Source of the DNA: a bacterium
GTDB lineage: Bacteria; Electryoneota; RPQS01; DYHQ01
Direction: 5' to 3'
Length of the DNA stretch: 64,000 nucleotides
Assembly: GCA_030622545.1 (NCBI GenBank)
Contig: JAUXGA010000001.1
Location: 1-64,000, forward strand
The notes under the pieces were generated by a model. The model saw only the letters and a list, made by a program, of their open reading frames with translations, did no database searches and was not told the DNA's origin. This document shows positions 1 through 64,000 of the stretch, piece by piece. A program made the position numbers and the translations under genes. How positions within the stretch are numbered: the first letter of the stretch is position 1; every line of letters begins with the position of its first letter.

Positions 1-211
1 CCGAATTTAGGAAAAACAAGGGGATAATTTCCAGCGGGTTGTGATTTCTCTTGAAGCTTTGCAGAAGAAAGGATAAGTTAGCATATGCAAAAAATCAGCA
101 GTGAAAATCCGCGTACGAGATACGGGATTCTTCATTCGGAAAGATTGAGGAAGTTGCTGTAGTATGTTCATGTTAGCTAAGCATTTGTAATTTAGGAGTA
201 GGAGTAAGAAG
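1..211. other. Intergenic leader before the first gene
   Basis: I see no convincing coding sequence here. The only ORF is a minus-strand frame lacking a ribosome site and any recognisable domain. The end of the stretch carries two GGAG ribosome-site-like cores (about 194-204) just before the ATG at 212. No clear -35/-10 pair or terminator was found, so the promoter of the first gene may lie outside or be of a weak type. Confidence 0.5.
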
Positions 212-1411
212 ATGATGTGGTTAAGGATTTCAGTAATTTTGGTCATTGCGCTGGGTTTCGCGATTAGTGACGCGGCGGCGCAATATGACCCATGTGAGAT
301 TCCTCCGGGAATCTACCGGACGCAGACTCAGGGCGGCTGGGGCGGTGATTGTCAAGGTAACAATGCCGCATGTGTTCGTGATACCTATTTCCCGACGGTG
401 TTTCCCGCCGGATTGCTTGTCGGAGGAAATTTTACGATTCTCCTGACGACCTCTCAGGCTGTAGCCGATTTTCTGCCGACGACTGCAACTCCGGCAATGT
501 TGACGATGAATCATGTGGATCCAACGGCAACAGAAGCCGGAGTATTTGGCGGTCAAGTGATTGCTCTGGCGATATCTCTCGGCTTCTCCGATGCGAGTGT
601 GCCGGGATTTGGAGATCTTGGCAGTCTCATTATTATGACGGGATTGCATACACCCTATGGACCATTTGCAGGGTATACGGTTAACGAAGTTTTCGCAATC
701 GCGAATATTGTCCTTGGCGGCAATATGACAGCTCTTCCTGGCGGGATATCGATTTCAGATTTGAACGATGTCGTTGACGCCATAAACAACAATTTCGTAG
801 ATGGTGATTCAAGCCTTGGCTACGTCGTTGAAGAAGATTGCGATGAATATTTGCCCGTTGAACTGACGGCAGCGCCGGTCTTAATTCCGGGGGATCGGCA
901 GTTGACGCTTAGTTTTCGCGTGGCTGACGAACACGATGTGACATCTTATACAATTATGCGTGACGGCGCCAAGGTGGCGGAGCTTGAAAATGGCGATGGT
1001 GCGTACGTCTTTGTGGATGCAAATCTAATGAACGGCCGCCGCTATGAATACGTGATTGTCGCGGAGGAACTTGGTGTGCGCAATGTTCTTTCTTATGATG
1101 GAAATACAATTTGGGCGTCGACTCCTTCCATCAATGCGGCTATCGTCACGGAATACGCCCTGCATCAGAATTACCCGAACCCGTTCAATCCGACGACGAC
1201 TCTTTCCTTTGATCTAATGGAAAGCGGTTTCGCAAGTTTGAAAGTGTATAACTTGTTGGGTCAGGAAGTCGTGACGGTTATCAGTGGCATAATGGAACGA
1301 GGTCGTCATGTGGCGGTGTTTGATGCGGCGGACTTGCCGTCAGGCATCTATATCTATCGTCTCGAAGCCGGAGACTTTGTGGATCAGAAGAAGATGATGC
1401 TGATGAAGTAA
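212..1411 (+). CDS. Secreted protein with TQGGWG-type N-terminal domain, FnIII-like domain and T9SS sorting domain
   Basis: A protein of 399 aa, probably exported by Sec and then moved to the cell surface by the type IX system. Residues 1-24 are a signal peptide ending in DAAAQ. Residues ~25-205 form a Gly-rich region starting with YRTQTQGGWGGDC. I remember this TQGGWG signature from other FCB surface proteins, whose function is not known to me. Residues ~212-300 look like a fibronectin-III-type beta sandwich. The last ~85 residues are a type A sorting domain: QNYPNPFNPTT, then VYNLLGQEV and GIYIYRLEAG. The start at 212 is preceded by GGAG with 7-nt spacing. A strong hairpin terminator follows 25 nt after the stop, so the gene appears monocistronic. 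A catalytic role is not evident; an adhesive or binding role is a guess. Confidence 0.85.
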   Translation: MMWLRISVILVIALGFAISDAAAQYDPCEIPPGIYRTQTQGGWGGDCQGNNAACVRDTYFPTVFPAGLLVGGNFTILLTTSQAVADFLPTTATPAMLTMNHVDPTATEAGVFGGQVIALAISLGFSDASVPGFGDLGSLIIMTGLHTPYGPFAGYTVNEVFAIANIVLGGNMTALPGGISISDLNDVVDAINNNFVDGDSSLGYVVEEDCDEYLPVELTAAPVLIPGDRQLTLSFRVADEHDVTSYTIMRDGAKVAELENGDGAYVFVDANLMNGRRYEYVIVAEELGVRNVLSYDGNTIWASTPSINAAIVTEYALHQNYPNPFNPTTTLSFDLMESGFASLKVYNLLGQEVVTVISGIMERGRHVAVFDAADLPSGIYIYRLEAGDFVDQKKMMLMK

Positions 1412-1435
1412 TAGTTCCACCAAGAATCTCTTATG

Positions 1436-1466
1436 AAAAGGGCTGTCGATTTCGGCAGCCCTTTTT
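1436..1466 (+). terminator. Rho-independent terminator after the first gene
   Basis: AAAAGGGCTG pairs with CAGCCCTTTTT around a short loop and is followed by a T run. It lies 25 nt after the stop of the secreted protein and isolates it from the TonB receptor. Confidence 0.9.
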
Positions 1467-1542
1467 CTATTGCACAAAATCAAATGACAATATCAATGAA
1501 AAGGTTTGCGTCGCTCCGAATTATTTCCTAATTTACGGCTGT

Positions 1543-1615
1543 CTCCGCCGAGCCGGGTTCAGCGCCGATTCCCGTAGGCCAAACGATGAAATCAGCGCGC
1601 GTAACCCGGCCGGAA
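1543..1615 (+). repeat. Dispersed inverted-repeat element, copy 1
   Basis: Left arm CCGAGCCGGGTTCAGCGC and right arm GCGCGTAACCCGGCCGG can pair, with one bulged A and two internal mismatches, around a ~35-nt variable centre. The element sits 39 nt upstream of the TonB receptor start. Three further copies occur at 11.4, 16.4 and 60.8 kb. Confidence 0.85.
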
Positions 1616-1653
1616 CTAAAACAAAATCTCTCTTCACGATTGGTAGGGTAGAT

Positions 1654-4038
1654 ATGAGATGGTTCAGTTTTCGAAAGACGTTTCTGATTATACTTTTGCT
1701 ATTGTTGGTTTCCGAAGCGTTTGCAGCACAGCCTGTTTCCGGTCGCGTGCATGGTGTGATGCTCGACCGCGTGACTCGCGAAGCGGTTCCGCTCGCCAGT
1801 GTCGTGGTCATTGGCTCTTCGCTCGGAGCGGCGGCGGATATTGATGGAAAGTTCGTTATCGACAATCTTGCGCCCGGCGTGTATCATCTGCGCGCCAGCG
1901 CGATGGGATATAACTCGGATACGCAAAGTGAAGTCCTGGTTCATCCGAATCGTTCGACTGAGGTCGAATTCTTGCTTGAGCCGTCAGTTCTAAAAGGGGA
2001 AGAGGTGACTGTGACGACCGATTTTTTTGAGGCGTCACCGGATTTACCAACCTCCAGCCGAACTTTAAGTTATGAAGAAATCCGCCGCGCGCCGGGAGCT
2101 GCTGAAGACGTACAGCGGATGATTCAGGCGCTTCCCGGAGTCGCTGGAGCGAATGATCAGAACAACGAAATCGTCGTTCGCGGCGGAAGCCCCTATGAAA
2201 ACCTGACGGTCATCGACGGCATCGAAGTGGAAAATGTCAATCACTTCGGTTACCTCGGCGCGACCGGCGGCCCCATCAGCGCTCTCAATCCGGATTTCCT
2301 GCAGGAAGTGACGTTTTCTTCGGGTGGTTTTTCGGCGCGTTATGGAGATTGCGGTTCCAGTGTGCTGGCGATTGACTTGAAGGAAGGAGACCACGAAAAT
2401 TTTCGCGGTGATGCGGTGTTGTCCATGGCGGGAATCGGCGTGAATTTGGAAGGGCCGTTTGCAAACGCTCGAGGATCGTATTTATTTTCCTTTCGAAAAA
2501 GTTACCTTGACCTCATGTACAAAACCATCGGCTTGACTGCTATCCCCAAATATTGGGACACGCAGTTCAAAGGTGTTTATGAACTATCCTCCCGGCACAA
2601 GTTATCGGTGCTGGGACTCTATATAGATGACCGCATCACGATTGAAGCGGAGGAAGCCGATGCATGGAGTCGGGGAGCGGAAGCTGTAGATTTCGTCGGC
2701 TATCGCTGGGTGGGTGGCGTTCGGTTGCGCAGCCTGTGGAAAGTGGGATTCAGTGAATTCGTCATCGCGCGAACGGCGGTCGGTATTGAGGATATCGTGA
2801 AAGAGATGCCGGAGCGGCGCTTAATTTACCGGGATCGTTTTCGGCAAAGCACAGACCAACTCAGTTTCAGTTACAACGGCAAAGCCATTGGGCGTGATGA
2901 ATGGTCATCCGGCGTCATTATCAAGCCCATCGATTTTAACTATGACTGGTGGGCGGAACCGGATACGGTTGCCTATGATGATTTCACCGGTGACGGCAGG
3001 ATTGATACGATTGCGTATCCGCCGTGGGCGGTCAAGGAATCGGCGGTGTCGTTCAAGTATGGGGGATTTATGCAGTACCGATGGCGACCGTCACAGTCGC
3101 TGTCTCTGATGGCGGGCGTTCGACTGGATGGATTTGACTATTCAGGGAAATATGGCGTAGGACCGAGGACATCCCTGCGATGGGATTTTCAGCCGCGGTG
3201 GACATTTAATCTCGCCTACGGAACCTATTATCAAGCGATGCCGATGTTGAATTACACATCGGATCCTGACGGCGGCAACCGAAACTTGCCTCACGGACGC
3301 GCTGATCATTATATCACCGGCATTACGTTCCTTCCCCGAGAATCGACCAAGCTCAGTTTCGAGGCTTACTACAAAAATTACCGAGACCTACCGGTTTCGG
3401 AAGAAGACATGTCCGACGACCCGACCTTCCGTTCGCATATCTTTCTCCCACAAGCGGAGAAACAGACATGGGGTCTGGAATTCTTCGCCCAGCAAAAACT
3501 CGCGACGAACTGGTACGGCACGTTCAGCTACTCCTATGGAAACGCGGAGACCTCCGAACCGGTTCGTGGAACTTTTCCGGCATCGTATGATTTTCGCCAT
3601 GTGTCTACTCTGATTTTCGGTTACAAGACGAACTGGAGTCATCGCGAGTGGTTCCAGAAATTCGAGCGCAGTTGGTACGGATGGTGGACTCATTTACTGC
3701 CGGTTTCCGGTGATGAATTGACCGCGTCCACGCGTTTCCGATATATTTCCGGGCGGCCTTACACACCGCGAATCTGGACGACGGACGGCCCTGAATTCGA
3801 TTTCCATTGGGAAGAAGGCTTCGTCAATGCTAGTCGTTATCCCGACTACAGCCGCTGGGATATTCGCTGGGACAGCAAATGGTTTTTCAGCAAACGAGCG
3901 CTCATCGTTTTTCTCGAAGTTCAGAATGTTTTAGACCGGGCGAACATCGCGCAATATTTCTACGCCGATGATGGCGAACGCAACACCGCTTATCAGTTCC
4001 GTTTCTTCTTTGTAGGCGGCGTCCGGTTTGAGTGGTAA
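1654..4038 (+). CDS. TonB-dependent outer-membrane receptor with carboxypeptidase-regulatory-like N-terminal domain
   Basis: A 794-aa outer-membrane transporter that would import a ligand with energy from TonB-ExbBD. A signal peptide (1-25, ending EAFAA) precedes a carboxypeptidase-D-regulatory-like beta domain (~27-110, with DIDGKFVIDNLAPGVYHL). A plug domain follows (~130-240): IVVRGGSPYENLTVIDGIEV, then GGFSARYGD. The rest is a beta barrel rich in alternating aromatic residues, ending in VGGVRFEW with a terminal aromatic. The architecture is that of FCB-type receptors (SusC-like or CirA-like). No SusD partner is adjacent. The next genes are an iron-regulator/FeoB operon, which makes a metal-chelate substrate conceivable, but a terminator separates them and the ligand cannot be read from sequence. 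Start chosen at ATG 1654 because the signal peptide begins there. Confidence 0.93.
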   Translation: MRWFSFRKTFLIILLLLLVSEAFAAQPVSGRVHGVMLDRVTREAVPLASVVVIGSSLGAAADIDGKFVIDNLAPGVYHLRASAMGYNSDTQSEVLVHPNRSTEVEFLLEPSVLKGEEVTVTTDFFEASPDLPTSSRTLSYEEIRRAPGAAEDVQRMIQALPGVAGANDQNNEIVVRGGSPYENLTVIDGIEVENVNHFGYLGATGGPISALNPDFLQEVTFSSGGFSARYGDCGSSVLAIDLKEGDHENFRGDAVLSMAGIGVNLEGPFANARGSYLFSFRKSYLDLMYKTIGLTAIPKYWDTQFKGVYELSSRHKLSVLGLYIDDRITIEAEEADAWSRGAEAVDFVGYRWVGGVRLRSLWKVGFSEFVIARTAVGIEDIVKEMPERRLIYRDRFRQSTDQLSFSYNGKAIGRDEWSSGVIIKPIDFNYDWWAEPDTVAYDDFTGDGRIDTIAYPPWAVKESAVSFKYGGFMQYRWRPSQSLSLMAGVRLDGFDYSGKYGVGPRTSLRWDFQPRWTFNLAYGTYYQAMPMLNYTSDPDGGNRNLPHGRADHYITGITFLPRESTKLSFEAYYKNYRDLPVSEEDMSDDPTFRSHIFLPQAEKQTWGLEFFAQQKLATNWYGTFSYSYGNAETSEPVRGTFPASYDFRHVSTLIFGYKTNWSHREWFQKFERSWYGWWTHLLPVSGDELTASTRFRYISGRPYTPRIWTTDGPEFDFHWEEGFVNASRYPDYSRWDIRWDSKWFFSKRALIVFLEVQNVLDRANIAQYFYADDGERNTAYQFRFFFVGGVRFEW

Positions 4039-4089
4039 GGGGAATAGGTCAGTCATGCTTTGAAACAGCAAAAATGAGTCACTAAAGTT

Positions 4090-4124
4090 AGCCATGCCTC
4101 TCCTAATAGAGTATGGCTTTTTTT
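4090..4124 (+). terminator. Rho-independent terminator after the TonB receptor
   Basis: AGCCAT and CTCT pair with AGAG and ATGGCT, followed by seven T residues. It separates the receptor from the feo promoter. Confidence 0.88.
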
Positions 4125-4184
4125 AGTTTCCTGTATATTAATAAGATAGGCAACAGAGTAGAACGAGCATATTGAAAGATACTC

Positions 4185-4213
4185 TTGACAATTCGCATCC
4201 GATTTGTTAAATT
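4185..4213 (+). promoter_or_regulatory. Promoter of the dtxR-feoA/feoB operon
   Basis: TTGACA (4185-4190), 17-bp spacer, TTAAAT (4208-4213). The expected transcription start falls at about 4220, inside the palindrome at 4219-4234, a layout typical of repression by a bound regulator. Confidence 0.75.
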
Positions 4214-4218
4214 ATAGG

Positions 4219-4234
4219 ATTAGGAACACCTAAT
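4219..4234. promoter_or_regulatory. Putative DtxR-type operator
   Basis: A perfect inverted repeat ATTAGG-AACA-CCTAAT directly after the -10 box. The half-sites TTAGG/CCTAA are those of the known DtxR/IdeR-type boxes. The first downstream gene encodes a DtxR-family protein, so metal-dependent autorepression of the operon is the simplest reading. Confidence 0.78.
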
Positions 4235-4247
4235 AAGGTCAATCAAA

Positions 4248-4889
4248 ATGCCGGAATCCCGTCTCAGTGAATCGTTAGAAGATTATCTGGAAGCCATTTA
4301 CCTGCTTAGCAGTAAAGATGAAGAAGTGCGCGTTGCCGAAATTGCCGAAGCGTTGGGCTTTTCGAAGCCGAGCGTTTCGGAAGCTCTGACGAATTTGGAA
4401 TCGAAAGGGTTTGTCGAGCATGAAAAATACCGCGGAGTCCGCTTAACACCCGAAGGCAAGGATCTGGCAAAACGGGTTTATGAGCGACATAAAACTCTGT
4501 CGATTTTCCTCACGCGTATCTTAGGCGTTCCTCCTGCGCGAGCGGCCGCCGAAGCTTGCCGGATCGAACATACGATTTCGGAAGACACGTATGACCGCTT
4601 GCGGCGTTTTGTCGATGAGCAGATGTCGCAGATTAGTGATGGCCTGTCCCGACTTTCGGAGCTTTCGCCGGGGGAAAGGGGTGAGATTGTGCGGGTGCAG
4701 GCTCCGGGATGGTTTCGGCACCGACTTCTCGAGATGGGATTTATTGCGGGTGAAGTTGTGACACTTGAAAGAGTAGCGCCGTTGCGCGACCCGATGGAAT
4801 TTGTCATCAAAGGATACCATGTATCGCTGCGGCGAGAAGAAGCGGCGCGTGTTGTCGTACGTCGGATAGAGAATGACACAGAAGCATAG
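4248..4889 (+). CDS. DtxR-family metal-dependent repressor fused to a FeoA domain
   Basis: A 213-aa cytoplasmic regulator. Residues ~5-65 are the winged helix (RVAEIAEALGFSKPSVSEAL). Residues ~66-140 are the dimerisation and metal domain, with H81 and C104-x-x-E107-H108. Those positions match the His79, Cys102, Glu105 and His106 metal ligands of DtxR/IdeR. MntR has Glu at the Cys position, so a preference for Fe(II) over Mn(II) is inferred. Residues ~140-205 form a FeoA (SH3-like) domain (LSPGERGEIVRV, RHRLLEMGFIAGE, GYHVSLRREEA). No separate feoA is present, so this domain may serve FeoB as well as the repressor. The gene overlaps feoB by 17 nt, implying coupled translation. The promoter carries a TTAGG-N4-CCTAA palindrome. 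Confidence 0.93.
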   Translation: MPESRLSESLEDYLEAIYLLSSKDEEVRVAEIAEALGFSKPSVSEALTNLESKGFVEHEKYRGVRLTPEGKDLAKRVYERHKTLSIFLTRILGVPPARAAAEACRIEHTISEDTYDRLRRFVDEQMSQISDGLSRLSELSPGERGEIVRVQAPGWFRHRLLEMGFIAGEVVTLERVAPLRDPMEFVIKGYHVSLRREEAARVVVRRIENDTEA

Positions 4890-7134
4890 CGATAAAATCG
4901 TTGCCCCAGCTCTAAAACGAAAAGGCCCGCTGCCGACAACATCGAAGCGGGACGAAATCGTCATTGCGTTAGCGGGGAATCCCAACAGCGGTAAAACGAC
5001 TCTGTTTAATGCTCTGACGGGAGCGCATCAGCATACGGGAAATTATCCCGGCGTTACGGTCGAGATAAAAGAAGGATTCGTCCAGTACAAGAATCGAAAG
5101 CTGCGCGTCATTGATCTACCGGGAACGTATAGCCTTTCTCCGCATACGGAAGAAGAGATTATTGCGCGCGACCTGCTCTTAGATGTGCGTCCGGATATTG
5201 TTGTTCATGTCATTGACAGTTCCAATCTTGACCGCAATCTTTATCTGCTGACCGAGCTCCTCGATTTGAACCTTCGCGTTGTGATTGCTCTGAATATGTA
5301 CGATGAGCTGCTGCGCAGCAAAGCCCGTTTGCACGTGCGCGAATTTTCACGGGCTTTGGGCGTGCCGGTGATTCCTACGATTGGGCATCGCGGTCAGGGA
5401 TTGAACCGGCTGCTGGAAAGTATCGTTCGCGCCGCATCGGAGCCGGGCGGGGTGGAAGAGCAAAAAACGGTGCGCTATGGAGAGACGCTCGATTCGGCTC
5501 GCGTCCGAATTGAAGAAAGCCTGAAAGATGCAACAGAGCTTGCAAAAGAATATCCGCTCTCATGGCTGGCGTTGAAGCTCTTGGAGGGTGACCCGGTTGT
5601 CGAGTCACGAGTGGCGCTGGAATCGGGGGGAGATAAAGCGCGCGGAATTGCCCGGAATCTGCGAGAGAGAATTTGGGCGACCTACAACGAAGATACTGAG
5701 ATTCTCATCGCAGAGCAGCGCTATGGATTGATAGCCGGGCTGCTGAGACAGACGTTTACTCTGCCTCCGGAAAAGCGAGTGACTTATACGTCGCAAATCG
5801 ACCGTTTCCTGACGCACACGTATCTGGGAATCCCGCTTTTTCTTTTCTTCATGTGGGCGTTGTTCCAACTGACATTTTATCTGGGTGCGTTCCCGCAGGG
5901 ATGGATCGAGAGCGGCATCGCAGGGCTTTCGAGTCAGATTCAGTCGAACTTTGCACCGGGGCCTGTTCGGGATCTGGTAACGCAGGGGATTCTTGGAGGT
6001 GTGGGGGGAGTCGCGATTTTCCTTCCGAATATTGTCCTGCTCTTCTTGGGCATGTCGCTTTTGGAAGATACAGGCTATATGGCGCGCGCCGCTTTTCTGA
6101 TGGATCGTGTCATGCACACGCTGGGTCTGCACGGCAAATCCTTTATTCCGCTTCTCATGGGTTTTGGATGTAATGTTCCGGCGATAATGGCGACAAGGAC
6201 GCTGGAAACTCGCCGAGATAGACTGCTGACTAATCTTCTCATCCCGCTGATGAGCTGCAGCGCGCGGTTTTATGTGTACGTTTTGTTTGCGGGAGCTTTT
6301 TTTCCGGGACAGGAGGGAAACATCATTTTCTCTCTCTATCTGCTCAGCATCTTGGTCGCTGTTGGCGTGGGACAATTGCTGGGAAAAACATTCTTTCGCC
6401 AATTGACGAGTCATTTTGTTCTGGAATTGCCTCCCTATCGCTTCCCGACCATGCGCACGATTCTCATTCATGTCTGGATAAGGACGTCGCATTTCCTGAA
6501 GAAAATGGGAGGATATATCCTCGCTTTTTCGATTATCATCTGGTTTTTGGGGACGTGGCCAAAACCTGCTTCCTATTCGCAGGATTATAACGGAATGCTC
6601 ACGGTTGCCGAGACGATAGCATCGCAGCATATCACGCGGTTGGAAGCCGAAGGAGCGCTTACGGACGCAATCCAGTCGGTGGAACGAACACTCGCCGCAA
6701 CGCGGGATTCCCTGCGAGCGTTGCAGACGGCTGAGCAAATCGCCTACAGTGCGCTGGGCAGAATCGGCGGATTTTTTCAGCCGATTTTCAAACCGCTGGG
6801 CTTTACGCGCGAAATGACCATCGCGCTTGTTGCCGGAGCTCCTGTTAAAGAGGTCGTGGTGTCAACGCTGGGAGTTATTTACGGAGTGAGTTCCGACTCG
6901 GAAGAAGGATTGCGCGGCGCACTGAGGCGAACGGGTATTCCTCCTTTGGTCGCCTATGCCTATCTGGTGTTTATCCTTTTTTATATTCCCTGCATCGGAA
7001 CGATTGTCGCCTTCTACCGAGAAACGAAATCGAAAGGCTGGACGGTTTTTTGCGCCGGCTATGGACTCGTGCTCGCTTGGGGATTGGCTTTCGTGATTGT
7101 TCAGGGGGGCGCGCTTTTGGGATTAATGGGGTGA
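4873..7134 (+). CDS. feoB: Ferrous iron transport protein B (FeoB)
   Basis: A 753-aa inner-membrane ferrous iron transporter. The N-terminal G domain has G1 GNPNSGKT (35-42), the switch NYPGVTV, G3 DLPG (81-84) and G4 NMYD (141-144). A helical domain of unassigned role follows, then the polytopic core from about residue 310 with the two gate regions (GFGCNVPAIMATRTLE; GAPVKEVVVSTLGVIYGV). The stretch between the gates carries a periplasmic-type helical insert, as is usual in the family. The start at 4873 lies inside the end of the dtxR-feoA gene and has GGATAGAG in front. A 44-codon Cys-containing membrane protein follows after 4 nt. Regulation is likely by iron through the operator at 4219. 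Confidence 0.97.
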   Translation: MTQKHSDKIVAPALKRKGPLPTTSKRDEIVIALAGNPNSGKTTLFNALTGAHQHTGNYPGVTVEIKEGFVQYKNRKLRVIDLPGTYSLSPHTEEEIIARDLLLDVRPDIVVHVIDSSNLDRNLYLLTELLDLNLRVVIALNMYDELLRSKARLHVREFSRALGVPVIPTIGHRGQGLNRLLESIVRAASEPGGVEEQKTVRYGETLDSARVRIEESLKDATELAKEYPLSWLALKLLEGDPVVESRVALESGGDKARGIARNLRERIWATYNEDTEILIAEQRYGLIAGLLRQTFTLPPEKRVTYTSQIDRFLTHTYLGIPLFLFFMWALFQLTFYLGAFPQGWIESGIAGLSSQIQSNFAPGPVRDLVTQGILGGVGGVAIFLPNIVLLFLGMSLLEDTGYMARAAFLMDRVMHTLGLHGKSFIPLLMGFGCNVPAIMATRTLETRRDRLLTNLLIPLMSCSARFYVYVLFAGAFFPGQEGNIIFSLYLLSILVAVGVGQLLGKTFFRQLTSHFVLELPPYRFPTMRTILIHVWIRTSHFLKKMGGYILAFSIIIWFLGTWPKPASYSQDYNGMLTVAETIASQHITRLEAEGALTDAIQSVERTLAATRDSLRALQTAEQIAYSALGRIGGFFQPIFKPLGFTREMTIALVAGAPVKEVVVSTLGVIYGVSSDSEEGLRGALRRTGIPPLVAYAYLVFILFYIPCIGTIVAFYRETKSKGWTVFCAGYGLVLAWGLAFVIVQGGALLGLMG

Positions 7135-7138
7135 TAAC

Positions 7139-7273
7139 ATGTTTCAATGGATACTGATAACGGTTCTACTTGTTCTGTCTGTTTGGGTGGTGATTCGTCA
7201 TTTGCGGCGCGAAGCAAAAGCCGCCGGACCGGGCTGCGAGCATTGCGCTTTGCGCCATCCAAAAGAGACATGA
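7139..7273 (+). CDS. Small FeoB-associated CxxC single-pass membrane protein
   Basis: A 44-aa protein not in the ORF track, starting 4 nt after the feoB stop. Residues 4-20 are a hydrophobic helix (WILITVLLVLSVWVVI). A basic stretch RHLRREAK and a CEHC motif (Cys33, Cys36) follow near the C-terminus. Size, position behind feoB, one membrane segment and a CxxC pair fit the FeoB-associated Cys-rich membrane protein group, for which a role in iron release or FeoB assembly has been suggested. A hairpin terminator 31 nt later closes the operon, which supports this as a real last gene. Function is by context only. Confidence 0.75.
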   Translation: MFQWILITVLLVLSVWVVIRHLRREAKAAGPGCEHCALRHPKET

Positions 7274-7304
7274 TTTATAATACTAACATCATTGCGATAG
7301 ACTG

Positions 7305-7328
7305 ACCGCCTGATTTGGGCGGTTTTTC
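7305..7328 (+). terminator. Rho-independent terminator of the feo operon
   Basis: ACCGCC pairs with GGCGGT around a short loop, followed by TTTTT. It ends the dtxR-feoA/feoB/CxxC-peptide operon. Confidence 0.9.
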
Positions 7329-7334
7329 TCGTGC

Positions 7335-7363
7335 TTGCATTTGAGTTTCAGGATTGCTATACT
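7335..7363 (+). promoter_or_regulatory. Promoter of the GGDDxY/HEAT gene
   Basis: TTGCAT (7335-7340), 17-bp spacer, TATACT (7358-7363). The predicted transcript starts near 7370, downstream of the TTG start listed in the ORF track (7354), which excludes that start. Confidence 0.7.
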
Positions 7364-7407
7364 TTAGAAAAAGCAAGTCCCCAAGAAGACAGGATGACAT
7401 TACACAG

Positions 7408-10263
7408 ATGAAAGAAACGATGACGACATTTTACCGGACAGTTACCTTTATAATAAGCAGCGTTCTTTGCGTCGGATTGCTGCAGGCTGAAGCTTTGTCA
7501 CCCGATAAACGCGCCGCGCTCCGAAGTGCTTTAGACAAAATCGGCGTGCATGAATACGAACTCGGCTTCGACAAACTTTGGGTCGAAGATGATACATTTC
7601 GGCTGTCGCTGATTGACACACTGATGAATCGTCCCTTGGCGCTTCCCAAGTATGGCGACAATTTTGAAGCGTCGCTGCCGAATGATACGGGAGGCTTTGG
7701 CTTGTTTTTAAAAGCACGCGCGAAAGATTTGGATTGCGCTCTCTCCTCGAATGTTACGGACAGCATCGACGCGGCTCTGAAGAAAGCGTTCACTCGTCGG
7801 GCAGCGCCGTTTGATTTGGCCATAGTCGTTTTTCAGTTATCAGCGGAATTTTTAGAAACAGCATTGGCGCCTCTAAGCCCTGAAGAGCGGCAAGTGATTC
7901 TTATCGGTGCGCCTCTTCTCTGGTCGGATGAGGACGACAAAACCGATGATACGTTGAAAGGAGCGCTTCACCACATCTGGGGGCAGCCTGTCGATACGAC
8001 GGTGCGCGCCGATGACGATACGCTGCTGTCGCTTGCGGCGAAGGTAAATCGCTCCGCGCTCATGGCGGCGACGTACGCGTACTGGAAAGGGCTGTGGATG
8101 GTGGCGCAGCAGTGGCAACAAACTCAGAGTCCTTTCGCGGCCACTCAAGTCGATGGCGTGGATGGTCTCGTGATTGCGAAGCAGCGGACTCCCTTCGGTC
8201 TTTTCGTTATCGGAGGCAGAGGCCCGAATGTCTATCACAGTTCTTTCGCGTTCGTTCTCGACTTGGGAGGAGATGATCAATATCTGGCGCGTTCTGGGAG
8301 TGCTGTTGGTGAATTAGGACACGCTCTCTGCGCAACGATTGATTTGGGTGGGGATGATGACTACACAAGCGGCGCTTTGGCGGATCAAGGTGTTGGAATT
8401 TTAGGCTTGGGTGCGCTGCTGGATTTCGGAGGTAACGATAATTACCGCGCCGGATTTCTATCGCAAGGATGCGGTTTTTTCGGCAGCGGACTTCTATATG
8501 ATAACAGCGGAGACGACACCTATGAAGCGCAGATGTGCGTTCAGGGAGCCGCGACGGTTGGTGTCGGACTTCTGATGGACGGCGACGGGCGCGATATTTA
8601 TGACGCCTACGGATGCGCGCAGGGCTTCGCCGGTACGTTTGCGTCGGGGACTCTCGTGGATTTTGGCGGCAATGATGTCTATCGAGCGGGGGGACATTAT
8701 AAACATCATCCTTTGCGGCCGCTTGATTTCCGAAGTTTTTCGCAAGGGTTTTCCATTGGTTTTCGCCCGCGAGCCGGCGGCGGCATTGGCGTGCTTTATG
8801 ACCGCTCGGGAAATGATTTTTACAATGCCGAGATTTACGCTCAGGGAGCAAGTTACTGGTACAGCCTCGGCATGTTGATGGATGGCGGAGGACAGGATGT
8901 CTATAACGCGACGCAATATGCGCAAGCCGCGGGAATTCATCTCGCCGTTGGATACCTCTTAGACGCGGGAGGAGATGATTCGTACCGGTCTCGCTTCGGT
9001 CCCGGACAGGGCGGAGCGCATGACCTCTCGGTGGGGATATTAATCGATGACGGCGGTGACGATACGTACTCGATTTCCGGGGGGCAGGGAGTGGCGCTGA
9101 CGAATTCCGTCGCGATACTCTTGGACGGCGAGGGGAATGATTCGTATTCGACGACCGAGGCGAAATATGGTCAGGGAGGAGTCCGACCGGCGCGAGGGTT
9201 TGGGAATGTGGGATTGTTTGTGGATATGGAAGGCCTCGACCACTATCCTGATATTGCGCGGCAGGACAGTGCGGTCTGGTTCGAAGCGTACTGGGGCATC
9301 GGTGTCGATGTGCCTTTTGACAGCGTTACTCCGGACGAAGAACCTGTGGAAGTGGAACTCGTTCCCGCAGATACGCTGCCGTCTATAGAGAAAATCTTTA
9401 AGACAGCGGCTCTCTGGGAAGTCGCCGAAAACCGCGAGCGTGTCCGCCGGGCGCGAAAGGCATTAATCGCCAAAGGAGACGTCGCCGTCGAATGGGTCGC
9501 TGAAAACAAAATGGAGACGAAGAGCGGTCTGGAAATGCGTGCCATACGCGAGCTTTTCAAAGCGCTTCCGGATGCAGCGATGCCGTATTTAACTCAAGCG
9601 CTTCAGAATTCCGAATTGCAGAAACAAAAAAACGCGGCGCGGCTCTTTGGCAAGCTCAAGCGAGGAGTGCCCGTGATGTTGCGATGTCTTTCGGATGACC
9701 GTTATGAAAAAGCGCGCAGCGCGATTATCACGGGGTTGGGAGACATCGGCGATTCCGAGACAATTCTGGCGCTGATACCCTACACGGAAAGCGCTCTCGA
9801 ACGACGTCGGATTGCCGCTACGGTTGCGTTAGGGAAAATTGGTGAGCCCGAAGCGATTCCGGCGCTTTTCGAGCGACTCAATGACCCATTTTTTACCGTG
9901 CGTTCAGCGGCGCTTTATGCGCTTGTGAAATTCGATAAAGAGATTATCAAACCCCTGAAACGCGCCCTCCGAACTCGTGACACGGTTCAGCTTGAAAGAG
10001 TTCTGCTGCTAACCGGTGAATTGGCGCGTAAATGGGTAAAAGAAAAAGAGAATACATCGTCATCGGTGAAGCGTCTGAGGTCGCTGGCGGATCGCTATCT
10101 TGCGCATCCGGTGCCGCGAGTGCGCTCCGCTTCCTTTGTCGCTGCCGCGCCGTTTCTGGAGCGCGATATTTTAACGCAGCTTGCGAAAGATTTCGAAACC
10201 GAAACAGACCCGGTTGTGCTCGCTCGTTGCCGCGCTGTTCGCCGGGAGTTTGACTTGCCGTAG
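7408..10263 (+). CDS. Secreted GGDDxY-repeat solenoid protein with C-terminal HEAT repeats
   Basis: A 951-aa exported protein of unknown function. I chose ATG 7408 because the predicted transcript starts near 7370; a signal peptide ending LLQAEA follows, and ATG 7420 is also possible. Residues ~30-270 are mostly helical, without a motif I recognise. Residues ~275-620 contain about eleven repeats of ~30-40 aa with the pattern (L/I)(L/M)DxGG(D/N)DxY followed by a Gly/Ala/Gln-rich stretch (QGxGxxGxGxLLD). This suggests a right-handed beta solenoid in which Asp-Asp could bind calcium. Residues ~690-945 are HEAT/PBS-lyase-like helical repeats (ITGLGDIGDSETILALIPYT; TVALGKIGEPEAIPALFERL). There is no T9SS tail, so a periplasmic place is as likely as the surface. 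The gene has its own promoter. A scaffold or binding protein is the best guess. Confidence 0.8.
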   Translation: MKETMTTFYRTVTFIISSVLCVGLLQAEALSPDKRAALRSALDKIGVHEYELGFDKLWVEDDTFRLSLIDTLMNRPLALPKYGDNFEASLPNDTGGFGLFLKARAKDLDCALSSNVTDSIDAALKKAFTRRAAPFDLAIVVFQLSAEFLETALAPLSPEERQVILIGAPLLWSDEDDKTDDTLKGALHHIWGQPVDTTVRADDDTLLSLAAKVNRSALMAATYAYWKGLWMVAQQWQQTQSPFAATQVDGVDGLVIAKQRTPFGLFVIGGRGPNVYHSSFAFVLDLGGDDQYLARSGSAVGELGHALCATIDLGGDDDYTSGALADQGVGILGLGALLDFGGNDNYRAGFLSQGCGFFGSGLLYDNSGDDTYEAQMCVQGAATVGVGLLMDGDGRDIYDAYGCAQGFAGTFASGTLVDFGGNDVYRAGGHYKHHPLRPLDFRSFSQGFSIGFRPRAGGGIGVLYDRSGNDFYNAEIYAQGASYWYSLGMLMDGGGQDVYNATQYAQAAGIHLAVGYLLDAGGDDSYRSRFGPGQGGAHDLSVGILIDDGGDDTYSISGGQGVALTNSVAILLDGEGNDSYSTTEAKYGQGGVRPARGFGNVGLFVDMEGLDHYPDIARQDSAVWFEAYWGIGVDVPFDSVTPDEEPVEVELVPADTLPSIEKIFKTAALWEVAENRERVRRARKALIAKGDVAVEWVAENKMETKSGLEMRAIRELFKALPDAAMPYLTQALQNSELQKQKNAARLFGKLKRGVPVMLRCLSDDRYEKARSAIITGLGDIGDSETILALIPYTESALERRRIAATVALGKIGEPEAIPALFERLNDPFFTVRSAALYALVKFDKEIIKPLKRALRTRDTVQLERVLLLTGELARKWVKEKENTSSSVKRLRSLADRYLAHPVPRVRSASFVAAAPFLERDILTQLAKDFETETDPVVLARCRAVRREFDLP

Positions 10264-10304
10264 ATTTTTTAACTGAAGTAAATTCTTAATCTTTAGGAAA
10301 ACCC

Positions 10305-11366
10305 ATGAATCTTCCTTCCAATGTTGAAATTCTTCGTCTCCTTTCGGATGCGTTTGGCCCGTCGGGACATGAAGATGATGTCCGGGAGCATGTCTCGCAA
10401 CTCATCGAACCGTTTGTGGATGACATCAGAACCGACGCTCTCGGCAATCTGATTGCCACGCGAAAAGGAACGTCCGACAAAGTTCTGATGCTCGACGCTC
10501 ACACTGACGAAGTGGGTATTATCGTCCGTTACATCGATGACAAAGGTTTTCTCCGTTTTGCGAAAATCGGCGGCTGGGACGATCGGCTTTTCGCGGGGCA
10601 CCGTGTGACGCTGCGAACCGCGAAAGGTAAATTCTACTATGGCGTGATTGGCATGCCGCCTCCCCATATCACAGAAGGAGACAAGAAAGCGATTGCCGCG
10701 GAAGATTATTTTATTGACATTGGCGCGAAGAGCCGCCGAGAAGCCGAACGGCGGGGAGTGGGTGTCGGAGATGTGGGCACCTTGGCGTATCCGTTTTCTG
10801 AAATCGCGAAAGGTGTCTATATTGGAAAGGCGTTCGATGATCGCGCGGGATGCGTTCTGTTGATTGCGACGTTAGCAGCATTAGCGTCGGGGAAAGTGCG
10901 CACGCCGCTGACAGTGAAAGCGAATTTCGCGACCAGTGAGGAAGTCGGTCTGCGCGGAGCGCGCGTCGCAGCTTTCGGGATTGCCCCGGATGTGGCGCTG
11001 GCGCTCGAAGGAACCATCGGCGCGGATTTTCCGGGCATCGCTCCAGAAAAATGCATCTGCAGTCTGGGAGCCGGGCCTGCTATCAGCGTCATGGATAGAA
11101 CAATGGTTTTTCCGCGGCGCATGACGGATTTCTTAGTGGCCTGCGCGAAAGCTGCGAAGGTTCCTTGCCAGATTAAGATGCCTGCTATTGGCGGCACAGA
11201 CGCGGGCGCGATTCATCAATCTCGCGCGGGAGTTTTGACCGGAGCTATCGCGGTTCCGTGCCGCTATATTCATGGCCCGAATTCGCTGCTTCTATGGAAA
11301 GATTTCGAGAGTTCTCTTGCTCTCACGTTTCAAGCGGTGCGACGGATTCATACATTAATTGAATGA
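10305..11366 (+). CDS. M42-family metallo-aminopeptidase
   Basis: A 353-aa cytoplasmic di-zinc (or cobalt) aminopeptidase of the glutamyl/leucyl aminopeptidase and TET-peptidase family. It removes N-terminal residues from short peptides. Metal and catalytic residues are all present: H66 and D68 in LDAHTDEVG, D179 in KAFDDRAG, E212-E213 in TSEEVGLRGA, E235 in ALEGTIG and H323 in YIHGP. Length is normal for the family and the PDZ-like insert is at ~75-165. TAGGA stands 8 nt before the ATG. It follows the HEAT protein by 41 nt with no terminator seen, so they may be co-transcribed. The position-235 acid is Glu where many members have Asp. Confidence 0.95.
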   Translation: MNLPSNVEILRLLSDAFGPSGHEDDVREHVSQLIEPFVDDIRTDALGNLIATRKGTSDKVLMLDAHTDEVGIIVRYIDDKGFLRFAKIGGWDDRLFAGHRVTLRTAKGKFYYGVIGMPPPHITEGDKKAIAAEDYFIDIGAKSRREAERRGVGVGDVGTLAYPFSEIAKGVYIGKAFDDRAGCVLLIATLAALASGKVRTPLTVKANFATSEEVGLRGARVAAFGIAPDVALALEGTIGADFPGIAPEKCICSLGAGPAISVMDRTMVFPRRMTDFLVACAKAAKVPCQIKMPAIGGTDAGAIHQSRAGVLTGAIAVPCRYIHGPNSLLLWKDFESSLALTFQAVRRIHTLIE

Positions 11367-11439
11367 TAAATTTCCTGCGGTGCCCCGCTGCTTTGCAGCC
11401 GACCCCAGCGCACTGCCGTGCGGAACTACCAAATAGTTT

Positions 11440-11507
11440 GCCGAACCGGGTTCAGCGCAGATTTCCTTATGCTAAACGGTGAACTATCGCGCGTAACCCG
11501 GCCGGAA
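11440..11507 (+). repeat. Dispersed inverted-repeat element, copy 2
   Basis: Left arm GCCGAACCGGGTTCAGCGC (one change from consensus) and right arm TATCGCGCGTAACCCGGCCGGAA, with a variable centre. It lies between the converging M42 peptidase and ZnuA-like genes, where it could also act as a transcript-end hairpin. Confidence 0.85.
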
Positions 11508-11568
11508 TGATCGCAGGCAGGAAAGCGGCGGGAGTAAATCATCTGAGGAATCGAAACAACCGGAGGGA

Positions 11569-12438
11569 TTACTCTTTCCCTTGGAATGCGGTGACCATCT
11601 GGCGCACGTTATAGCGCATCAAACGATAATAGTTCTCGCGCCCCGATGCTCGCATATGACCTATCGGATCAACTTCTCCTAAATAGGCTTCGGCATCGGC
11701 CGCAATTTTTTGTGCGGGTTCCGAGTCAAATTGCGGCTCGTAGAAAACCACCCGACGTGAAAATCTCTCTAATTTTTCCGTGACATCTGCGCGGTCGGAA
11801 GGAGAGGGTTTGACGCCGGGTGTTTTCATTATTACAGCAATAGTAGCTAAGCCATATCGCTGAGCCAGCCGCTTAAACGCGCCGTGGCATGATACGAAGC
11901 CCGCGCCAAGATAAGGGGACAGCTCACCGGAAATCCAGCGGTCGAGGGCAAAGAGCGAGTCCACTGTCCGGCGGACACCGGCCGTTATCGTCGGTGAATG
12001 GGAGGGAAAATGTTTCACGAGTATCGTTTGCAACGCGCTGATCGCGTTGGCCATCAGCATCGGATCCGTCCATAGATGCGGATCAGAAGCCGCCGGTTCA
12101 TGTAGCAGTTCCGCTAAAACAACGGTGGATGCTTGGGTTTTCTCGGCCTCCTCCAAAATCCAGTCATCGAGTCCCAGACCAATACAAACCACTAAACTCG
12201 CGCGTTTGATCTTTTCCACATCCTGCTTCGTGGGAGTATAGCCGTGAGGGGAAACGTCTTGCGGGACAAGAGCGTCAACTCGAATAGCCGAGCCGGTGAT
12301 TTGCGCGATGAGGTTTTGAATCGGAAAGACGCTGGTGACAATCACCGGTCTTGACGCCGCTTCAGCGCGCCCGAATGTCAGCCCTAATAGAAGCGCTAAG
12401 AAAATTTGAAAACGAAAAGAACGTATCAAGTGTTTCAT
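11569..12438 (-). CDS. ZnuA-like periplasmic metal-binding protein (cluster A-I)
   Basis: A 289-aa periplasmic solute-binding protein for Zn(II) or Mn(II). The ORF track begins 43 codons too early. The real start is ATG at 12438, where it overlaps the TGA of the upstream gene as ATGA and opens a signal peptide (FLALLLGLTFGRAEAA). Ligand candidates are the His in SPHGYTPT, the His in DPHLWTDP, the His in SCHGAFKRLAQRYGL and an acidic residue in FDSEPAQKIAADAEAYLGEVD. These are the usual four positions of the family. A long His-rich loop as in true ZnuA is absent, so metal identity is open. No ABC permease or ATPase for zinc (ZnuBC) lies in the window. Translation is coupled to a T9SS esterase, which is an odd partner. 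Confidence 0.9.
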   Translation of the reverse strand: MKHLIRSFRFQIFLALLLGLTFGRAEAASRPVIVTSVFPIQNLIAQITGSAIRVDALVPQDVSPHGYTPTKQDVEKIKRASLVVCIGLGLDDWILEEAEKTQASTVVLAELLHEPAASDPHLWTDPMLMANAISALQTILVKHFPSHSPTITAGVRRTVDSLFALDRWISGELSPYLGAGFVSCHGAFKRLAQRYGLATIAVIMKTPGVKPSPSDRADVTEKLERFSRRVVFYEPQFDSEPAQKIAADAEAYLGEVDPIGHMRASGRENYYRLMRYNVRQMVTAFQGKE

Positions 12439-13964
12439 CGGATGAGCACCATTCGATTTATGGGGGATTGAATCGGCGATTCGAGACGATAAAAATAGAT
12501 ACCCGAAGGCAGTCCGGCGGCGTCGAACGTCAGCCGGTGGACTCCGGGAATAACCCATGAAGACCACTGCCAGACTTCCTGTCCAAGCACATTATAGACC
12601 GCGAAGCGAACTTGCCCCGCGCGCGCTTGTTCGAGAAGAAAAAAGGTTGTGCTGTTAAACGGATTCGGCCAGTTTCCGCTCAGTTTTATTGCGGTGGGAA
12701 GAGGCTGCAAAGGATTTCGCGCGCTGGAGCGATGTGGAAAAACTTGGAATAGACCGCCGTTACCGACTATAACGACAAGTTGCTGTTCCGTCGAATCATA
12801 ATTCCAGTTTGTGAAAATGTTTCCATCAAGTGTGACGCTGTCAGGTTCGTCGGCGAGGCCGAGCAAAACCACTTCCATCGTCTGACCGGTTTCAAGATTC
12901 CTCCATGAGCCAGTAATGACGTCTTGAAGGTCTAATCCGATTTCCGCGCCATCAATTTCAAGTCGTGCAACATGCCGGATAGCCGCTAAATCTACGCGGT
13001 TTTCCTCCATGTTTTTCCGGGCTTCGAAGCGGGTGAACGTGGTTTCCGGAATTGTGGAGTGACAATATACCCAATAATAGCGGCCATCTTCATCGGCATT
13101 GATAGAAAGCTCATCGGGATAACGGTTCGCGCGAAAACCGGAAAGCCAGTCGCAAATCCCCGGCGGCCACATGATGCGGAAACCGTGGCCGGGATTCGGA
13201 TTTTCGTAGGTAAACGTCGTATCCGCAAAACCTTGCCGGACGGAATCCATGTCCAGAGCATGGGATTTCCAGAAGCTTTCATTCAGTCCGAATGTCAGCA
13301 AAACCGGGAGATGTCGGCTGTTGAAATGCATGCTGTAGATTGTATCGGCAAAATGAATTGCGCTGTTTCGCTGGTATTCGAACGGCGCTTCCTCAGGCAA
13401 TCCTCCGAAGACTAATCGCATCGTGCGGTTCGTGTCGCCCTGCGCCAGATATTCCATGGCGCGACGATAGCAATCCATAATGCCCGAACCGGAAGCGGTG
13501 GCGGCGACGAAGAAATCCCGCGGGTCGCAGTTATTGTTGTGATAAACCATCCCGGCCGCTCCCCCCATCGAGCCGCCGATGAAATAGAGACTGTCTTCAT
13601 CGAAAGGGAAGTTCTCGCGTATCCAGACGAGCATGGCGCGGGCGTAGTCCTGAGCCATCGGGTTGTTCCAATGATGGTCGGTCCAACCGAAATGGGAGGC
13701 CGCCAGCCATCCGCGCTGGTTGGCTTCTTCATCGAACTCGGTAAAGTCGCGCATTTCATGCTCAGTCCCACCCCACTGATGCCACCAGACTAAAAGAGCA
13801 GGGGGGTGCGTTGAATCGTATCCGGCTGGAATCTGGAGCCAGAAGCGCGAGATGGAATCGCCAACAGCCACCTCCACATCCAATTCGGTCTGAGCCTGAA
13901 GAGGCAGCGCGGCCAGAGCAAGCAGGAGAAGCGCACACCAGAACACAGGCCTGTTCCAGTTCAT
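12435..13964 (-). CDS. Secreted alpha/beta-hydrolase (esterase-like) with T9SS sorting domain
   Basis: A 509-aa surface or secreted hydrolase. The start at 13964 is chosen because AGAGGA stands in front and the signal peptide LLLLALAALPLQAQ follows; the ORF track starts 15 codons early. The alpha/beta-hydrolase fold covers ~25-290, with the nucleophile elbow GGSMGG (Ser132) and an upstream VWWHQWGG that resembles the oxyanion-loop region. It is similar in plan to secreted feruloyl-esterase or polyhydroxybutyrate-depolymerase-like enzymes, but the substrate cannot be named. A beta-rich linker follows. The last ~80 residues are a type A sorting domain (NWPNPFNSTT, VYNVLGQEV, GIYFYRLESP). It is the first gene of a two-gene minus-strand operon with the ZnuA-like protein and diverges from the SDR gene. 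Confidence 0.87.
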   Translation of the reverse strand: MNWNRPVFWCALLLLALAALPLQAQTELDVEVAVGDSISRFWLQIPAGYDSTHPPALLVWWHQWGGTEHEMRDFTEFDEEANQRGWLAASHFGWTDHHWNNPMAQDYARAMLVWIRENFPFDEDSLYFIGGSMGGAAGMVYHNNNCDPRDFFVAATASGSGIMDCYRRAMEYLAQGDTNRTMRLVFGGLPEEAPFEYQRNSAIHFADTIYSMHFNSRHLPVLLTFGLNESFWKSHALDMDSVRQGFADTTFTYENPNPGHGFRIMWPPGICDWLSGFRANRYPDELSINADEDGRYYWVYCHSTIPETTFTRFEARKNMEENRVDLAAIRHVARLEIDGAEIGLDLQDVITGSWRNLETGQTMEVVLLGLADEPDSVTLDGNIFTNWNYDSTEQQLVVIVGNGGLFQVFPHRSSARNPLQPLPTAIKLSGNWPNPFNSTTFFLLEQARAGQVRFAVYNVLGQEVWQWSSWVIPGVHRLTFDAAGLPSGIYFYRLESPIQSPINRMVLIR

Positions 13965-14044
13965 GGTTGCATTCCTCTTTTGATTTTCGTATCTTTGCAA
14001 ATCATTCATGACATAAGAGCAATTTTTTTCTTTGTGGGGATACT

Positions 14045-14797
14045 ATGGTCACACAAGATGAACTGACCGGCAAAGTTGCGCTTATCACCGGCGGAGCTCG
14101 AGGAATCGGACGCGGTATCGCGCTTAAGCTCGCGCAGGCGGGAGCGGATATTGTTATCAATTACCTCGAGCGTGAGGATTCCGCGTGGGAAGTCGTCAAC
14201 TGGATTCGAGGGATGGGACGTCAGGCTCATGCTATCCGCGCTGATGTCGCTCAGGAATCCGAAGTCGAACGGATGATTTCCAGCACTCGAAAGAAATTCA
14301 ACCGCATCGATATTTTTGTCAATAATGTCGGTCCTTTTATAATGAAGCGTGTGGCAGACATGAGCACGGTGGACTGGAACCTGATGATGGACGGGAATTT
14401 GACCAGCGCTTTTTATGGAGTCCGCCATGTGGTTCCGACGATGCGCGACCAGAAAAAGGGACATATCATCTTTATCGGTGCTCCGAATGCCGAGCGCATC
14501 GGAAGCGCTTTTGAAACATGCGCTTATTCGATTGCCAAAACAGGGCTTGTCATTCTCGCGCAAACTCTGGCGCGGGAAGAAGCCGCTTATGGAATTCGCG
14601 CTAATGTCGTAAATCCCGGGTTCATCGAAAATGATGCGATGACTCCCTCAAAACGGGAATGGATGCCGCAGGAGGTTCCGGTTGATCGCGTCGGCAGCCC
14701 GGCGGATATCGGAGATGCTGTTCTGTTCCTTGCCTCTCCTCGCGCAGACTATATCAACGGTGCTGTCATCAATGTGCACGGCGGTCTGTGGGTTTGA
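14045..14797 (+). CDS. SDR-family oxidoreductase
   Basis: A 250-aa cytoplasmic NAD(P)-dependent short-chain dehydrogenase of the FabG-like classical type. The cofactor motif TGGARGIG (15-22), the NNVG stability motif (93-96) and the active-site Tyr161-x-x-x-Lys165 (YSIAK) are present. The third catalytic residue is normally Ser 13 positions before the Tyr, but N148 stands there (IGAPNAERIG), with no Ser close unless the alignment has a gap. The residue change may alter or weaken activity. The gene is preceded by GTGGGGAT 5 nt before the ATG and ends 6 nt from the converging FetB-like gene. Substrate unknown; genes around it give no clear pathway. Confidence 0.88.
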   Translation: MVTQDELTGKVALITGGARGIGRGIALKLAQAGADIVINYLEREDSAWEVVNWIRGMGRQAHAIRADVAQESEVERMISSTRKKFNRIDIFVNNVGPFIMKRVADMSTVDWNLMMDGNLTSAFYGVRHVVPTMRDQKKGHIIFIGAPNAERIGSAFETCAYSIAKTGLVILAQTLAREEAAYGIRANVVNPGFIENDAMTPSKREWMPQEVPVDRVGSPADIGDAVLFLASPRADYINGAVINVHGGLWV

Positions 14798-14803
14798 CGC
14801 ATC

Positions 14804-15589
14804 TTAGCTGACGAGCTCATAGCGGAGCTGCTCCCGTTTCGTAAAGTAGAGGTGCGTTGCCCAGCGCAATGTGAGTACCGTCGTCAACACCGCCGCTGCT
14901 GTAATCATAAATAAAATCACAATCTGATACTTGACTGCCGCCACCGGCGGCACCCCCGCCAGAATCTGCCCGGACATCATCCCGGGCAGTTGTACAATCC
15001 CCATTGCTAACAAAGCATTTATCGTCGGAATCAAAGCGGCCTGCGCGACATCTCGCGTGAGCGCTCGCACGGCTGTTTGTGGGCTGAGTCCCAGTGCGAG
15101 CACGGCTTCGATTTCATGCTGCCGGGATTTCATCTCGCCTGCAAGCCGGTTCAGCGTGAGATTCGCGGCATTCATCGCACCCGCCGTCGTCATTCCTGCC
15201 AGAGGCAACAGGTATTGCCCTTGCCAAAACGGTTCCGGACGCACCACCAAGAGAACACCGATAGCTAAAACCGGCACAACGCCGCTTAAGATGGCTCCTG
15301 CCAAGAGGAGAAGTGAATGCGGCAGCCGTCGCTTTTGCCGTCTTCCGGCTGTCAAGGTTGCCGCCGCTATAATAAGGATGAAGAATCCGGCAACCGGCAG
15401 AGGATGATTCGCGGCGAATATCCATTTTAGCGCCAACCCTACCAGCGAAAGCTGAACAAACGCTCGAACGGAACCCCACAACAAATCCCGCACAAGCCCC
15501 AACCGCTCCCGCCACAGCACGACTGCCGCCAGAGCTATAAGGCTGGCCGCAATTACCAAATCGAAATATGTCAGGTCGATGTAATTCAT
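14804..15589 (-). CDS. fetB: FetB/UPF0014-family ABC transporter permease
   Basis: A 261-aa inner-membrane permease with about seven predicted membrane segments. It has the family signature region QLPGMMSGQILAGVPPVAA and the segment AFVQLSLVGLALKWIF. In E. coli the FetAB (YbbLM) pair exports iron and helps resist peroxide stress; here the function is inferred by family. The start overlaps the stop of the ATPase gene by 4 nt (ATGA), so the two are translated together. Close linkage with feoB and a DtxR-type regulator fits a role in iron balance. Confidence 0.93.
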   Translation of the reverse strand: MNYIDLTYFDLVIAASLIALAAVVLWRERLGLVRDLLWGSVRAFVQLSLVGLALKWIFAANHPLPVAGFFILIIAAATLTAGRRQKRRLPHSLLLLAGAILSGVVPVLAIGVLLVVRPEPFWQGQYLLPLAGMTTAGAMNAANLTLNRLAGEMKSRQHEIEAVLALGLSPQTAVRALTRDVAQAALIPTINALLAMGIVQLPGMMSGQILAGVPPVAAVKYQIVILFMITAAAVLTTVLTLRWATHLYFTKREQLRYELVS

Positions 15590-16326
15590 GCTTCAAGAGT
15601 TTTCTCAAGCTCTTCCAAATGAGGTTGTGCGTCTTTTACGCTGCCCGCATAGATGACTTTGCCGGATTTCAGGAGCAGAATCCTATCGGCAACACGCTGG
15701 GCCTGTCTCGGAGAATGTGTCACCCAAATACATGTAATTTGAATATTTTTATGTAGTTGCCGAATGCTTGATTCAATGATGGCTGTCGATTGCGTATCCA
15801 ACGTTGCGGTCGGTTCATCGAGGAGCAGAATTTCCGGAGAGCGCAGCAGAGCCCGCGCAAGCATCACGCGCTGCTTCTCTCCAAGCGACAACGCCAGCGT
15901 CGGGCGGTCCAAAAAAGTCGCCGGGTCAAGGTTCACAAGTTGAAGCGTATCATTGATATGTTCCGCTGAAGGTTGCGAAGCCTCTCTATCATGGAGGAAA
16001 GCGAAACGGAGGTTCTGTTCAACCGTTATATCAAACAGCGCGGGAGCTTGAGGTACCAGCGCGACTCGGCGACGGAGTTCGCGAGGTGGGTAATCCGTCA
16101 GTGGCTTTTCACGCAGAAAGATTTCTCCGTCATCGGGGCTTTCAAGTCCATTGAGAAGCCGGAGCAGAGTTGATTTCCCACTGCCGGACGGTCCCAAAAT
16201 GCACGTGATACAATCTGAGCAAATATCTGCGGTAACCTCATCGAGCGCAACGACGGTTTTCACAGATTGTTCAGTGTTTATATAAGATTTGCGCCGCGTA
16301 ACGCGTTGCAATCGAAATTCCAACAT
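15586..16326 (-). CDS. fetA: FetA-like ABC transporter ATP-binding protein
   Basis: A 246-aa ATPase of the exporter above. It has Walker A GPSGSGKST, the signature LSLGEKQRVMLARALL, Walker B ILLLDEPTATLD and a switch His in WVTHSPRQAQ. The ORF track starts 30 codons too early; ATG 16326 (MLEFRLQRV) is the more likely start, although no clear ribosome site precedes it. The region between this start and the divergent XRE gene holds repeat copy 3, only ~95 nt upstream. Partner identity rests on the 4-nt overlap with the FetB-like permease. Confidence 0.92.
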   Translation of the reverse strand: MLEFRLQRVTRRKSYINTEQSVKTVVALDEVTADICSDCITCILGPSGSGKSTLLRLLNGLESPDDGEIFLREKPLTDYPPRELRRRVALVPQAPALFDITVEQNLRFAFLHDREASQPSAEHINDTLQLVNLDPATFLDRPTLALSLGEKQRVMLARALLRSPEILLLDEPTATLDTQSTAIIESSIRQLHKNIQITCIWVTHSPRQAQRVADRILLLKSGKVIYAGSVKDAQPHLEELEKTLEA

Positions 16327-16420
16327 CGCACGCAATATACAAAACGCAAACCTCGAAGTCAAAAGTGAAGGGTTTGTTACTTCGTGAAGATTGACCCGCC
16401 CGGTAGGGGATTGCAAAAAG

Positions 16421-16492
16421 TTCCGGCCGGGTTACGCGCGATAGCGTCCTCACGCAGGGGAAAGGTAGAAAGCGCTGAACCCGGCTCGGCAG
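16421..16492 (-). repeat. Dispersed inverted-repeat element, copy 3
   Basis: Read on the minus strand: GCCGAGCCGGGTTCAGCGC, a ~30-nt variable centre, then GCTATCGCGCGTAACCCGG and the CCGGAA end. It is inverted relative to the other three copies and lies upstream of the fetAB-like operon, in the same sense as that operon. Confidence 0.87.
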
Positions 16493-16690
16493 AGAAGGTC
16501 GGAGCCGAGTATTATGCCATTGGATATAAGATTCGATAAAGAAACTGAAAGAAATATATGAAAAAACCCGTGTTTATGCTATTTATTCTGCTGGAGTCAA
16601 GTTCGATAAACTGTTCTCCTTTGTTTAGTATAGAGTTACCATTTTGAACCAAAAAACAGTGTGTTGAGAGTAAAAGAAGCTAAAAAACTC

Positions 16691-16718
16691 TTGACTTTCA
16701 TTCTTTAGATGCTATATT
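16691..16718 (+). promoter_or_regulatory. Promoter of the XRE-cupin regulator
   Basis: TTGACT (16691-16696), 16-bp spacer, TATATT (16713-16718); an overlapping TATTAT gives an 18-bp spacer. The near-palindrome CAGTTTAATATACTG lies about 22 nt downstream of the -10 box. Confidence 0.7.
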
Positions 16719-16767
16719 ATGGGGCACTAAAATGAACTCCCAGTTTAATATACTGTGACAGGTTCAC

Positions 16768-17304
16768 GTGAAGATAGGCGACCGAATTCGCAACCTTAGA
16801 ATTGCAAGTGATTTGACCCAGGAAGAGCTGGCGGAACGCGCTGATCTTACCAAGGGTTTCATTTCGCAATTTGAGCGGGACCATACCTCTATCTCGGTGG
16901 ACAGTCTCCTGGACATTCTTCAGGTGCTGAATGTCAAGGTCACGGATTTCTTTGCAGAAGACCCTGAAGAACCCATTATCTATCAGCTTGACCAGCGCAC
17001 GCCGCTCGCCGAAGAAGGGGTACAGTCTTTTGAATTACTTATTCCCGGTGCGACAAATCGTCGCATGGAACCGGCGCTGATGGAGTTAGCGCCGGGGCAG
17101 CGTTCCCGGACTTTGGAACCTTTTCAGGGTGAGGAGTTTGGTTTTGTGCTGCAGGGAATCGTGACGATTTGCTTTGGGACGAAATCGTATCAGGCTCGCG
17201 CGGGAGAGTGCTTCTATTTTGAAGCCACGAGGGAACACTGTCTCGAAAACAGCGGCAAGCGCCTTGCGAAGTTGATTTGGATGACAACACCACCGATGTT
17301 TTAG
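16768..17304 (+). CDS. XRE-family regulator with C-terminal cupin domain
   Basis: A 178-aa transcription factor. Residues ~3-60 are a helix-turn-helix of the Cro/CI type (LTQEELAERADLTKGFISQF). Residues ~105-175 are a cupin barrel (LEPFQGEEFGFVLQGIVTI; RAGECFYFEATREHCLENSG) that probably senses a small ligand. The same architecture is found in PuuR-type polyamine regulators of other bacteria. It stands directly upstream of a complete polyamine operon, so control of that operon by a polyamine or precursor is a sound inference. The start is GTG at 16768 with ACAGG in front; there is no ATG that keeps the whole HTH. A small hairpin with T run lies between this gene and speD, allowing separate expression. 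Confidence 0.93.
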   Translation: MKIGDRIRNLRIASDLTQEELAERADLTKGFISQFERDHTSISVDSLLDILQVLNVKVTDFFAEDPEEPIIYQLDQRTPLAEEGVQSFELLIPGATNRRMEPALMELAPGQRSRTLEPFQGEEFGFVLQGIVTICFGTKSYQARAGECFYFEATREHCLENSGKRLAKLIWMTTPPMF

Positions 17305-17351
17305 ATATTAGCGAAACGAAGCATTAGACAGAGATTTGGTGAAGGACAGTC

Positions 17352-17371
17352 GCGGGTATTTTCCCGTTTTT
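17352..17371 (+). terminator. Small hairpin with T run between the regulator and speD
   Basis: CGGG pairs with CCCG around TATTTT and is followed by TTTTT. The stem is only 4 bp, so it may end the regulator transcript partially or act as an attenuator for the polyamine genes. Confidence 0.5.
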
Positions 17372-17434
17372 CTAAAATAAGGATTCCTGAAGGAAGATTC
17401 ACCTCAGGTCGTTTATTGTAAGGAGAACAGAGAG

Positions 17435-17833
17435 ATGCAGGCTCTTGGTCGCCAGATTGTCGTCGAATACTACAATTGCAATCCGGAAAAGTTGAACGAT
17501 ACGGCGTTGATTAAGCGTGCGATGCGCGAAGCAGCGAACGCGTGCGGCGCTACGGTCGTTCAGGAAGCTTTTCATCTGTTTAATCCTCACGGTGTATCCG
17601 GTGTGGTAGTCATCGCTGAATCGCATCTGGCGATTCACACCTGGCCGGAATATGGATATGCCGCCGTGGATCTGTTTACCTGCGGGGAAGAGATCAATCC
17701 CGAGGTCGCTTTCGAGTATCTGCGGGATGCTTTGGAAGCAGGCAATTTTTCTGCGATGGAACTGAAACGGGGAATGCTGGAAGTCGCACGCGGCCAAAAG
17801 CTGCCGTTCAAACCTGAACCGGTGGCGACGTAA
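17435..17833 (+). CDS. speD: S-adenosylmethionine decarboxylase proenzyme
   Basis: A 132-aa pyruvoyl enzyme that makes decarboxylated AdoMet, the aminopropyl donor for spermidine. It belongs to the short bacterial/archaeal class. The self-cleavage site is E62-S63-H64 ([12 protein letters not shown]); Ser63 would become the pyruvoyl group, with His68 and Cys83 (FTCGEE) as the processing and catalytic residues. These positions are the same as in the Thermotoga enzyme. AAGGAGA stands in front of the ATG. The stop codon touches the start of the next gene, itself another pyruvoyl enzyme. Confidence 0.97.
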
Positions 17834-18301
17834 ATGATTTTTCCGATGCCGGATAAGTTTTTTCTTGTCAGTGGAAGCGCGGAAGGTCCGACATTCTTGA
17901 ACTCCTTTGATAACGCTCTCCTGGCGGCGGGTATCGGAAATACGAATCTTATCCGCATCAGCTCTATTCTTCCTCCCGGCGCACGTGAAATTCCGGCCAC
18001 CACGTTGCCCTTTGGGAGCCTCGTGCCGATGGCTTACACGAGCGAGAGCAGCGACGTCCCTGGAGAACTCATTGCAGCGGCGGTGGCGGTCGGCTTGCCC
18101 CAAGAAGAAGATCAGCCGGGAGTGATTATGGAACATCACATCCGCGGCTACGCTGAAGATTGCGAAGAAGTCGCCCGGCAATTAATTCGTTCAGCTTTCG
18201 AGAACCGGGGAATTGCCCTACAGGAGATTCGAAGTGTTGCCGTGGAAACAAAAGTGGTTAAATTGGCGACTGCTTTTGCTGGTGTTGTTTTGTGGAAGTG
18301 A
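17834..18301 (+). CDS. pdaD: Pyruvoyl-dependent arginine decarboxylase
   Basis: A 155-aa proenzyme that converts arginine to agmatine. It matches the archaeal/chlamydial PvlArgDC family in length and in the blocks LVSGSAEGPTFLNSFDNALL, RISSILPPGA and MEHHIRGYAEDCEE. Self-cleavage should occur between Ser43 and Ser44 (ISSIL). Glu119 in VIMEHH is in the position of the conserved acid. The ATG follows the speD stop with no gap. An inner ATG (17846) is possible but has no better ribosome site. With the agmatinase two genes later it supplies putrescine. Confidence 0.96.
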   Translation: MIFPMPDKFFLVSGSAEGPTFLNSFDNALLAAGIGNTNLIRISSILPPGAREIPATTLPFGSLVPMAYTSESSDVPGELIAAAVAVGLPQEEDQPGVIMEHHIRGYAEDCEEVARQLIRSAFENRGIALQEIRSVAVETKVVKLATAFAGVVLWK

Positions 18302-18358
18302 AGAGAGCCAAAGCGGTTCGCTATAGGATGCCGTTATTATTTATAGAGTTATCGATTA

Positions 18359-19192
18359 ATGGATTTGTGGTTTAACGAAGAATTTGTCCCCGGCCTGAGA
18401 GTCTCTTTCCGGGTTACAAAGACTTTGTATCAGGGCAAGAGTCGTTTTCAGAAGATTGATGTTATCGAAACGGAACGCTTCGGGCGTGTCCTGCTCTTAG
18501 ATGGACTTACCATGTTCACCAGTCAGGATGAATTCGTGTATCACGAAATGATTGTGCATCCTCCTTTATTGGCTCATCCCAATCCGAAGCGTGTGTGCGT
18601 TGTGGGGGGAGGAGATGGCGGAGTTATCCGGGAGATACTGAAGCATCCCGAAGTGGAATCTGTGGTTCTCTGTGAAATTGACGAGGAAGTCATCCGCGTC
18701 TGCAAGGAATTCTTTCCGGACATGGGGGCCTCGTTTTCGGATCCGAGAGTGACCGTGCAGATTGGAGACGCCGCGGAGTATATCCGCCCTCAAAAAGATG
18801 CATTCGATGTTATTCTGGGTGATACGACAGACCCAATTGGTCCTGCGGTCGTCCTATTCGAAGAACCTTTTTACGTCTCAGTGAAAAAGGCGCTGAAACC
18901 GAAGGGGATCTTTGTTGCGCAGATTGAGAGTGTTTTTATCTATGGAGATATCATTCCGAAAGTCACTCGCGCTCTCAGGAAGAATTTTCAGGATTGTCGC
19001 TTGTATGGAGCAACGGTACCCACCTATCCGACCGGTTATTGGAATTTCGTTTGGGCCTCCGATAATGTGAATCCCTTTGATGTGAATCAAGAGCGCCAGC
19101 GCCGGATTTGCGCAACGTGTCGTTACTATACACCGGAGCATCAGCGAGCTGCTTTTGTTCTGCCGGCTTTCGCAGCGGAGCTGCAGGCTTGA
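18359..19192 (+). CDS. speE: Spermidine synthase
   Basis: A 277-aa cytoplasmic aminopropyltransferase that joins putrescine and decarboxylated AdoMet. It has the N-terminal beta domain (FGRVLLLDGLTMFTSQDEF), the nucleotide-binding GGGDGG (83-88) and the active-site loop GDTTDPIGP with Asp155 and Asp158. Length is normal. It lies third in the polyamine operon, 57 nt after the arginine decarboxylase, and its TGA overlaps the UUG start of agmatinase (TTGA). The C-terminus carries a CATCRYY motif, known from many bacterial homologues. Confidence 0.96.
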   Translation: MDLWFNEEFVPGLRVSFRVTKTLYQGKSRFQKIDVIETERFGRVLLLDGLTMFTSQDEFVYHEMIVHPPLLAHPNPKRVCVVGGGDGGVIREILKHPEVESVVLCEIDEEVIRVCKEFFPDMGASFSDPRVTVQIGDAAEYIRPQKDAFDVILGDTTDPIGPAVVLFEEPFYVSVKKALKPKGIFVAQIESVFIYGDIIPKVTRALRKNFQDCRLYGATVPTYPTGYWNFVWASDNVNPFDVNQERQRRICATCRYYTPEHQRAAFVLPAFAAELQA

Positions 19193-20034
19193 GTGATTTT
19201 CTGAAGACAGCAGCCTATCTTGGAGCCTCTCAAGAATGCAAAGCTGCTCGTGTCGCTCTTTTTGGATGCCCGTATGACGGCACCGCCAGTTATCGAGCTG
19301 GAGCGCGATTTGGCCCCGCGGCAATTCGGGAAGCATCGCAGGTTCTGGAAACCTACGACCTCCGAACGAAAATTGATCTGGACAATTGCGCTTTTTGCGA
19401 TCTGGGGGATTTGGAAATCTCTCCGGGAGACAAAACCGGATCCCTCTCGCAAATCGAGACGGCAGCAAGGGATTTATTGGCCGAAGGGAAAATTCCTGCC
19501 GCTTTAGGCGGCGAACATTTGATTTCTTTGCCGCTTGTGAAAGCGGCGCATGCTCTTTTTTCTGATATGGTGCTTGTCCAATTTGATGCGCATTTGGATT
19601 TAAAAGACAAGTACTTAGGTGATCGTCTGAGTCATGCAACAGTCATGCGCCGTGTTGCGGACTTTCTACCTCCGTCACGGATTTTGCAGGTAGGCACCCG
19701 GTCAGGTACATTAGAAGAATACGAGTTTTCCAGAAAGTGCCGGAATTTGGAGGCTAACGCTGAGGACATCCCTCGCTGGATTTCCAACCGGCCTGTTTAC
19801 GTGACAGTGGACTTGGATGTGCTGGATCCGGCCGTTTTTCCGGGCACGGGAACGCCGGAACCGGGTGGTGTAAGTTATGGAATATTAGAAGATTGGCTTC
19901 TCTCGCTGACTGGACAAAACATCATCGGCTGGGATGTAGTCGAACTAGCCCCACATTGGGATCCTACCCATGTTTCGTCTATTGTTGCCGCCAAAGTCGT
20001 ACGTACACTTATGAGTCTTACGGCAGTCTGTTGA
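19189..20034 (+). CDS. speB: Agmatinase
   Basis: A 281-aa binuclear manganese ureohydrolase that converts agmatine to putrescine and urea. The six metal ligands are present: H110 (GGEH), D133, H135 and D137 (FDAHLD), D208 and D210 (VDLDVLDP). The ORF track starts at 19108 inside speE. TTG at 19189 is preferred: it overlaps the speE stop as TTGA, has GGAG 8 nt upstream and keeps the family's usual length. No urease or urea-using gene is visible in the window. Confidence 0.95.
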   Translation: MSDFLKTAAYLGASQECKAARVALFGCPYDGTASYRAGARFGPAAIREASQVLETYDLRTKIDLDNCAFCDLGDLEISPGDKTGSLSQIETAARDLLAEGKIPAALGGEHLISLPLVKAAHALFSDMVLVQFDAHLDLKDKYLGDRLSHATVMRRVADFLPPSRILQVGTRSGTLEEYEFSRKCRNLEANAEDIPRWISNRPVYVTVDLDVLDPAVFPGTGTPEPGGVSYGILEDWLLSLTGQNIIGWDVVELAPHWDPTHVSSIVAAKVVRTLMSLTAVC

Positions 20035-20116
20035 GTCGGGTGCTGTAATCTTCTATACAAACTATTGTTTTATTATTAACATAGGGTTTTTCAAAGCATT
20101 TGCTGAGAGGCAAGAA

Positions 20117-20158
20117 TCCGCAAGGCCGCGTCTGATAACCCTTCACGGGCATTGCGGA
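20117..20158. other. Hairpin after the polyamine operon
   Basis: TCCGCAA and TTGCGGA form a perfect 7-bp stem enclosing a GC-rich loop that may pair further. It lies 80 nt after speB and before the next promoter. There is no T run, so it is at best a Rho-assisted end or an RNA-stabilising hairpin. Confidence 0.45.
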
Positions 20159-20193
20159 ATTTAGACTTAAGTGAAAAAATTTAAACTTTTTAC

Positions 20194-20222
20194 TTGACAA
20201 ATTCTTTTTCATTCGTTATATT
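20194..20222 (+). promoter_or_regulatory. Strong promoter of the giant gene
   Basis: TTGACA (20194-20199), 17-bp spacer, TATATT (20217-20222), in an AT-rich surround. This is the best sigma-70-like promoter in the window. Confidence 0.82.
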
Positions 20223-20574
20223 TCAAAATCTTTATAGGATATAAACTTTCAGGAACTTAAGAGCAAGAACGCACCTCAGGACGGGCTCAGAGCCGCTTTG
20301 TGGTTGCGATAAGTGTGTTCGAAATAGTTCAAATGTCAACGGGGAAAATCGGAAGTCGTCCAGAGTGGCGTCTGTTCCTATTTGTTTTTAATTAAATAAC
20401 GGGATTATACGAATGATGAATTCACTACCCTCTTTATCGCCAGGAATCGGGCAGAAACTGCTTCACCTGTTGGGAAAACATAGCACCATTGGAAATCCCG
20501 TAGGGCACGGACGGAAGGTTCTCAGCCCTCGATCAGTCGAATATCGAAAAACTTCAAATAGTGAGGAGAGCTTC

Positions 20575-23500
20575 ATGATGAAATCCACAGCTCTTTTTCA
20601 TGTTTTTGTGCTAAGCGCGCTCATGGTCTGCCTTTTTGGCGGAGCAAGCGCCTTAGCTCAACCGGACATCATCATTGATGGCGGATTCATTGAGTGTGTA
20701 GAAGACACGGCCGGCACAACGCCAAACGGCGTTATCGACGAAGGCACTGACAGTGTGCGAGTGACGGTGTTTGCCGCAATACCTAACGGGAATACCGGCC
20801 CGTACAATCTCTGTTTCGAGGATTCCGTGGAGGCGGGACTCTGGCCAGTCCCGGGTTTGGGTGATTTCGACGCTTCTGTACCGCAGATTAGCTACTTGTG
20901 TAATCCCGTCACGCTCTACCGGATGGAGACTCAGGTAACGGCGAATATGGGATTGGACAGTCTCTACGATGCCGACAGCTGTCTGATTGTTGCGACCCTC
21001 ACCTTCCATCCGCAAAACCTCATCGCAAGCGCGGGTGATGCCGCGCTCTTCAGCGTTACAGTCAAGAGTAACGATGATCTGGATAATGGCCCCTGGTGTC
21101 GTTCTGATCCTTTGACGGTTGTCTTGCCCTGTTCGATCAATACGGTCACCGGCTGTGGAACCATTCTCTGGGACGAGTATGGTGGATTTCGCAATGACAA
21201 CATCGTTGCGATTGACGACTCGGTTTGGTGGGTGTTCGCAGCGGATACAGCCGATATGGACACGTTTTACATTGACTTCAGTTGTATTTCAAGTGATCTG
21301 GGCAGTGATAAAGTCCATTCCGGTTTCACTGGAAAGTATCGGGTCCATGCCTTGGATCTTTTGGAAAACAGTCTGACAGACACTTTTTTTGTGACTTACT
21401 GTGAATGGGATACTTTTTATGGTGATCTATCAACCACATGTTGGGATACCTGCTATGTACTTCGCTGGATAGACAACAATCCCCCGTCAACTTGTTTGGC
21501 CTGTTACGACTCTTGCCATATCGTAAACGGCAACTATATCCCGAATGATACGATGGGTTGGTGGCCTAATTACGGAAGCCCGTGGTGGCCCTATTTGGGA
21601 GTTGGAGACACGCTTCGAATTTTCTGGTCTATCGGTTACGCGGACACTTGTAATTATCCGCCGCTGTCCTCCTGCAGGGGTGACACGGTAGCATTGTGTA
21701 ATACGCTCGAAAGACTTCGGAATTTCGATGCGGCATGGATTGGTGTTGACTTCAGTGGTTTTGTGGACAGCTGTGGAGCCGATCCCACTTGGTGGCCGGT
21801 CAATAGTATTCCTGGCGGGACGAGTCCCTACATGGGCCCAGGTGACAGCCTGATTGCGCCCCACAAGATTTGGATTGGTGGTCCTGGTGGGTATGGTGGA
21901 ATTGAAGGCGATAGCTTGTTATGGGTAGATATCCCGATTGATATCGTCAATTGGCCTTTGATTCAATGCTGCATTGACCCGACGCTCGAAACCGGCAATG
22001 CGCCAGACCTCTACTTCATAGATGATGCGGGTAATGATTATGGACCTGAGGATTACCAGTGTGAATTCTGTATTGATAATGTGTGTCCTGATGGACCATT
22101 GGCGGACCTCAGGCAAGATACTCTGTGCCGCCGCTTCTCTCCTTATGACAGCACAGAAAATAGATGGTGGAGTATTTCTCCGGACTCGATTCGCGTCTGG
22201 CTCGACAGTCTCGATGCGGCTGGGAATCCGGACAGCTTGGAGAACCTCTTCCTCGTCGGTATTGACGTTCGTTCAGAACCGGATGAAATCACCGGCGATA
22301 TCGTAGCGGTATTGGATTGGTTCAATCCATTGTTGGCTCCTCAGTATATTCCTTTCGAAAGAGATACATGGCTCTTCCCTGAAGGACCATATGACAGCGC
22401 TGCATTTGACTGGTATGGCAAGCAGGGAACAGACAGTCTTGATCCATGGCTGGATCTGACAAATATCTGCCCGCTTGGGTTTAATGTAGGCCTCACGTAT
22501 GCCCGCTTTATGGACCGTGCAGGTAATAACTGCATTTGGGGATGGGATAACGATAGTACAACCGTTCTACCGAACTATACGCAACGCAACCGGATTCATG
22601 CCGTGGTGGATACCTGTATTCCGGATGTTGTGGTGCTCTCCGATACCCTGACGGTGATGAACATTGTGCTGGGCTCAGGAGCCCCCGTACCGATTGGTCC
22701 GGAAACTGGCTATCCGACCTATCAGTGGACTACCGGTGATGAAGACCCGATTCTCCGATTCCGTCCGGAACGGTTCTTTGATCAGGGCTTGCACGATTCG
22801 TGTTTGGTTGAGAGACTCTTTGCCCACGTTCTCGTCGAGCGCGTCGTCGAATTCGGTTGTGGTACATGGCCGAATCCCGATGATACCGCTGGCTTCTACT
22901 CCCATGAGGATTCGACGGACGGCTCGGCCACTTGGCTATGGTCTCCGATTGATTTCTACGCCAATGATGTGAACGGACCTATAATTCAATTCCATTGGGG
23001 ACACGAATTCCCCGGCGGTGGATACCTAAATGATGGACTGTATCGTCTGGAGTTGCAGATATTAGACGACGCCGGTATGATATATACAGACCCGTGCTAC
23101 GTCTGGCTGAACGGTACAGGTCCGTGCTTTGATACGGTTCGAGTGGCAGGCCCGGATACCGCGTGTGCGCTGCACTTCTTCACCGATGATACGATGTGCG
23201 TCTATATTGTAACGGACACAACGGCGGAATTTGTGGAAGTTGACTGGAGTTGTATCCCCAACCTGAATACGGATTGCACCTTTGTACATACCGTCTCTTA
23301 TGATTCGACTCATATCGCAGGCGGTCTGGCGGAGTGGATGGTCTGTATTGAAGGTATTCTTGCGGACTATATTGATACCGTTGATACCGACAACAACCAT
23401 TACGAACTTGATTCTCTGGCACAAAAGGGTGTTTGTGACACCAATGATTGTGGATTACAGACGATTGGTGTTTACGCGTGGGATAGTGACAGTGTGATGT

Positions 23501-26500
23501 CCAGGTATTATCAGGTTGATTGCCATCAGATACCCGACGGTTGTCAGGAAGCCATTCTGGGCTTGACGCCGTGTCCGCGTATTGTATCCGGTCACCCAGA
23601 ATTCTTCTTCTATAATCCGGATACTATGGCGGCTGATTCTGCGGCGAATCTTGGCTTCCCGTGGGGGCCTGAACCCGATTGGAATGCCATATCTCCCGGT
23701 AACCTGGACCATGCCTACAGCGCGTCACTCAACTGGGCGCAGGATAATGTTCAGGATACCGTCTTCATGCGAGTATTGATCGACTCTCTGACCATTAATG
23801 CCCTCGGTGGAGATACGATTGAAATCTCCATCCGGAATGATAATGAAACACCGACGCGCGAACGCGTGATTCGGCGACCGCTCTATCATCAGCCCGACAC
23901 ATTGGCGAACAACTCGATCTATCACGGTCGTTTGACGCGCTACTACAATCCCGCCGATGGGCTCCTGACCCCGTACTTCCAGTTTATCTATATGTGGAAC
24001 GGAACCTGGTTTATCAGCGGCGGCATGGACTCGATTGAGATGGTTGATTTCAATAAACAGGATACCGTGCTTGTCACCGTCACAGTGATTGACAGCAACG
24101 ATGCTCTTGAATGCGACTCCGTCTTCGCCGATCTGGATGTTGACAATATCAACCCGGAATTCTATGATTGGACGGGTATAGCAGCCGGAACTCGGGATCC
24201 GAACACCGGTTCGACGCCTTCTGTGTGGAATCTGGGTGTGGATAATGACTGCGGTTTCCGTTTCGGTGAGGGCGATACCTTCAAGCTGAAAGTGAAGCTT
24301 TCCGAATCGGTTCATTTTGATTCGGCAGCCTATCCGAATACGGATGGCTCATGGCGTGATCCGGGTACAGGCGAATGGAAGCTTACTCGGAACTGGCAGA
24401 TTTCGGCGATTGACAACATGACAGAAGACCTTCTGATTGTTGCCGGTGATACGATAAAGGTCTGGCTGGATGAAGTCATTGAAGATTCCGTCGCGTATGA
24501 TTCATCCTATTATACCTTAATAGGTCGCTTTACGAACATTCCGGATGACTATTGCAATACGAATGTTAATCTGTTGATTCGTTCCGCGTGGGATCAGGCA
24601 GGGAACCCCGGTCGCTATAACAACCCTGTCTATACGGATGCCTATGAAGCGGATGCTTGTGAAGATACATCGTTCGCGATTTACATCGTCAATATCGATC
24701 CGTTTATTATCGGATGTCCGCTGGTTTGGAATCTGACGGATTCTATTCCGGGTTGGATTGCGCCGGAAGACCTGGATGTCGAGGTCATCGCAAGTATTAT
24801 CGAGACTCCGGAAGTCTGGGCGTGCACGCTCGGAACGATACCGGATTCGATTCAGCATATCCGCGGTAACTTCCAGCAAATTACGGATGATCCGAATCCG
24901 TGGTTGAATGCGGACTCCGTAGGTGCTTGGTATCTGTGGGCGGATACATCAGTTTGTGATTCGCTCGAATTCTGGGCGCGTGATTACTACTGGTGGCTCG
25001 TTGCGGACTCTTCGGATCTGGCGACGATCCATTGTGATGGCGATACGCTTGACTTCTGGATCCGCTTCAATACATTTGGTGGCGCATCAGACACCGGCTT
25101 CTTCGACGAATGCGTGCAGGTGGATGTCAACGAGCCGGTGTGGGTCAATGCCTGGGCAGAGGATACAGCCGGTACAATGGAGATTACCGACACGACTTGC
25201 GCTGATCCACATGCCCCGATCATTCTGTGGGCCAATTTCACAGATGATATGATCGATTGTCCCACTGGCAACGGCCTTGGAGTGGTTGACACTTTAATTT
25301 GGGCAGATATTAGCGGAATTACGGGCGACACTACTGACACGAAGGTAGCGCCGGATTCGATTTGGCCAGATCTTGGGGTTCCTCCTTATGGATATGCTTT
25401 CTGGACCGTAATACCGGATACGGCTTTCTGGTGCCATGCCGAGACGCTTGTTACATGGGACGCGCTCGCATTGACAGACTCGATTGGGCATTATGACCGC
25501 GAGCTCTTCTTCCGGGATACTCTTTGCTTCCATAGCGATTGTATGCCGCCGGTGTTTGACTACGCGGTAGCGGGTTGTGATACAGATACCGTTACCGTGC
25601 CGACTCCCACTTGTGTTAATATGCCGATTTATGGTTATTTAAGCCCCGGCAATCCGATCTATCTGCTTGCTTGCTTCAATGATCCGGATACCGACTCGAG
25701 TCTTGGAATCGATTCTCTTTGGGTGGACCTCAGCGAACTCGACATGACGACGTCGGGCTGGATTGCGGCGGAGGATACCTGTTGGGCGGATTCCTTCTAT
25801 ACTGTTTGTGGATATTGGGGCTACACGACTTCTTATGTTCTGAACCAGCCGTTTGATAATCTCGATACAGCGTGGGTCTGGTTCAAAGCTATGGACAACT
25901 TTGGTAATGTGGATTCCTTCCATGTTGCCATAGGTGTCATAGATACACTTCCGCCGATTGTGGACTTCATTTACACGATCGGAGACGACTCCGTCCGAGC
26001 CTATGTTACACCGGCGGACGAACATGTAACGGTTTACGCAGATCTCATTCCGGGTGATACCTATATGGCCAGCGGGCCCAAGGACGTTTGGGCGGACTTC
26101 TCTCGCTTCATGTGCGACTCCGCGCAGCGTGCGGGATATGACACGCTCTACGCTGACTTGGTTTATGAGACATCTCCGGGTAACTGGCGAGCCTTCTGGG
26201 GTTACGACTCCCTCTATTATGTATCTCTTGGATACAATTCTATCACTCCGTTCTTCCTCCATGTTTGCGACAGTCTCCACATGCCGGCCAATCTGTCGCC
26301 ACCGGATGGACCGGATCCGATCGGTCTCGATGTCGGTGCGGAAGGCTTATACGACACTCTATGGGTCCATGTGACCGACTCGGCTTGCAATGTCGGTACT
26401 CATTATAATATCTTTGAAATCAGCGGCGGTGATTCGACCGTACCGGATGTGGATTCCGTCTGGGTAATGACGAACCGCTGCGATACAACGTTAGGTTTCA

Positions 26501-29500
26501 TTTCCTCGCAGCCGCTTGATAGCCTCCATATTGAGGTCTGGGCATGGATGGATACCATGTTCAATGGTTACGAGGACACACTGCGTATCGATAGCTTGCA
26601 GGCAGACCTCGCTGGTCTGAATCCAACCTTATATGGCTGGACCGATTGGGGTATGCCCGGTCACTATGGTGGTTGGCCGGTTTATGGTGACGCCAATGAT
26701 CCGAACCACGGGCAAGCTTTCTGGGATCTTGTCATGGACGGTCAAGGCCGGACGCGACTGGTCGCCAAGTGGGTCAATCTGACCGCGGAAGGTCTCGGCT
26801 GTGGTGATTCCGTTGTTGTGCCGGTGAAAGGCATCCGTCAAACCGGCGGAGGCGGCAGCCACGGCTACTATCTGGATGTTGAATACGGCCAGGCGTGGGT
26901 GGACACGACACGACCGTACATCTACGATATGCGCGTTTATAATTCCACTGTAAGTCCTGACGATACTACCTGGGTCAGCCCGAACTTCCCGGTTTATGTT
27001 GACATTTGTGCCGTGGATACGATCTGCTGGCCGGGCTATGGCAACGAGCCGGGCTTTGATCTGGCTATGGGTGATCCTCCCGATGGTCCATACATCAGCT
27101 TCTGCGCGGGAGCAGAAAATGCTCTGCGTGATCTGTGGACTTGGGATACGACCAGCTTTAGTGTTGAATACAACGGTGGCGATACCGTTTGCTTGCGGTG
27201 GATCGGGATGCCGATTTATGACGACACGTGTAATCTTGTAGATTATGATAACTTGAATGGCTGTGTTACGGCCTATATTCAGGATTGTCTCTCGAATCCG
27301 GCTTATCCGGTGACCAAGGAAGTGACTACTGACGATCGTCCGCCGGAATATGTACTTTCAGCGGTACGCGGCGATTATACCTTTGAGACGCCCTTCCCCG
27401 GCGATCCGGACTCCGTTGGTATTGACAGCGTGCTTGTGCTGCGTCGAGGCATCTATAACCTTGACTGGGACAGCCTGATGACTGTCTATGTGGTCGTAGA
27501 CAACTGGCCGGGCGATACGCTTATCAGCTTTACGCAGACTTGGATTGATTTCCGCCATCCAACGAACCATCCGGCGCTCAATTTCATGATTGACGGACCG
27601 GATACAGTCGCGAATCCGGATGTCGTGTTCTACAATACGGACGGCATGCATCGCGACAGTATCGTTTGGTATGTGCCGCTTTATGGCTCGGAGCTCTTTG
27701 ACGTAACGATTCCTTCAGACAAATATTACTTCGCTCTGCAGCTTTCTGATACATTCGGGAACAGCATCGGTGATACAAACAGTATGGGCGAGTGGACTAC
27801 GCTCTTCTGTGACAGTTCTGATGAAGGATTGGACAGCGCGATTGTCTTCACGATTCAGAATTACAATGTCCCGAATCCGGGTATGGTGCTTCTCGCTGAC
27901 AGCATGAACAAGTGGAACAACGAGAAACTCAGCCCCGATACCGCTGAAAACCTCTATAAGATCTGGCATCCAATGGGTGCTAAGAGCGAGGAAGAATTAG
28001 AATGGCGCTGGTACACCAACAGCACACGCTTCTTCATCTTTGTCGAAGATCCGGTTCTCCAACATGACCTCATTGATAACGACGCCGATGGACTTGTCGA
28101 TGAGCTTGGCGAAGGTGTGGACTTCTACACTGCGGATGTGCGCATCAACAACTATCCGCAGGTCGCGCATGTTGACTCGATGAATTCGGGCGGCGTGTGG
28201 ATTAATTACCTATGGTTCGAAGACAACTTCAGTGAAGGCCAGTATAATGTCGAACTCTTTATCAGCGACATTTACGGTCACCGCGATACGCTTGGGCTGG
28301 CGATGTATAGTCCCGACACCCTGGCTCTGCAGTTCTTCGAAGACGAGTCCTGCCCGATGGGTGTCCAGATGGTATTTGCAGACACCAATATGGTAGACGT
28401 ACCGATAAATTATAACGGTATGGACGTGACTGCTCTTGATTTGAGCCTGTATCAACTCCCCGATAGTCTTTTTGTCTATAAGAACTTTGCCTGGTTGGAT
28501 ATTGAACTGACCGATTCGACGATCTTCAACAGCATTCCGCCGGTTCCGGGTTCAGGTGTTGATACGGATACAAGCACGACACCGGACAGCACGAACTGGA
28601 ACAACGGCCTGGCAACCAGTATCGTACTCTATGATCCAACCATGACGCCGGTGCCTCACTTTGTCCAACGCTACTATTTGGATCTAGCAAACTTCCCGCA
28701 TGCCACCTTGGTGGATACAACCGGTACGGCTTTGGAGTCCCTGCCGGACGGCATCTATACGATTGTACTCGATCCCCTTGACCGTGTCGGGAATTCATGC
28801 GTTTACACATGGCAGTTTATCCTCGACCGCACCTGTCCGTCGATTGATTCGCTTTATGTGACGCAATCAGGCTTCGGCATTGCGGAGGATACCCTCTATG
28901 CGTCGTGGGATTATGTCGAAATCAAGGCACACGTCAATGACTTGCTTGACGGTGTTGACAGTGTCGTCTTCGACTACTGCTTCGACGCGAATCGCGACGG
29001 TGTGCTCGACGCGTATCCGTTCTGGATTCAGGCGAACATTCTGAGTGTGCCGAACTCCGCGACGGATTCGACCTATATGTGGGCATGTTACTGGAGCGTC
29101 ATGAATCTGCCGTGGTCGTCGGAAGATACCCTCGGCATGCCGCCGGTAGATACGCTTGGTCGCTGCATCAACCGTTACTTCGTGCGAATCCAGGCATGGG
29201 ACCACTTCAGCAATACGTGCGAATATTACATCCCGGTGGACATCATCGACGACATCGCTCCGCTGGCCTATATTGTTTATCCTCCGCAGGGAGCGGTATT
29301 CAACTCGCAGATTGACAGCGAAATGGTTGTCACGGCATACGACTCTGTCGGTGGAACCTATGATCCGATGCCGGGCGACACCTTTACCTTCAATCCGCTT
29401 GGCCGCTGGTTCGATCTGGCCAAGGGCATGTTCCAGTACAAGTACTACGAAGCGCCTGGCACCTACGTGTCCGGCAACGACGACCCGGCTGCTGGCTGGG

Positions 29501-32500
29501 TAACGATTCGGACAGGATTGCCTGATTCCCTCGGTGGAGACACATCTACTTACCGGGCTCCGGACGACAGCTTCCATGTCCGTCTGAATATCGCCGACTG
29601 GCCGTCTCATCAGTATAATATGAGATTCTGGACCTTTGACGTTTGTGGAAATAACGATCCGCTGAATACTCCGGTCGTTACCTTCTGGGTCCAGGAAGAC
29701 ACAATTAATCCGATTGCTTCGATTACATGGCCGGATCCCGATATGTGGGTTACTGATCTGCATTGTTCCACGGGCTTCGTGCCGATTCGTGCGACCGTTC
29801 CATTCTACTTCGATATCGACTCTGTTGAATTCTGGTATGTCGATTCCCTAACGATTCCGGGTATAGGACAGCATATCCATATTGGCTCGGTGACTCAGGC
29901 AGATTCGGTCAATTGGAATTGGGCGCACTACTTCAGCACCGATCTATGGGATACGCGGCACCTGTTGTCGGGTTTCTACTGGCTCTATGCCATTGCTTGG
30001 GATAGCTCCGGTAACTTCGATGCGAATCCGCACTGGTCTCGTGTGATGTTGGATAACACACCGGGTGAGATTACGGATTGCTGGATCTCTGATCCTGACA
30101 GCGATGCTACGAACAAGTATTTTGAAATCGATGCGACTCGAGAGGATACCATGTTTGTCCTGCGGGCAACTGCAAAGGACAGCATCGTAGATATGTGGGG
30201 AGTCACCCACTATGGAGACATCCGTTGGGTTCAGTTCCAGGTGCTGACACGCTTCGGTGTCTGGGAAGACCTGGACACGAACTTCACTGATCCGATGGGT
30301 TATAATCCGCTCTACGGTGCGGATATCTATGTCGGGAACGCCAACGGTGTCTATAACGGCATATCGTGCGACAACGTGCCGGACACTGCTGGAATTTACG
30401 AGTGCTATGTGATGTTCAGCGACTTCGGCAACAGTCCGCTCGACTCTATCCGCTTCCGGGCGTATTGCGCCGACGGTACGGATCGAACTTGGCCGGATCC
30501 GCCTGAAAGCGATAAATATTGGGGTCATCCGAACTGGGAGGGAGACCGCAACCGCGACTGCGGACTTGACCGCGATGCGGTGCTTTGCTCGAACAGCTTG
30601 ATGATTTACGACCAGTTGCCGGAAGGCGTCTATCTGTGGGCGCGCAACCACTCTGACTTTGATGATGACCTGCCGGTATTTGGCGGCGGCATCTCTCCGC
30701 TCGCTCGTTTCGGTTGTAACGACCCGTACGCACTGGATACGGTGCTCTTTGTTGCCAAGTATGACACGCTTCCGGGTGACGAGTGGCTTCTGCACTTCGT
30801 TTACTGGCGTTCAGGTGCGTGGGATGCTGATACTACTGTAACCGTACCAGGCGACACGATGTACATCCCGAACGACATCTCGCTGAACCCGAGTGCTCCG
30901 GCGCTGGGTCCGATTGGCTTGATTAACGCTTGGGACAGCCTCTACGTAATCTGGACGGATATCCGTCAGTGGATTGCAAACGACGCAGCGTTGCACGGTT
31001 ATACGAATGTTGACTTGACCTTCGCCGCCTATGTGACCGATTGGACTGGTAATACATCTCCGTTAATGGATGATACAAGCAAGTTCACGATCAGGTGGGA
31101 CTGCCAGGCGCCGATTTGTGAGATTACAGATCCGGATGCTGGAGATCCTCTGTGGGCAACCAATGACGATTGTGATACCTATACAGCGCTTCAGGCATAC
31201 ATGGACAGTTCCCTCGAAGCCAATCGTGAGCTGTGGGAATGGGGTTGGACTGTTGGCGACCTCTGGGAAACGCACTGGTACTGGTCCTATGTTGGTGGTC
31301 CGCTAAACGATACCGGTATGGTAGATAGCGATCTGTTTGACGCTGGTTGCTGGCCGGATCCCTATGGTTGGCACCGTGATTCAACCGACCAGTGGGGATG
31401 CTGCTACTACGATAGGTTTAATGTCGAGTGGAATAACACCTTATTCCGCACGGTAGAAGGCTACAAAGCTGGAACCGGTCAAATCTGGATGGTCGTAACA
31501 GACGATGTCGGCAATGTTGACACATGTATGGTGGAAGTTGAGGTTGACAACGAAGCGCCGTATGCTCCGATTACACATGTCAGCTATGTCCAGAACGACC
31601 CGGGTGATCCCGGAAACCGCGTGCGCGTGACTCACGAGGTGACATGGCTTAGGGATTCCGATCCCGACACGATTGAAATCTTATATAACCGCGGCACGGA
31701 TCCGGGTGGCGACGATCCTGAAGCGTTCGTGATCTTCTACTGCGATGCAGATAAAGTTCTCAATTGCACTGGAGATCCGATTGATATCCATAATGTCCAG
31801 CTCTGGGAACTCTGCCAGGATACTTCAAGGAATCATGTCTGTCCGGGGGATACACTCCCAAGCGATTCCGTCTTGTTTGACACCTTTAAGGAGGCGCAAG
31901 AGTTCGATCAGTATCCGCCGGATGATGACGCGAATGATCGCTATGAAATCGCACTGCTTCTGGACAACACCTATACACCCGGTACCTATCACTTCTCCTT
32001 CATTGCCACCGACGATTATGGCAATATCGAAGGCGACGCTAATATGAATGACACGCTGACGATAGCATGCGGTGGTAGACCCGCTGATCCGGATATAACC
32101 AAGATCGACCTGTTTGTCCGCGTGGTGAACGTGAATGAGCCGCAGGTGGTCATCCGTCAGCCGGATTATGGTCATACGTGTGTCCATGAGCAAATCCTGT
32201 TAAGTGCTGAAGATGCGACCGATCCAACCTACTTCACCGGCGAAATTGATACCGTCTTCTTCTGGACGCAAACAGACGGCGGCGATTCGCTATTAGGCTT
32301 TGATACGGATACCACGGGTGCCGTTTATACCTTCGAATTGTATGAAGAAGAAGTGCCGGGTATGGCGGGTTGGTATGTTGCCAACAGCTACCAGTGGTTT
32401 GCGGAACGTGACCTCTTCCCGGATGTTTGGGTGCGCGTACTGAATCCTAATGGTTCTATCTATAACACATTCGATATGGAATATTCAGGTGGCAGGTGGA

Positions 32501-35500
32501 GCTATAATGCGTACCTTAGCTACAACCCAGCTGGTTTCCAATACTTCTTCATTATTGACGCTAACGATAACAACGAGGCGGATCCCAATCCGTACGACCG
32601 TCACGTCAATGATCCTCGCTACACTTGCACAGGCGCCGATACGGCTGTGGTGCAAGTTTGGGATTGGTCGCTTGATTTCGATACGCGCGTGCTGACCAAC
32701 CGCAGCTACAACTTCTGGACAGAGGTTGTCTGGCACGATACAGTCGGCTATCATGTGATCGAAAATCCGTCGGAAGGTGACAGCACTCATGTCTTCTTCG
32801 TGGATAATGAACCTGCCGAAGGCACAAGCGATATCGAGTTCGACGTGACGCGCGTCGCCGCAGGTATGCAGGCTCCGGGAGAAGGAGGGGTATGCAACCC
32901 GGCGGATATCGTTTGGTTCGTGACGGATATTCAGGCGATTGACGGCTTCTACAACCTGCCGGTGGAAGACATCTGTAAGGTCGTTTACCAGCGCAGCTAC
33001 ACAAACTACGATAATTACCTCGCAGAAGACAGCACGGGCTGGGAGAATGTCGATACTGTATACTCGAATCAGGACAGTGGTTGGACAGAAGCGTGGCCTG
33101 GCTCATGGGTAGCGGTTAATCCATTGATCGATAACCTCGATAACGACGGCGACGGTCTGGTCGACGAAACCGCTGATGTTCAAGCTGGCGACGGCGTCGG
33201 CGAGGAAAATGTGCGCATCTGGGTGCGTGCAGTGATTGTTGATCAATGCGGCAATACCTTCTACACAGAACCCGACAGCCTCTGGCTCGACGTCTCCGAA
33301 GCGCAGGCCTGCATCACGGAAATCGAAGGTGTTTCACCTGCGGATAATCAAACCATCATTATTCCGGAAGACCACAATATCGAGGTTATCGCGACGGATC
33401 ATTCGGCTCCGTTTGATCAGGCGATCCTCGGTCGCTTCCAGTATCGTACACTCCCGCCGGATACCAACGGATGGATGGATATGCAGCCTATGATGGGCAG
33501 CGGCGAAACCTCAGTGGTCCGCCATGTTCATGGTGTCTTCACCTTTATCTGGGATCTTGACAGCCTACATGCACTGCCCGGTAGTCCGGATCCGGAAAAC
33601 TGGTATCAAGGCCGAGTGGTCGCTGAGGATACCGTTAACAATAACGATTCCTGCGATAATGTCATTTGCCAGATTACCTTCCGCTTGAATGACATTACGC
33701 CGGCGGCTCGCGTTGAAATGTACATAGTTTACAGCGACACTGATACAGCAAGTACCTGCACGGTAGATTCTGTCTATTACATTAATCCAGATCCGCCGTA
33801 CTATTTGAGGGGTGTCTTCGCGCCAACCTCTATTGATACAGGTCTGGCATCGCTTACCTTCCAATATCGTACTCGCGATTGCGCTGATATGATCTACACG
33901 GTTAGTGAGTGGCGCAATATCGAAACCATCTGGGAGCCGATTGAAAACGACACGGCTAATGTAACAGATAGTGTTACCTTCCAGCCGCGTCCGGAAGATG
34001 TCGGCGATCAGGGCTTTGACCTGCGTGTCATCGTGGAAGATTACAATGGCAATGATACGTCGGATGTCTGGACGCTATGGGTTGACGAAACCCCAATAAC
34101 TCAGGCAGAGGATGATATTCCGACGGTTTACTATGAGATCCTCCATGAGGGTGTTGTGATTATCAATGAAGATGCACTCCTGACAGTCGTCTATGAGCCG
34201 GATCCGGTTTCCTGCGAAGTCAATGTCGCAGAAGCCTGGCTCGAAGTCACCGAGGTTGATACGGTGTCCCCGACAACATATGATCTGGGCTACTTCGTAT
34301 GGGATACGCTCGGTACTTGGGTCTTTGACTTTGGCGGCAATATCTGTAGCACATTTGCCGCGGCCGGTGGATCAGGTCAATACTACTTCGATATCTACAC
34401 GGTTGACTGTGCCGGAAATACTGGCGACAGGCGTGTCTTGATTGATGCTGGTGGCGATCTTGGTGTCTTCGACGTCTTGACTGTTGACTGCATCGAGCCG
34501 GTCTGTGGTGACCTCTATCGCACCGATGACTGCGAAAACCTCGTCGCTAACGGCGGCGAGACCGTGCATCTCAGTTGGGAAATCTTTGAACGGACCTTAT
34601 CATTTGACGGCGAGCACACCTTTACTGACCTCGAACTCGTATATCTCATCGCGGACTATAATGGGGGTGATGAAATTGCCTCCGATAGCTTGATGCCTGA
34701 TTCCGTTGTGGGAGATTCCGTCGCCTACTTCACGTGGAACACCCAGACGGTTACCGACGACAGCACGGCTGTTGTCCTCTGGCTCCATGCTTTTGACACC
34801 GCTGAGAATAATGAGCAGGTATGCGATACGGTATTCATCCTTCGCGAAGGTTCGCCTCCGGAGCATGCCGCGATTGACAGCATCACGTACTGGGCATGGG
34901 ATTGCGTTGCCGAAACTCTTGCGCTCTTTACCGACCGCATCTTTGACGGCACAACAGAGGTCGGCTGTGATGATAGCGTTATAGTTTATGGCTCACTACC
35001 CGAGTATCAGCAGTACATCGAATATGTCGAATTGTGGGTGCAGCGTCAAGGCGGCGATAGCACGCTGGAAGATGACCAAGATTGGAATCCCTCCTGGACT
35101 TCGAACGGTGCCGACTATCATCTCGATTGGGTTCCGGACACCAGTGGATACTACCGTGTCTGGGTGATTGCCTACGACGATGCCTGCACGCAGCAGGAAG
35201 GCACAACGATTGACGAATTCTGGGCCTATGTGGACTGCGACGATCCTTACGGCTGGATTGCTGCCGCTAACGGCGTACCGACACAAGGACCATCTGTTGT
35301 AGATACCTTCGAAGTCGAGATGTGGTCCGGTGATCATGATCCGACCTACTTCTGGGTCGAATGGGCTGACAATCTTGATCCCAACGATTCGACTCAGGTC
35401 GGCAATCAGGTAGCTCTCTGGGCGAAGCCGCATCACTGGCCGAACGATTCCGATACATACGACCAAGTTTGGACGCGAGTTGATTCGATTCCGAGCCCGT

Positions 35501-38500
35501 GTAATGCGCACTTCATCATCTGGATTGATTCAATATACCACTGCGGTGATACGCTCGACCTCGTCATCGTTGCGGAAGATCGCTGGGGCAATACGACGGA
35601 GTTTGATTTGGATGATCCGTGGTATGCTTACGAAGTCTTCAATACAGGTCGATACGACGTCGGAATCATCCATGATACCGAACCGCCGGTGACACATATC
35701 TGGGGTGTCGGCACGGAAAATGATCCGAGTACGGATGTGGTCATTAACCAGCAGACGCACGAAGTCACCATCGTCGGTGGCGATACTGTGGATGTCTATC
35801 TGCATGCCTTCAGTCAGGTCGGTGACGGTTCCCTCGAACGCGTCGTGTTCGAAATGAGCTTCGACGGCATCACTTGGGATGAGCTCGGAACCGATTACGA
35901 GGGCGAGGATCCGTCGCAATATTGCGAAGGTATGGATCCGCCGCAGCCGTGGTGGTGTGATACCGAGCATCCGATTCTCTGGTCAATGCTCTGGGATATC
36001 TCCGGAATTGACGGTGATGTCTACATCCGCACTTGGGGTGAAGACCTCTGTGCGAATATCGAAACAGACCCGGTCGTTTACACCGTTCATATTGATGCCA
36101 CGCCGCCGATGGCGAAAGTCTTCGTGTGGTACGAAGGCGTCAATGTCGATACGGTTTACTGTGAGGACTGGGATGAAGAGCAGATTCCGGACAGCGCAGA
36201 ACGCTTCAGCATCTTTACGCTGGGTGGCTGTCCCGATCCGCTGACGCCTTGGGATGTCTATGGCGCCGAATGGTATATGAAGCGCGCGACGGATTATCCG
36301 CTTGGAGATTCTTCGTGGTGTGTTATCGGTGATGATTCGACCGCACCATTCTCGATGCGTGACGTCAACTTCTGGGATGGTTCCATTGGTCCATGTCCGT
36401 ATCCGCAGCCGGGTGTCTGGTATGATATCGCTATTCTGGCGAATGACAGGCTTGGCAATATCATGACTTGGGATCGGTTCCTGAATTATGGCGAAGGTAT
36501 GACCTACGAAGAGAAGTGGGCAGACCTGATTGCCCGCGGCTTCGTCAAGCGCTTCAAGGTTGTGGATTACACCGCTCCGGTTGCCTATGACTTGGTTCTG
36601 TGGCCTGACCAGACTCCGGATTCTTCGGTCATCTTCTTGACAGCCTCTTGCAGTCTGCAAGTGACCGTGGCTGATCCGGATGTTGAAGCCGTAACCTTTG
36701 GAACTCGCGAATATGGCCAGACCGGTCCGTTTACGGAAATCGAGCGCGTGGAAGGCGACAGCTTGCTGCCGCCGTTTGCGCCGGTCGAAGGCTACTGGAA
36801 TACAGAACTTCTAAATGGTACCTATGTTGTCGGCGCGTTTGCCGAGGATGATCTGGGTAACATGGACGGTGATCCTGCCGGTGGAGTCCCGCCGCAGCAT
36901 ACGCGTACTGTAAACATTGATAACGAAAAACCGGAGGCTTTGGTTGACCATGTCGAGCAGGAAGGTGTGACCGTGACGACGCTTGAACGCGGCACGGAAG
37001 CCATCTTCTATATCGAAGCCAATGATAACTTCGGTCTCAGGAATGTCTCACTCTACTATCGCGAATCCGGTGGCAATCCGGATAACTGGACACTCATCCC
37101 TGATACCGTGACTGCCTGGCCTTATACTATCCACTGGGTGGTTCCGACGACCGCAGTGGTTGGATGGACCTATGACTTCGCGGCGATTGCGACAGACCTT
37201 GTTAATTTGACAGACGAAATGGATCATCAGGGTAACTACATCGTTGATTGGTCTGCCGAAATCACGGATACCGATGCCTACATTACTCTGTTCACGATTG
37301 GTGGTCAGGATGCGGCAACGGTTCCGCACGTGCATGGCACAGATGTCGAGCTCGTGGCTCACTTCGAACCGAACCTTGATTATGTGCGGTTCGTCTGGAT
37401 ACGCGGTGGTGATACGACAACTATCTGCACGGTCCCGGTGACCATCGGTGATACGGTTGCAACCAACGACGCTTGTCCGTGGGATGTAACCGCTCTGGTG
37501 GAAGGACCGGGTGAAGTCGGCGCGATTGGCTCGGCTGATCTTGGCGGTGAGCTTGTCACCATTGGCTACGACTACCGCGATGTGGAAATTGACCACAGCC
37601 TCGTGTTGAGTCTTGGTGATCATACTCCTGTGTCGCATGATGTCCTGGGTGGTGCTTGTGGAGCTGAGGCTGCTGCATTGAACGCCTCGGTCGGATTGGT
37701 GCTTGATTATTCCGGCTCTATGTCTGGTGCAATTGATGATCTTGAAGATGCTGCTCACCTCTTTGTTGACAACATGCAGGCAGGTGATCGCGGCGCGATC
37801 ATTAAATTCGCTTCCACGACGCAGGTCATGCAAGACTTCACAGACGACTTGGATGCTCTGCATACGGCAATCGATGCAGTACCAAGCGTTGGAAGTTCGA
37901 CCTATCTGTTCGACGCCATTTGCTCAACAGCAGTGTTAATCACTCCAGAGACAAACCGCAGGGTGATAGTAGCTATGACCGATGGCGAAAGTTCTGGTAG
38001 TGTTGATGCTGCAATTACATGTGCCAATGACGCAAATGCCACCGTTTACACGGTTGGGCTTGGCGCTGCAAATGGGGCAATTTTGCAACAGATTGCCGAC
38101 GAGACAGGTGGACAGTACTACCATGCACCCGAAGCTTCCGACCTTGCTGACATCTACGAGCAGATCGCCGGTGAGATCTTGACGGGCGGCGCGCTAATTC
38201 CGGATGACCTAATTGTTGAATTCCTAACGCCGCCGTCCGACAATATGATTGATACGGTTTGGTTCGAGTGGAAGCGGACGGCAGATCCTGATCTTGATCC
38301 GCTCTACACACCTATCGGTCGTGCCATTTGGGACGAGGCGACCGGCAAGTGGGCCTATCAGTGGGAAGCCTTTAACGAGGATTGCAATCTCATCAGCATC
38401 CGTGCCGTCACTTGGGATAGGTCAGTCCCGACTCCGAATCGCAGCTACATCATCTTTGCCGATTCCGTTCACATGGATAACTGTGATCCGATTGTCAATA

Positions 38501-41500
38501 TCACCAATATCAACGGCGATCTGACACCTGCCAACATGGAAATCCCGAAGGGTGAGGTGGTCAATATTGCTGTAACGGCATACGATGTCTTCGCCGATGG
38601 CGGTAATTCTTGGGTCAAGGGTGATTCCGGAATCGTATCAGTTTGCATCTACTACCGTGCTGAAGGCGATATAAGCTGGCTCTATCTCGGTTGCCCGACG
38701 TCACCGACTTGGGATGTTGTATGGAATACCGGTGGTCTCAGCTTCGGTGCGTATGAGCTCCAAGCTGTAGCGACGGATTGGGCAGGCAACTGCGCCACTA
38801 CAACCATAACCATTAATATTACAGACGCGCTCTATCAGCGTGCCTTCATTGTCGGTTACGATCGCGATGACGACTATGCTTGTCCGGATACGCTCTGGGC
38901 GATAACCGACGATTGTGACGAAAATACCACAGACTACGTCCGCTTCCAGTATTCGACAGATGAAGGCGAGACGTGGGTCGCGTTGGGTGAAGATCAAACG
39001 GGTGAAGACTTCTGTCTGGAATGCTTCCAGTATCACATCTGGAGCGTCCAGCTTGAATTCGACGTCATCCCAGAAGGCGCAATCTTCCGCGCTATTGCAA
39101 CGGATGAATCCGGAAATGATGATCCGGAACCTGCGGTCTTCGCCTTTGCCGATGTTACCGATTCTCCGGAACCGGTCGTCTGGGCTTATGATTGGGTTCA
39201 GGTGCCGGTGATGGAAGGCCAGGTACCGTGGGTCTTCAGTGTCCTTGAAGACCACAGTGAGGTGTGCTTCACGGATCACGAGCTGGTTTGTGTGAATCCG
39301 GTCGAGGGCGATCCGATGCACTACGCGGGATTGCTTGATCCGAACCGGACAAGTCCTTGCCGTATCTACAATACCGATGGAATGCTGACGGTCTTCTCAT
39401 CAGTTTACGATGAAGAAACCGGCCACATGATGATCAGTAGATACTTCATGGACATTCACCAGACAGACAACCTCGGTGGTTCGAACGGCTGGCTCACATC
39501 CGAGACAGGTCAGACTCAAATCTATGTGCCATCGCATGGTCTGTGGGAAGATGGTACGATTTACTTCGAGCCGTATCTTGACGCTCAAACGGTCAACCTG
39601 ATTCCGGTTGAGCAGCCCTACTACACGCTGGCAAGTGATGTCGAGAACATCTACTTTGGTGGTGACCTGGAAGGTGCGGATCTTGTTCCTTCGTCATTTA
39701 AGCTCCGCTTCTACGGAATTCCGGAAGGAGCTGCACCTGACCAGATCGTCCCGGTTTGGTGGAATGAAGTCGGTGGTGTATGGTCTGAATTAGGAATCCA
39801 ATACGCCGAAGTTGATACGGTGAACTGGACGGTTACCTTCCAGTCCCGGATTGATCAAGTAACTTACGCACCAGAAGGAGAAGAATGCTTCTTCGTAACC
39901 TTCGCGGTTATGGTTCGTGAGGTCGGCTTCACGATTGACGGACCGTACTTCGTGGATGCGTATGAAGGTTACTGGGATTATCCGGATTCCTGTTACTACA
40001 CACCTGAACGCGGCCCGACGATTGGCGATGATCCTGCTTACTGGGTGGTGCTGTGTGACGGTGATGGTGTCCCGCCAGAGGAGTGGATTGATGTCTGGCT
40101 TGACGACATCCGAATCATCCATAATGGTGTAGCTGTTGAATTTGTAGGCTACCCGGATATCTTCCTTGATGACTATGACGATGTCTCTGGCATCTATAAA
40201 GTCTACTTCAACCATGCTGAGTGGGCTTGTATCCACAGCCCGTGGCATTGTGAGATGCAGGCAGGACCGCATACCATTCGGTTCCGCGTCTATGACGGCG
40301 TCGGCCACGAGGTTGAAGCGGCAGCACCGTTCTATGTCGATGTCACCGGACCGGATGTCTTTACGTGGGGTCGCTACATCTGCCACAACACGGAGATGAT
40401 TGCGACGATAACCGATCTCGAGGCTTGTATCAATCTCGAATCTCTCGAACTTACCATTTGGAATCTGCTGGATCCGGGTGGAGAACACCTCCACTATTAC
40501 CACGATGTGATGACAATCACGGAGGTGGAAAACGGATACCAGGTTAACTTCATACTCACCTTCGATGACCTTGATCAGCTTCTCCTTCTTGAAGGCAATG
40601 ATATCAATGAGCTGGCAGTTACCTGGTATGTCGAGAACACACTCGCTCTGGAAAATGCAGAGAATACCTTCCTCTATATCGTTGACCTTGAACCACCTGT
40701 GATTGTACCGGTTTCGCCGGTTGGTGAAGCCTACGACAATGACGGCGACGGTGTTGCCAACGAGGATCCGCGTGACTGCATCAACAACGACGGTGACTAC
40801 TGGTGGTATGGCGGCGAGTGGCAGGAACGGTTCGACGAAGACTGGATTGACTACGAACCGGATACTCTGTTCTTTGGTGAGCGTCCAACGATCCAGGGCG
40901 CGATGAACGATAATCCGCAGTGCGGTTCCGGTGCATCCGGAGTCAATCTTGAAACCTTCCATCTGTTCATTGATGGTGTTGACTTCACCATTGCGGATAC
41001 CGCAAACGCGGACCTGAACTTCACAGTTCTCCAGCCCGGCAACGATGATGCGTTCTTCCTCTTTGGAGGAACGGACAACGAAATCCTCGATCAATTCTAC
41101 GAGCCGGGAGAGCACCGGATTACGGTGATTGCGGGTGACTCTGTCTGCGGCAATATTGCGGGCTATCCGTTCAGTTGGACCTACTACATCATGGTGCCCG
41201 GCCCAGCCATCTCCTTCCTCTCACCGGAAGGTTGTGGTGACTGGTTTGATCCGGAAGGTGTCAATGAATTCGGTTTCGTGGTTGACGGAACGGGCGTTCC
41301 AATCGCTATCAACGGAATTGAATACAGCGTCTTTATCTTGCCTTCGGGTGAGTTGATTAGTGGCCCGACGGTTATCAATCCGGAAACGCCAACTCATCAT
41401 GAGGAAATGGTTACCATTGCGTATCCGTTCCAGGATGATGATCTGGGTATTGCCATCGAAGTGACGGCGCGCGCCCAGATGTCGGGTGACGACTACGGCG

Positions 41501-43917
41501 TAACCGTTAGCAGTCATACTTATGCGATTGATGACCTTGGCCCAACGATTATACCGGTGATACCTGACAGCGGAGAGGTATTTAACCGCAGCCAGGCAAT
41601 CGTCATTGAAGCGTCTTATATGGATGATGGTGGTGTTCTCCTAAGCGCGAATCCTGGTGGAGACGACGCAGGTATGAACATCACAATACCTGCACGCGCA
41701 GGACGGACTGCCCTCGGCAAAACTAATGCTTCATCGAGTCGCACTGATTTGGCACCGCTTGGTATCGAGCGTCCGGGTAGTCGCGGCGCTTCGGGAGCCA
41801 TTTTGGATGGCGGCGGCGCTCATCTTGACGATGTCGGTTCGGGTGTTGACAGCGCGACTGTGAAGGTTATTCGTCCCGACGGTGTGTACATCATTCCGGA
41901 AGTCGGTCCATACTATGAATGGTATGACGATCACCTTAAGTTCACGATGCTACAGCCGCATATACCGGGTAGGTACACGATCAATGTCATAGTTTGGGAT
42001 TGCATCGGAAATTACAACTCGATAAGCTGGCCGTTCTTCGTGTCATCAGATGAGCCAGCTGTCGAATTCGTAGCCCGCTCTGGCGAGTGCGAATATGACG
42101 GTTTCTGGAATCCAGACCAACAGCTGACTGTGGAAGCGACCATCGAAGAAGTTCACGGTGTTAATATAACCCGAGATGGCATCCATCTGAATATCTACCG
42201 TATCTATAATTCGGACAGCGGAAGCGTGGAAGAGTTGCTGGTACCTTATGCCGCGTACTCCTTGAGTCCGCAACCGAATGACGGAGATGTCGCGCAGGTG
42301 TTCACACTGATGGCAACCCCGAGCTTGAATCCTGAACCTGCGGATATCGCTGTTCGCTTCGAGCTGATTGTTGCTGACATCTATGGAACAGAAGCGACAA
42401 TGAACAAGACCTACCAGATTGATCGCATGGCTCCGTGGATCGATATTCTCTCGCCGGCGGAAGTTGTTCCGGAAGGTGAGCTGGTTACGATTCATGCAGT
42501 GTTCAGTGATGATCCGCCTCCGGCGATTGCAACCGCTCCGGGTGGTGATCGCGGCAGGTTTGCCAGTCCGAGCAGTATTCTCTCAGGCACTCCGCAGCAG
42601 AATGGCAGGATTACTCGTGCGACACGTACACGGAGCACCGCTACGGGCGGCTTCGGTGACTGGTCGACGGTTATGACGGGTGGTCTGGATGACTTCGACG
42701 GAAATGCCGGTGTCGATGCGAACTGCGTGCAGTTGCTGCTGCGTCACCCGGATGGCACTATTGCAGACCTGACAAGTGCGTCGACGGTTGACGCTACCAG
42801 CATTACATGGTCTGGAAACCTTGATCGCGGTGATTATGTCATTACCGTGAAGGTTTGCGACTATGTCTGCAACGAAGGCGTTGCCATCTGGAACTTCCGC
42901 GTGGCCAACGGCGCTTGTCCGACCATTGCATTTGTCGAACCGTATTATGTATCCTCAATGCCGCATACCTTCTTGATTGACGTTGTCGATTCCACTGGAG
43001 TCGATGTGGGTAGTCTGCGACTGCTCGTCGAGAAGCTGCAGCGGATTCATACGGATTCGACGGATATCGAACACTACGTCGTTATCACTGACAATGCGTC
43101 GATTGCTTGGGATGGTCAGACAGATTCGCTGTTGGTGACCTACGTCGCTAACTTCTTCCTTGAAAACAGCATGACGGTCAAGGATGTTGGCGTCCGCTTG
43201 ACGCTGTGTGCCAGTGATCTGGATGAGAACCTGTGCTGTGTTTCCAAGAACTACACTGTTGATCAGGATAATCCGTTCATTGACATTGACGGTGTCGTTC
43301 CATCGCTTGACAATCCGCTGGTGATTGATTCCCGTCCGACCTTTATCGTCTCCTTCCATGAAGAAGGAGGCGGAACGGGTCTTGATGCCGATGCGGTTTC
43401 CATCACATTGGCAACGTTGGGCGGCGTTATCCAGGCGGGTGCCACAGAGGTGAACGTTGCACCATCCGGTGCATCAGGCAACGTTTCGTTCCAACCTGAT
43501 GAAGGTCTGGAACCCGGCAAGTATCTGCTGCGCGCCAGTGTGGCGGATATGGGCGGTAATGTGGCGATGGCAGAATGGGTCTATCGTGTCGGCAAAGAAA
43601 TCCCTGTTCTTACCGGCAAGAAATCCTATGTCTGGCCGAATCCGTTCGTGCCGGGTGAAGGTGGAGCCCACTTCGAGTTAGGTGTTACCGGTGAAGGCAC
43701 GGCTTTTGTAATGGTGAAGGTGTACGACATTGCAGGTCAGTTCGTCGCAACCGTTTACGAAGGCCAGTATGAGCCCGGTCAGGCGATTATCTGGCAAGGT
43801 GTCAATGACAAGGGTCAGGAAGTCGCTAACGGCGTCTACTTGGCGCACGTTGTCATCGAAACCGGTGGTCAGGTCTCTGACGAAATCGTCAAGGTCGCCT
43901 TTAAGAAGGTGAAGTAA
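20575..43917 (+). CDS. Giant secreted multi-domain Ig-like protein with VWA domain and T9SS/FlgD-like C-terminus
   Basis: A 7780-aa protein (roughly 0.85 MDa) in one unbroken frame. The start at 20575 is chosen because GAGGAGA stands 6 nt upstream and a signal peptide follows (VFVLSALMVCLFGGASALAQ); the ORF track start at 20413 would bury it. By eye I count about 30 module boundaries of the form (V/I)Dx(T/N/E)xPxxx(I/V), spaced mostly 150-300 aa. Each is followed by beta-strand-like, Asp/Trp/Tyr-rich sequence, as in tandem Ig-like or cadherin-like folds. Cys is frequent in the first three quarters. Calcium-type DxDxDG loops occur at three places. A VWA domain lies at ~5703-5870 with DYSGSMS and TDGES. 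The last ~105 residues are a FlgD-Ig/T9SS sorting domain (VWPNPFVPGEGG; VANGVYLAHVV). Likely role: surface adhesin or filament, by architecture only. Confidence 0.88.
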   Translation: MMKSTALFHVFVLSALMVCLFGGASALAQPDIIIDGGFIECVEDTAGTTPNGVIDEGTDSVRVTVFAAIPNGNTGPYNLCFEDSVEAGLWPVPGLGDFDASVPQISYLCNPVTLYRMETQVTANMGLDSLYDADSCLIVATLTFHPQNLIASAGDAALFSVTVKSNDDLDNGPWCRSDPLTVVLPCSINTVTGCGTILWDEYGGFRNDNIVAIDDSVWWVFAADTADMDTFYIDFSCISSDLGSDKVHSGFTGKYRVHALDLLENSLTDTFFVTYCEWDTFYGDLSTTCWDTCYVLRWIDNNPPSTCLACYDSCHIVNGNYIPNDTMGWWPNYGSPWWPYLGVGDTLRIFWSIGYADTCNYPPLSSCRGDTVALCNTLERLRNFDAAWIGVDFSGFVDSCGADPTWWPVNSIPGGTSPYMGPGDSLIAPHKIWIGGPGGYGGIEGDSLLWVDIPIDIVNWPLIQCCIDPTLETGNAPDLYFIDDAGNDYGPEDYQCEFCIDNVCPDGPLADLRQDTLCRRFSPYDSTENRWWSISPDSIRVWLDSLDAAGNPDSLENLFLVGIDVRSEPDEITGDIVAVLDWFNPLLAPQYIPFERDTWLFPEGPYDSAAFDWYGKQGTDSLDPWLDLTNICPLGFNVGLTYARFMDRAGNNCIWGWDNDSTTVLPNYTQRNRIHAVVDTCIPDVVVLSDTLTVMNIVLGSGAPVPIGPETGYPTYQWTTGDEDPILRFRPERFFDQGLHDSCLVERLFAHVLVERVVEFGCGTWPNPDDTAGFYSHEDSTDGSATWLWSPIDFYANDVNGPIIQFHWGHEFPGGGYLNDGLYRLELQILDDAGMIYTDPCYVWLNGTGPCFDTVRVAGPDTACALHFFTDDTMCVYIVTDTTAEFVEVDWSCIPNLNTDCTFVHTVSYDSTHIAGGLAEWMVCIEGILADYIDTVDTDNNHYELDSLAQKGVCDTNDCGLQTIGVYAWDSDSVMSRYYQVDCHQIPDGCQEAILGLTPCPRIVSGHPEFFFYNPDTMAADSAANLGFPWGPEPDWNAISPGNLDHAYSASLNWAQDNVQDTVFMRVLIDSLTINALGGDTIEISIRNDNETPTRERVIRRPLYHQPDTLANNSIYHGRLTRYYNPADGLLTPYFQFIYMWNGTWFISGGMDSIEMVDFNKQDTVLVTVTVIDSNDALECDSVFADLDVDNINPEFYDWTGIAAGTRDPNTGSTPSVWNLGVDNDCGFRFGEGDTFKLKVKLSESVHFDSAAYPNTDGSWRDPGTGEWKLTRNWQISAIDNMTEDLLIVAGDTIKVWLDEVIEDSVAYDSSYYTLIGRFTNIPDDYCNTNVNLLIRSAWDQAGNPGRYNNPVYTDAYEADACEDTSFAIYIVNIDPFIIGCPLVWNLTDSIPGWIAPEDLDVEVIASIIETPEVWACTLGTIPDSIQHIRGNFQQITDDPNPWLNADSVGAWYLWADTSVCDSLEFWARDYYWWLVADSSDLATIHCDGDTLDFWIRFNTFGGASDTGFFDECVQVDVNEPVWVNAWAEDTAGTMEITDTTCADPHAPIILWANFTDDMIDCPTGNGLGVVDTLIWADISGITGDTTDTKVAPDSIWPDLGVPPYGYAFWTVIPDTAFWCHAETLVTWDALALTDSIGHYDRELFFRDTLCFHSDCMPPVFDYAVAGCDTDTVTVPTPTCVNMPIYGYLSPGNPIYLLACFNDPDTDSSLGIDSLWVDLSELDMTTSGWIAAEDTCWADSFYTVCGYWGYTTSYVLNQPFDNLDTAWVWFKAMDNFGNVDSFHVAIGVIDTLPPIVDFIYTIGDDSVRAYVTPADEHVTVYADLIPGDTYMASGPKDVWADFSRFMCDSAQRAGYDTLYADLVYETSPGNWRAFWGYDSLYYVSLGYNSITPFFLHVCDSLHMPANLSPPDGPDPIGLDVGAEGLYDTLWVHVTDSACNVGTHYNIFEISGGDSTVPDVDSVWVMTNRCDTTLGFISSQPLDSLHIEVWAWMDTMFNGYEDTLRIDSLQADLAGLNPTLYGWTDWGMPGHYGGWPVYGDANDPNHGQAFWDLVMDGQGRTRLVAKWVNLTAEGLGCGDSVVVPVKGIRQTGGGGSHGYYLDVEYGQAWVDTTRPYIYDMRVYNSTVSPDDTTWVSPNFPVYVDICAVDTICWPGYGNEPGFDLAMGDPPDGPYISFCAGAENALRDLWTWDTTSFSVEYNGGDTVCLRWIGMPIYDDTCNLVDYDNLNGCVTAYIQDCLSNPAYPVTKEVTTDDRPPEYVLSAVRGDYTFETPFPGDPDSVGIDSVLVLRRGIYNLDWDSLMTVYVVVDNWPGDTLISFTQTWIDFRHPTNHPALNFMIDGPDTVANPDVVFYNTDGMHRDSIVWYVPLYGSELFDVTIPSDKYYFALQLSDTFGNSIGDTNSMGEWTTLFCDSSDEGLDSAIVFTIQNYNVPNPGMVLLADSMNKWNNEKLSPDTAENLYKIWHPMGAKSEEELEWRWYTNSTRFFIFVEDPVLQHDLIDNDADGLVDELGEGVDFYTADVRINNYPQVAHVDSMNSGGVWINYLWFEDNFSEGQYNVELFISDIYGHRDTLGLAMYSPDTLALQFFEDESCPMGVQMVFADTNMVDVPINYNGMDVTALDLSLYQLPDSLFVYKNFAWLDIELTDSTIFNSIPPVPGSGVDTDTSTTPDSTNWNNGLATSIVLYDPTMTPVPHFVQRYYLDLANFPHATLVDTTGTALESLPDGIYTIVLDPLDRVGNSCVYTWQFILDRTCPSIDSLYVTQSGFGIAEDTLYASWDYVEIKAHVNDLLDGVDSVVFDYCFDANRDGVLDAYPFWIQANILSVPNSATDSTYMWACYWSVMNLPWSSEDTLGMPPVDTLGRCINRYFVRIQAWDHFSNTCEYYIPVDIIDDIAPLAYIVYPPQGAVFNSQIDSEMVVTAYDSVGGTYDPMPGDTFTFNPLGRWFDLAKGMFQYKYYEAPGTYVSGNDDPAAGWVTIRTGLPDSLGGDTSTYRAPDDSFHVRLNIADWPSHQYNMRFWTFDVCGNNDPLNTPVVTFWVQEDTINPIASITWPDPDMWVTDLHCSTGFVPIRATVPFYFDIDSVEFWYVDSLTIPGIGQHIHIGSVTQADSVNWNWAHYFSTDLWDTRHLLSGFYWLYAIAWDSSGNFDANPHWSRVMLDNTPGEITDCWISDPDSDATNKYFEIDATREDTMFVLRATAKDSIVDMWGVTHYGDIRWVQFQVLTRFGVWEDLDTNFTDPMGYNPLYGADIYVGNANGVYNGISCDNVPDTAGIYECYVMFSDFGNSPLDSIRFRAYCADGTDRTWPDPPESDKYWGHPNWEGDRNRDCGLDRDAVLCSNSLMIYDQLPEGVYLWARNHSDFDDDLPVFGGGISPLARFGCNDPYALDTVLFVAKYDTLPGDEWLLHFVYWRSGAWDADTTVTVPGDTMYIPNDISLNPSAPALGPIGLINAWDSLYVIWTDIRQWIANDAALHGYTNVDLTFAAYVTDWTGNTSPLMDDTSKFTIRWDCQAPICEITDPDAGDPLWATNDDCDTYTALQAYMDSSLEANRELWEWGWTVGDLWETHWYWSYVGGPLNDTGMVDSDLFDAGCWPDPYGWHRDSTDQWGCCYYDRFNVEWNNTLFRTVEGYKAGTGQIWMVVTDDVGNVDTCMVEVEVDNEAPYAPITHVSYVQNDPGDPGNRVRVTHEVTWLRDSDPDTIEILYNRGTDPGGDDPEAFVIFYCDADKVLNCTGDPIDIHNVQLWELCQDTSRNHVCPGDTLPSDSVLFDTFKEAQEFDQYPPDDDANDRYEIALLLDNTYTPGTYHFSFIATDDYGNIEGDANMNDTLTIACGGRPADPDITKIDLFVRVVNVNEPQVVIRQPDYGHTCVHEQILLSAEDATDPTYFTGEIDTVFFWTQTDGGDSLLGFDTDTTGAVYTFELYEEEVPGMAGWYVANSYQWFAERDLFPDVWVRVLNPNGSIYNTFDMEYSGGRWSYNAYLSYNPAGFQYFFIIDANDNNEADPNPYDRHVNDPRYTCTGADTAVVQVWDWSLDFDTRVLTNRSYNFWTEVVWHDTVGYHVIENPSEGDSTHVFFVDNEPAEGTSDIEFDVTRVAAGMQAPGEGGVCNPADIVWFVTDIQAIDGFYNLPVEDICKVVYQRSYTNYDNYLAEDSTGWENVDTVYSNQDSGWTEAWPGSWVAVNPLIDNLDNDGDGLVDETADVQAGDGVGEENVRIWVRAVIVDQCGNTFYTEPDSLWLDVSEAQACITEIEGVSPADNQTIIIPEDHNIEVIATDHSAPFDQAILGRFQYRTLPPDTNGWMDMQPMMGSGETSVVRHVHGVFTFIWDLDSLHALPGSPDPENWYQGRVVAEDTVNNNDSCDNVICQITFRLNDITPAARVEMYIVYSDTDTASTCTVDSVYYINPDPPYYLRGVFAPTSIDTGLASLTFQYRTRDCADMIYTVSEWRNIETIWEPIENDTANVTDSVTFQPRPEDVGDQGFDLRVIVEDYNGNDTSDVWTLWVDETPITQAEDDIPTVYYEILHEGVVIINEDALLTVVYEPDPVSCEVNVAEAWLEVTEVDTVSPTTYDLGYFVWDTLGTWVFDFGGNICSTFAAAGGSGQYYFDIYTVDCAGNTGDRRVLIDAGGDLGVFDVLTVDCIEPVCGDLYRTDDCENLVANGGETVHLSWEIFERTLSFDGEHTFTDLELVYLIADYNGGDEIASDSLMPDSVVGDSVAYFTWNTQTVTDDSTAVVLWLHAFDTAENNEQVCDTVFILREGSPPEHAAIDSITYWAWDCVAETLALFTDRIFDGTTEVGCDDSVIVYGSLPEYQQYIEYVELWVQRQGGDSTLEDDQDWNPSWTSNGADYHLDWVPDTSGYYRVWVIAYDDACTQQEGTTIDEFWAYVDCDDPYGWIAAANGVPTQGPSVVDTFEVEMWSGDHDPTYFWVEWADNLDPNDSTQVGNQVALWAKPHHWPNDSDTYDQVWTRVDSIPSPCNAHFIIWIDSIYHCGDTLDLVIVAEDRWGNTTEFDLDDPWYAYEVFNTGRYDVGIIHDTEPPVTHIWGVGTENDPSTDVVINQQTHEVTIVGGDTVDVYLHAFSQVGDGSLERVVFEMSFDGITWDELGTDYEGEDPSQYCEGMDPPQPWWCDTEHPILWSMLWDISGIDGDVYIRTWGEDLCANIETDPVVYTVHIDATPPMAKVFVWYEGVNVDTVYCEDWDEEQIPDSAERFSIFTLGGCPDPLTPWDVYGAEWYMKRATDYPLGDSSWCVIGDDSTAPFSMRDVNFWDGSIGPCPYPQPGVWYDIAILANDRLGNIMTWDRFLNYGEGMTYEEKWADLIARGFVKRFKVVDYTAPVAYDLVLWPDQTPDSSVIFLTASCSLQVTVADPDVEAVTFGTREYGQTGPFTEIERVEGDSLLPPFAPVEGYWNTELLNGTYVVGAFAEDDLGNMDGDPAGGVPPQHTRTVNIDNEKPEALVDHVEQEGVTVTTLERGTEAIFYIEANDNFGLRNVSLYYRESGGNPDNWTLIPDTVTAWPYTIHWVVPTTAVVGWTYDFAAIATDLVNLTDEMDHQGNYIVDWSAEITDTDAYITLFTIGGQDAATVPHVHGTDVELVAHFEPNLDYVRFVWIRGGDTTTICTVPVTIGDTVATNDACPWDVTALVEGPGEVGAIGSADLGGELVTIGYDYRDVEIDHSLVLSLGDHTPVSHDVLGGACGAEAAALNASVGLVLDYSGSMSGAIDDLEDAAHLFVDNMQAGDRGAIIKFASTTQVMQDFTDDLDALHTAIDAVPSVGSSTYLFDAICSTAVLITPETNRRVIVAMTDGESSGSVDAAITCANDANATVYTVGLGAANGAILQQIADETGGQYYHAPEASDLADIYEQIAGEILTGGALIPDDLIVEFLTPPSDNMIDTVWFEWKRTADPDLDPLYTPIGRAIWDEATGKWAYQWEAFNEDCNLISIRAVTWDRSVPTPNRSYIIFADSVHMDNCDPIVNITNINGDLTPANMEIPKGEVVNIAVTAYDVFADGGNSWVKGDSGIVSVCIYYRAEGDISWLYLGCPTSPTWDVVWNTGGLSFGAYELQAVATDWAGNCATTTITINITDALYQRAFIVGYDRDDDYACPDTLWAITDDCDENTTDYVRFQYSTDEGETWVALGEDQTGEDFCLECFQYHIWSVQLEFDVIPEGAIFRAIATDESGNDDPEPAVFAFADVTDSPEPVVWAYDWVQVPVMEGQVPWVFSVLEDHSEVCFTDHELVCVNPVEGDPMHYAGLLDPNRTSPCRIYNTDGMLTVFSSVYDEETGHMMISRYFMDIHQTDNLGGSNGWLTSETGQTQIYVPSHGLWEDGTIYFEPYLDAQTVNLIPVEQPYYTLASDVENIYFGGDLEGADLVPSSFKLRFYGIPEGAAPDQIVPVWWNEVGGVWSELGIQYAEVDTVNWTVTFQSRIDQVTYAPEGEECFFVTFAVMVREVGFTIDGPYFVDAYEGYWDYPDSCYYTPERGPTIGDDPAYWVVLCDGDGVPPEEWIDVWLDDIRIIHNGVAVEFVGYPDIFLDDYDDVSGIYKVYFNHAEWACIHSPWHCEMQAGPHTIRFRVYDGVGHEVEAAAPFYVDVTGPDVFTWGRYICHNTEMIATITDLEACINLESLELTIWNLLDPGGEHLHYYHDVMTITEVENGYQVNFILTFDDLDQLLLLEGNDINELAVTWYVENTLALENAENTFLYIVDLEPPVIVPVSPVGEAYDNDGDGVANEDPRDCINNDGDYWWYGGEWQERFDEDWIDYEPDTLFFGERPTIQGAMNDNPQCGSGASGVNLETFHLFIDGVDFTIADTANADLNFTVLQPGNDDAFFLFGGTDNEILDQFYEPGEHRITVIAGDSVCGNIAGYPFSWTYYIMVPGPAISFLSPEGCGDWFDPEGVNEFGFVVDGTGVPIAINGIEYSVFILPSGELISGPTVINPETPTHHEEMVTIAYPFQDDDLGIAIEVTARAQMSGDDYGVTVSSHTYAIDDLGPTIIPVIPDSGEVFNRSQAIVIEASYMDDGGVLLSANPGGDDAGMNITIPARAGRTALGKTNASSSRTDLAPLGIERPGSRGASGAILDGGGAHLDDVGSGVDSATVKVIRPDGVYIIPEVGPYYEWYDDHLKFTMLQPHIPGRYTINVIVWDCIGNYNSISWPFFVSSDEPAVEFVARSGECEYDGFWNPDQQLTVEATIEEVHGVNITRDGIHLNIYRIYNSDSGSVEELLVPYAAYSLSPQPNDGDVAQVFTLMATPSLNPEPADIAVRFELIVADIYGTEATMNKTYQIDRMAPWIDILSPAEVVPEGELVTIHAVFSDDPPPAIATAPGGDRGRFASPSSILSGTPQQNGRITRATRTRSTATGGFGDWSTVMTGGLDDFDGNAGVDANCVQLLLRHPDGTIADLTSASTVDATSITWSGNLDRGDYVITVKVCDYVCNEGVAIWNFRVANGACPTIAFVEPYYVSSMPHTFLIDVVDSTGVDVGSLRLLVEKLQRIHTDSTDIEHYVVITDNASIAWDGQTDSLLVTYVANFFLENSMTVKDVGVRLTLCASDLDENLCCVSKNYTVDQDNPFIDIDGVVPSLDNPLVIDSRPTFIVSFHEEGGGTGLDADAVSITLATLGGVIQAGATEVNVAPSGASGNVSFQPDEGLEPGKYLLRASVADMGGNVAMAEWVYRVGKEIPVLTGKKSYVWPNPFVPGEGGAHFELGVTGEGTAFVMVKVYDIAGQFVATVYEGQYEPGQAIIWQGVNDKGQEVANGVYLAHVVIETGGQVSDEIVKVAFKKVK

Positions 43918-43929
43918 GAAAACAAATAC

Positions 43930-43957
43930 GGTGGGGCTGCTGCAAAGCGGCCTCACC
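43930..43957 (+). other. Intercistronic hairpin after the giant gene
   Basis: GGTGGGGC pairs with GCCTCACC (one mismatch) around TGCTGCAAAGCG. There is no T run, so it may protect the 3' end of the giant message or reduce read-through while leaving the PorV-OmpA gene in the same operon. Confidence 0.55.
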
Positions 43958-44006
43958 GACTTAAAAGATTTTAAATCTATTTCCGTTCGACAGGAGGAGG
44001 GATAAC

Positions 44007-45449
44007 ATGTCCCGATACAGGATGATCGTACTAAGCGCGGCTCTCATAGCTCTCATGCTGGCCACGACCGGTTTCGCGCAAAACCACGCAGGTCCGTGGC
44101 TCCGTATGGGTGTTGGTGCCAAAGCAATGGCAATGGGCGCTGCTCAGACGGCGGTTGCTGAAGACGCCACGGCGGCTTACTGGAATCCGGCTGCACTCGC
44201 GGGTCTTCGGAAGTTCGAAGCTTCACTCATGTATACAGCGGGGATGAAGGCCGAGCGAAACCACAATTATGTGAGTGCTGCTTTGTGTTTGGACCGCATC
44301 GGATCGTTCAGCCTCTCCTGGTTGAACGGCGGAATTACGGGCATTGAACAGCGAACCGGCCCGACCGAAACACCCGATGCGATGTTCGACGTGGCGAATA
44401 ACGCTTTCCAACTTTCCTACGCGCGTTTACTCGGACAAATCGCTTTCGGGATTTCCGCAAGATACTTGCAGGAGGATCTGGCGGACAACGACGGTTATGG
44501 CATCGATGCAGGACTTCACATTCCTCTCTATGATGAACTCTTCTTTGGAGCCATGGTCCGCGATCTCGATGGGAAGTTCGGCCCGGATCGTCTGCCGTAT
44601 GAATGGCGTTTCGGCATGGGAATTCTCCCTTGGAAGAGTGTCACTTTGACCGGTGATTTCGTCAAGGTGAAAGAAGAAGAGGCAACGGTGTGCACCGGTG
44701 GTGCATTTGATTTCGATATCAGTGACCATAGCAGCTTCTATCTGGCGGCTGGAATGAACGACATGTTGCGCGACAGTCGTGGATTCACCGCCGGTCTGGG
44801 ATTCAACTTCAACAACTGGGCGATTCAATACGCCTATGTGACCGAGCCAGCAGAATTCCTGGAGCAGAATCATCGCCTTTCGGTGAACTTCTTCTTCCAA
44901 GACAGGTGCACTCCGTTCCGGAGCATCTTTGGCTCGCTCAAGCGTGAAGCGAAACCCGCGGCAGCTCACAAGCCTCATCCTCCCGCAGGACCCAAAGAAT
45001 TCATTCACCGCTATATCTTCGAGGGAAGTCCTTCCATGAAGCTGTCCCTCGAAATCCTGCGGCCGACCCAGAAAGACAGTATTCGAAAGGTATGGGAAGA
45101 GGTCGGCGGAACGATTTCCTTCCCAGGAGTCAACTTTGCGACAGCTTCAGCGGAGATTACCGACGAATTCAGTCGTGTCCTTGATGGAGTTGCACAACTG
45201 ATTAACGAGCATCCTGAGATTCAGCTCCTTGAAATTCAGGGTCATACCGACAATACCGGTACGGACGCGATTAATGTCCCGTTGTCGGCGGCGCGGTCGG
45301 AATCCGTGCGAAATTACCTGATTTCTCGCGGCGTAGATGCCAGTCGCCTGCAGGCGAAGGGCTTTGCGAGCACGAAGCCGGTTGCGTCGAATGCGACAAC
45401 GGAGGGACGCTATCAGAATCGCCGGGTTGATCTCGTACGCATACGGTAA
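44007..45449 (+). CDS. PorV-like outer-membrane protein fused to an OmpA peptidoglycan-binding domain
   Basis: A 480-aa outer-membrane protein. A signal peptide (to GFAQN) leads into a PorV/PorQ (UPF0164-type) beta barrel at ~27-300 with the family start WLRMGVGAKAMAMGAAQTAV and AAYWNPAALAGL. A linker follows, then an OmpA C-terminal domain at ~365-480 (NFATASAEI; LEIQGHTDNTGTDAINVPLS; GFASTKPVASNATTEGRYQN; RRVDLVRIR). In T9SS organisms PorV shuttles sorting-domain cargo from the translocon to the attachment complex, and OmpA domains bind peptidoglycan. Here both are one chain, placed 89 nt after a giant T9SS-type cargo gene, with the strong ribosome site AGGAGGAGG. A dedicated secretion or anchoring partner for the giant protein is inferred. 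Plain structural OmpA use is the alternative. Confidence 0.85.
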   Translation: MSRYRMIVLSAALIALMLATTGFAQNHAGPWLRMGVGAKAMAMGAAQTAVAEDATAAYWNPAALAGLRKFEASLMYTAGMKAERNHNYVSAALCLDRIGSFSLSWLNGGITGIEQRTGPTETPDAMFDVANNAFQLSYARLLGQIAFGISARYLQEDLADNDGYGIDAGLHIPLYDELFFGAMVRDLDGKFGPDRLPYEWRFGMGILPWKSVTLTGDFVKVKEEEATVCTGGAFDFDISDHSSFYLAAGMNDMLRDSRGFTAGLGFNFNNWAIQYAYVTEPAEFLEQNHRLSVNFFFQDRCTPFRSIFGSLKREAKPAAAHKPHPPAGPKEFIHRYIFEGSPSMKLSLEILRPTQKDSIRKVWEEVGGTISFPGVNFATASAEITDEFSRVLDGVAQLINEHPEIQLLEIQGHTDNTGTDAINVPLSAARSESVRNYLISRGVDASRLQAKGFASTKPVASNATTEGRYQNRRVDLVRIR

Positions 45450-45474
45450 ATGAAGCTTCTTGTTTTCTCTTTGG

Positions 45475-45510
45475 AAAAGAGCACCGACCCGTCGTGTGCT
45501 CTTTTCTTTT
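45475..45510 (+). terminator. Rho-independent terminator after the PorV-OmpA gene
   Basis: AAAAGAGCAC pairs exactly with GTGCTCTTTT around an 11-nt loop, followed by CTTTT. It ends the giant-gene/porV-like unit and lies inside the ORF-track version of the next gene, which argues against that early start. Confidence 0.9.
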
Positions 45511-45564
45511 CAGAAGTGGAATCACCCAAAAGCAGCCGTCTCTTCGAATATAGGAGATAGTACT

Positions 45565-46893
45565 ATGTTGAAACGTAGCTTGATTTTTGGAATTGCGATT
45601 CTGATTCTCGTTACAGCATCTTTCGCTGAAACAGAATCACATCTCTTCAGTGTCTTGACAGGGAAAGCGTCTCAGGCCTATTTCGGTTCCGCTGCTCTAG
45701 GAGCTGCGGATTGGAGAGGGGTGGGAGTGCCATGTGTCGCCGCTGCGGCTTCAGGGGGCATCGGGCTGATTCATCGCGGAGCTGTTTATCTTTACGACAC
45801 GCTGGATGCCGCTACGCCTGTCGTGGTTTTAAAGGGCCCAGAGGATGGAGACCTATTCGGATACCGGCTTGCCGGACTGACGGATATGAACGGCGACGAA
45901 ATCCCGGATTTGGCTGTAGCTGCTCCCTATATGGGAACCCAGTCAAAAAGGCCCGGCAAGGTTTATCTGTACGCTGGAGGCGGTGGATTCGGAGAACCCA
46001 AGCCACTCGAGTTCAGTGTCAATGAGAAAGGGAATGGATTCGGAAGAGCCGTATGCGTAGAAGATTTGAATGGAGACGGTCTGGCGGATTTAATCGTAGG
46101 AGCTCCGTATTCGAATCATGGAGGAATCCTGGCGGGTCGAGTCTATATCTGGTGGGGACGTGAAAACTTAAAGAGTGGTGTGAAACCGGATGTCACTTTG
46201 AACCACGGGACAACAAATGATATGTATGGAGCGGCTTTAGCTGTTGGCGATTTAAACGGCGACGGCCATGCTGATTTAGCTGTCGGCTCGCCCCAACATA
46301 ATATCGGGCAAGACCTTCCGGGATCCGTTTTCATCTTTTTCGGAGGGGACAACGCGAAATGGAGCAAACCTTCCCTTATTCTAAATGGAGAAACGACAAC
46401 CTTCCAAGACCATTTCGGAGCCACGCTGGTTATTCCGGGAGATGTCAATGGAGATGGTTCGGATGATCTGTTGGTTGGCGCTCCGAATGTGAAGACTTTG
46501 GGAAGCGATCAGGGCAGAGTCTATCTCTTTTCTGGAGGGCAAAGTCTGGATAGCGAACCGGATCTACAACTGGATGGGGAAGAAGAGATTAACCTTTTCG
46601 GCTCCGGACTCTTTGGCATCGGAGATCTAAATCAGGACGGCAAAGCTGATTTTGCCGTTCAAGCGGAAAGCGCAGGGGGAGGTCGTGGAGTTGTCTATTT
46701 TTATTATGGAGGATGGGAAAGACCTTTCTATGAGATGACCGGAGAATACGTGGGGGATCGACTGGGGAACTGTGTTGTGAATTTGGGAGATTACAATAAG
46801 GATGGAACGCAGGACGTAGCCGTTTGTGCCGCATGGAATGATACCAATGGAGATGATGCCGGGAGAGTCTATATTCTATCTTTTCAGAAGTAA
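45565..46893 (+). CDS. Exported FG-GAP/integrin-alpha-like beta-propeller protein
   Basis: A 442-aa exported protein. The start at 45565 has TAGGAGAT in front and opens the signal peptide (LIFGIAILILVTASFAET); the ORF track starts 35 codons earlier within a terminator. Six to seven FG-GAP repeats of ~60 aa follow, each with a calcium loop such as DLNGDGLADLIVGAPYS, DLNGDGHADLAVGSP and DVNGDGSDDLLVGAP, then GRVYLF. This predicts a seven-bladed propeller like the head of integrin alpha chains, used for binding proteins or glycans. It has no T9SS tail or lipobox. A large hairpin terminator follows the stop. Its position next to the giant protein suggests a shared surface function, but this is only context. 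Confidence 0.88.
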   Translation: MLKRSLIFGIAILILVTASFAETESHLFSVLTGKASQAYFGSAALGAADWRGVGVPCVAAAASGGIGLIHRGAVYLYDTLDAATPVVVLKGPEDGDLFGYRLAGLTDMNGDEIPDLAVAAPYMGTQSKRPGKVYLYAGGGGFGEPKPLEFSVNEKGNGFGRAVCVEDLNGDGLADLIVGAPYSNHGGILAGRVYIWWGRENLKSGVKPDVTLNHGTTNDMYGAALAVGDLNGDGHADLAVGSPQHNIGQDLPGSVFIFFGGDNAKWSKPSLILNGETTTFQDHFGATLVIPGDVNGDGSDDLLVGAPNVKTLGSDQGRVYLFSGGQSLDSEPDLQLDGEEEINLFGSGLFGIGDLNQDGKADFAVQAESAGGGRGVVYFYYGGWERPFYEMTGEYVGDRLGNCVVNLGDYNKDGTQDVAVCAAWNDTNGDDAGRVYILSFQK

Positions 46894-46915
46894 AAAAAGT
46901 TGCCTGAGTTTTTTC

Positions 46916-46950
46916 AGCGAGACGCCTCTTTTAAAAAGGGGCGTCTCGCT
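46916..46950. terminator. Long near-perfect palindromic terminator
   Basis: AGCGAGACGCC pairs with GGCGTCTCGCT, and the inner CTTTT pairs with AAAAG, giving a hairpin of about 16 bp. T-rich sequence stands on both sides (TTTTTTC before, GTTTTG after), so it ends the FG-GAP transcript just before the promoter of the glycan locus. Confidence 0.82.
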
Positions 46951-46961
46951 CTGTGTTTTGA

Positions 46962-46990
46962 TTGCATTTTTCGGAATATATGTGTATATT
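46962..46990 (+). promoter_or_regulatory. Promoter of the envelope-glycan locus
   Basis: TTGCAT (46962-46967), 17-bp spacer, TATATT (46985-46990). The -35 box is the same variant as in the promoter at 7335. No further strong promoter or terminator was seen between here and 56.6 kb, so a long polycistronic message is likely. Confidence 0.72.
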
Positions 46991-47031
46991 AAAAGATTGA
47001 GAAAAGAGGGGTAAACAAAAGACGTATATCT

Positions 47032-48339
47032 ATGGATATCAATGTGTTAAAAGAGAAAATCAAAGCAAAAACACTCAGAATTGGTGTGATCGGTTTGGGG
47101 TATGTCGGCTTGCCTCTGGCTGTGGAATTCGCCCAAAAAGGGATCCGCGTTATTGGTGTCGAAAAAGATGCGGAAAAAGTTTCGAAGCTCAATCGTGGAG
47201 AAAACTACATCCTCGATGTAGACAACAAAGTCCTCTCGGATTTGGTTTCTCGAGGATTACTTACCGCAACGACGGATTATTCGGTTGTTGGACAACTCGA
47301 TTCGATTTCCATCTGCGTTCCAACCCCACTGAATAAAATCGGAGACCCGGATATTTCTCTGATTATTTCCGCTCGCGATGAAATCATCAAACATCTAAAG
47401 CCGGGAACGATCATTGTTCTGGAAAGTACGACCTATCCGGGAACGACGGAAGAAGTTATTGCTCCCGCTTTTGAGAAGGCGGGTTTTCACGTCGGGAAGG
47501 ATATCTTTATTGCGTTCTCACCTGAACGAATCGATCCGGGAAATCCTGTGTACGGAACCCACAACACTCCCAAAGTCATCGGAGGTATGACACCACAATG
47601 CCTTGAAATGGCGTCGGAAATTTACGGCCTGATTATCGATAAGGTCGTTCCGGTATCATCAACGCGTGCAGCAGAACTCAGCAAGCTTCTTGAAAACACG
47701 TTCCGCTCGATCAACATCGGCCTTGTCAATGAACTGGCGATTATGTGCCATCTCTTGAATGTCGATGTCTGGGAAGTGATTCAATCGGCGGCGACGAAGC
47801 CCTTCGGGTTCATGCCTTTTTATCCCGGTCCGGGTCTCGGTGGCCACTGCATACCGATTGACCCGATCTATCTCTCATGGAAACTAAAAACACTCAATTA
47901 CAGAGCACGATTCATCGAACTCGCCAGCGAGATTAACACCTTTATGCCCGAATATGTCGTCAATCGAGTGACGATAGCTCTGAACGAACACGAACGTTCC
48001 ATCAAAGGCTCAAAAATTCTCGTGCTGGGTGTTGCCTACAAAAGAGACATTGATGATCCGCGAGAATCACCTGCACTTGACATTATCGAGCTTCTAATAA
48101 AACGCGGCGCCGATGTTCGGTATCATGATCCGTATATATCCACAGTATCGATTAGCGATAAAACTTTTAAATCCGTGGAACTCACCGATGAAATGCTGGC
48201 GTCTCAACATGCCGCCGTCATTGCAACGGATCATACAGATGTTGACTATGAGCGGGTTGTCAAGCTTTCAAAGTTGGTTGTCGATACGCGGAATGCAACA
48301 GCAAAGATCGGTCGTCGGGGGAATATCGTCAAACTCTGA
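47032..48339 (+). CDS. UDP-N-acetylglucosamine/mannosamine 6-dehydrogenase (WbpA/WecC type)
   Basis: A 435-aa cytoplasmic nucleotide-sugar dehydrogenase that oxidises a UDP-HexNAc to the uronic acid with two NAD. The Rossmann motif is GLGYVGLP (21-28). The CVPTPL and ESTTYPGTTEE blocks and FSPERIDPGNP are those of the WbpA group rather than UDP-glucose dehydrogenase. The catalytic Cys is Cys273 in GGHCIPIDP. It is the first gene of the glycan locus, behind its own promoter. The product would be UDP-GlcNAcA or UDP-ManNAcA for an envelope polysaccharide. Confidence 0.93.
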   Translation: MDINVLKEKIKAKTLRIGVIGLGYVGLPLAVEFAQKGIRVIGVEKDAEKVSKLNRGENYILDVDNKVLSDLVSRGLLTATTDYSVVGQLDSISICVPTPLNKIGDPDISLIISARDEIIKHLKPGTIIVLESTTYPGTTEEVIAPAFEKAGFHVGKDIFIAFSPERIDPGNPVYGTHNTPKVIGGMTPQCLEMASEIYGLIIDKVVPVSSTRAAELSKLLENTFRSINIGLVNELAIMCHLLNVDVWEVIQSAATKPFGFMPFYPGPGLGGHCIPIDPIYLSWKLKTLNYRARFIELASEINTFMPEYVVNRVTIALNEHERSIKGSKILVLGVAYKRDIDDPRESPALDIIELLIKRGADVRYHDPYISTVSISDKTFKSVELTDEMLASQHAAVIATDHTDVDYERVVKLSKLVVDTRNATAKIGRRGNIVKL

Positions 48340-48395
48340 GTTTTGGATTTTCCTTGGAATAGAGAAACAGTATCTTATATCCATTGAAAGGTCGT

Positions 48396-49304
48396 ATGAA
48401 GCGAATTCGTGACGCCATTGAATTGATTCGTCCGCAGCAATGGACCAAGAATCTGGTGGTCTTTGCAGCGATTCTATTTTCACCTGCTCGAGTTGCAGTT
48501 GAAAACCCGTTTGTCGTCATCGAAGTTGTTCAAGCTTTCGTGGCGTTCTGTTGTCTTTCCGGCGCGATTTACGCTTTCAATGATTGGAAGGATATCGAAA
48601 GCGATAAACAACATCCTGTCAAGAGCAAGAGACCTCTGGCATCGGGGCGTATTCCTCCGGGTGCGGGGCTTTTCATTTCCATGGTTCTTGTTTCAGGTGG
48701 ATTGCTTTGGGCTTTTGCTCTGGATATCTGGTTTGGCTGGATCGGGACGATTTATGTTGTCACCAATCTCGCGTACTCTCTGGGATTAAAACACGTCGTT
48801 ATACTGGATGTTCTTGTTCTCTCCGTCGGATTTGTACTGAGGGCTTTAGGCGGAATTGCGGTTATCTGGCGCGATATTCCGGATTTCTATTTATCGTATT
48901 GGCTGCTTCTATGTGCGTTTCTATTATCTCTTTTTCTTGCGCTGGCCAAACGGCGGCATGAAATTTCTCTGCTCGGAGAGCAGGCTTCATCGCATCGAGC
49001 CTCCTTGTCGCATTATTCGACCGTTTTCATTGACCAGATGCTGGCGGTTCTTGCGGCAACGACGCTCTTGGCCTACAGTCTCTATACTATTTCAGATGAC
49101 ACGCTCGAACACTATGGAACACGCGCGCTCTTCTGGACCATTCCTTTCGTTGTTTATGGGCTTTTCCGATACCTCTACTTGATTTATCATCGAGCGGAAG
49201 GCGGAGACCCCACGAAAATCCTCGTACGAGATCGTCCGATGATGATCAATGCGTTACTTTGGGTGCTGTCCGCAGCATTGATAGTGTATTTTGTGTCTCG
49301 GTAA
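48396..49304 (+). CDS. UbiA-family prenyltransferase, decaprenyl-phosphate phosphoribosyltransferase-like
   Basis: A 302-aa inner-membrane enzyme with about eight to nine membrane segments. ATG 48396 is chosen over the track's TTG (48384) because GAAAGG stands 4 nt before it. The first Asp motif is NDWKDIESDKQHP with KSKRPLASG, and the second region is YSLGLKHVVILDVLVL. These resemble DPPR synthase (Rv3806c type), which moves phosphoribose from PRPP to a polyprenyl phosphate, more than quinone-pathway UbiA. In this place it may supply a lipid-linked pentose donor for the surface glycan. No DprE-type epimerase pair is visible. Confidence 0.85.
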   Translation: MKRIRDAIELIRPQQWTKNLVVFAAILFSPARVAVENPFVVIEVVQAFVAFCCLSGAIYAFNDWKDIESDKQHPVKSKRPLASGRIPPGAGLFISMVLVSGGLLWAFALDIWFGWIGTIYVVTNLAYSLGLKHVVILDVLVLSVGFVLRALGGIAVIWRDIPDFYLSYWLLLCAFLLSLFLALAKRRHEISLLGEQASSHRASLSHYSTVFIDQMLAVLAATTLLAYSLYTISDDTLEHYGTRALFWTIPFVVYGLFRYLYLIYHRAEGGDPTKILVRDRPMMINALLWVLSAALIVYFVSR

Positions 49305-49315
49305 GGGAGGTTCCC

Positions 49316-50746
49316 ATGAAGAAACAATCAACTCTATGGAACATTGCGCTGGCTGCGTTTGTCTGTCTTTTTGCGGGATGTGCATCCGAAGAAACGGGAG
49401 GAAGAGTCTCCGGCCGTGTCATGCTTGAAGGGCGATCATCACATGCTGGAACAACCGTTGAATTGTACGGCAGCGGTTCTGATGAGCCCATCTGGCCGAT
49501 TATAGCAGGCCGTTCCTGTTTGGCTTTTCCGTATTCCGCCCAAGCTCATTTCGATTGGCGAATGCACCAACCGTTGCACTCGACAACAACGGATGGAGCC
49601 GGAGATTTTGCTATCTCCGATGTTCCAAGTGGTGACTACATTCTCTGTGCGCGCCATGATAGTTTCGGCTGGAGTTCTCCGGTTCCGGTGAGTATTCAGG
49701 GGGGAGATGTTTCGGCGGGCGAGATTTCTTTGTATCACGAAACGTCGTATAATTTCAAATATTTTCAAGAAGACACGGTTTTCGAAGAGGGACACCACTA
49801 CATCTTTGAGGGTCTTGTCTTCGTTGAAGATGGTGTGACATTGACAATCGAACCGGGAGCCGTGATTCGCCTCGCACAGGAACAGATGCTAATCGTCGAG
49901 GGAACCCTCTTGGCACAGGGGACACCGGAGAAGTGGATTGTATGGACGTCGAACTCGGATACGCTTCTGAGTTCTCAGTGGAATAACATTGAGTTCAGAG
50001 CTACTGCTCAGCGACCGCACTTGACTTATAATCGTATCGAAGGAACCTATCAGGGAATCAATTCCACCTATGTCGGCGGTGAGTTTGACCATTGCTTCTT
50101 TCGCAAGGCGGGTGCGTCATGTTTGAACCTTTCCGGAACAAACATCCGAGTTACCAATAGTGTCTTCTACGAAGTTGGCGGTACTGGTGTGACAGTGAAT
50201 ACGGCCGTTGATCCGAAGATTGATCATAATGTGCTCTATGATATCATCACATACGGTGTTGAGGCGTTCGATTGCGACGGCGGAATTATCTATAATAATT
50301 GGTTCGTTCGATGCGGCAGCGCCGGTTCCGAGGCAAGTATCCATGTCTTGCTGAGTAATGATGTACACATCCTGCACAATGAAATACTCGATTGCAAATA
50401 CGGAATCAATGTCGGCTCGCAGTGCAATGAAACGAATCTTATCCAGGCGAATTATTTCGCGGACATAAGTACAGGGATTTTCATTGGCGTAACTCAGGAC
50501 AATATCGGACCGTCTTACCCAACGATTCGATACAATTGCCTTTCAGGAGCTTCTCATCGCTATTGTCTTCATGTCAGCAGTTGCGACTGGAATGACCATG
50601 ATATTCAAGCTCCCAGCAACTACTGGGATTCTGAAGTGGCTAATCCCGTCTGGGATTATATAGATGACCCGGATACTCCGTGTCCCCATGTTTTCATTAC
50701 GCCTGAATTACCAAGTTGTCCCGATAGTGCGGGTGTTGAATGCTGA
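49316..50746 (+). CDS. Lipoprotein with carboxypeptidase-regulatory-like domain and parallel beta-helix
   Basis: A 476-aa predicted lipoprotein. The start at 49316 has AAGGGAGG in front; the ORF track begins 19 codons too early. The lipobox is FAGC (Cys21). Residues ~28-140 form a carboxypeptidase-regulatory-like sandwich (GRVSGRVMLEGRSS; FAISDVPSGDYILCARHDSF). From ~165 the sequence is a right-handed beta helix (TLTIEPGAVIRLAQEQMLIV; IRVTNSVFYEVGGTGVTV; ILHNEILDCKYGINVG), the fold of many polysaccharide lyases and glycan-binding proteins. No lyase active site can be assigned. It stands within the glycan operon, so a role in handling or anchoring the glycan is possible. Confidence 0.82.
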   Translation: MKKQSTLWNIALAAFVCLFAGCASEETGGRVSGRVMLEGRSSHAGTTVELYGSGSDEPIWPIIAGRSCLAFPYSAQAHFDWRMHQPLHSTTTDGAGDFAISDVPSGDYILCARHDSFGWSSPVPVSIQGGDVSAGEISLYHETSYNFKYFQEDTVFEEGHHYIFEGLVFVEDGVTLTIEPGAVIRLAQEQMLIVEGTLLAQGTPEKWIVWTSNSDTLLSSQWNNIEFRATAQRPHLTYNRIEGTYQGINSTYVGGEFDHCFFRKAGASCLNLSGTNIRVTNSVFYEVGGTGVTVNTAVDPKIDHNVLYDIITYGVEAFDCDGGIIYNNWFVRCGSAGSEASIHVLLSNDVHILHNEILDCKYGINVGSQCNETNLIQANYFADISTGIFIGVTQDNIGPSYPTIRYNCLSGASHRYCLHVSSCDWNDHDIQAPSNYWDSEVANPVWDYIDDPDTPCPHVFITPELPSCPDSAGVEC

Positions 50747-50754
50747 ATTAGCTG

Positions 50755-52158
50755 ATGCAGTACCTCGGCAAAGATATTCTTACAGAAGGATCCCTGCTGC
50801 ACCTGAACCGGGAAACGGCATGGAGAAAACTGCGTTCCCGCGCGAAACAGGGCATTCGAAAAGCGCAGCGAGCAGGCGTTCGTATGGTGGAAAGCCGCGA
50901 CCTCAGCCTGATGGCACAGGTTTGGTATGACCCTGAGACACTGACGGAGCATCTAGATGAAGAGCAGAAGCTTTTTCTCGCGTACATCGGGGAGGAACTG
51001 GTCGGAGGGATCATCGTTACCCCCGTAACGTCAAACACGCTCTTTTATCATTACGGAGGAACCAACGAACGGGGGCGGTGTCATGAGGTCAATGCCTATC
51101 TTTTCTGGCATATTGTGGAAACCTACGAAGACAGTCCTTTTGAGTACCTCGATGTCGGCGTATCCTATCGAGAAGAGCTGCAGCATTATTTTCGGAAGTA
51201 CTGTACGCAATCCTATCCAATCCTGTTTCATCCACCTCCGGTTGAAGTACGACCTGTCATTCGCCTGAATTCCGTCGGTGCGGAACACTTGCATTGGGAC
51301 GCCCGAACGGCTCCTCCGATAAACACGCAGCTCTTGGAGTACTTTGAAACGGAGTTCACGTTCCTTCCTTCCGGGATATTCGCTCTTCAATCCGCCTTTC
51401 GCGCTGCGGACGTTCCGCGAGGTTCCTCTATTCTCGTTAAGTCATCTGTCGGGCTTTCAAGTTACATGGATGATTTGAAGGCGTCCTTCGGAAACGATTT
51501 TCGTTTTGTTGCCTCCAGCAAGACTCCGGATGCGGTGCTCATTTGTCACCGATGGGGGATTGCGGATGAAAGCGTCGAGGAGTTTTCTCAAACGGCGCTG
51601 CCGCTTATCGAGGACTGCAGAGATACGATTGATGCGGAGGTGGGCGGAACTCGCGTCGGTGGTTTTGGAACGTTTGCTGTTTTTGATTTTGCGCGAATTT
51701 TTCCTATGCAGCATGGAGCGCTTCTGCTGGGACATTATTTCAATGACAAGGAAGTCTGGGACAGATTGCATTGCCTGGATGTGACAAAGCGCAACGTCGT
51801 TCGAGAACAACTGCTTTCGTTTTGGCCTGTGCGAGAGGATTTCGCGAAAAAAAGAAAAGATAACTGGTCGTACCTCGAAGAACTATTTCAACAAGTGGGA
51901 ATGACATCAGTTAGCGGGAAACAGCCATCGAAATCTCCCACAGCATTTCTTTTAAAATGCGATGAGCCTTATTCGGCAAAGAAAATCTCAGCGCGCCTTG
52001 AGCCGTTTGGAGTGTTTGTCGAGACAGATGTCAAAGAACAAATTGTCGCGTTGCCCTGCCATGCGGGGCTTGATAAGGGACAGCTCGACTATATTTTTGG
52101 GGCATTCCGCGGCATGATAAATCCCTGTTACACCTATCGAAGAAAAGAGAACTCTTGA
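50755..52158 (+). CDS. FemAB/GNAT-like acyltransferase fused to a DegT-like domain lacking the PLP lysine
   Basis: A 467-aa protein with two parts. Residues ~15-170 resemble the C-terminal GNAT lobe of FemAB-type aminoacyl/acyl transferases (LRSRAKQGIRKAQRAGVRMV; FLAYIGEELVGGIIVTPVT; FEYLDVGVSYREELQHYFRK). Residues ~195-465 resemble a DegT/DnrJ/EryC1 aminotransferase in order and secondary structure: PLIEDCRDTIDA matches LLIEDAAQAIGA of the neighbour at 53109, and VFDFARIFPMQHGALLL matches YSFYPTKNLGGIGDGGMVV. The PLP-binding Lys is absent (F316 or nearby), while Asp287 is kept. The second half is therefore probably not a working aminotransferase and may bind the amino-sugar product instead. 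Acylation of an amino sugar made by the neighbour is a reasonable hypothesis. The stop overlaps the next start (TTGA). Confidence 0.72.
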   Translation: MQYLGKDILTEGSLLHLNRETAWRKLRSRAKQGIRKAQRAGVRMVESRDLSLMAQVWYDPETLTEHLDEEQKLFLAYIGEELVGGIIVTPVTSNTLFYHYGGTNERGRCHEVNAYLFWHIVETYEDSPFEYLDVGVSYREELQHYFRKYCTQSYPILFHPPPVEVRPVIRLNSVGAEHLHWDARTAPPINTQLLEYFETEFTFLPSGIFALQSAFRAADVPRGSSILVKSSVGLSSYMDDLKASFGNDFRFVASSKTPDAVLICHRWGIADESVEEFSQTALPLIEDCRDTIDAEVGGTRVGGFGTFAVFDFARIFPMQHGALLLGHYFNDKEVWDRLHCLDVTKRNVVREQLLSFWPVREDFAKKRKDNWSYLEELFQQVGMTSVSGKQPSKSPTAFLLKCDEPYSAKKISARLEPFGVFVETDVKEQIVALPCHAGLDKGQLDYIFGAFRGMINPCYTYRRKENS

Positions 52159-53105
52159 GAACTTTGAAAAAGAAAGCCCATTATCTGGTCACAGGGGGCG
52201 CCGGTTTTATTGGATCGAATATCGTTACTCGGCTCGTTGAACGCGGAGAAAGAGTCACCGTATTCGACAATTTCGCTACAGGAAAACGAGATAATCTGAC
52301 GCCGTTTCTTTCAGAGATAACGCTCTATGAAGGAGATGTACGCAGCTACCATCAGGTACGCGAAGCGGTGGAAGGAGTCGACTATGTTTTGCATCAAGCG
52401 GCTTTGCCATCGGTGCCGCGTTCCGTACGCGATCCCATCACATCCAACCAAGTGAATGTTGATGGGACGGTAAATCTTCTTATGGCCGCGAGAGATGCCA
52501 AAGTAAAGCGATTCGTTTTTGCATCATCTTCGTCCGTTTATGGAGATAGTCCGACGCTGCCGAAAATAGAAGATATGCCCACCAACCCTCTTTCTCCCTA
52601 TGCGATTTCGAAATTAGCAGGCGAAGAATATGGTCGCGTGTTTGCGCATATCTACGGTTTGGAAGTCGTTGCCCTGCGCTATTTCAATGTCTTCGGTCCG
52701 CGTCAAGATCCGACGTCCCAATATTCCGCTGTTATTCCCCGTTTTATTATGGCGTTGAAAGCGGGAGACTCGCCGGTTATCTACGGAGACGGTCAACAAT
52801 CCCGTGACTTCACGTTTGTATCGAACAACGTCGAAGCAAATCTGCTCGCCTGTCATGCAAAGGATATTGCCGGGCAGGTGTTTAATGTCGCTTGCGGATA
52901 TCGTTTCTCTCTGCTTGATCTCCTGCGTGAATTACAGGAGATTCTGGGAACGAATATTCAACCGAACTTCGAGGCGGCGCGACCGGGAGATGTTCTCCAT
53001 TCACAAGCAGGGATTAGTAAAATCAAGGCCGCAATGAATTTCAAGGTGGTCGCAGATTTCCGAGAAGGATTGGAAGAGACGGTTAAGTATTTTTTTGGAG
53101 GGTGA
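52155..53105 (+). CDS. NAD-dependent epimerase/dehydratase, UDP-GlcNAc 4-epimerase-like (WbpP type)
   Basis: A 316-aa extended SDR enzyme. It has TGGAGFIGSN near the N-terminus, the active-site region SSSSVYGD and the catalytic YAISK. The block QAALPSVPRSVRDP with a small residue at the gatekeeper position is typical of WbpP-like epimerases that accept N-acetylated sugars. The start is TTG, overlapping the preceding stop by 4 nt and preceded by AAAGAGA. It likely provides UDP-GalNAc, or the acid form together with the dehydrogenase at 47032. Confidence 0.9.
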   Translation: MRTLKKKAHYLVTGGAGFIGSNIVTRLVERGERVTVFDNFATGKRDNLTPFLSEITLYEGDVRSYHQVREAVEGVDYVLHQAALPSVPRSVRDPITSNQVNVDGTVNLLMAARDAKVKRFVFASSSSVYGDSPTLPKIEDMPTNPLSPYAISKLAGEEYGRVFAHIYGLEVVALRYFNVFGPRQDPTSQYSAVIPRFIMALKAGDSPVIYGDGQQSRDFTFVSNNVEANLLACHAKDIAGQVFNVACGYRFSLLDLLRELQEILGTNIQPNFEAARPGDVLHSQAGISKIKAAMNFKVVADFREGLEETVKYFFGG

Positions 53106-53108
53106 TAA

Positions 53109-54221
53109 ATGCAAATCCCCATGCTCGATCTGAAAGCTCAGTTTGCTGGGATTAAAGAAGATGTCTTGGCGGCGGTTCATGAGGTTTTCGATGATCAATG
53201 GTTTATTTTGGGTCCCCGAGTAAAATCACTGGAAGAGAAAATCGCAGCGCTGTGCCATGTCCGTCATGCCGTTGGAGTTTCGTCCGGCACAGATGCTATT
53301 TTGATGGCTCTGATGGCGGCGGGAGTCGGACCTGGTGATGAGGTTGTGACGACTCCTTATACTTTTTTCTCGACAGTCAGTTCGATTGTCCGTTTGGGCG
53401 CAAAACCTGTTCTGGCTGATATAGAACCGGACACTTTCAACATTGATCCGAAGAAAGCAGCGTCCGCATGCACAAGCAAGACGCGAGTACTGTTGCCCGT
53501 TCATCTCTTTGGCCACCTGATTAATGGAAAAGAATTTCGTTCAATCGCCGCGGAAAAGAACGCTCTTCTAATTGAAGACGCCGCTCAGGCAATTGGAGCG
53601 CGAGGAGGCGGTTTCGAAGCGGGAGAGATCGGCTCGATGGCATGTTACTCGTTTTATCCAACGAAGAATCTGGGTGGCATTGGAGATGGCGGGATGGTCG
53701 TAACCGACAAAGATGATATCGCCGCCCGTCTGCGAATACTTCGAGTACATGGTGGACGGGATAAGTATGTCCATTCTTATGTGGGAATCAATGGTCGCTT
53801 GGATGAGTTGCAGGCAGCGGTGCTTCTCGTAAAATTGCCTCACCTTGCACGCTGGAATGAAGCACGTCGGACGATTGCTTCGCGTTACAAGGAAGCTTTC
53901 GCGGGATTGCCGATAACTCTTCCCATAGAACGCCCCGGCTTCTATCATACCTATCATCAATTTGTCATCAGACTCGCGGATCGAGATCGTCTGCAGCAAT
54001 ACTTGAGGGAGCATGGCATCGGCAACGATATTTATTATCCGATTCCACTGCATTTGCAAGAGTGTTTTCAGGATTTGGGATACAAAAAAGGAGATTTTCC
54101 GATAGCGGAGCAATGCGCAAAAGAAGCCTTGGCGCTTCCCGCATATCCGGAGCTTTCCCAAGAAAGTCAGGATGAAGTCATTGCTCGAATTCATGCTTTC
54201 TTTGGGAAAGCACATGCTTGA
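53109..54221 (+). CDS. DegT/DnrJ/EryC1/StrS-family sugar aminotransferase
   Basis: A 370-aa PLP enzyme that adds an amino group to a keto nucleotide sugar. It has the DAAQ motif with Asp157 and Gln160 and the Schiff-base Lys186 in SFYPTKNLGG. Length and the FFSTVSSIVRLGAKPVLADI block match WbpE/ArnB-like enzymes. It starts 3 nt after the epimerase gene. The oxidoreductase that normally makes the 3- or 4-keto substrate (WbpB type or a 4,6-dehydratase) is not in the window. Its neighbour at 50755 is a degenerate paralogue of this fold. Confidence 0.95.
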   Translation: MQIPMLDLKAQFAGIKEDVLAAVHEVFDDQWFILGPRVKSLEEKIAALCHVRHAVGVSSGTDAILMALMAAGVGPGDEVVTTPYTFFSTVSSIVRLGAKPVLADIEPDTFNIDPKKAASACTSKTRVLLPVHLFGHLINGKEFRSIAAEKNALLIEDAAQAIGARGGGFEAGEIGSMACYSFYPTKNLGGIGDGGMVVTDKDDIAARLRILRVHGGRDKYVHSYVGINGRLDELQAAVLLVKLPHLARWNEARRTIASRYKEAFAGLPITLPIERPGFYHTYHQFVIRLADRDRLQQYLREHGIGNDIYYPIPLHLQECFQDLGYKKGDFPIAEQCAKEALALPAYPELSQESQDEVIARIHAFFGKAHA

Positions 54222-54235
54222 TGGATTAGCGTAGT

Positions 54236-55666
54236 ATGGCAGGAATTCCTTTACAATCACGTTGGATCGGGTTGCTCTCACTGGTTCTGGACGTTTTTCT
54301 AACGATCGTTTCTTTTTTCGTTTCCTTTGGACTCCGCGCCCAGATACGAACGGTGTATCTTTTTAGTATAGCGTTGGATGTTCGAGATTATTTCAATTCC
54401 TTTCTGGTGATCGTGATTATCTGGGTGCTCTTCTTTGACGTGCAAAAAGCTTACTCACCCCAGCGAAATCTCTCTCTCCTTTTTGACTTGAAATGCGTTT
54501 TGCAAACGGTGTTCTTCGGGATGGTGGCTTTTTTTGCGTTAAGCTACCTGTTGAGAATCGAACTTCCTCCTCGAAGCATATCCATCTTATTCGTCGCTGT
54601 CAATGTTCCGTTATTACTTGCTGGAAAGATATTCTTCCATTATTTACGTCGTTATTTACGGGCATCTGGAAAATATACGCGAACGGTTTTGGTAGTGGGA
54701 GCGGGCGAGAAAGCCGCTCGCTATATGGAATCCTTAAGGAAACATTCCGACTGGGGTTTGGATCTCATTGGATTTGTGGATAGTGACCCTGAAAGAGCTC
54801 GTGAAGACTATTACGGTGCTCCGGTACTGGGGGGGCAGAAGGATTTGCCGAATATATTGCACCGTCACGCGATTGATGAAGTTGTTTTTGCTGTTCCGAT
54901 GCGGGAATTGGAAGAATGTGTGGACATGCTCGCGCTCTGTGAACAAGAGGGAGTTCGTACGCTGATTATTTCTGATTTCTTCAGCGGGCTCATCGCGCGA
55001 GTCGAAAGCGAAATCATCTATGGGATTCCAGTTCTCATTTATTCAACGACTCCACTCAAAGTATGGCAGCAGATAATCAAGCGGATTTTTGATATTCTGA
55101 TTTCCGGCACAATGTTAATTTTTCTTCTCCCACTTTTCATCTTTATTGCAGCAGCCATCAAGCTGACATCGAAAGGTCCGGTGATTTACCGTTCGAAACG
55201 TGTCGGGTTGAATAAAAAAACCTTCAACTTCTATAAGTTCCGGACGATGGTTGCAGGAGCGGAGCAATTAAAGGAACGGTTGATGGATCAGAACGTAATG
55301 CAAAAAATCGTTTTTAAGGTGAAAGATGATCCGCGTATCACATCCGTCGGAAAATTTCTGCGCAAATTCAGTTTGGATGAACTTCCCCAGCTCTGGAGTG
55401 TTTTTCGAGGGGACATGGCGGTTGTGGGACCGCGACCGCCTCTGGTATCCGAACTGGATAAATTCGAAAGCTGGCATCGAAGAAAACTCTCTGTGAAGCC
55501 GGGGTTGACGTGTCTTTGGCAGATTTCGGGTCGCTCTGAAATCACTGATTTCGATGAGTGGGTTCGCTTGGATTTGGAATATATCGACACTTGGTCTCTC
55601 TGGCTCGATTTTAAAATCTTCTTTAAAACCATTCCCGTTGTTGTCTTTGGTAAAGGAGCCGAATAA
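54236..55666 (+). CDS. Polyprenyl-phosphate hexose-1-phosphate transferase (WbaP/WcaJ-like priming enzyme)
   Basis: A 476-aa inner-membrane enzyme that starts polysaccharide assembly by moving a sugar-1-phosphate to undecaprenyl phosphate. About four N-terminal membrane helices (~1-125) precede a Rossmann-like CoA-binding_3 domain (~145-255, VLVVGAGEKAARYMESL). A re-entrant helix (~280-305, LISGTMLIFLLPLFIFIAAA) and the Bac_transf catalytic domain follow (PVIYRSKRVGLNKKTF; FYKFRTMV; SLDELPQLWSVFRGDMAVVG; GRSEITDFDEWVRLDLEYID). It starts 14 nt after the aminotransferase. It is the committed step of the locus; polymerase and flippase genes are not seen nearby. Confidence 0.96.
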   Translation: MAGIPLQSRWIGLLSLVLDVFLTIVSFFVSFGLRAQIRTVYLFSIALDVRDYFNSFLVIVIIWVLFFDVQKAYSPQRNLSLLFDLKCVLQTVFFGMVAFFALSYLLRIELPPRSISILFVAVNVPLLLAGKIFFHYLRRYLRASGKYTRTVLVVGAGEKAARYMESLRKHSDWGLDLIGFVDSDPERAREDYYGAPVLGGQKDLPNILHRHAIDEVVFAVPMRELEECVDMLALCEQEGVRTLIISDFFSGLIARVESEIIYGIPVLIYSTTPLKVWQQIIKRIFDILISGTMLIFLLPLFIFIAAAIKLTSKGPVIYRSKRVGLNKKTFNFYKFRTMVAGAEQLKERLMDQNVMQKIVFKVKDDPRITSVGKFLRKFSLDELPQLWSVFRGDMAVVGPRPPLVSELDKFESWHRRKLSVKPGLTCLWQISGRSEITDFDEWVRLDLEYIDTWSLWLDFKIFFKTIPVVVFGKGAE

Positions 55667-55687
55667 AGCGGCTTTGTAAAAAATCGT

Positions 55688-56626
55688 ATGAGAATTCTTG
55701 TTACCGGTGGAGCCGGATTTATCGGCTCTCATGTTTCTGATGCTTTTCTCGAGCAGGGTCACGACGTCGCTGTTCTCGATAATCTATCGACAGGATTCCG
55801 TCGAAATATCCCTCACGAAGCGCGTTTTTTCGAGCAGGATATCTTAGACAAGGAAGGCGTCCATCGCTGTTTTAAAGAATTCCAGCCGGAGATTGTCTGT
55901 CACCACGCAGCGCAGATGGACGTCCGCTTTTCGATTGAAGAACCGGAGTTCGATGCACAAACGAACATCTTGGGAACGCTTCACCTTATTTTGGCAGCCG
56001 TAGAACTTCACGTTAATAAATTCATTTATGTTTCCTCTGGCGGCGCGGTTTATGGCGAACCCGATTCCTTACCGGTAACAGAGACTAATTCCATAAAACC
56101 CGAATGTGCTTACGGAATTACGAAACATACGCCGGAGCACTATCTCTATCTTTACAAACAGCTCCGTGCGCTCGACTTTACGATTCTGAGATATGCCAAC
56201 GTTTACGGCCCTCGGCAGAATCCGAAGGGAGAAGCCGGCGTCAATGCGATTTTCATTGATCATATGTTAGAAGGAAAACCGCCGGTTATTTATGGTGATG
56301 GCGAACAACTTCGCGATTATGTCTATGTGAGCGATATCGTAAAGGCAAATTTGCTGGCACTCAATAAGGGGAGTGGTCAGGTACTGAATATTGGATCAGG
56401 GATGGGAACATCCGTGAATCAAATCGCTTCGATACTTGCGCGTTTACTTGATTTTCAAAAGGCTCCGACGTACGCTCCGGCGCGAGCGGGAGAGATTCAG
56501 AATATTTATCTGGATTCAACTCTCGCTAAAAATATCCTTGGATGGGAAACAAAGATTTCTTTCGAAGAGGGACTAAGACGCACGATAGAATGGCATAAGT
56601 CTCTCCTAACTGAAAAGAGCCGCTAA
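55688..56626 (+). CDS. NAD-dependent nucleotide-sugar epimerase (GalE-like)
   Basis: A 312-aa extended SDR enzyme with TGGAGFIGSHV at the N-terminus, SSGGAVYGE and the catalytic YGITK. It resembles the short UDP-glucose 4-epimerases of archaea and deep-branching bacteria. It lies 21 nt after the priming transferase and ends the dense part of the operon. A 111-bp gap with no recognised terminator follows. Substrate cannot be fixed; UDP-Glc/UDP-Gal or UDP-uronic acids are candidates given the UDP-glucose dehydrogenase next door. Confidence 0.9.
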   Translation: MRILVTGGAGFIGSHVSDAFLEQGHDVAVLDNLSTGFRRNIPHEARFFEQDILDKEGVHRCFKEFQPEIVCHHAAQMDVRFSIEEPEFDAQTNILGTLHLILAAVELHVNKFIYVSSGGAVYGEPDSLPVTETNSIKPECAYGITKHTPEHYLYLYKQLRALDFTILRYANVYGPRQNPKGEAGVNAIFIDHMLEGKPPVIYGDGEQLRDYVYVSDIVKANLLALNKGSGQVLNIGSGMGTSVNQIASILARLLDFQKAPTYAPARAGEIQNIYLDSTLAKNILGWETKISFEEGLRRTIEWHKSLLTEKSR

Positions 56627-56737
56627 CAGGAAATCCTCCTGCAAACTTCCTTTACAAATTATTCATTTTTACAGCGTATTTACTGATAGTCTGTGGAAAC
56701 ACGCACCTTCTGAACATTCAATGCAAAGGAGAACTTT

Positions 56738-58039
56738 ATGAAGCTCGCGGTTGTTGGCACGGGCTATGTGGGTTTGGTAACCGGCGCTTGCCTTGCCGAA
56801 ACAGGTCATCATGTTATCTGTGCGGATATTGATGCCCAAAAAATCGAACAGCTTCAAAAAGGCATCATTCCAATCTATGAACCGGGCTTGGAAGAAATTG
56901 TCGAGCGAAATACGAAGAAAAAGCGACTCCATTTCACCGTTAATATTGCTGAAGCTGTCCGTGAAGCCCAGATTATCATGATTGCCGTGGGAACGCCGCC
57001 CCTTCCTGACGGTTCAGCGGATTTGTCGGCGGTTTTAGCGGTCGCGGATATCATCGCAGAGAATTTAAACGGCTATAAGATTGTTGTAAATAAATCGACT
57101 GTCCCCGTCGGCACCGGAGATCGTGTCCGTGAACGTATCGAGAAAGCGGGGGGGAAAGATTTTGATATCGTCTCCAATCCGGAATTCTTAAAAGAAGGCG
57201 ATGCGATAAATGACTTCTTGAAGCCTGACCGGATTGTTATCGGTGTAGAAAGCAAGCGCGCGGAAAAACTCATGAAAGAACTCTACGCGGCTTTCCTTCG
57301 CACCGGTCATCCAGTAATTGTGATGGGCGTTCGTTCTGCGGAGCTTACGAAGTATGCCGCGAATGGCCTTTTGGCTACGAAGATTACGTTTATGAATGAG
57401 ATGGCGAATCTCTGTGAAGTCCTCGGAGCAGATATTACGTCTGTTCGTTTTGGCATCGGTTCCGACAAACGCATCGGCCCCTATTTCCTTTTTCCGGGCG
57501 TTGGTTATGGCGGCTCCTGTTTTCCGAAAGATGTCAATGCGATTATCAGAACGGCGGCTGAAGAAGGTTCTCGCTTGAAGCTTTTGGAAACAGTGGACGA
57601 GGTTAATCTTGTTCAGCGTTTGAAAATCGTAGAGAAGGTTGTTCGTCACTATGGAGAAGATTTGAAAGGAAAGACCTTCGCTCTCTGGGGTCTGGCGTTT
57701 AAAGCACGAACGGATGATATGCGGGAAGCGGCGGCTATCTACACCATCGAAGAGTTGACCAAACGCGGTGCGAAGATTCAAGCCTATGATCCACAAGCCC
57801 ATAAAGAAGCTCGAAAGCTGTTCGGTGAGCGCATAGACTATTTCGAAGACAGCTACGACGCTTTGACGAAAGCTGACGCGCTCCTTGTTTTAACAGAGTG
57901 GGCGGAGTTTCGCGAACCTGATTTCGATGAAATCAAAACGCGATTGCGCGAAGCTATCATTTTCGACGGTCGCAATCTTTACGAACCTGAACGGATGAAA
58001 GAACTCGGTTTCACTTACTATTCGATTGGTCGAGTGTGA
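56738..58039 (+). CDS. ugd: UDP-glucose 6-dehydrogenase
   Basis: A 433-aa enzyme that makes UDP-glucuronate. It has VGTGYVGLVTGACLAETGH at the N-terminus, VGTPPLPDGSADLS, SNPEFLKEGDAINDF and the catalytic Cys261 in YGGSCFPKD, all standard for the bacterial Ugd/TuaD family. AAAGGAG stands in front of the ATG. It is distinct from the WbpA-type enzyme at 47032, so the locus can make two kinds of uronic acid. Its TGA overlaps the GTG start of the following lipoprotein (GTGA). Confidence 0.96.
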   Translation: MKLAVVGTGYVGLVTGACLAETGHHVICADIDAQKIEQLQKGIIPIYEPGLEEIVERNTKKKRLHFTVNIAEAVREAQIIMIAVGTPPLPDGSADLSAVLAVADIIAENLNGYKIVVNKSTVPVGTGDRVRERIEKAGGKDFDIVSNPEFLKEGDAINDFLKPDRIVIGVESKRAEKLMKELYAAFLRTGHPVIVMGVRSAELTKYAANGLLATKITFMNEMANLCEVLGADITSVRFGIGSDKRIGPYFLFPGVGYGGSCFPKDVNAIIRTAAEEGSRLKLLETVDEVNLVQRLKIVEKVVRHYGEDLKGKTFALWGLAFKARTDDMREAAAIYTIEELTKRGAKIQAYDPQAHKEARKLFGERIDYFEDSYDALTKADALLVLTEWAEFREPDFDEIKTRLREAIIFDGRNLYEPERMKELGFTYYSIGRV

Positions 58040-59706
58040 ACGCGACAGAGTTAGGTCGAAGGTTGGGGATTCTCCTCGCGCTTACCGGCCTCGTCGCCTC
58101 GTGCGCGAAAATGGGATCGCCCCCTGGAGGACCGGAAGACGAACGTGGGCCGCAAGTGGAAGACGTCTTTCCTATGCCGGGTGCGACAAACGTGTCACAA
58201 AAAATTGAAGTCCGCGTGCGCTTCGATGAAGCAGTCAACCGGCGTTCTGTTGAGGATGCTGTTTTTCTCTCTCCGGATCCCGGCGAGCGAGTTCGGTTTT
58301 ATTGGCGAGGACGATTGCTTCGCATTCGTTATCTTGATTCACTGAGCGTCGACCGAACCTATGTGATTACGATTGGTTCCGGTGCGCGAGATATTCGAGG
58401 GAACCCTGTTGGCGGGTCGTTCACATTGGCTTTCTCGACGGGGGCACACATCGATAAAGGACGCATTTTTGGACAGATTACGGGAGAGGAAACTCCTCAG
58501 AATCTGAATTTGTGGGCATATTCTTTAAGTGATTCCGCGGCGCCGAATCCACAGGAAGATGTTCCTGACTATCGGACTCAGCCCAATGCTTCGGGAACGT
58601 TTCGTTTCACTTATTTAAAAACGGACACCTACCGAGTTTTTGCTGTCTTTGATGTAGGGCGAGATGGTTTTTGGAATCCATCCGTTGAGCAGATTGGCAT
58701 TCCTCCCTGGGATGTGGTGGTTACGGATGAATCCCAACCATATCTGAGTTTTAAAACTTCCTTGTTCGATACAACGGCCGTTCAAATCCGAGGCATATCC
58801 GTAAAATCCGATAGACAGCTCGTTGTGAAATTTTCGAAACAGATTTCCCCGGCGGTGGCTTTTCATCTCGAAAACCTTTCATGCGATACCTTGTCGGTCG
58901 CTGTAACCTACGAAGATGTTGAAGATTCGACGCATTGGCAGCTTTTCACCGCACGTTCCTTGACCAATGAAAAATGGAAACTCACGACAACGTTATCCGA
59001 TGGAATGCGAGCAGCGCAAACGTTCCTTGATACCATCAACGTGCGAACATCTCCCGACACAAGTCGGCCTGAAATCTTTCGCAAATTCCCTTCATCTGGA
59101 GAGCGTCTGATTGATGTACCGGACAAATTGGATTTCTTCTTCTCGGAAGCGATTTTTCTTGTTGATTCGATTGCGAAATTCGAATTCTATTCCCAGATGT
59201 CAGAAGATACGTTCGAGTTGATTTCGAATTGGAAGCACCCCGCGCATCTGTCTCTGACGTCGGAAGAACCATTTCAACGGGGCGGTATGTACACGATAGC
59301 ATTCAATGCTCTGGCGTTGGAAGATTTGTCCGGCAATTCCCTCGGAGATACGCTATCGAGTTTTCGTTTCCAGATTCTCCCGGATGACAGTCTGGGGTCG
59401 CTCTCCGGAACGCTGCAGGATGAGGAAGGGTATGAACATGTTCTTTCCGCTTTTTCCTTGCGGAGAAAGGAAGTAGTTCGAACGGTAAGCGGTGTTCCTT
59501 CCGGGGAGTTTATTCTTGAAGAACTCCCGGCGGGCGGTTATCTGATTGAAGTGCTTCGAGATGTTGATGGTTCCGGCGATTTCTCAAAAGGGAGTATGGA
59601 CCCTTGGGAGTTTTCGGAGCCGATTTGGACTGCGCGGGATACATTTGTCGTGCGTCCACGTTGGGATCGCGGGGGAATTCAATTGAAGTTTCCTGTTTTA
59701 CAATAG
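58036..59706 (+). CDS. Lipoprotein with SbsA-type Ig-like domain (conserved FCB family)
   Basis: A 556-aa predicted outer-membrane lipoprotein. The start is GTG at 58036, overlapping the ugd stop by 4 nt. The signal ends in a lipobox VASC (Cys23), followed by SPPGGPEDERGP, a signature I know from a widespread Bacteroidota/FCB lipoprotein group. An SbsA/Big_5-type Ig domain covers ~38-135 (PMPGATNVSQKIEVRVRFDE), then a repeated beta-rich middle, a second Big_5-like stretch (~350-450; RKFPSSGERLIDVPDKLDFF) and a C-terminal carboxypeptidase-regulatory-like domain (~455-530). Function of this family is not known to me. Coupling to ugd suggests expression with the glycan genes. Confidence 0.85.
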   Translation: MNATELGRRLGILLALTGLVASCAKMGSPPGGPEDERGPQVEDVFPMPGATNVSQKIEVRVRFDEAVNRRSVEDAVFLSPDPGERVRFYWRGRLLRIRYLDSLSVDRTYVITIGSGARDIRGNPVGGSFTLAFSTGAHIDKGRIFGQITGEETPQNLNLWAYSLSDSAAPNPQEDVPDYRTQPNASGTFRFTYLKTDTYRVFAVFDVGRDGFWNPSVEQIGIPPWDVVVTDESQPYLSFKTSLFDTTAVQIRGISVKSDRQLVVKFSKQISPAVAFHLENLSCDTLSVAVTYEDVEDSTHWQLFTARSLTNEKWKLTTTLSDGMRAAQTFLDTINVRTSPDTSRPEIFRKFPSSGERLIDVPDKLDFFFSEAIFLVDSIAKFEFYSQMSEDTFELISNWKHPAHLSLTSEEPFQRGGMYTIAFNALALEDLSGNSLGDTLSSFRFQILPDDSLGSLSGTLQDEEGYEHVLSAFSLRRKEVVRTVSGVPSGEFILEELPAGGYLIEVLRDVDGSGDFSKGSMDPWEFSEPIWTARDTFVVRPRWDRGGIQLKFPVLQ

Positions 59707-59715
59707 AGAGTGATT

Positions 59716-60786
59716 ATGCTTCATGTCGTTATTATGGCGGGGGGAATTGGAGCCCGGTTTTGGCCGAAGAGCCGAAAGCACGCTCCAAAGCAACTTTTGG
59801 ATCTCTTTGGTGAAGGTACCCTGATTGAAGAGACCGTACAGCGAGCCCGGCACCTTACCACACCGGACTGCATCTGGATTGTAACGAATTTGGAATTGAA
59901 ACGGGAGATTCAAAAAGTCCTGCCTGATTTCACCGATAAGCAGTTTATTATCGAGCCATGTGGGAAAAACACCGCTCCGGCAATTGGGCTTTCTGCGATT
60001 ACGTTAGCTCGGCAAGACCCGGAAGCAACGATGGTCATCTTCCCTGCGGATCATCGCATCCCGGACGTTGACGCTTTTGAAAAAGCTGTTCGCGCCGCAG
60101 AAAAAGTCGTGTCCTCCAGCGAGATGTTGGCGACCATCGGGATTCGTCCCACACGTCCGGAGACCGGCTACGGCTACATTCAAATGGATGCGGCGTCATC
60201 TCAGATTGCGCCGGATGTGTTTCGTGTGAAGACCTTCGCGGAGAAACCAAATCTTCCGACGGCGGAACTGTTTTTGAAAAGCGGCGATTTTCTTTGGAAC
60301 AGCGGAATGTTTATTTGGAAGGTATCCACAATTCTAAATCAAATCGCTGAACACCTGCCGGATTTGCACAGCGGCCTTCGAGACATTGCGGCGTGTAAGA
60401 AGGAGACACATTTAAAAGAGACGATTACGAAAGTCTATAGCTCCCTGAAGCCGATTTCTATTGACTACGGTGTCATGGAAAAAGCAGCGGATGTGTGTGT
60501 TGTGAAGGGAAAGTTTCGCTGGAGCGATGTGGGAAGCTGGGAAGAAGTGTGGCGATTCTGCGATAAGGATGAACAGGGGAATGCGATTCTGGGTAATCAT
60601 CTCGTTATCAACTCCTCAAATAACCTGATCGATGCCAAGGATAAATTCTACGCCCTTCTTGGAGTTGAGAATTTGATTATCATCGAAACCAAAGACGCCG
60701 TGCTTGTCTGTCCTCGCGAAAAGATACAGCAGGTGCGCGAGATTGTTGATGAGTTGGAGCGACGCAAAGAAACGAAGTATCTCTAA
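59716..60786 (+). CDS. manC: Mannose-1-phosphate guanylyltransferase
   Basis: A 356-aa cytoplasmic enzyme that makes GDP-mannose from mannose-1-P and GTP. The signature GGIGARFWPKSRKHAPKQ lies at the N-terminus; NTAPAIGLS, VFPADHRI, GYGYIQ and FAEKP follow. It is the short form without the phosphomannose-isomerase domain. ATG 59716 is chosen over the GTG at 59710 because AGAGAG stands 6 nt upstream. It follows the lipoprotein gene by 9 nt. No phosphomannomutase is in the window. Confidence 0.95.
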   Translation: MLHVVIMAGGIGARFWPKSRKHAPKQLLDLFGEGTLIEETVQRARHLTTPDCIWIVTNLELKREIQKVLPDFTDKQFIIEPCGKNTAPAIGLSAITLARQDPEATMVIFPADHRIPDVDAFEKAVRAAEKVVSSSEMLATIGIRPTRPETGYGYIQMDAASSQIAPDVFRVKTFAEKPNLPTAELFLKSGDFLWNSGMFIWKVSTILNQIAEHLPDLHSGLRDIAACKKETHLKETITKVYSSLKPISIDYGVMEKAADVCVVKGKFRWSDVGSWEEVWRFCDKDEQGNAILGNHLVINSSNNLIDAKDKFYALLGVENLIIIETKDAVLVCPREKIQQVREIVDELERRKETKYL

Positions 60787-60800
60787 GCTGTACGCTTTTC

Positions 60801-60873
60801 TCCGCCGAGCCGGGTTAAGCGCTCTCTATCTTGAACCTGAGTGCGGAAGCTATCGCGCGCAACCCGGCCGGAA
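60801..60873 (+). repeat. Dispersed inverted-repeat element, copy 4
   Basis: Left arm CCGCCGAGCCGGGTTAAGCGC and right arm GCTATCGCGCGCAACCCGGC plus CGGAA, with a variable centre. It starts 14 nt after the manC stop and 60 nt before the small hypothetical gene. Confidence 0.87.
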
Positions 60874-60934
60874 TCTATAACTACAGCGCAACTTAGAGAG
60901 TGAGAAATTACAATAACATTTACGTTGCCAAAGA

Positions 60935-61195
60935 ATGAAAGCAGAGAAACTTTGCATTGAACTTGAAAATGCCCTGATTCGATTGGGATGGAAGATCCGA
61001 CAGGAAAAGGGGAATTTCAAAGGGGGAGCGTGTCTCCTTTCCGGCGAGCAGATGGTGATTATCAATAAAAAATTGAATGTCGAAGAACGAATCGAGATTT
61101 TTTCGCAGGCATTGAAGAAGAACGAGCTGGATGGCTTGTATCTCTTACCGGAAGTACGTCGGTTTCTTGAATCGGAAACCACTGCATCAACATAG
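60935..61195 (+). CDS. Small conserved-looking hypothetical protein
   Basis: An 86-aa cytoplasmic protein with no signal or membrane segment. It is rich in Lys and Glu, and reads as helix (MKAEKLCIELENALIRLGWK), a beta hairpin around KGGACLLSGEQMVIINKKL, then two helices (VEERIEIFSQALKKNELDGL and the end). Codon use and the alternating hydrophobic pattern suggest a real gene. It has no clear ribosome site and no function I can name. It lies between repeat copy 4 and a GT9 glycosyltransferase. Confidence 0.7.
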   Translation: MKAEKLCIELENALIRLGWKIRQEKGNFKGGACLLSGEQMVIINKKLNVEERIEIFSQALKKNELDGLYLLPEVRRFLESETTAST

Positions 61196-61248
61196 TATCC
61201 CAAGCCAGATTGCGAAATTATTTAATGAAAATGTTCCGTTAAGAAAGC

Positions 61249-62328
61249 GTGTTGTTTAGCAAGTCGCTTTTTAAAAGCATAGAGCAATTCGGCAAAAAAG
61301 GATTTTTGTCGATTGCCCGATGGGGACTTCGTCCGCCGAATGTGGATGGTTTGCAGCCGGACGAATGCAGAGAAATTCTCGTCGTACGGCAAGACAGCCG
61401 CCTCGGGAATCTTGTTCTGATTGAGCCTCTCTTACGCGGCTTAAAAGAAAATTTACCGAAAGCACGCATCACTCTTCTCATAGGGGAGGTTTTTTCGGAA
61501 TTGTACCGTCCCGGTTCGGTTGTTGACGAAGTTATCGTTTTTCCTCAGACGAAGATGGCTCGAAATCCACTGCGGCTTCTTCCTTGGATACGGAAACTTC
61601 GTCAGCGGCGATGGGATATTGCCATTGACTCGGCTCATCCGCGCTCGATTTCGACGACGAATCTGCTGATTGCGAGTGTTTCTGGTGCGCGAGTGCGATT
61701 GGGATTTGCGCGCGAAGGAAGCGAGCGTCTGCTGAATAAAACGGTTCCAGCGCCCGAACCGCGTTCCTACATCGAAGAACAGCTTCTTCTGCTTCAGCCA
61801 TTGGGAATAGAGTCTCCGGTTTCTTCACCTTGCTTCAGTTTACCACCGGGGCATGAATTTCTTGCGTCGGAATTTCGACAAGCGCTCCAAGTCAGAGCAG
61901 AAGAGAAACTCTGCGGTTTCTGGGTGGGAGGCCGCTACGATAAGCGTCTTGCTATGAAGGATTTCCTGAATTTCTATCGGGAATTCGACAAAGAAAAGCC
62001 GCGGCGTTTCTCTCCTGTTCTACTCTCAGGCCCCGACGAAAAACAGGTGACGGAGCCCGGCATTCGTCACTACCGTTTCACCGGTCCGATTTGGGAACTC
62101 GGAGCCTGTCTAAAAACGCTTTGCTGGTTTTTGTCGATGGATTCCGGGCCTCGCCATTTCGCTGTGGCGCTCGATGTTCCTTCCATTGGACTTTTTCGAG
62201 GCGGTGCACAGATGGAATACGGTCATGCGGACAGACGGAAGCATTTCGATTTTTCGATTGACCACGAGCCTAATCTTTTTTCGTCCGTGCTTTCAGCCGT
62301 AAATAAAATATCTGAAAACTGTAAATAA
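61249..62328 (+). CDS. Family 9 glycosyltransferase (heptosyltransferase-like)
   Basis: A 359-aa cytoplasmic glycosyltransferase of the ADP-heptose:LPS heptosyltransferase superfamily (GT-B fold). The N-lobe starts with ILVVRQDSRLGNLVLIEPLL; the C-lobe has LCGFWVGGRYDKRLAMKDFL and the nucleotide-binding block MDSGPRHFAVALDVPSIGLF. The usual HMAAA is replaced by RHFAVA. The start is GTG 61249 or TTG 61252; AAGAAAG in front fits the latter slightly better. Its presence argues for an LPS-like core or other heptose-containing glycan. The exact acceptor is unknown. Confidence 0.9.
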   Translation: MLFSKSLFKSIEQFGKKGFLSIARWGLRPPNVDGLQPDECREILVVRQDSRLGNLVLIEPLLRGLKENLPKARITLLIGEVFSELYRPGSVVDEVIVFPQTKMARNPLRLLPWIRKLRQRRWDIAIDSAHPRSISTTNLLIASVSGARVRLGFAREGSERLLNKTVPAPEPRSYIEEQLLLLQPLGIESPVSSPCFSLPPGHEFLASEFRQALQVRAEEKLCGFWVGGRYDKRLAMKDFLNFYREFDKEKPRRFSPVLLSGPDEKQVTEPGIRHYRFTGPIWELGACLKTLCWFLSMDSGPRHFAVALDVPSIGLFRGGAQMEYGHADRRKHFDFSIDHEPNLFSSVLSAVNKISENCK

Positions 62329-62341
62329 GATTCTCTGATTG

Positions 62342-63289
62342 ATGAATTCCCTGTTGACGGATTTTAAAAACAGCTCTCGAACTGCTTTAGCGCGCGCGTT
62401 AACGCTCATCGAGAATCGCTCTCCCGAAGCGGCATCGTTTCTTTCGGAGCTCAGTGGGCGCATCGGTCATGCGATTCGTATTGGCGTGACCGGTCCTCCG
62501 GGGGCTGGGAAATCTACACTGGTAACTAAACTGACTCAGCACTGGCTCGAGAAAAACCTCAAAGTTGGCATATTGGCTGTGGATCCGACAAGTCCTTTTT
62601 CCGGCGGAGCTCTGCTCGGAGATCGCGTAAGGATGATAAGTGTTTCGTTGGATTCGAGAGTCTTTGTGCGCTCTCTTGCGACACGCGGCAGTTTGGGAGG
62701 ACTTGCGCGAGCGGCGGGAGAAATGGCGGACGTCATGGATGCGTTCGGTTTCGACCGGATTGTTTTCGAGACGGTCGGCGTCGGGCAGTCGGAGCTGGAA
62801 GTAGTGCAGTATGCCGATACGACGATGGTGATTCTGGTACCGGAATCGGGTGACGGAATTCAGGCGATGAAAGCAGGCTTGATGGAGATTGGCGATCTGT
62901 TTGTGATTAACAAATCGGATAGAGAGGGCGCGGCGCGGTTCGGAATTGAAATCGATACCGTGATGAACCTCAGACAATGGCAGGGATGGATTCCGCCGGT
63001 TCTTTCAACCATCGCGTCAACGGGAGAGGGAGTCGAAGAACTCAGTAACGTTCTTGGGCAACACGTCGATTATCTCAAACAGGAAGGACTCTGGGATAAG
63101 CGCCGTTATGAACGCGGGCTTAGGAAGTATCAACGGGTTGTGGATGATGAAATTCTTGGAGCGTTCTGGACTGCGAAACGAAAACAGCTTCTGAACGATG
63201 CTGTCGTGAAAGGGAAGTCCGCTTATGCTTTAGCGCGCACGCTTCTTCTTGATGTCATCCGTGAGATTCGTCGAACCCGTCCTGACTGA
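62342..63289 (+). CDS. meaB: Methylmalonyl-CoA mutase-associated GTPase (MeaB/ArgK family)
   Basis: A 315-aa G3E P-loop GTPase that protects and reloads adenosylcobalamin-dependent methylmalonyl-CoA mutase (or a related acyl-CoA mutase). It has the P-loop GVTGPPGAGKST, AVDPTSPFSGGALLGDR, the switch region FVRSLATRGSLGGLARAAGE, ETVGVGQSE and the base-specificity NKSD. ATG 62342 is preferred to the TTG at 62339. No mutase subunit is in the window. The last 60 nt overlap, tail to tail, with the converging rlmN reading frame. Confidence 0.95.
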   Translation: MNSLLTDFKNSSRTALARALTLIENRSPEAASFLSELSGRIGHAIRIGVTGPPGAGKSTLVTKLTQHWLEKNLKVGILAVDPTSPFSGGALLGDRVRMISVSLDSRVFVRSLATRGSLGGLARAAGEMADVMDAFGFDRIVFETVGVGQSELEVVQYADTTMVILVPESGDGIQAMKAGLMEIGDLFVINKSDREGAARFGIEIDTVMNLRQWQGWIPPVLSTIASTGEGVEELSNVLGQHVDYLKQEGLWDKRRYERGLRKYQRVVDDEILGAFWTAKRKQLLNDAVVKGKSAYALARTLLLDVIREIRRTRPD

Positions 63290-64000
63290 GGAAGGAATTG
63301 GTGTCGCCAACTGCCCGCAAGCGGCATTGCATTCCAATCCTCGACTGGTGCGCAGCGTAACGTTCAATCCGGTGGCGCGCAGTTTCTGTTGAAAAGCGAC
63401 GACTCTTTCTTGGGGGGAAGGCAGCCATGTGCTGCCGGTAGGGTGGAGGCCAAGAATATTAATCTTGGCCGGGATATTCCGCAAAAGCAGCGACAGCGCC
63501 TCCGCATCTTCCGGCCGGTCATTCAGGTCTTTGATAAGGATGTATTCGAATGTAATGGGGTAGCGCGTCACGTGAGCGTAGGCCCGCAGAGCTTTCATCA
63601 GCGCTTCCAGCGGATATGTTTTATTGACAGGAATGATTCGAGAGCGTTGGTGGTCGTTCGTTGCATGCAGGGAAATCGCAAGTTTCGCGTTCATGCCTTC
63701 ACGCGTAATTCTTTCGATAGCGGGAACGATGCCGATCGTTGAAACGGTGAGACGCCGCGCGGATAAGCCGATACCTTTCGAATCGGTGAAGAGATTCAGG
63801 GCTTTCATGACCGCGTCGAAATTATAAAACGGTTCGCCCATTCCCATCAGGACGACATTTCTGATTTTCGCGCCTTCTTCCTTTTCGATTTCAAAAACCT
63901 GACTGACCATTTCCCCCGCAGAGAGATTCCGCGAGAAACCCATCCGACCGGTCGCGCAGAATTCGCAGTTCAAACTACATCCGACCTGCGTGGAAATGCA
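63230..64000 (-). CDS. rlmN: 23S rRNA (adenine-2503-C2)-methyltransferase RlmN, 5' end outside the window
   Basis: A radical-SAM methylase for A2503 of 23S rRNA (and A37 of some tRNAs). The frame is open to the window edge, adding CISTQVGCS to the N-terminal side of the track's ORF. The iron-sulphur motif is therefore complete: CSLNCEFC. SAM-binding VVLMGMGEPFYNFD, SLHATNDHQRSRIIPVN and the methyl-carrying Cys in NAACGQLA are present. About 90-110 N-terminal residues should lie beyond 64000. The C-terminal tail of ~30 aa after the usual end overlaps meaB. Confidence 0.95.
   Translation of the reverse strand, partial: CISTQVGCSLNCEFCATGRMGFSRNLSAGEMVSQVFEIEKEEGAKIRNVVLMGMGEPFYNFDAVMKALNLFTDSKGIGLSARRLTVSTIGIVPAIERITREGMNAKLAISLHATNDHQRSRIIPVNKTYPLEALMKALRAYAHVTRYPITFEYILIKDLNDRPEDAEALSLLLRNIPAKINILGLHPTGSTWLPSPQERVVAFQQKLRATGLNVTLRTSRGLECNAACGQLATPIPSSVRTGSTNLTDDIKKKRAR

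Follow-up and report, generated by a model that had tools for sequence, protein, structure and literature searches.

A PorV-like outer-membrane barrel fused to an OmpA domain, a candidate wall-tethered carrier for a giant T9SS-type cargo in an order of Electryoneota

A stretch of 64,000 nucleotides (the window) from a bacterium of the Electryoneota (GTDB order DYHQ01; positions 1 to 64,000 of contig JAUXGA010000001.1, assembly GCA_030622545.1) encodes a giant protein ending in a type IX secretion system (T9SS)-type C-terminal domain (CTD) and, directly behind it, a PorV-like barrel with an OmpA domain on the same chain (Table 1). The reading favoured here, to which a probability of roughly 0.6 is given, is that this fusion serves the T9SS-exported giant as a dedicated carrier and then remains its wall-tethered anchor, more than acting as a mobile shuttle. 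A set made of a giant, a carrier and an anchor recurs in two phyla, which points to one machine exposing a giant protein and tying it to the wall.

Table 1. Position of the features in the window and of the fused Cloacimonadota counterparts in their own loci
Feature	Position	Strand	Basis
Sigma-70-like promoter TTGACA-17-TATATT before the giant gene	20194..20222	+	11/12 consensus positions; consensus match only
Giant cargo with signal peptide, VWA and T9SS CTD; very long acidic array	20575..43917	+	ORF 20413-43917
VWA (von Willebrand factor A) domain in the giant	37693..38163	+	PF00092 E 2.3e-15, residues 1899-2055 of the part from 31999
PorU/PorZ-like sorting domain of T9SS type at the C-terminus of the giant	43618..43914	+	AF2, Foldseek, profile, NF033707
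GC hairpin of 13 bp between the two genes, no T run	43929..43958	+	z -6.06
Ribosome-binding region GACAGGAGGAGGGAT of the fusion gene, nearly invariant in the order	43990..44006	+	Order comparison
PorV-like barrel + OmpA domain fusion, 480 aa	44007..45449	+	ORF open throughout; family, fold and orthologue evidence
Signal peptide of the fusion	44007..44078	+	MSRYRMIVLSAALIALMLATTGFA/Q, read from sequence
PorV/PorQ-family outer-membrane barrel of the fusion, 14 predicted strands	44088..44906	+	NF033709, strand count, Foldseek
Segment joining barrel and OmpA domain	44991..45116	+	FIHRYIFEG..S.KLSLE.LRP..KDSI..VW
OmpA-type peptidoglycan-binding domain of the fusion	45117..45446	+	PF00691 4.7e-20; D415, N423, R430 invariant
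Terminator-like hairpin + T-rich tail past the fusion gene	45474..45506	+	Folding
Downstream neighbour: exported protein with an FG-GAP beta-propeller, perhaps a third partner	45565..46893	+	PF01839 1.2e-45
Cloacimonadota barrel + three OmpA domains	L205 5464-7767; L206 5019-7310, L207 5064-7358 on reverse complement		

The preliminary description of this DNA had proposed a PorV-type barrel carrying its own OmpA domain, and the family searches bear this out. The barrel part (residues 28-295) scores 104.3 bits against the NCBIfam PorV/PorQ family NF033709, above the cut-off of 90, and 102.8 bits in the search of its own genome. The Pfam PorV model PF19572 reaches 22.8 bits, below its cut-off of 27, and is suggestive only. 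Neither the PorV equivalog NF033710 (cut-off 250 bits) nor the PorP/SprF family TIGR03519 (cut-off 90.55) is among the best 25 families, the lowest of which scores 47.7 bits. The AlphaFold2 model computed with ten orthologues shows 14 strands followed by an OmpA fold (mean pLDDT 57); at this low model confidence, the top Foldseek matches are the PorV chains 8gl6_F (5e-10) and 6h3i_F (1e-9) of the SprA translocon, ahead of FadL.

The OmpA part (residues 377-472) gives 72.2 bits with PF00691, for a cut-off of 27.2. Its residues D415, N423 and R430, identical in the 10 orthologues, have the same spacing as Asp576, Asn584 and Arg591, through whose side chains PorE binds the stem peptide of peptidoglycan (PMC7192894). 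Judging from these contact residues, the domain would grip peptidoglycan. The likeness to PorE is limited to the OmpA part, as the combination of TPR, beta-propeller and OmpA domains by which PorE is recognised is not found in the fusion. The segment that joins barrel and OmpA domain matches no known domain, and its mean column identity is 0.86 vs 0.61 in the stretch just ahead. OmpA proteins that are 40-49% identical to the OmpA domain of the fusion were also considered; these are of repeat-bearing or small-barrel types and not PorV fusions.

The ORF of the giant, counted from its first ATG, encodes 7,834 residues, the real start being likely position 20575, where a clean signal peptide (MMKSTALFHVFVLSALMVCLFGGASALA) begins. 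The protein is strongly acidic (net charge -938). Most of its length matches no Pfam family, and its end carries Ig-like and FlgD-like domains according to Pfam. The last 99 residues are modelled as a confident seven-strand beta-sandwich (AF2 pLDDT 85), for which Foldseek ranks PorU (6za2) first and PorZ (5m11) fourth, after one C5a peptidase and with FlgD behind. In the same way, a profile search returns PorU (1.8e-6), PorZ (6.9e-5) and then FlgD. The sorting domain scores 55.9 bits with the C-terminal part of NF033707; the giant reaches 19.7 bits with the general type A CTD model TIGR04183, just under the cut-off of 23, while the type B model TIGR04131 does not match the last 805 residues at E 1. 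These best matches suggest a T9SS CTD of the PorU/PorZ-like, i.e., uncleaved, type; the T9SS CTD fold is also shared by FlgD-like domains, and this counts against a firm call. In P. gingivalis, the CTDs of PorU and PorZ are left uncleaved (PMC11285876) and both proteins are kept at the surface by PorV and PorQ (PMC5562754).

The fusion is present as a single copy in 12 of the 13 genomes of the order, and the thirteenth holds an N-terminal fusion stub, 72% identical, at a contig end. Elsewhere in the phylum, it was found in none of 26 genomes. The two-gene unit that had been put forward is conserved, as the giant lies directly upstream of the fusion in all ten genomes of the order with upstream DNA. 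The distance of 89 nt already reported between the two ORFs is exact for the window; it ranges from 89 to 109 nt in nine genomes and reaches 606 nt in the genome G003. The neighbours are mostly kept within the order, with a spermidine synthase and a member of the arginase family upstream and the FG-GAP protein and a UDP-sugar dehydrogenase downstream. The FG-GAP gene follows the fusion in the order members read, except in G003, where it has been lost and where giant and fusion are nevertheless still paired. Since orthologues occupy the same place in every member of the order with readable flanks, this arrangement is not due to chance. It had been suggested to look for the co-occurrence of such fusions with giant CTD proteins: wherever the DNA upstream of a fusion can be read, it encodes a CTD cargo, and fusions that are common without a cargo neighbour, which would have spoken against the proposal, were not encountered.

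The complete giants of the order have 7,289 to 7,834 residues, except that of G003 (2,310 residues), and homologues of the C-terminal 1,800 residues were found in the same order only. The idea that the cargo is very large thus describes the usual case; it does not extend to G003, nor to the proteins of ~2,550-2,580 residues that accompany two of the Cloacimonadota fusions described below. The title of the public record DYHQ01000025.1 names an alphaproteobacterium, Candidatus Puniceispirillum, and looks wrong: by its content the record fits the order, with a fusion 83% identical.

A GC-rich hairpin of ~11-15 bp, devoid of a T run, is found directly past the stop codon of the giant in nine of nine genomes of the order. 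Its sequence differs from genome to genome and the stems are out of register in the MAFFT alignment, so that the hairpins were folded one by one. This hairpin may be a partial terminator or an mRNA stabiliser; it may lower read-through from the giant into the fusion and might determine how much giant is made relative to carrier. A hairpin 3' of the fusion gene also occurs in the 11 other genomes checked, its T-rich tail being seen in the window. The fusion gene had been placed before the first terminator. This remains correct for the hairpin with a T-rich tail and has to be qualified for the T-less hairpin that separates the two genes. The FG-GAP protein encoded further downstream could replace the propeller of PorE.

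The closest barrels outside the order belong to Cloacimonadota. In the tree, the fusion barrels of the order and those of Cloacimonadota are sisters (support 99/88; 94/82 with more rows). The fusion barrels do not group with the PorV paralogues of their own genome, and an origin from one of these was rejected. In Cloacimonadota, the gene of a CTD giant is followed by a PorV-like gene and this one by a PorE-like gene (loci L096-L100 and L210-L222). The PorE-like proteins have a PD40 propeller and an OmpA domain, with a weak TPR in two of three. Among the four complete giants of this phylum, those of 7,763, 6,581 and 7,519 residues align to the giants of the order in mostly colinear pieces; that of 5,650 residues aligns mainly near the C-terminus. 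The unit is therefore not confined to the locus or order in which it was first seen, an unfused version of it existing in Cloacimonadota.

Furthermore, three Cloacimonadota species carry, directly behind a CTD gene, a PorV-like barrel fused to three OmpA domains. These proteins surfaced only in a phylum-wide search, no other PorV-OmpA fusion having been found among the 128 PorV-like ORFs from outside the order in the first loci. In the tree, they are nested inside the unfused Cloacimonadota barrels (100/99). The simplest reading of these sequences is that the anchor was fused to the carrier twice, apparently independently; alternatively, an ancestral carrier-anchor fusion could have been split repeatedly. 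The existence of an unfused version, together with this second, apparently independent fusion, argues by the gene-fusion or “Rosetta stone” principle for a joint action of carrier and anchor. A second very long ORF (L225-L226, on G150:C165), of at least 5,438 residues and with a T9SS-like C-terminus, lies about 15 kb ahead of one triple-fusion locus.

The genome from which the window comes encodes SprA (800.6 bits, with its neighbours), PorU (653 bits, cut-off 420) and, directly behind PorU, a canonical PorV candidate (C11:25765-26907, 211.6 bits). It therefore has the T9SS core, whose absence would have spoken against the proposal. The GldL and GldM models (TIGR03513, TIGR03517) find no match in this genome, and no control genome scored over the cut-off either; the genome possibly has a T9SS with an unrecognised motor. 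A more radical possibility, and an improbable one, is a motor-less T9SS branch in which a PorV-OmpA barrel, fixed to peptidoglycan and not shuttling, pulls the giant out and holds it at the export site. If this were true, wall tethering rather than the PorLM motor would give export its directionality.

The same genome holds 15 PorV-family matches, several of them directly behind CTD proteins. In other phyla, 43 of the 70 PorV-like genes sampled (L096-L169) immediately follow a gene whose product has a T9SS-like CTD, and PorV-type carriers may thus often be paired with one cargo. The pairing seen here had been called private. This agrees with the conserved giant-fusion unit, but the presence of a PorV-family gene behind a CTD gene is not in itself special to this locus. 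Among the sampled loci, the record L101, titled Deltaproteobacteria, has a PorV gene nearly identical to a Calditrichaceae one and is likely misnamed or a mixed MAG.

These data can be assembled into the following mechanism. Giant and fusion, which both have a signal peptide, would be exported by Sec. The fusion would then form a PorV-type barrel of 14 strands in the outer membrane, from which its OmpA domain would reach into the periplasm; the fold is predicted, the topology inferred. By homology with PorV, which handles type A CTDs, the barrel could dock on the lateral gate of SprA and take the PorU/PorZ-type CTD of the giant. In the SprA translocon, extracellular loops of PorV enter the pore and hold the CTD (PMC10994853). 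The CTD of the giant would stay uncut and the giant would be held non-covalently on the barrel, like PorU on PorV and PorZ on PorQ. If the OmpA domain grips peptidoglycan, as its contact residues suggest, a single partner would give a giant of up to 7,800 residues its mechanical link to the wall. One chain would in this way do the job that a PorV-like barrel and a separate PorE-like protein would share in Cloacimonadota, a job resembling that proposed for an SprF-like shuttle and PorE with static type B adhesins in Flavobacterium.

In Flavobacterium, some operons associate a substrate gene with a gene for an SprF-like shuttle and a porE-like gene (PMC12618676, PMC9143113). Fjoh_3952, the sole such substrate tested, appears statically anchored (PMC12618676), whereas mobile adhesins lack a porE-like gene (PMC12618676, PMC9143113). 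The preliminary description had left open a wall-anchored shuttle or docking protein. The wall anchor is the part that fits better; the shuttle is the weaker half. The static anchor is preferred because the CTD is of a type left uncleaved in P. gingivalis and because a static role is also proposed for the corresponding Flavobacterium operons. Alternatively, the barrel could be a private but mobile shuttle that picks up the giant at SprA and hands it over at another site, e.g., to PorU, which would cleave and attach it; the OmpA domain would then be only a transient brake. PorV does shuttle in P. gingivalis (PMC5562754), and the PorU of this genome could process the cargo. However, a peptidoglycan-binding domain would oppose diffusion, the CTD of the giant is nearest to the uncleaved PorU/PorZ type and the PorE-associated Fjoh_3952 appears static (PMC12618676). 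Such a shuttle is thus considered unlikely.

The fusion could also be a general envelope protein in the manner of OmpA or OprF, mainly attaching the outer membrane to the wall; its place behind the giant would then simply reflect a conserved operon. OmpA domains are common and further OmpA proteins exist in these genomes, but the barrel belongs to the PorV family rather than to the OmpA type, and the gene is single-copy and stands beside a cargo wherever the flanks are readable. Furthermore, the set of giant, barrel and OmpA domain recurs in a second phylum with the same barrel lineage, which makes a general envelope role improbable. Least probable of all is a part of the secretion machine that fixes the SprA translocon or the attachment complex to the wall and serves all cargo, by analogy with PorE-PorP linking the PorK/N ring: small amounts of PorE-PorP do associate with PorK and PorN (PMC9143113), and no full PorE-like protein was found elsewhere in this genome, the search returning OmpA-domain matches only, but the fusion is confined to one order and its gene lies beside the giant, away from SprA, PorU and the other T9SS genes.

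The unit can be compared with Fjoh_3952-3951-3950 of F. johnsoniae and PG1035-PorP-PorE of P. gingivalis (PMC12618676, PMC9143113). As in the wall-tethered carrier favoured here, a cargo is accompanied by its own FadL-family 14-strand barrel and by an OmpA-domain protein, and static wall anchorage has been proposed. However, the present barrel is of the PorV type and not PorP/SprF, the CTD is PorU/PorZ-like and not of type B, barrel and OmpA domain form a single protein and the host lies outside Bacteroidota. The present unit is thus probably a PorV-type analogue of the adhesin/shuttle/PorE operons of Flavobacterium, with carrier and anchor in one chain.

Other systems share part of these traits. 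For example, the giant repetitive adhesin SprB of F. johnsoniae (669 kDa) also has a dedicated barrel, SprF, that retains it at the surface (PMC9143113). By contrast with the present giant, SprB moves, carries a type B CTD and lacks a PorE-like partner gene, and SprF has no OmpA domain. The PorU-PorV and PorZ-PorQ pairs of P. gingivalis likewise consist of a surface protein with an uncleaved CTD on a PorV-family barrel (PMC5562754, PMC11285876), and the PorU and PorV genes are also adjacent in the genome studied here. However, PorU and PorZ are machine components and not giants, and their barrels have no wall anchor. The Cloacimonadota units have homologous giants, sister barrels and the same gene order; they differ by an OmpA domain located on a separate TPR/PD40-propeller protein or by three fused OmpA domains (L205-L207).

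The wall-anchor model of the PorP-PorE type was drawn for type B cargo of Bacteroidota (PMC9143113, PMC12618676). The cited T9SS literature does not describe a tie to the wall for T9SS surface proteins with a PorV-type carrier. The sampling reported above now extends the pairing of carrier and cargo genes to PorV-type barrels. As carrier and wall anchor are here united in one protein, the static-anchor model becomes testable in a single polypeptide.
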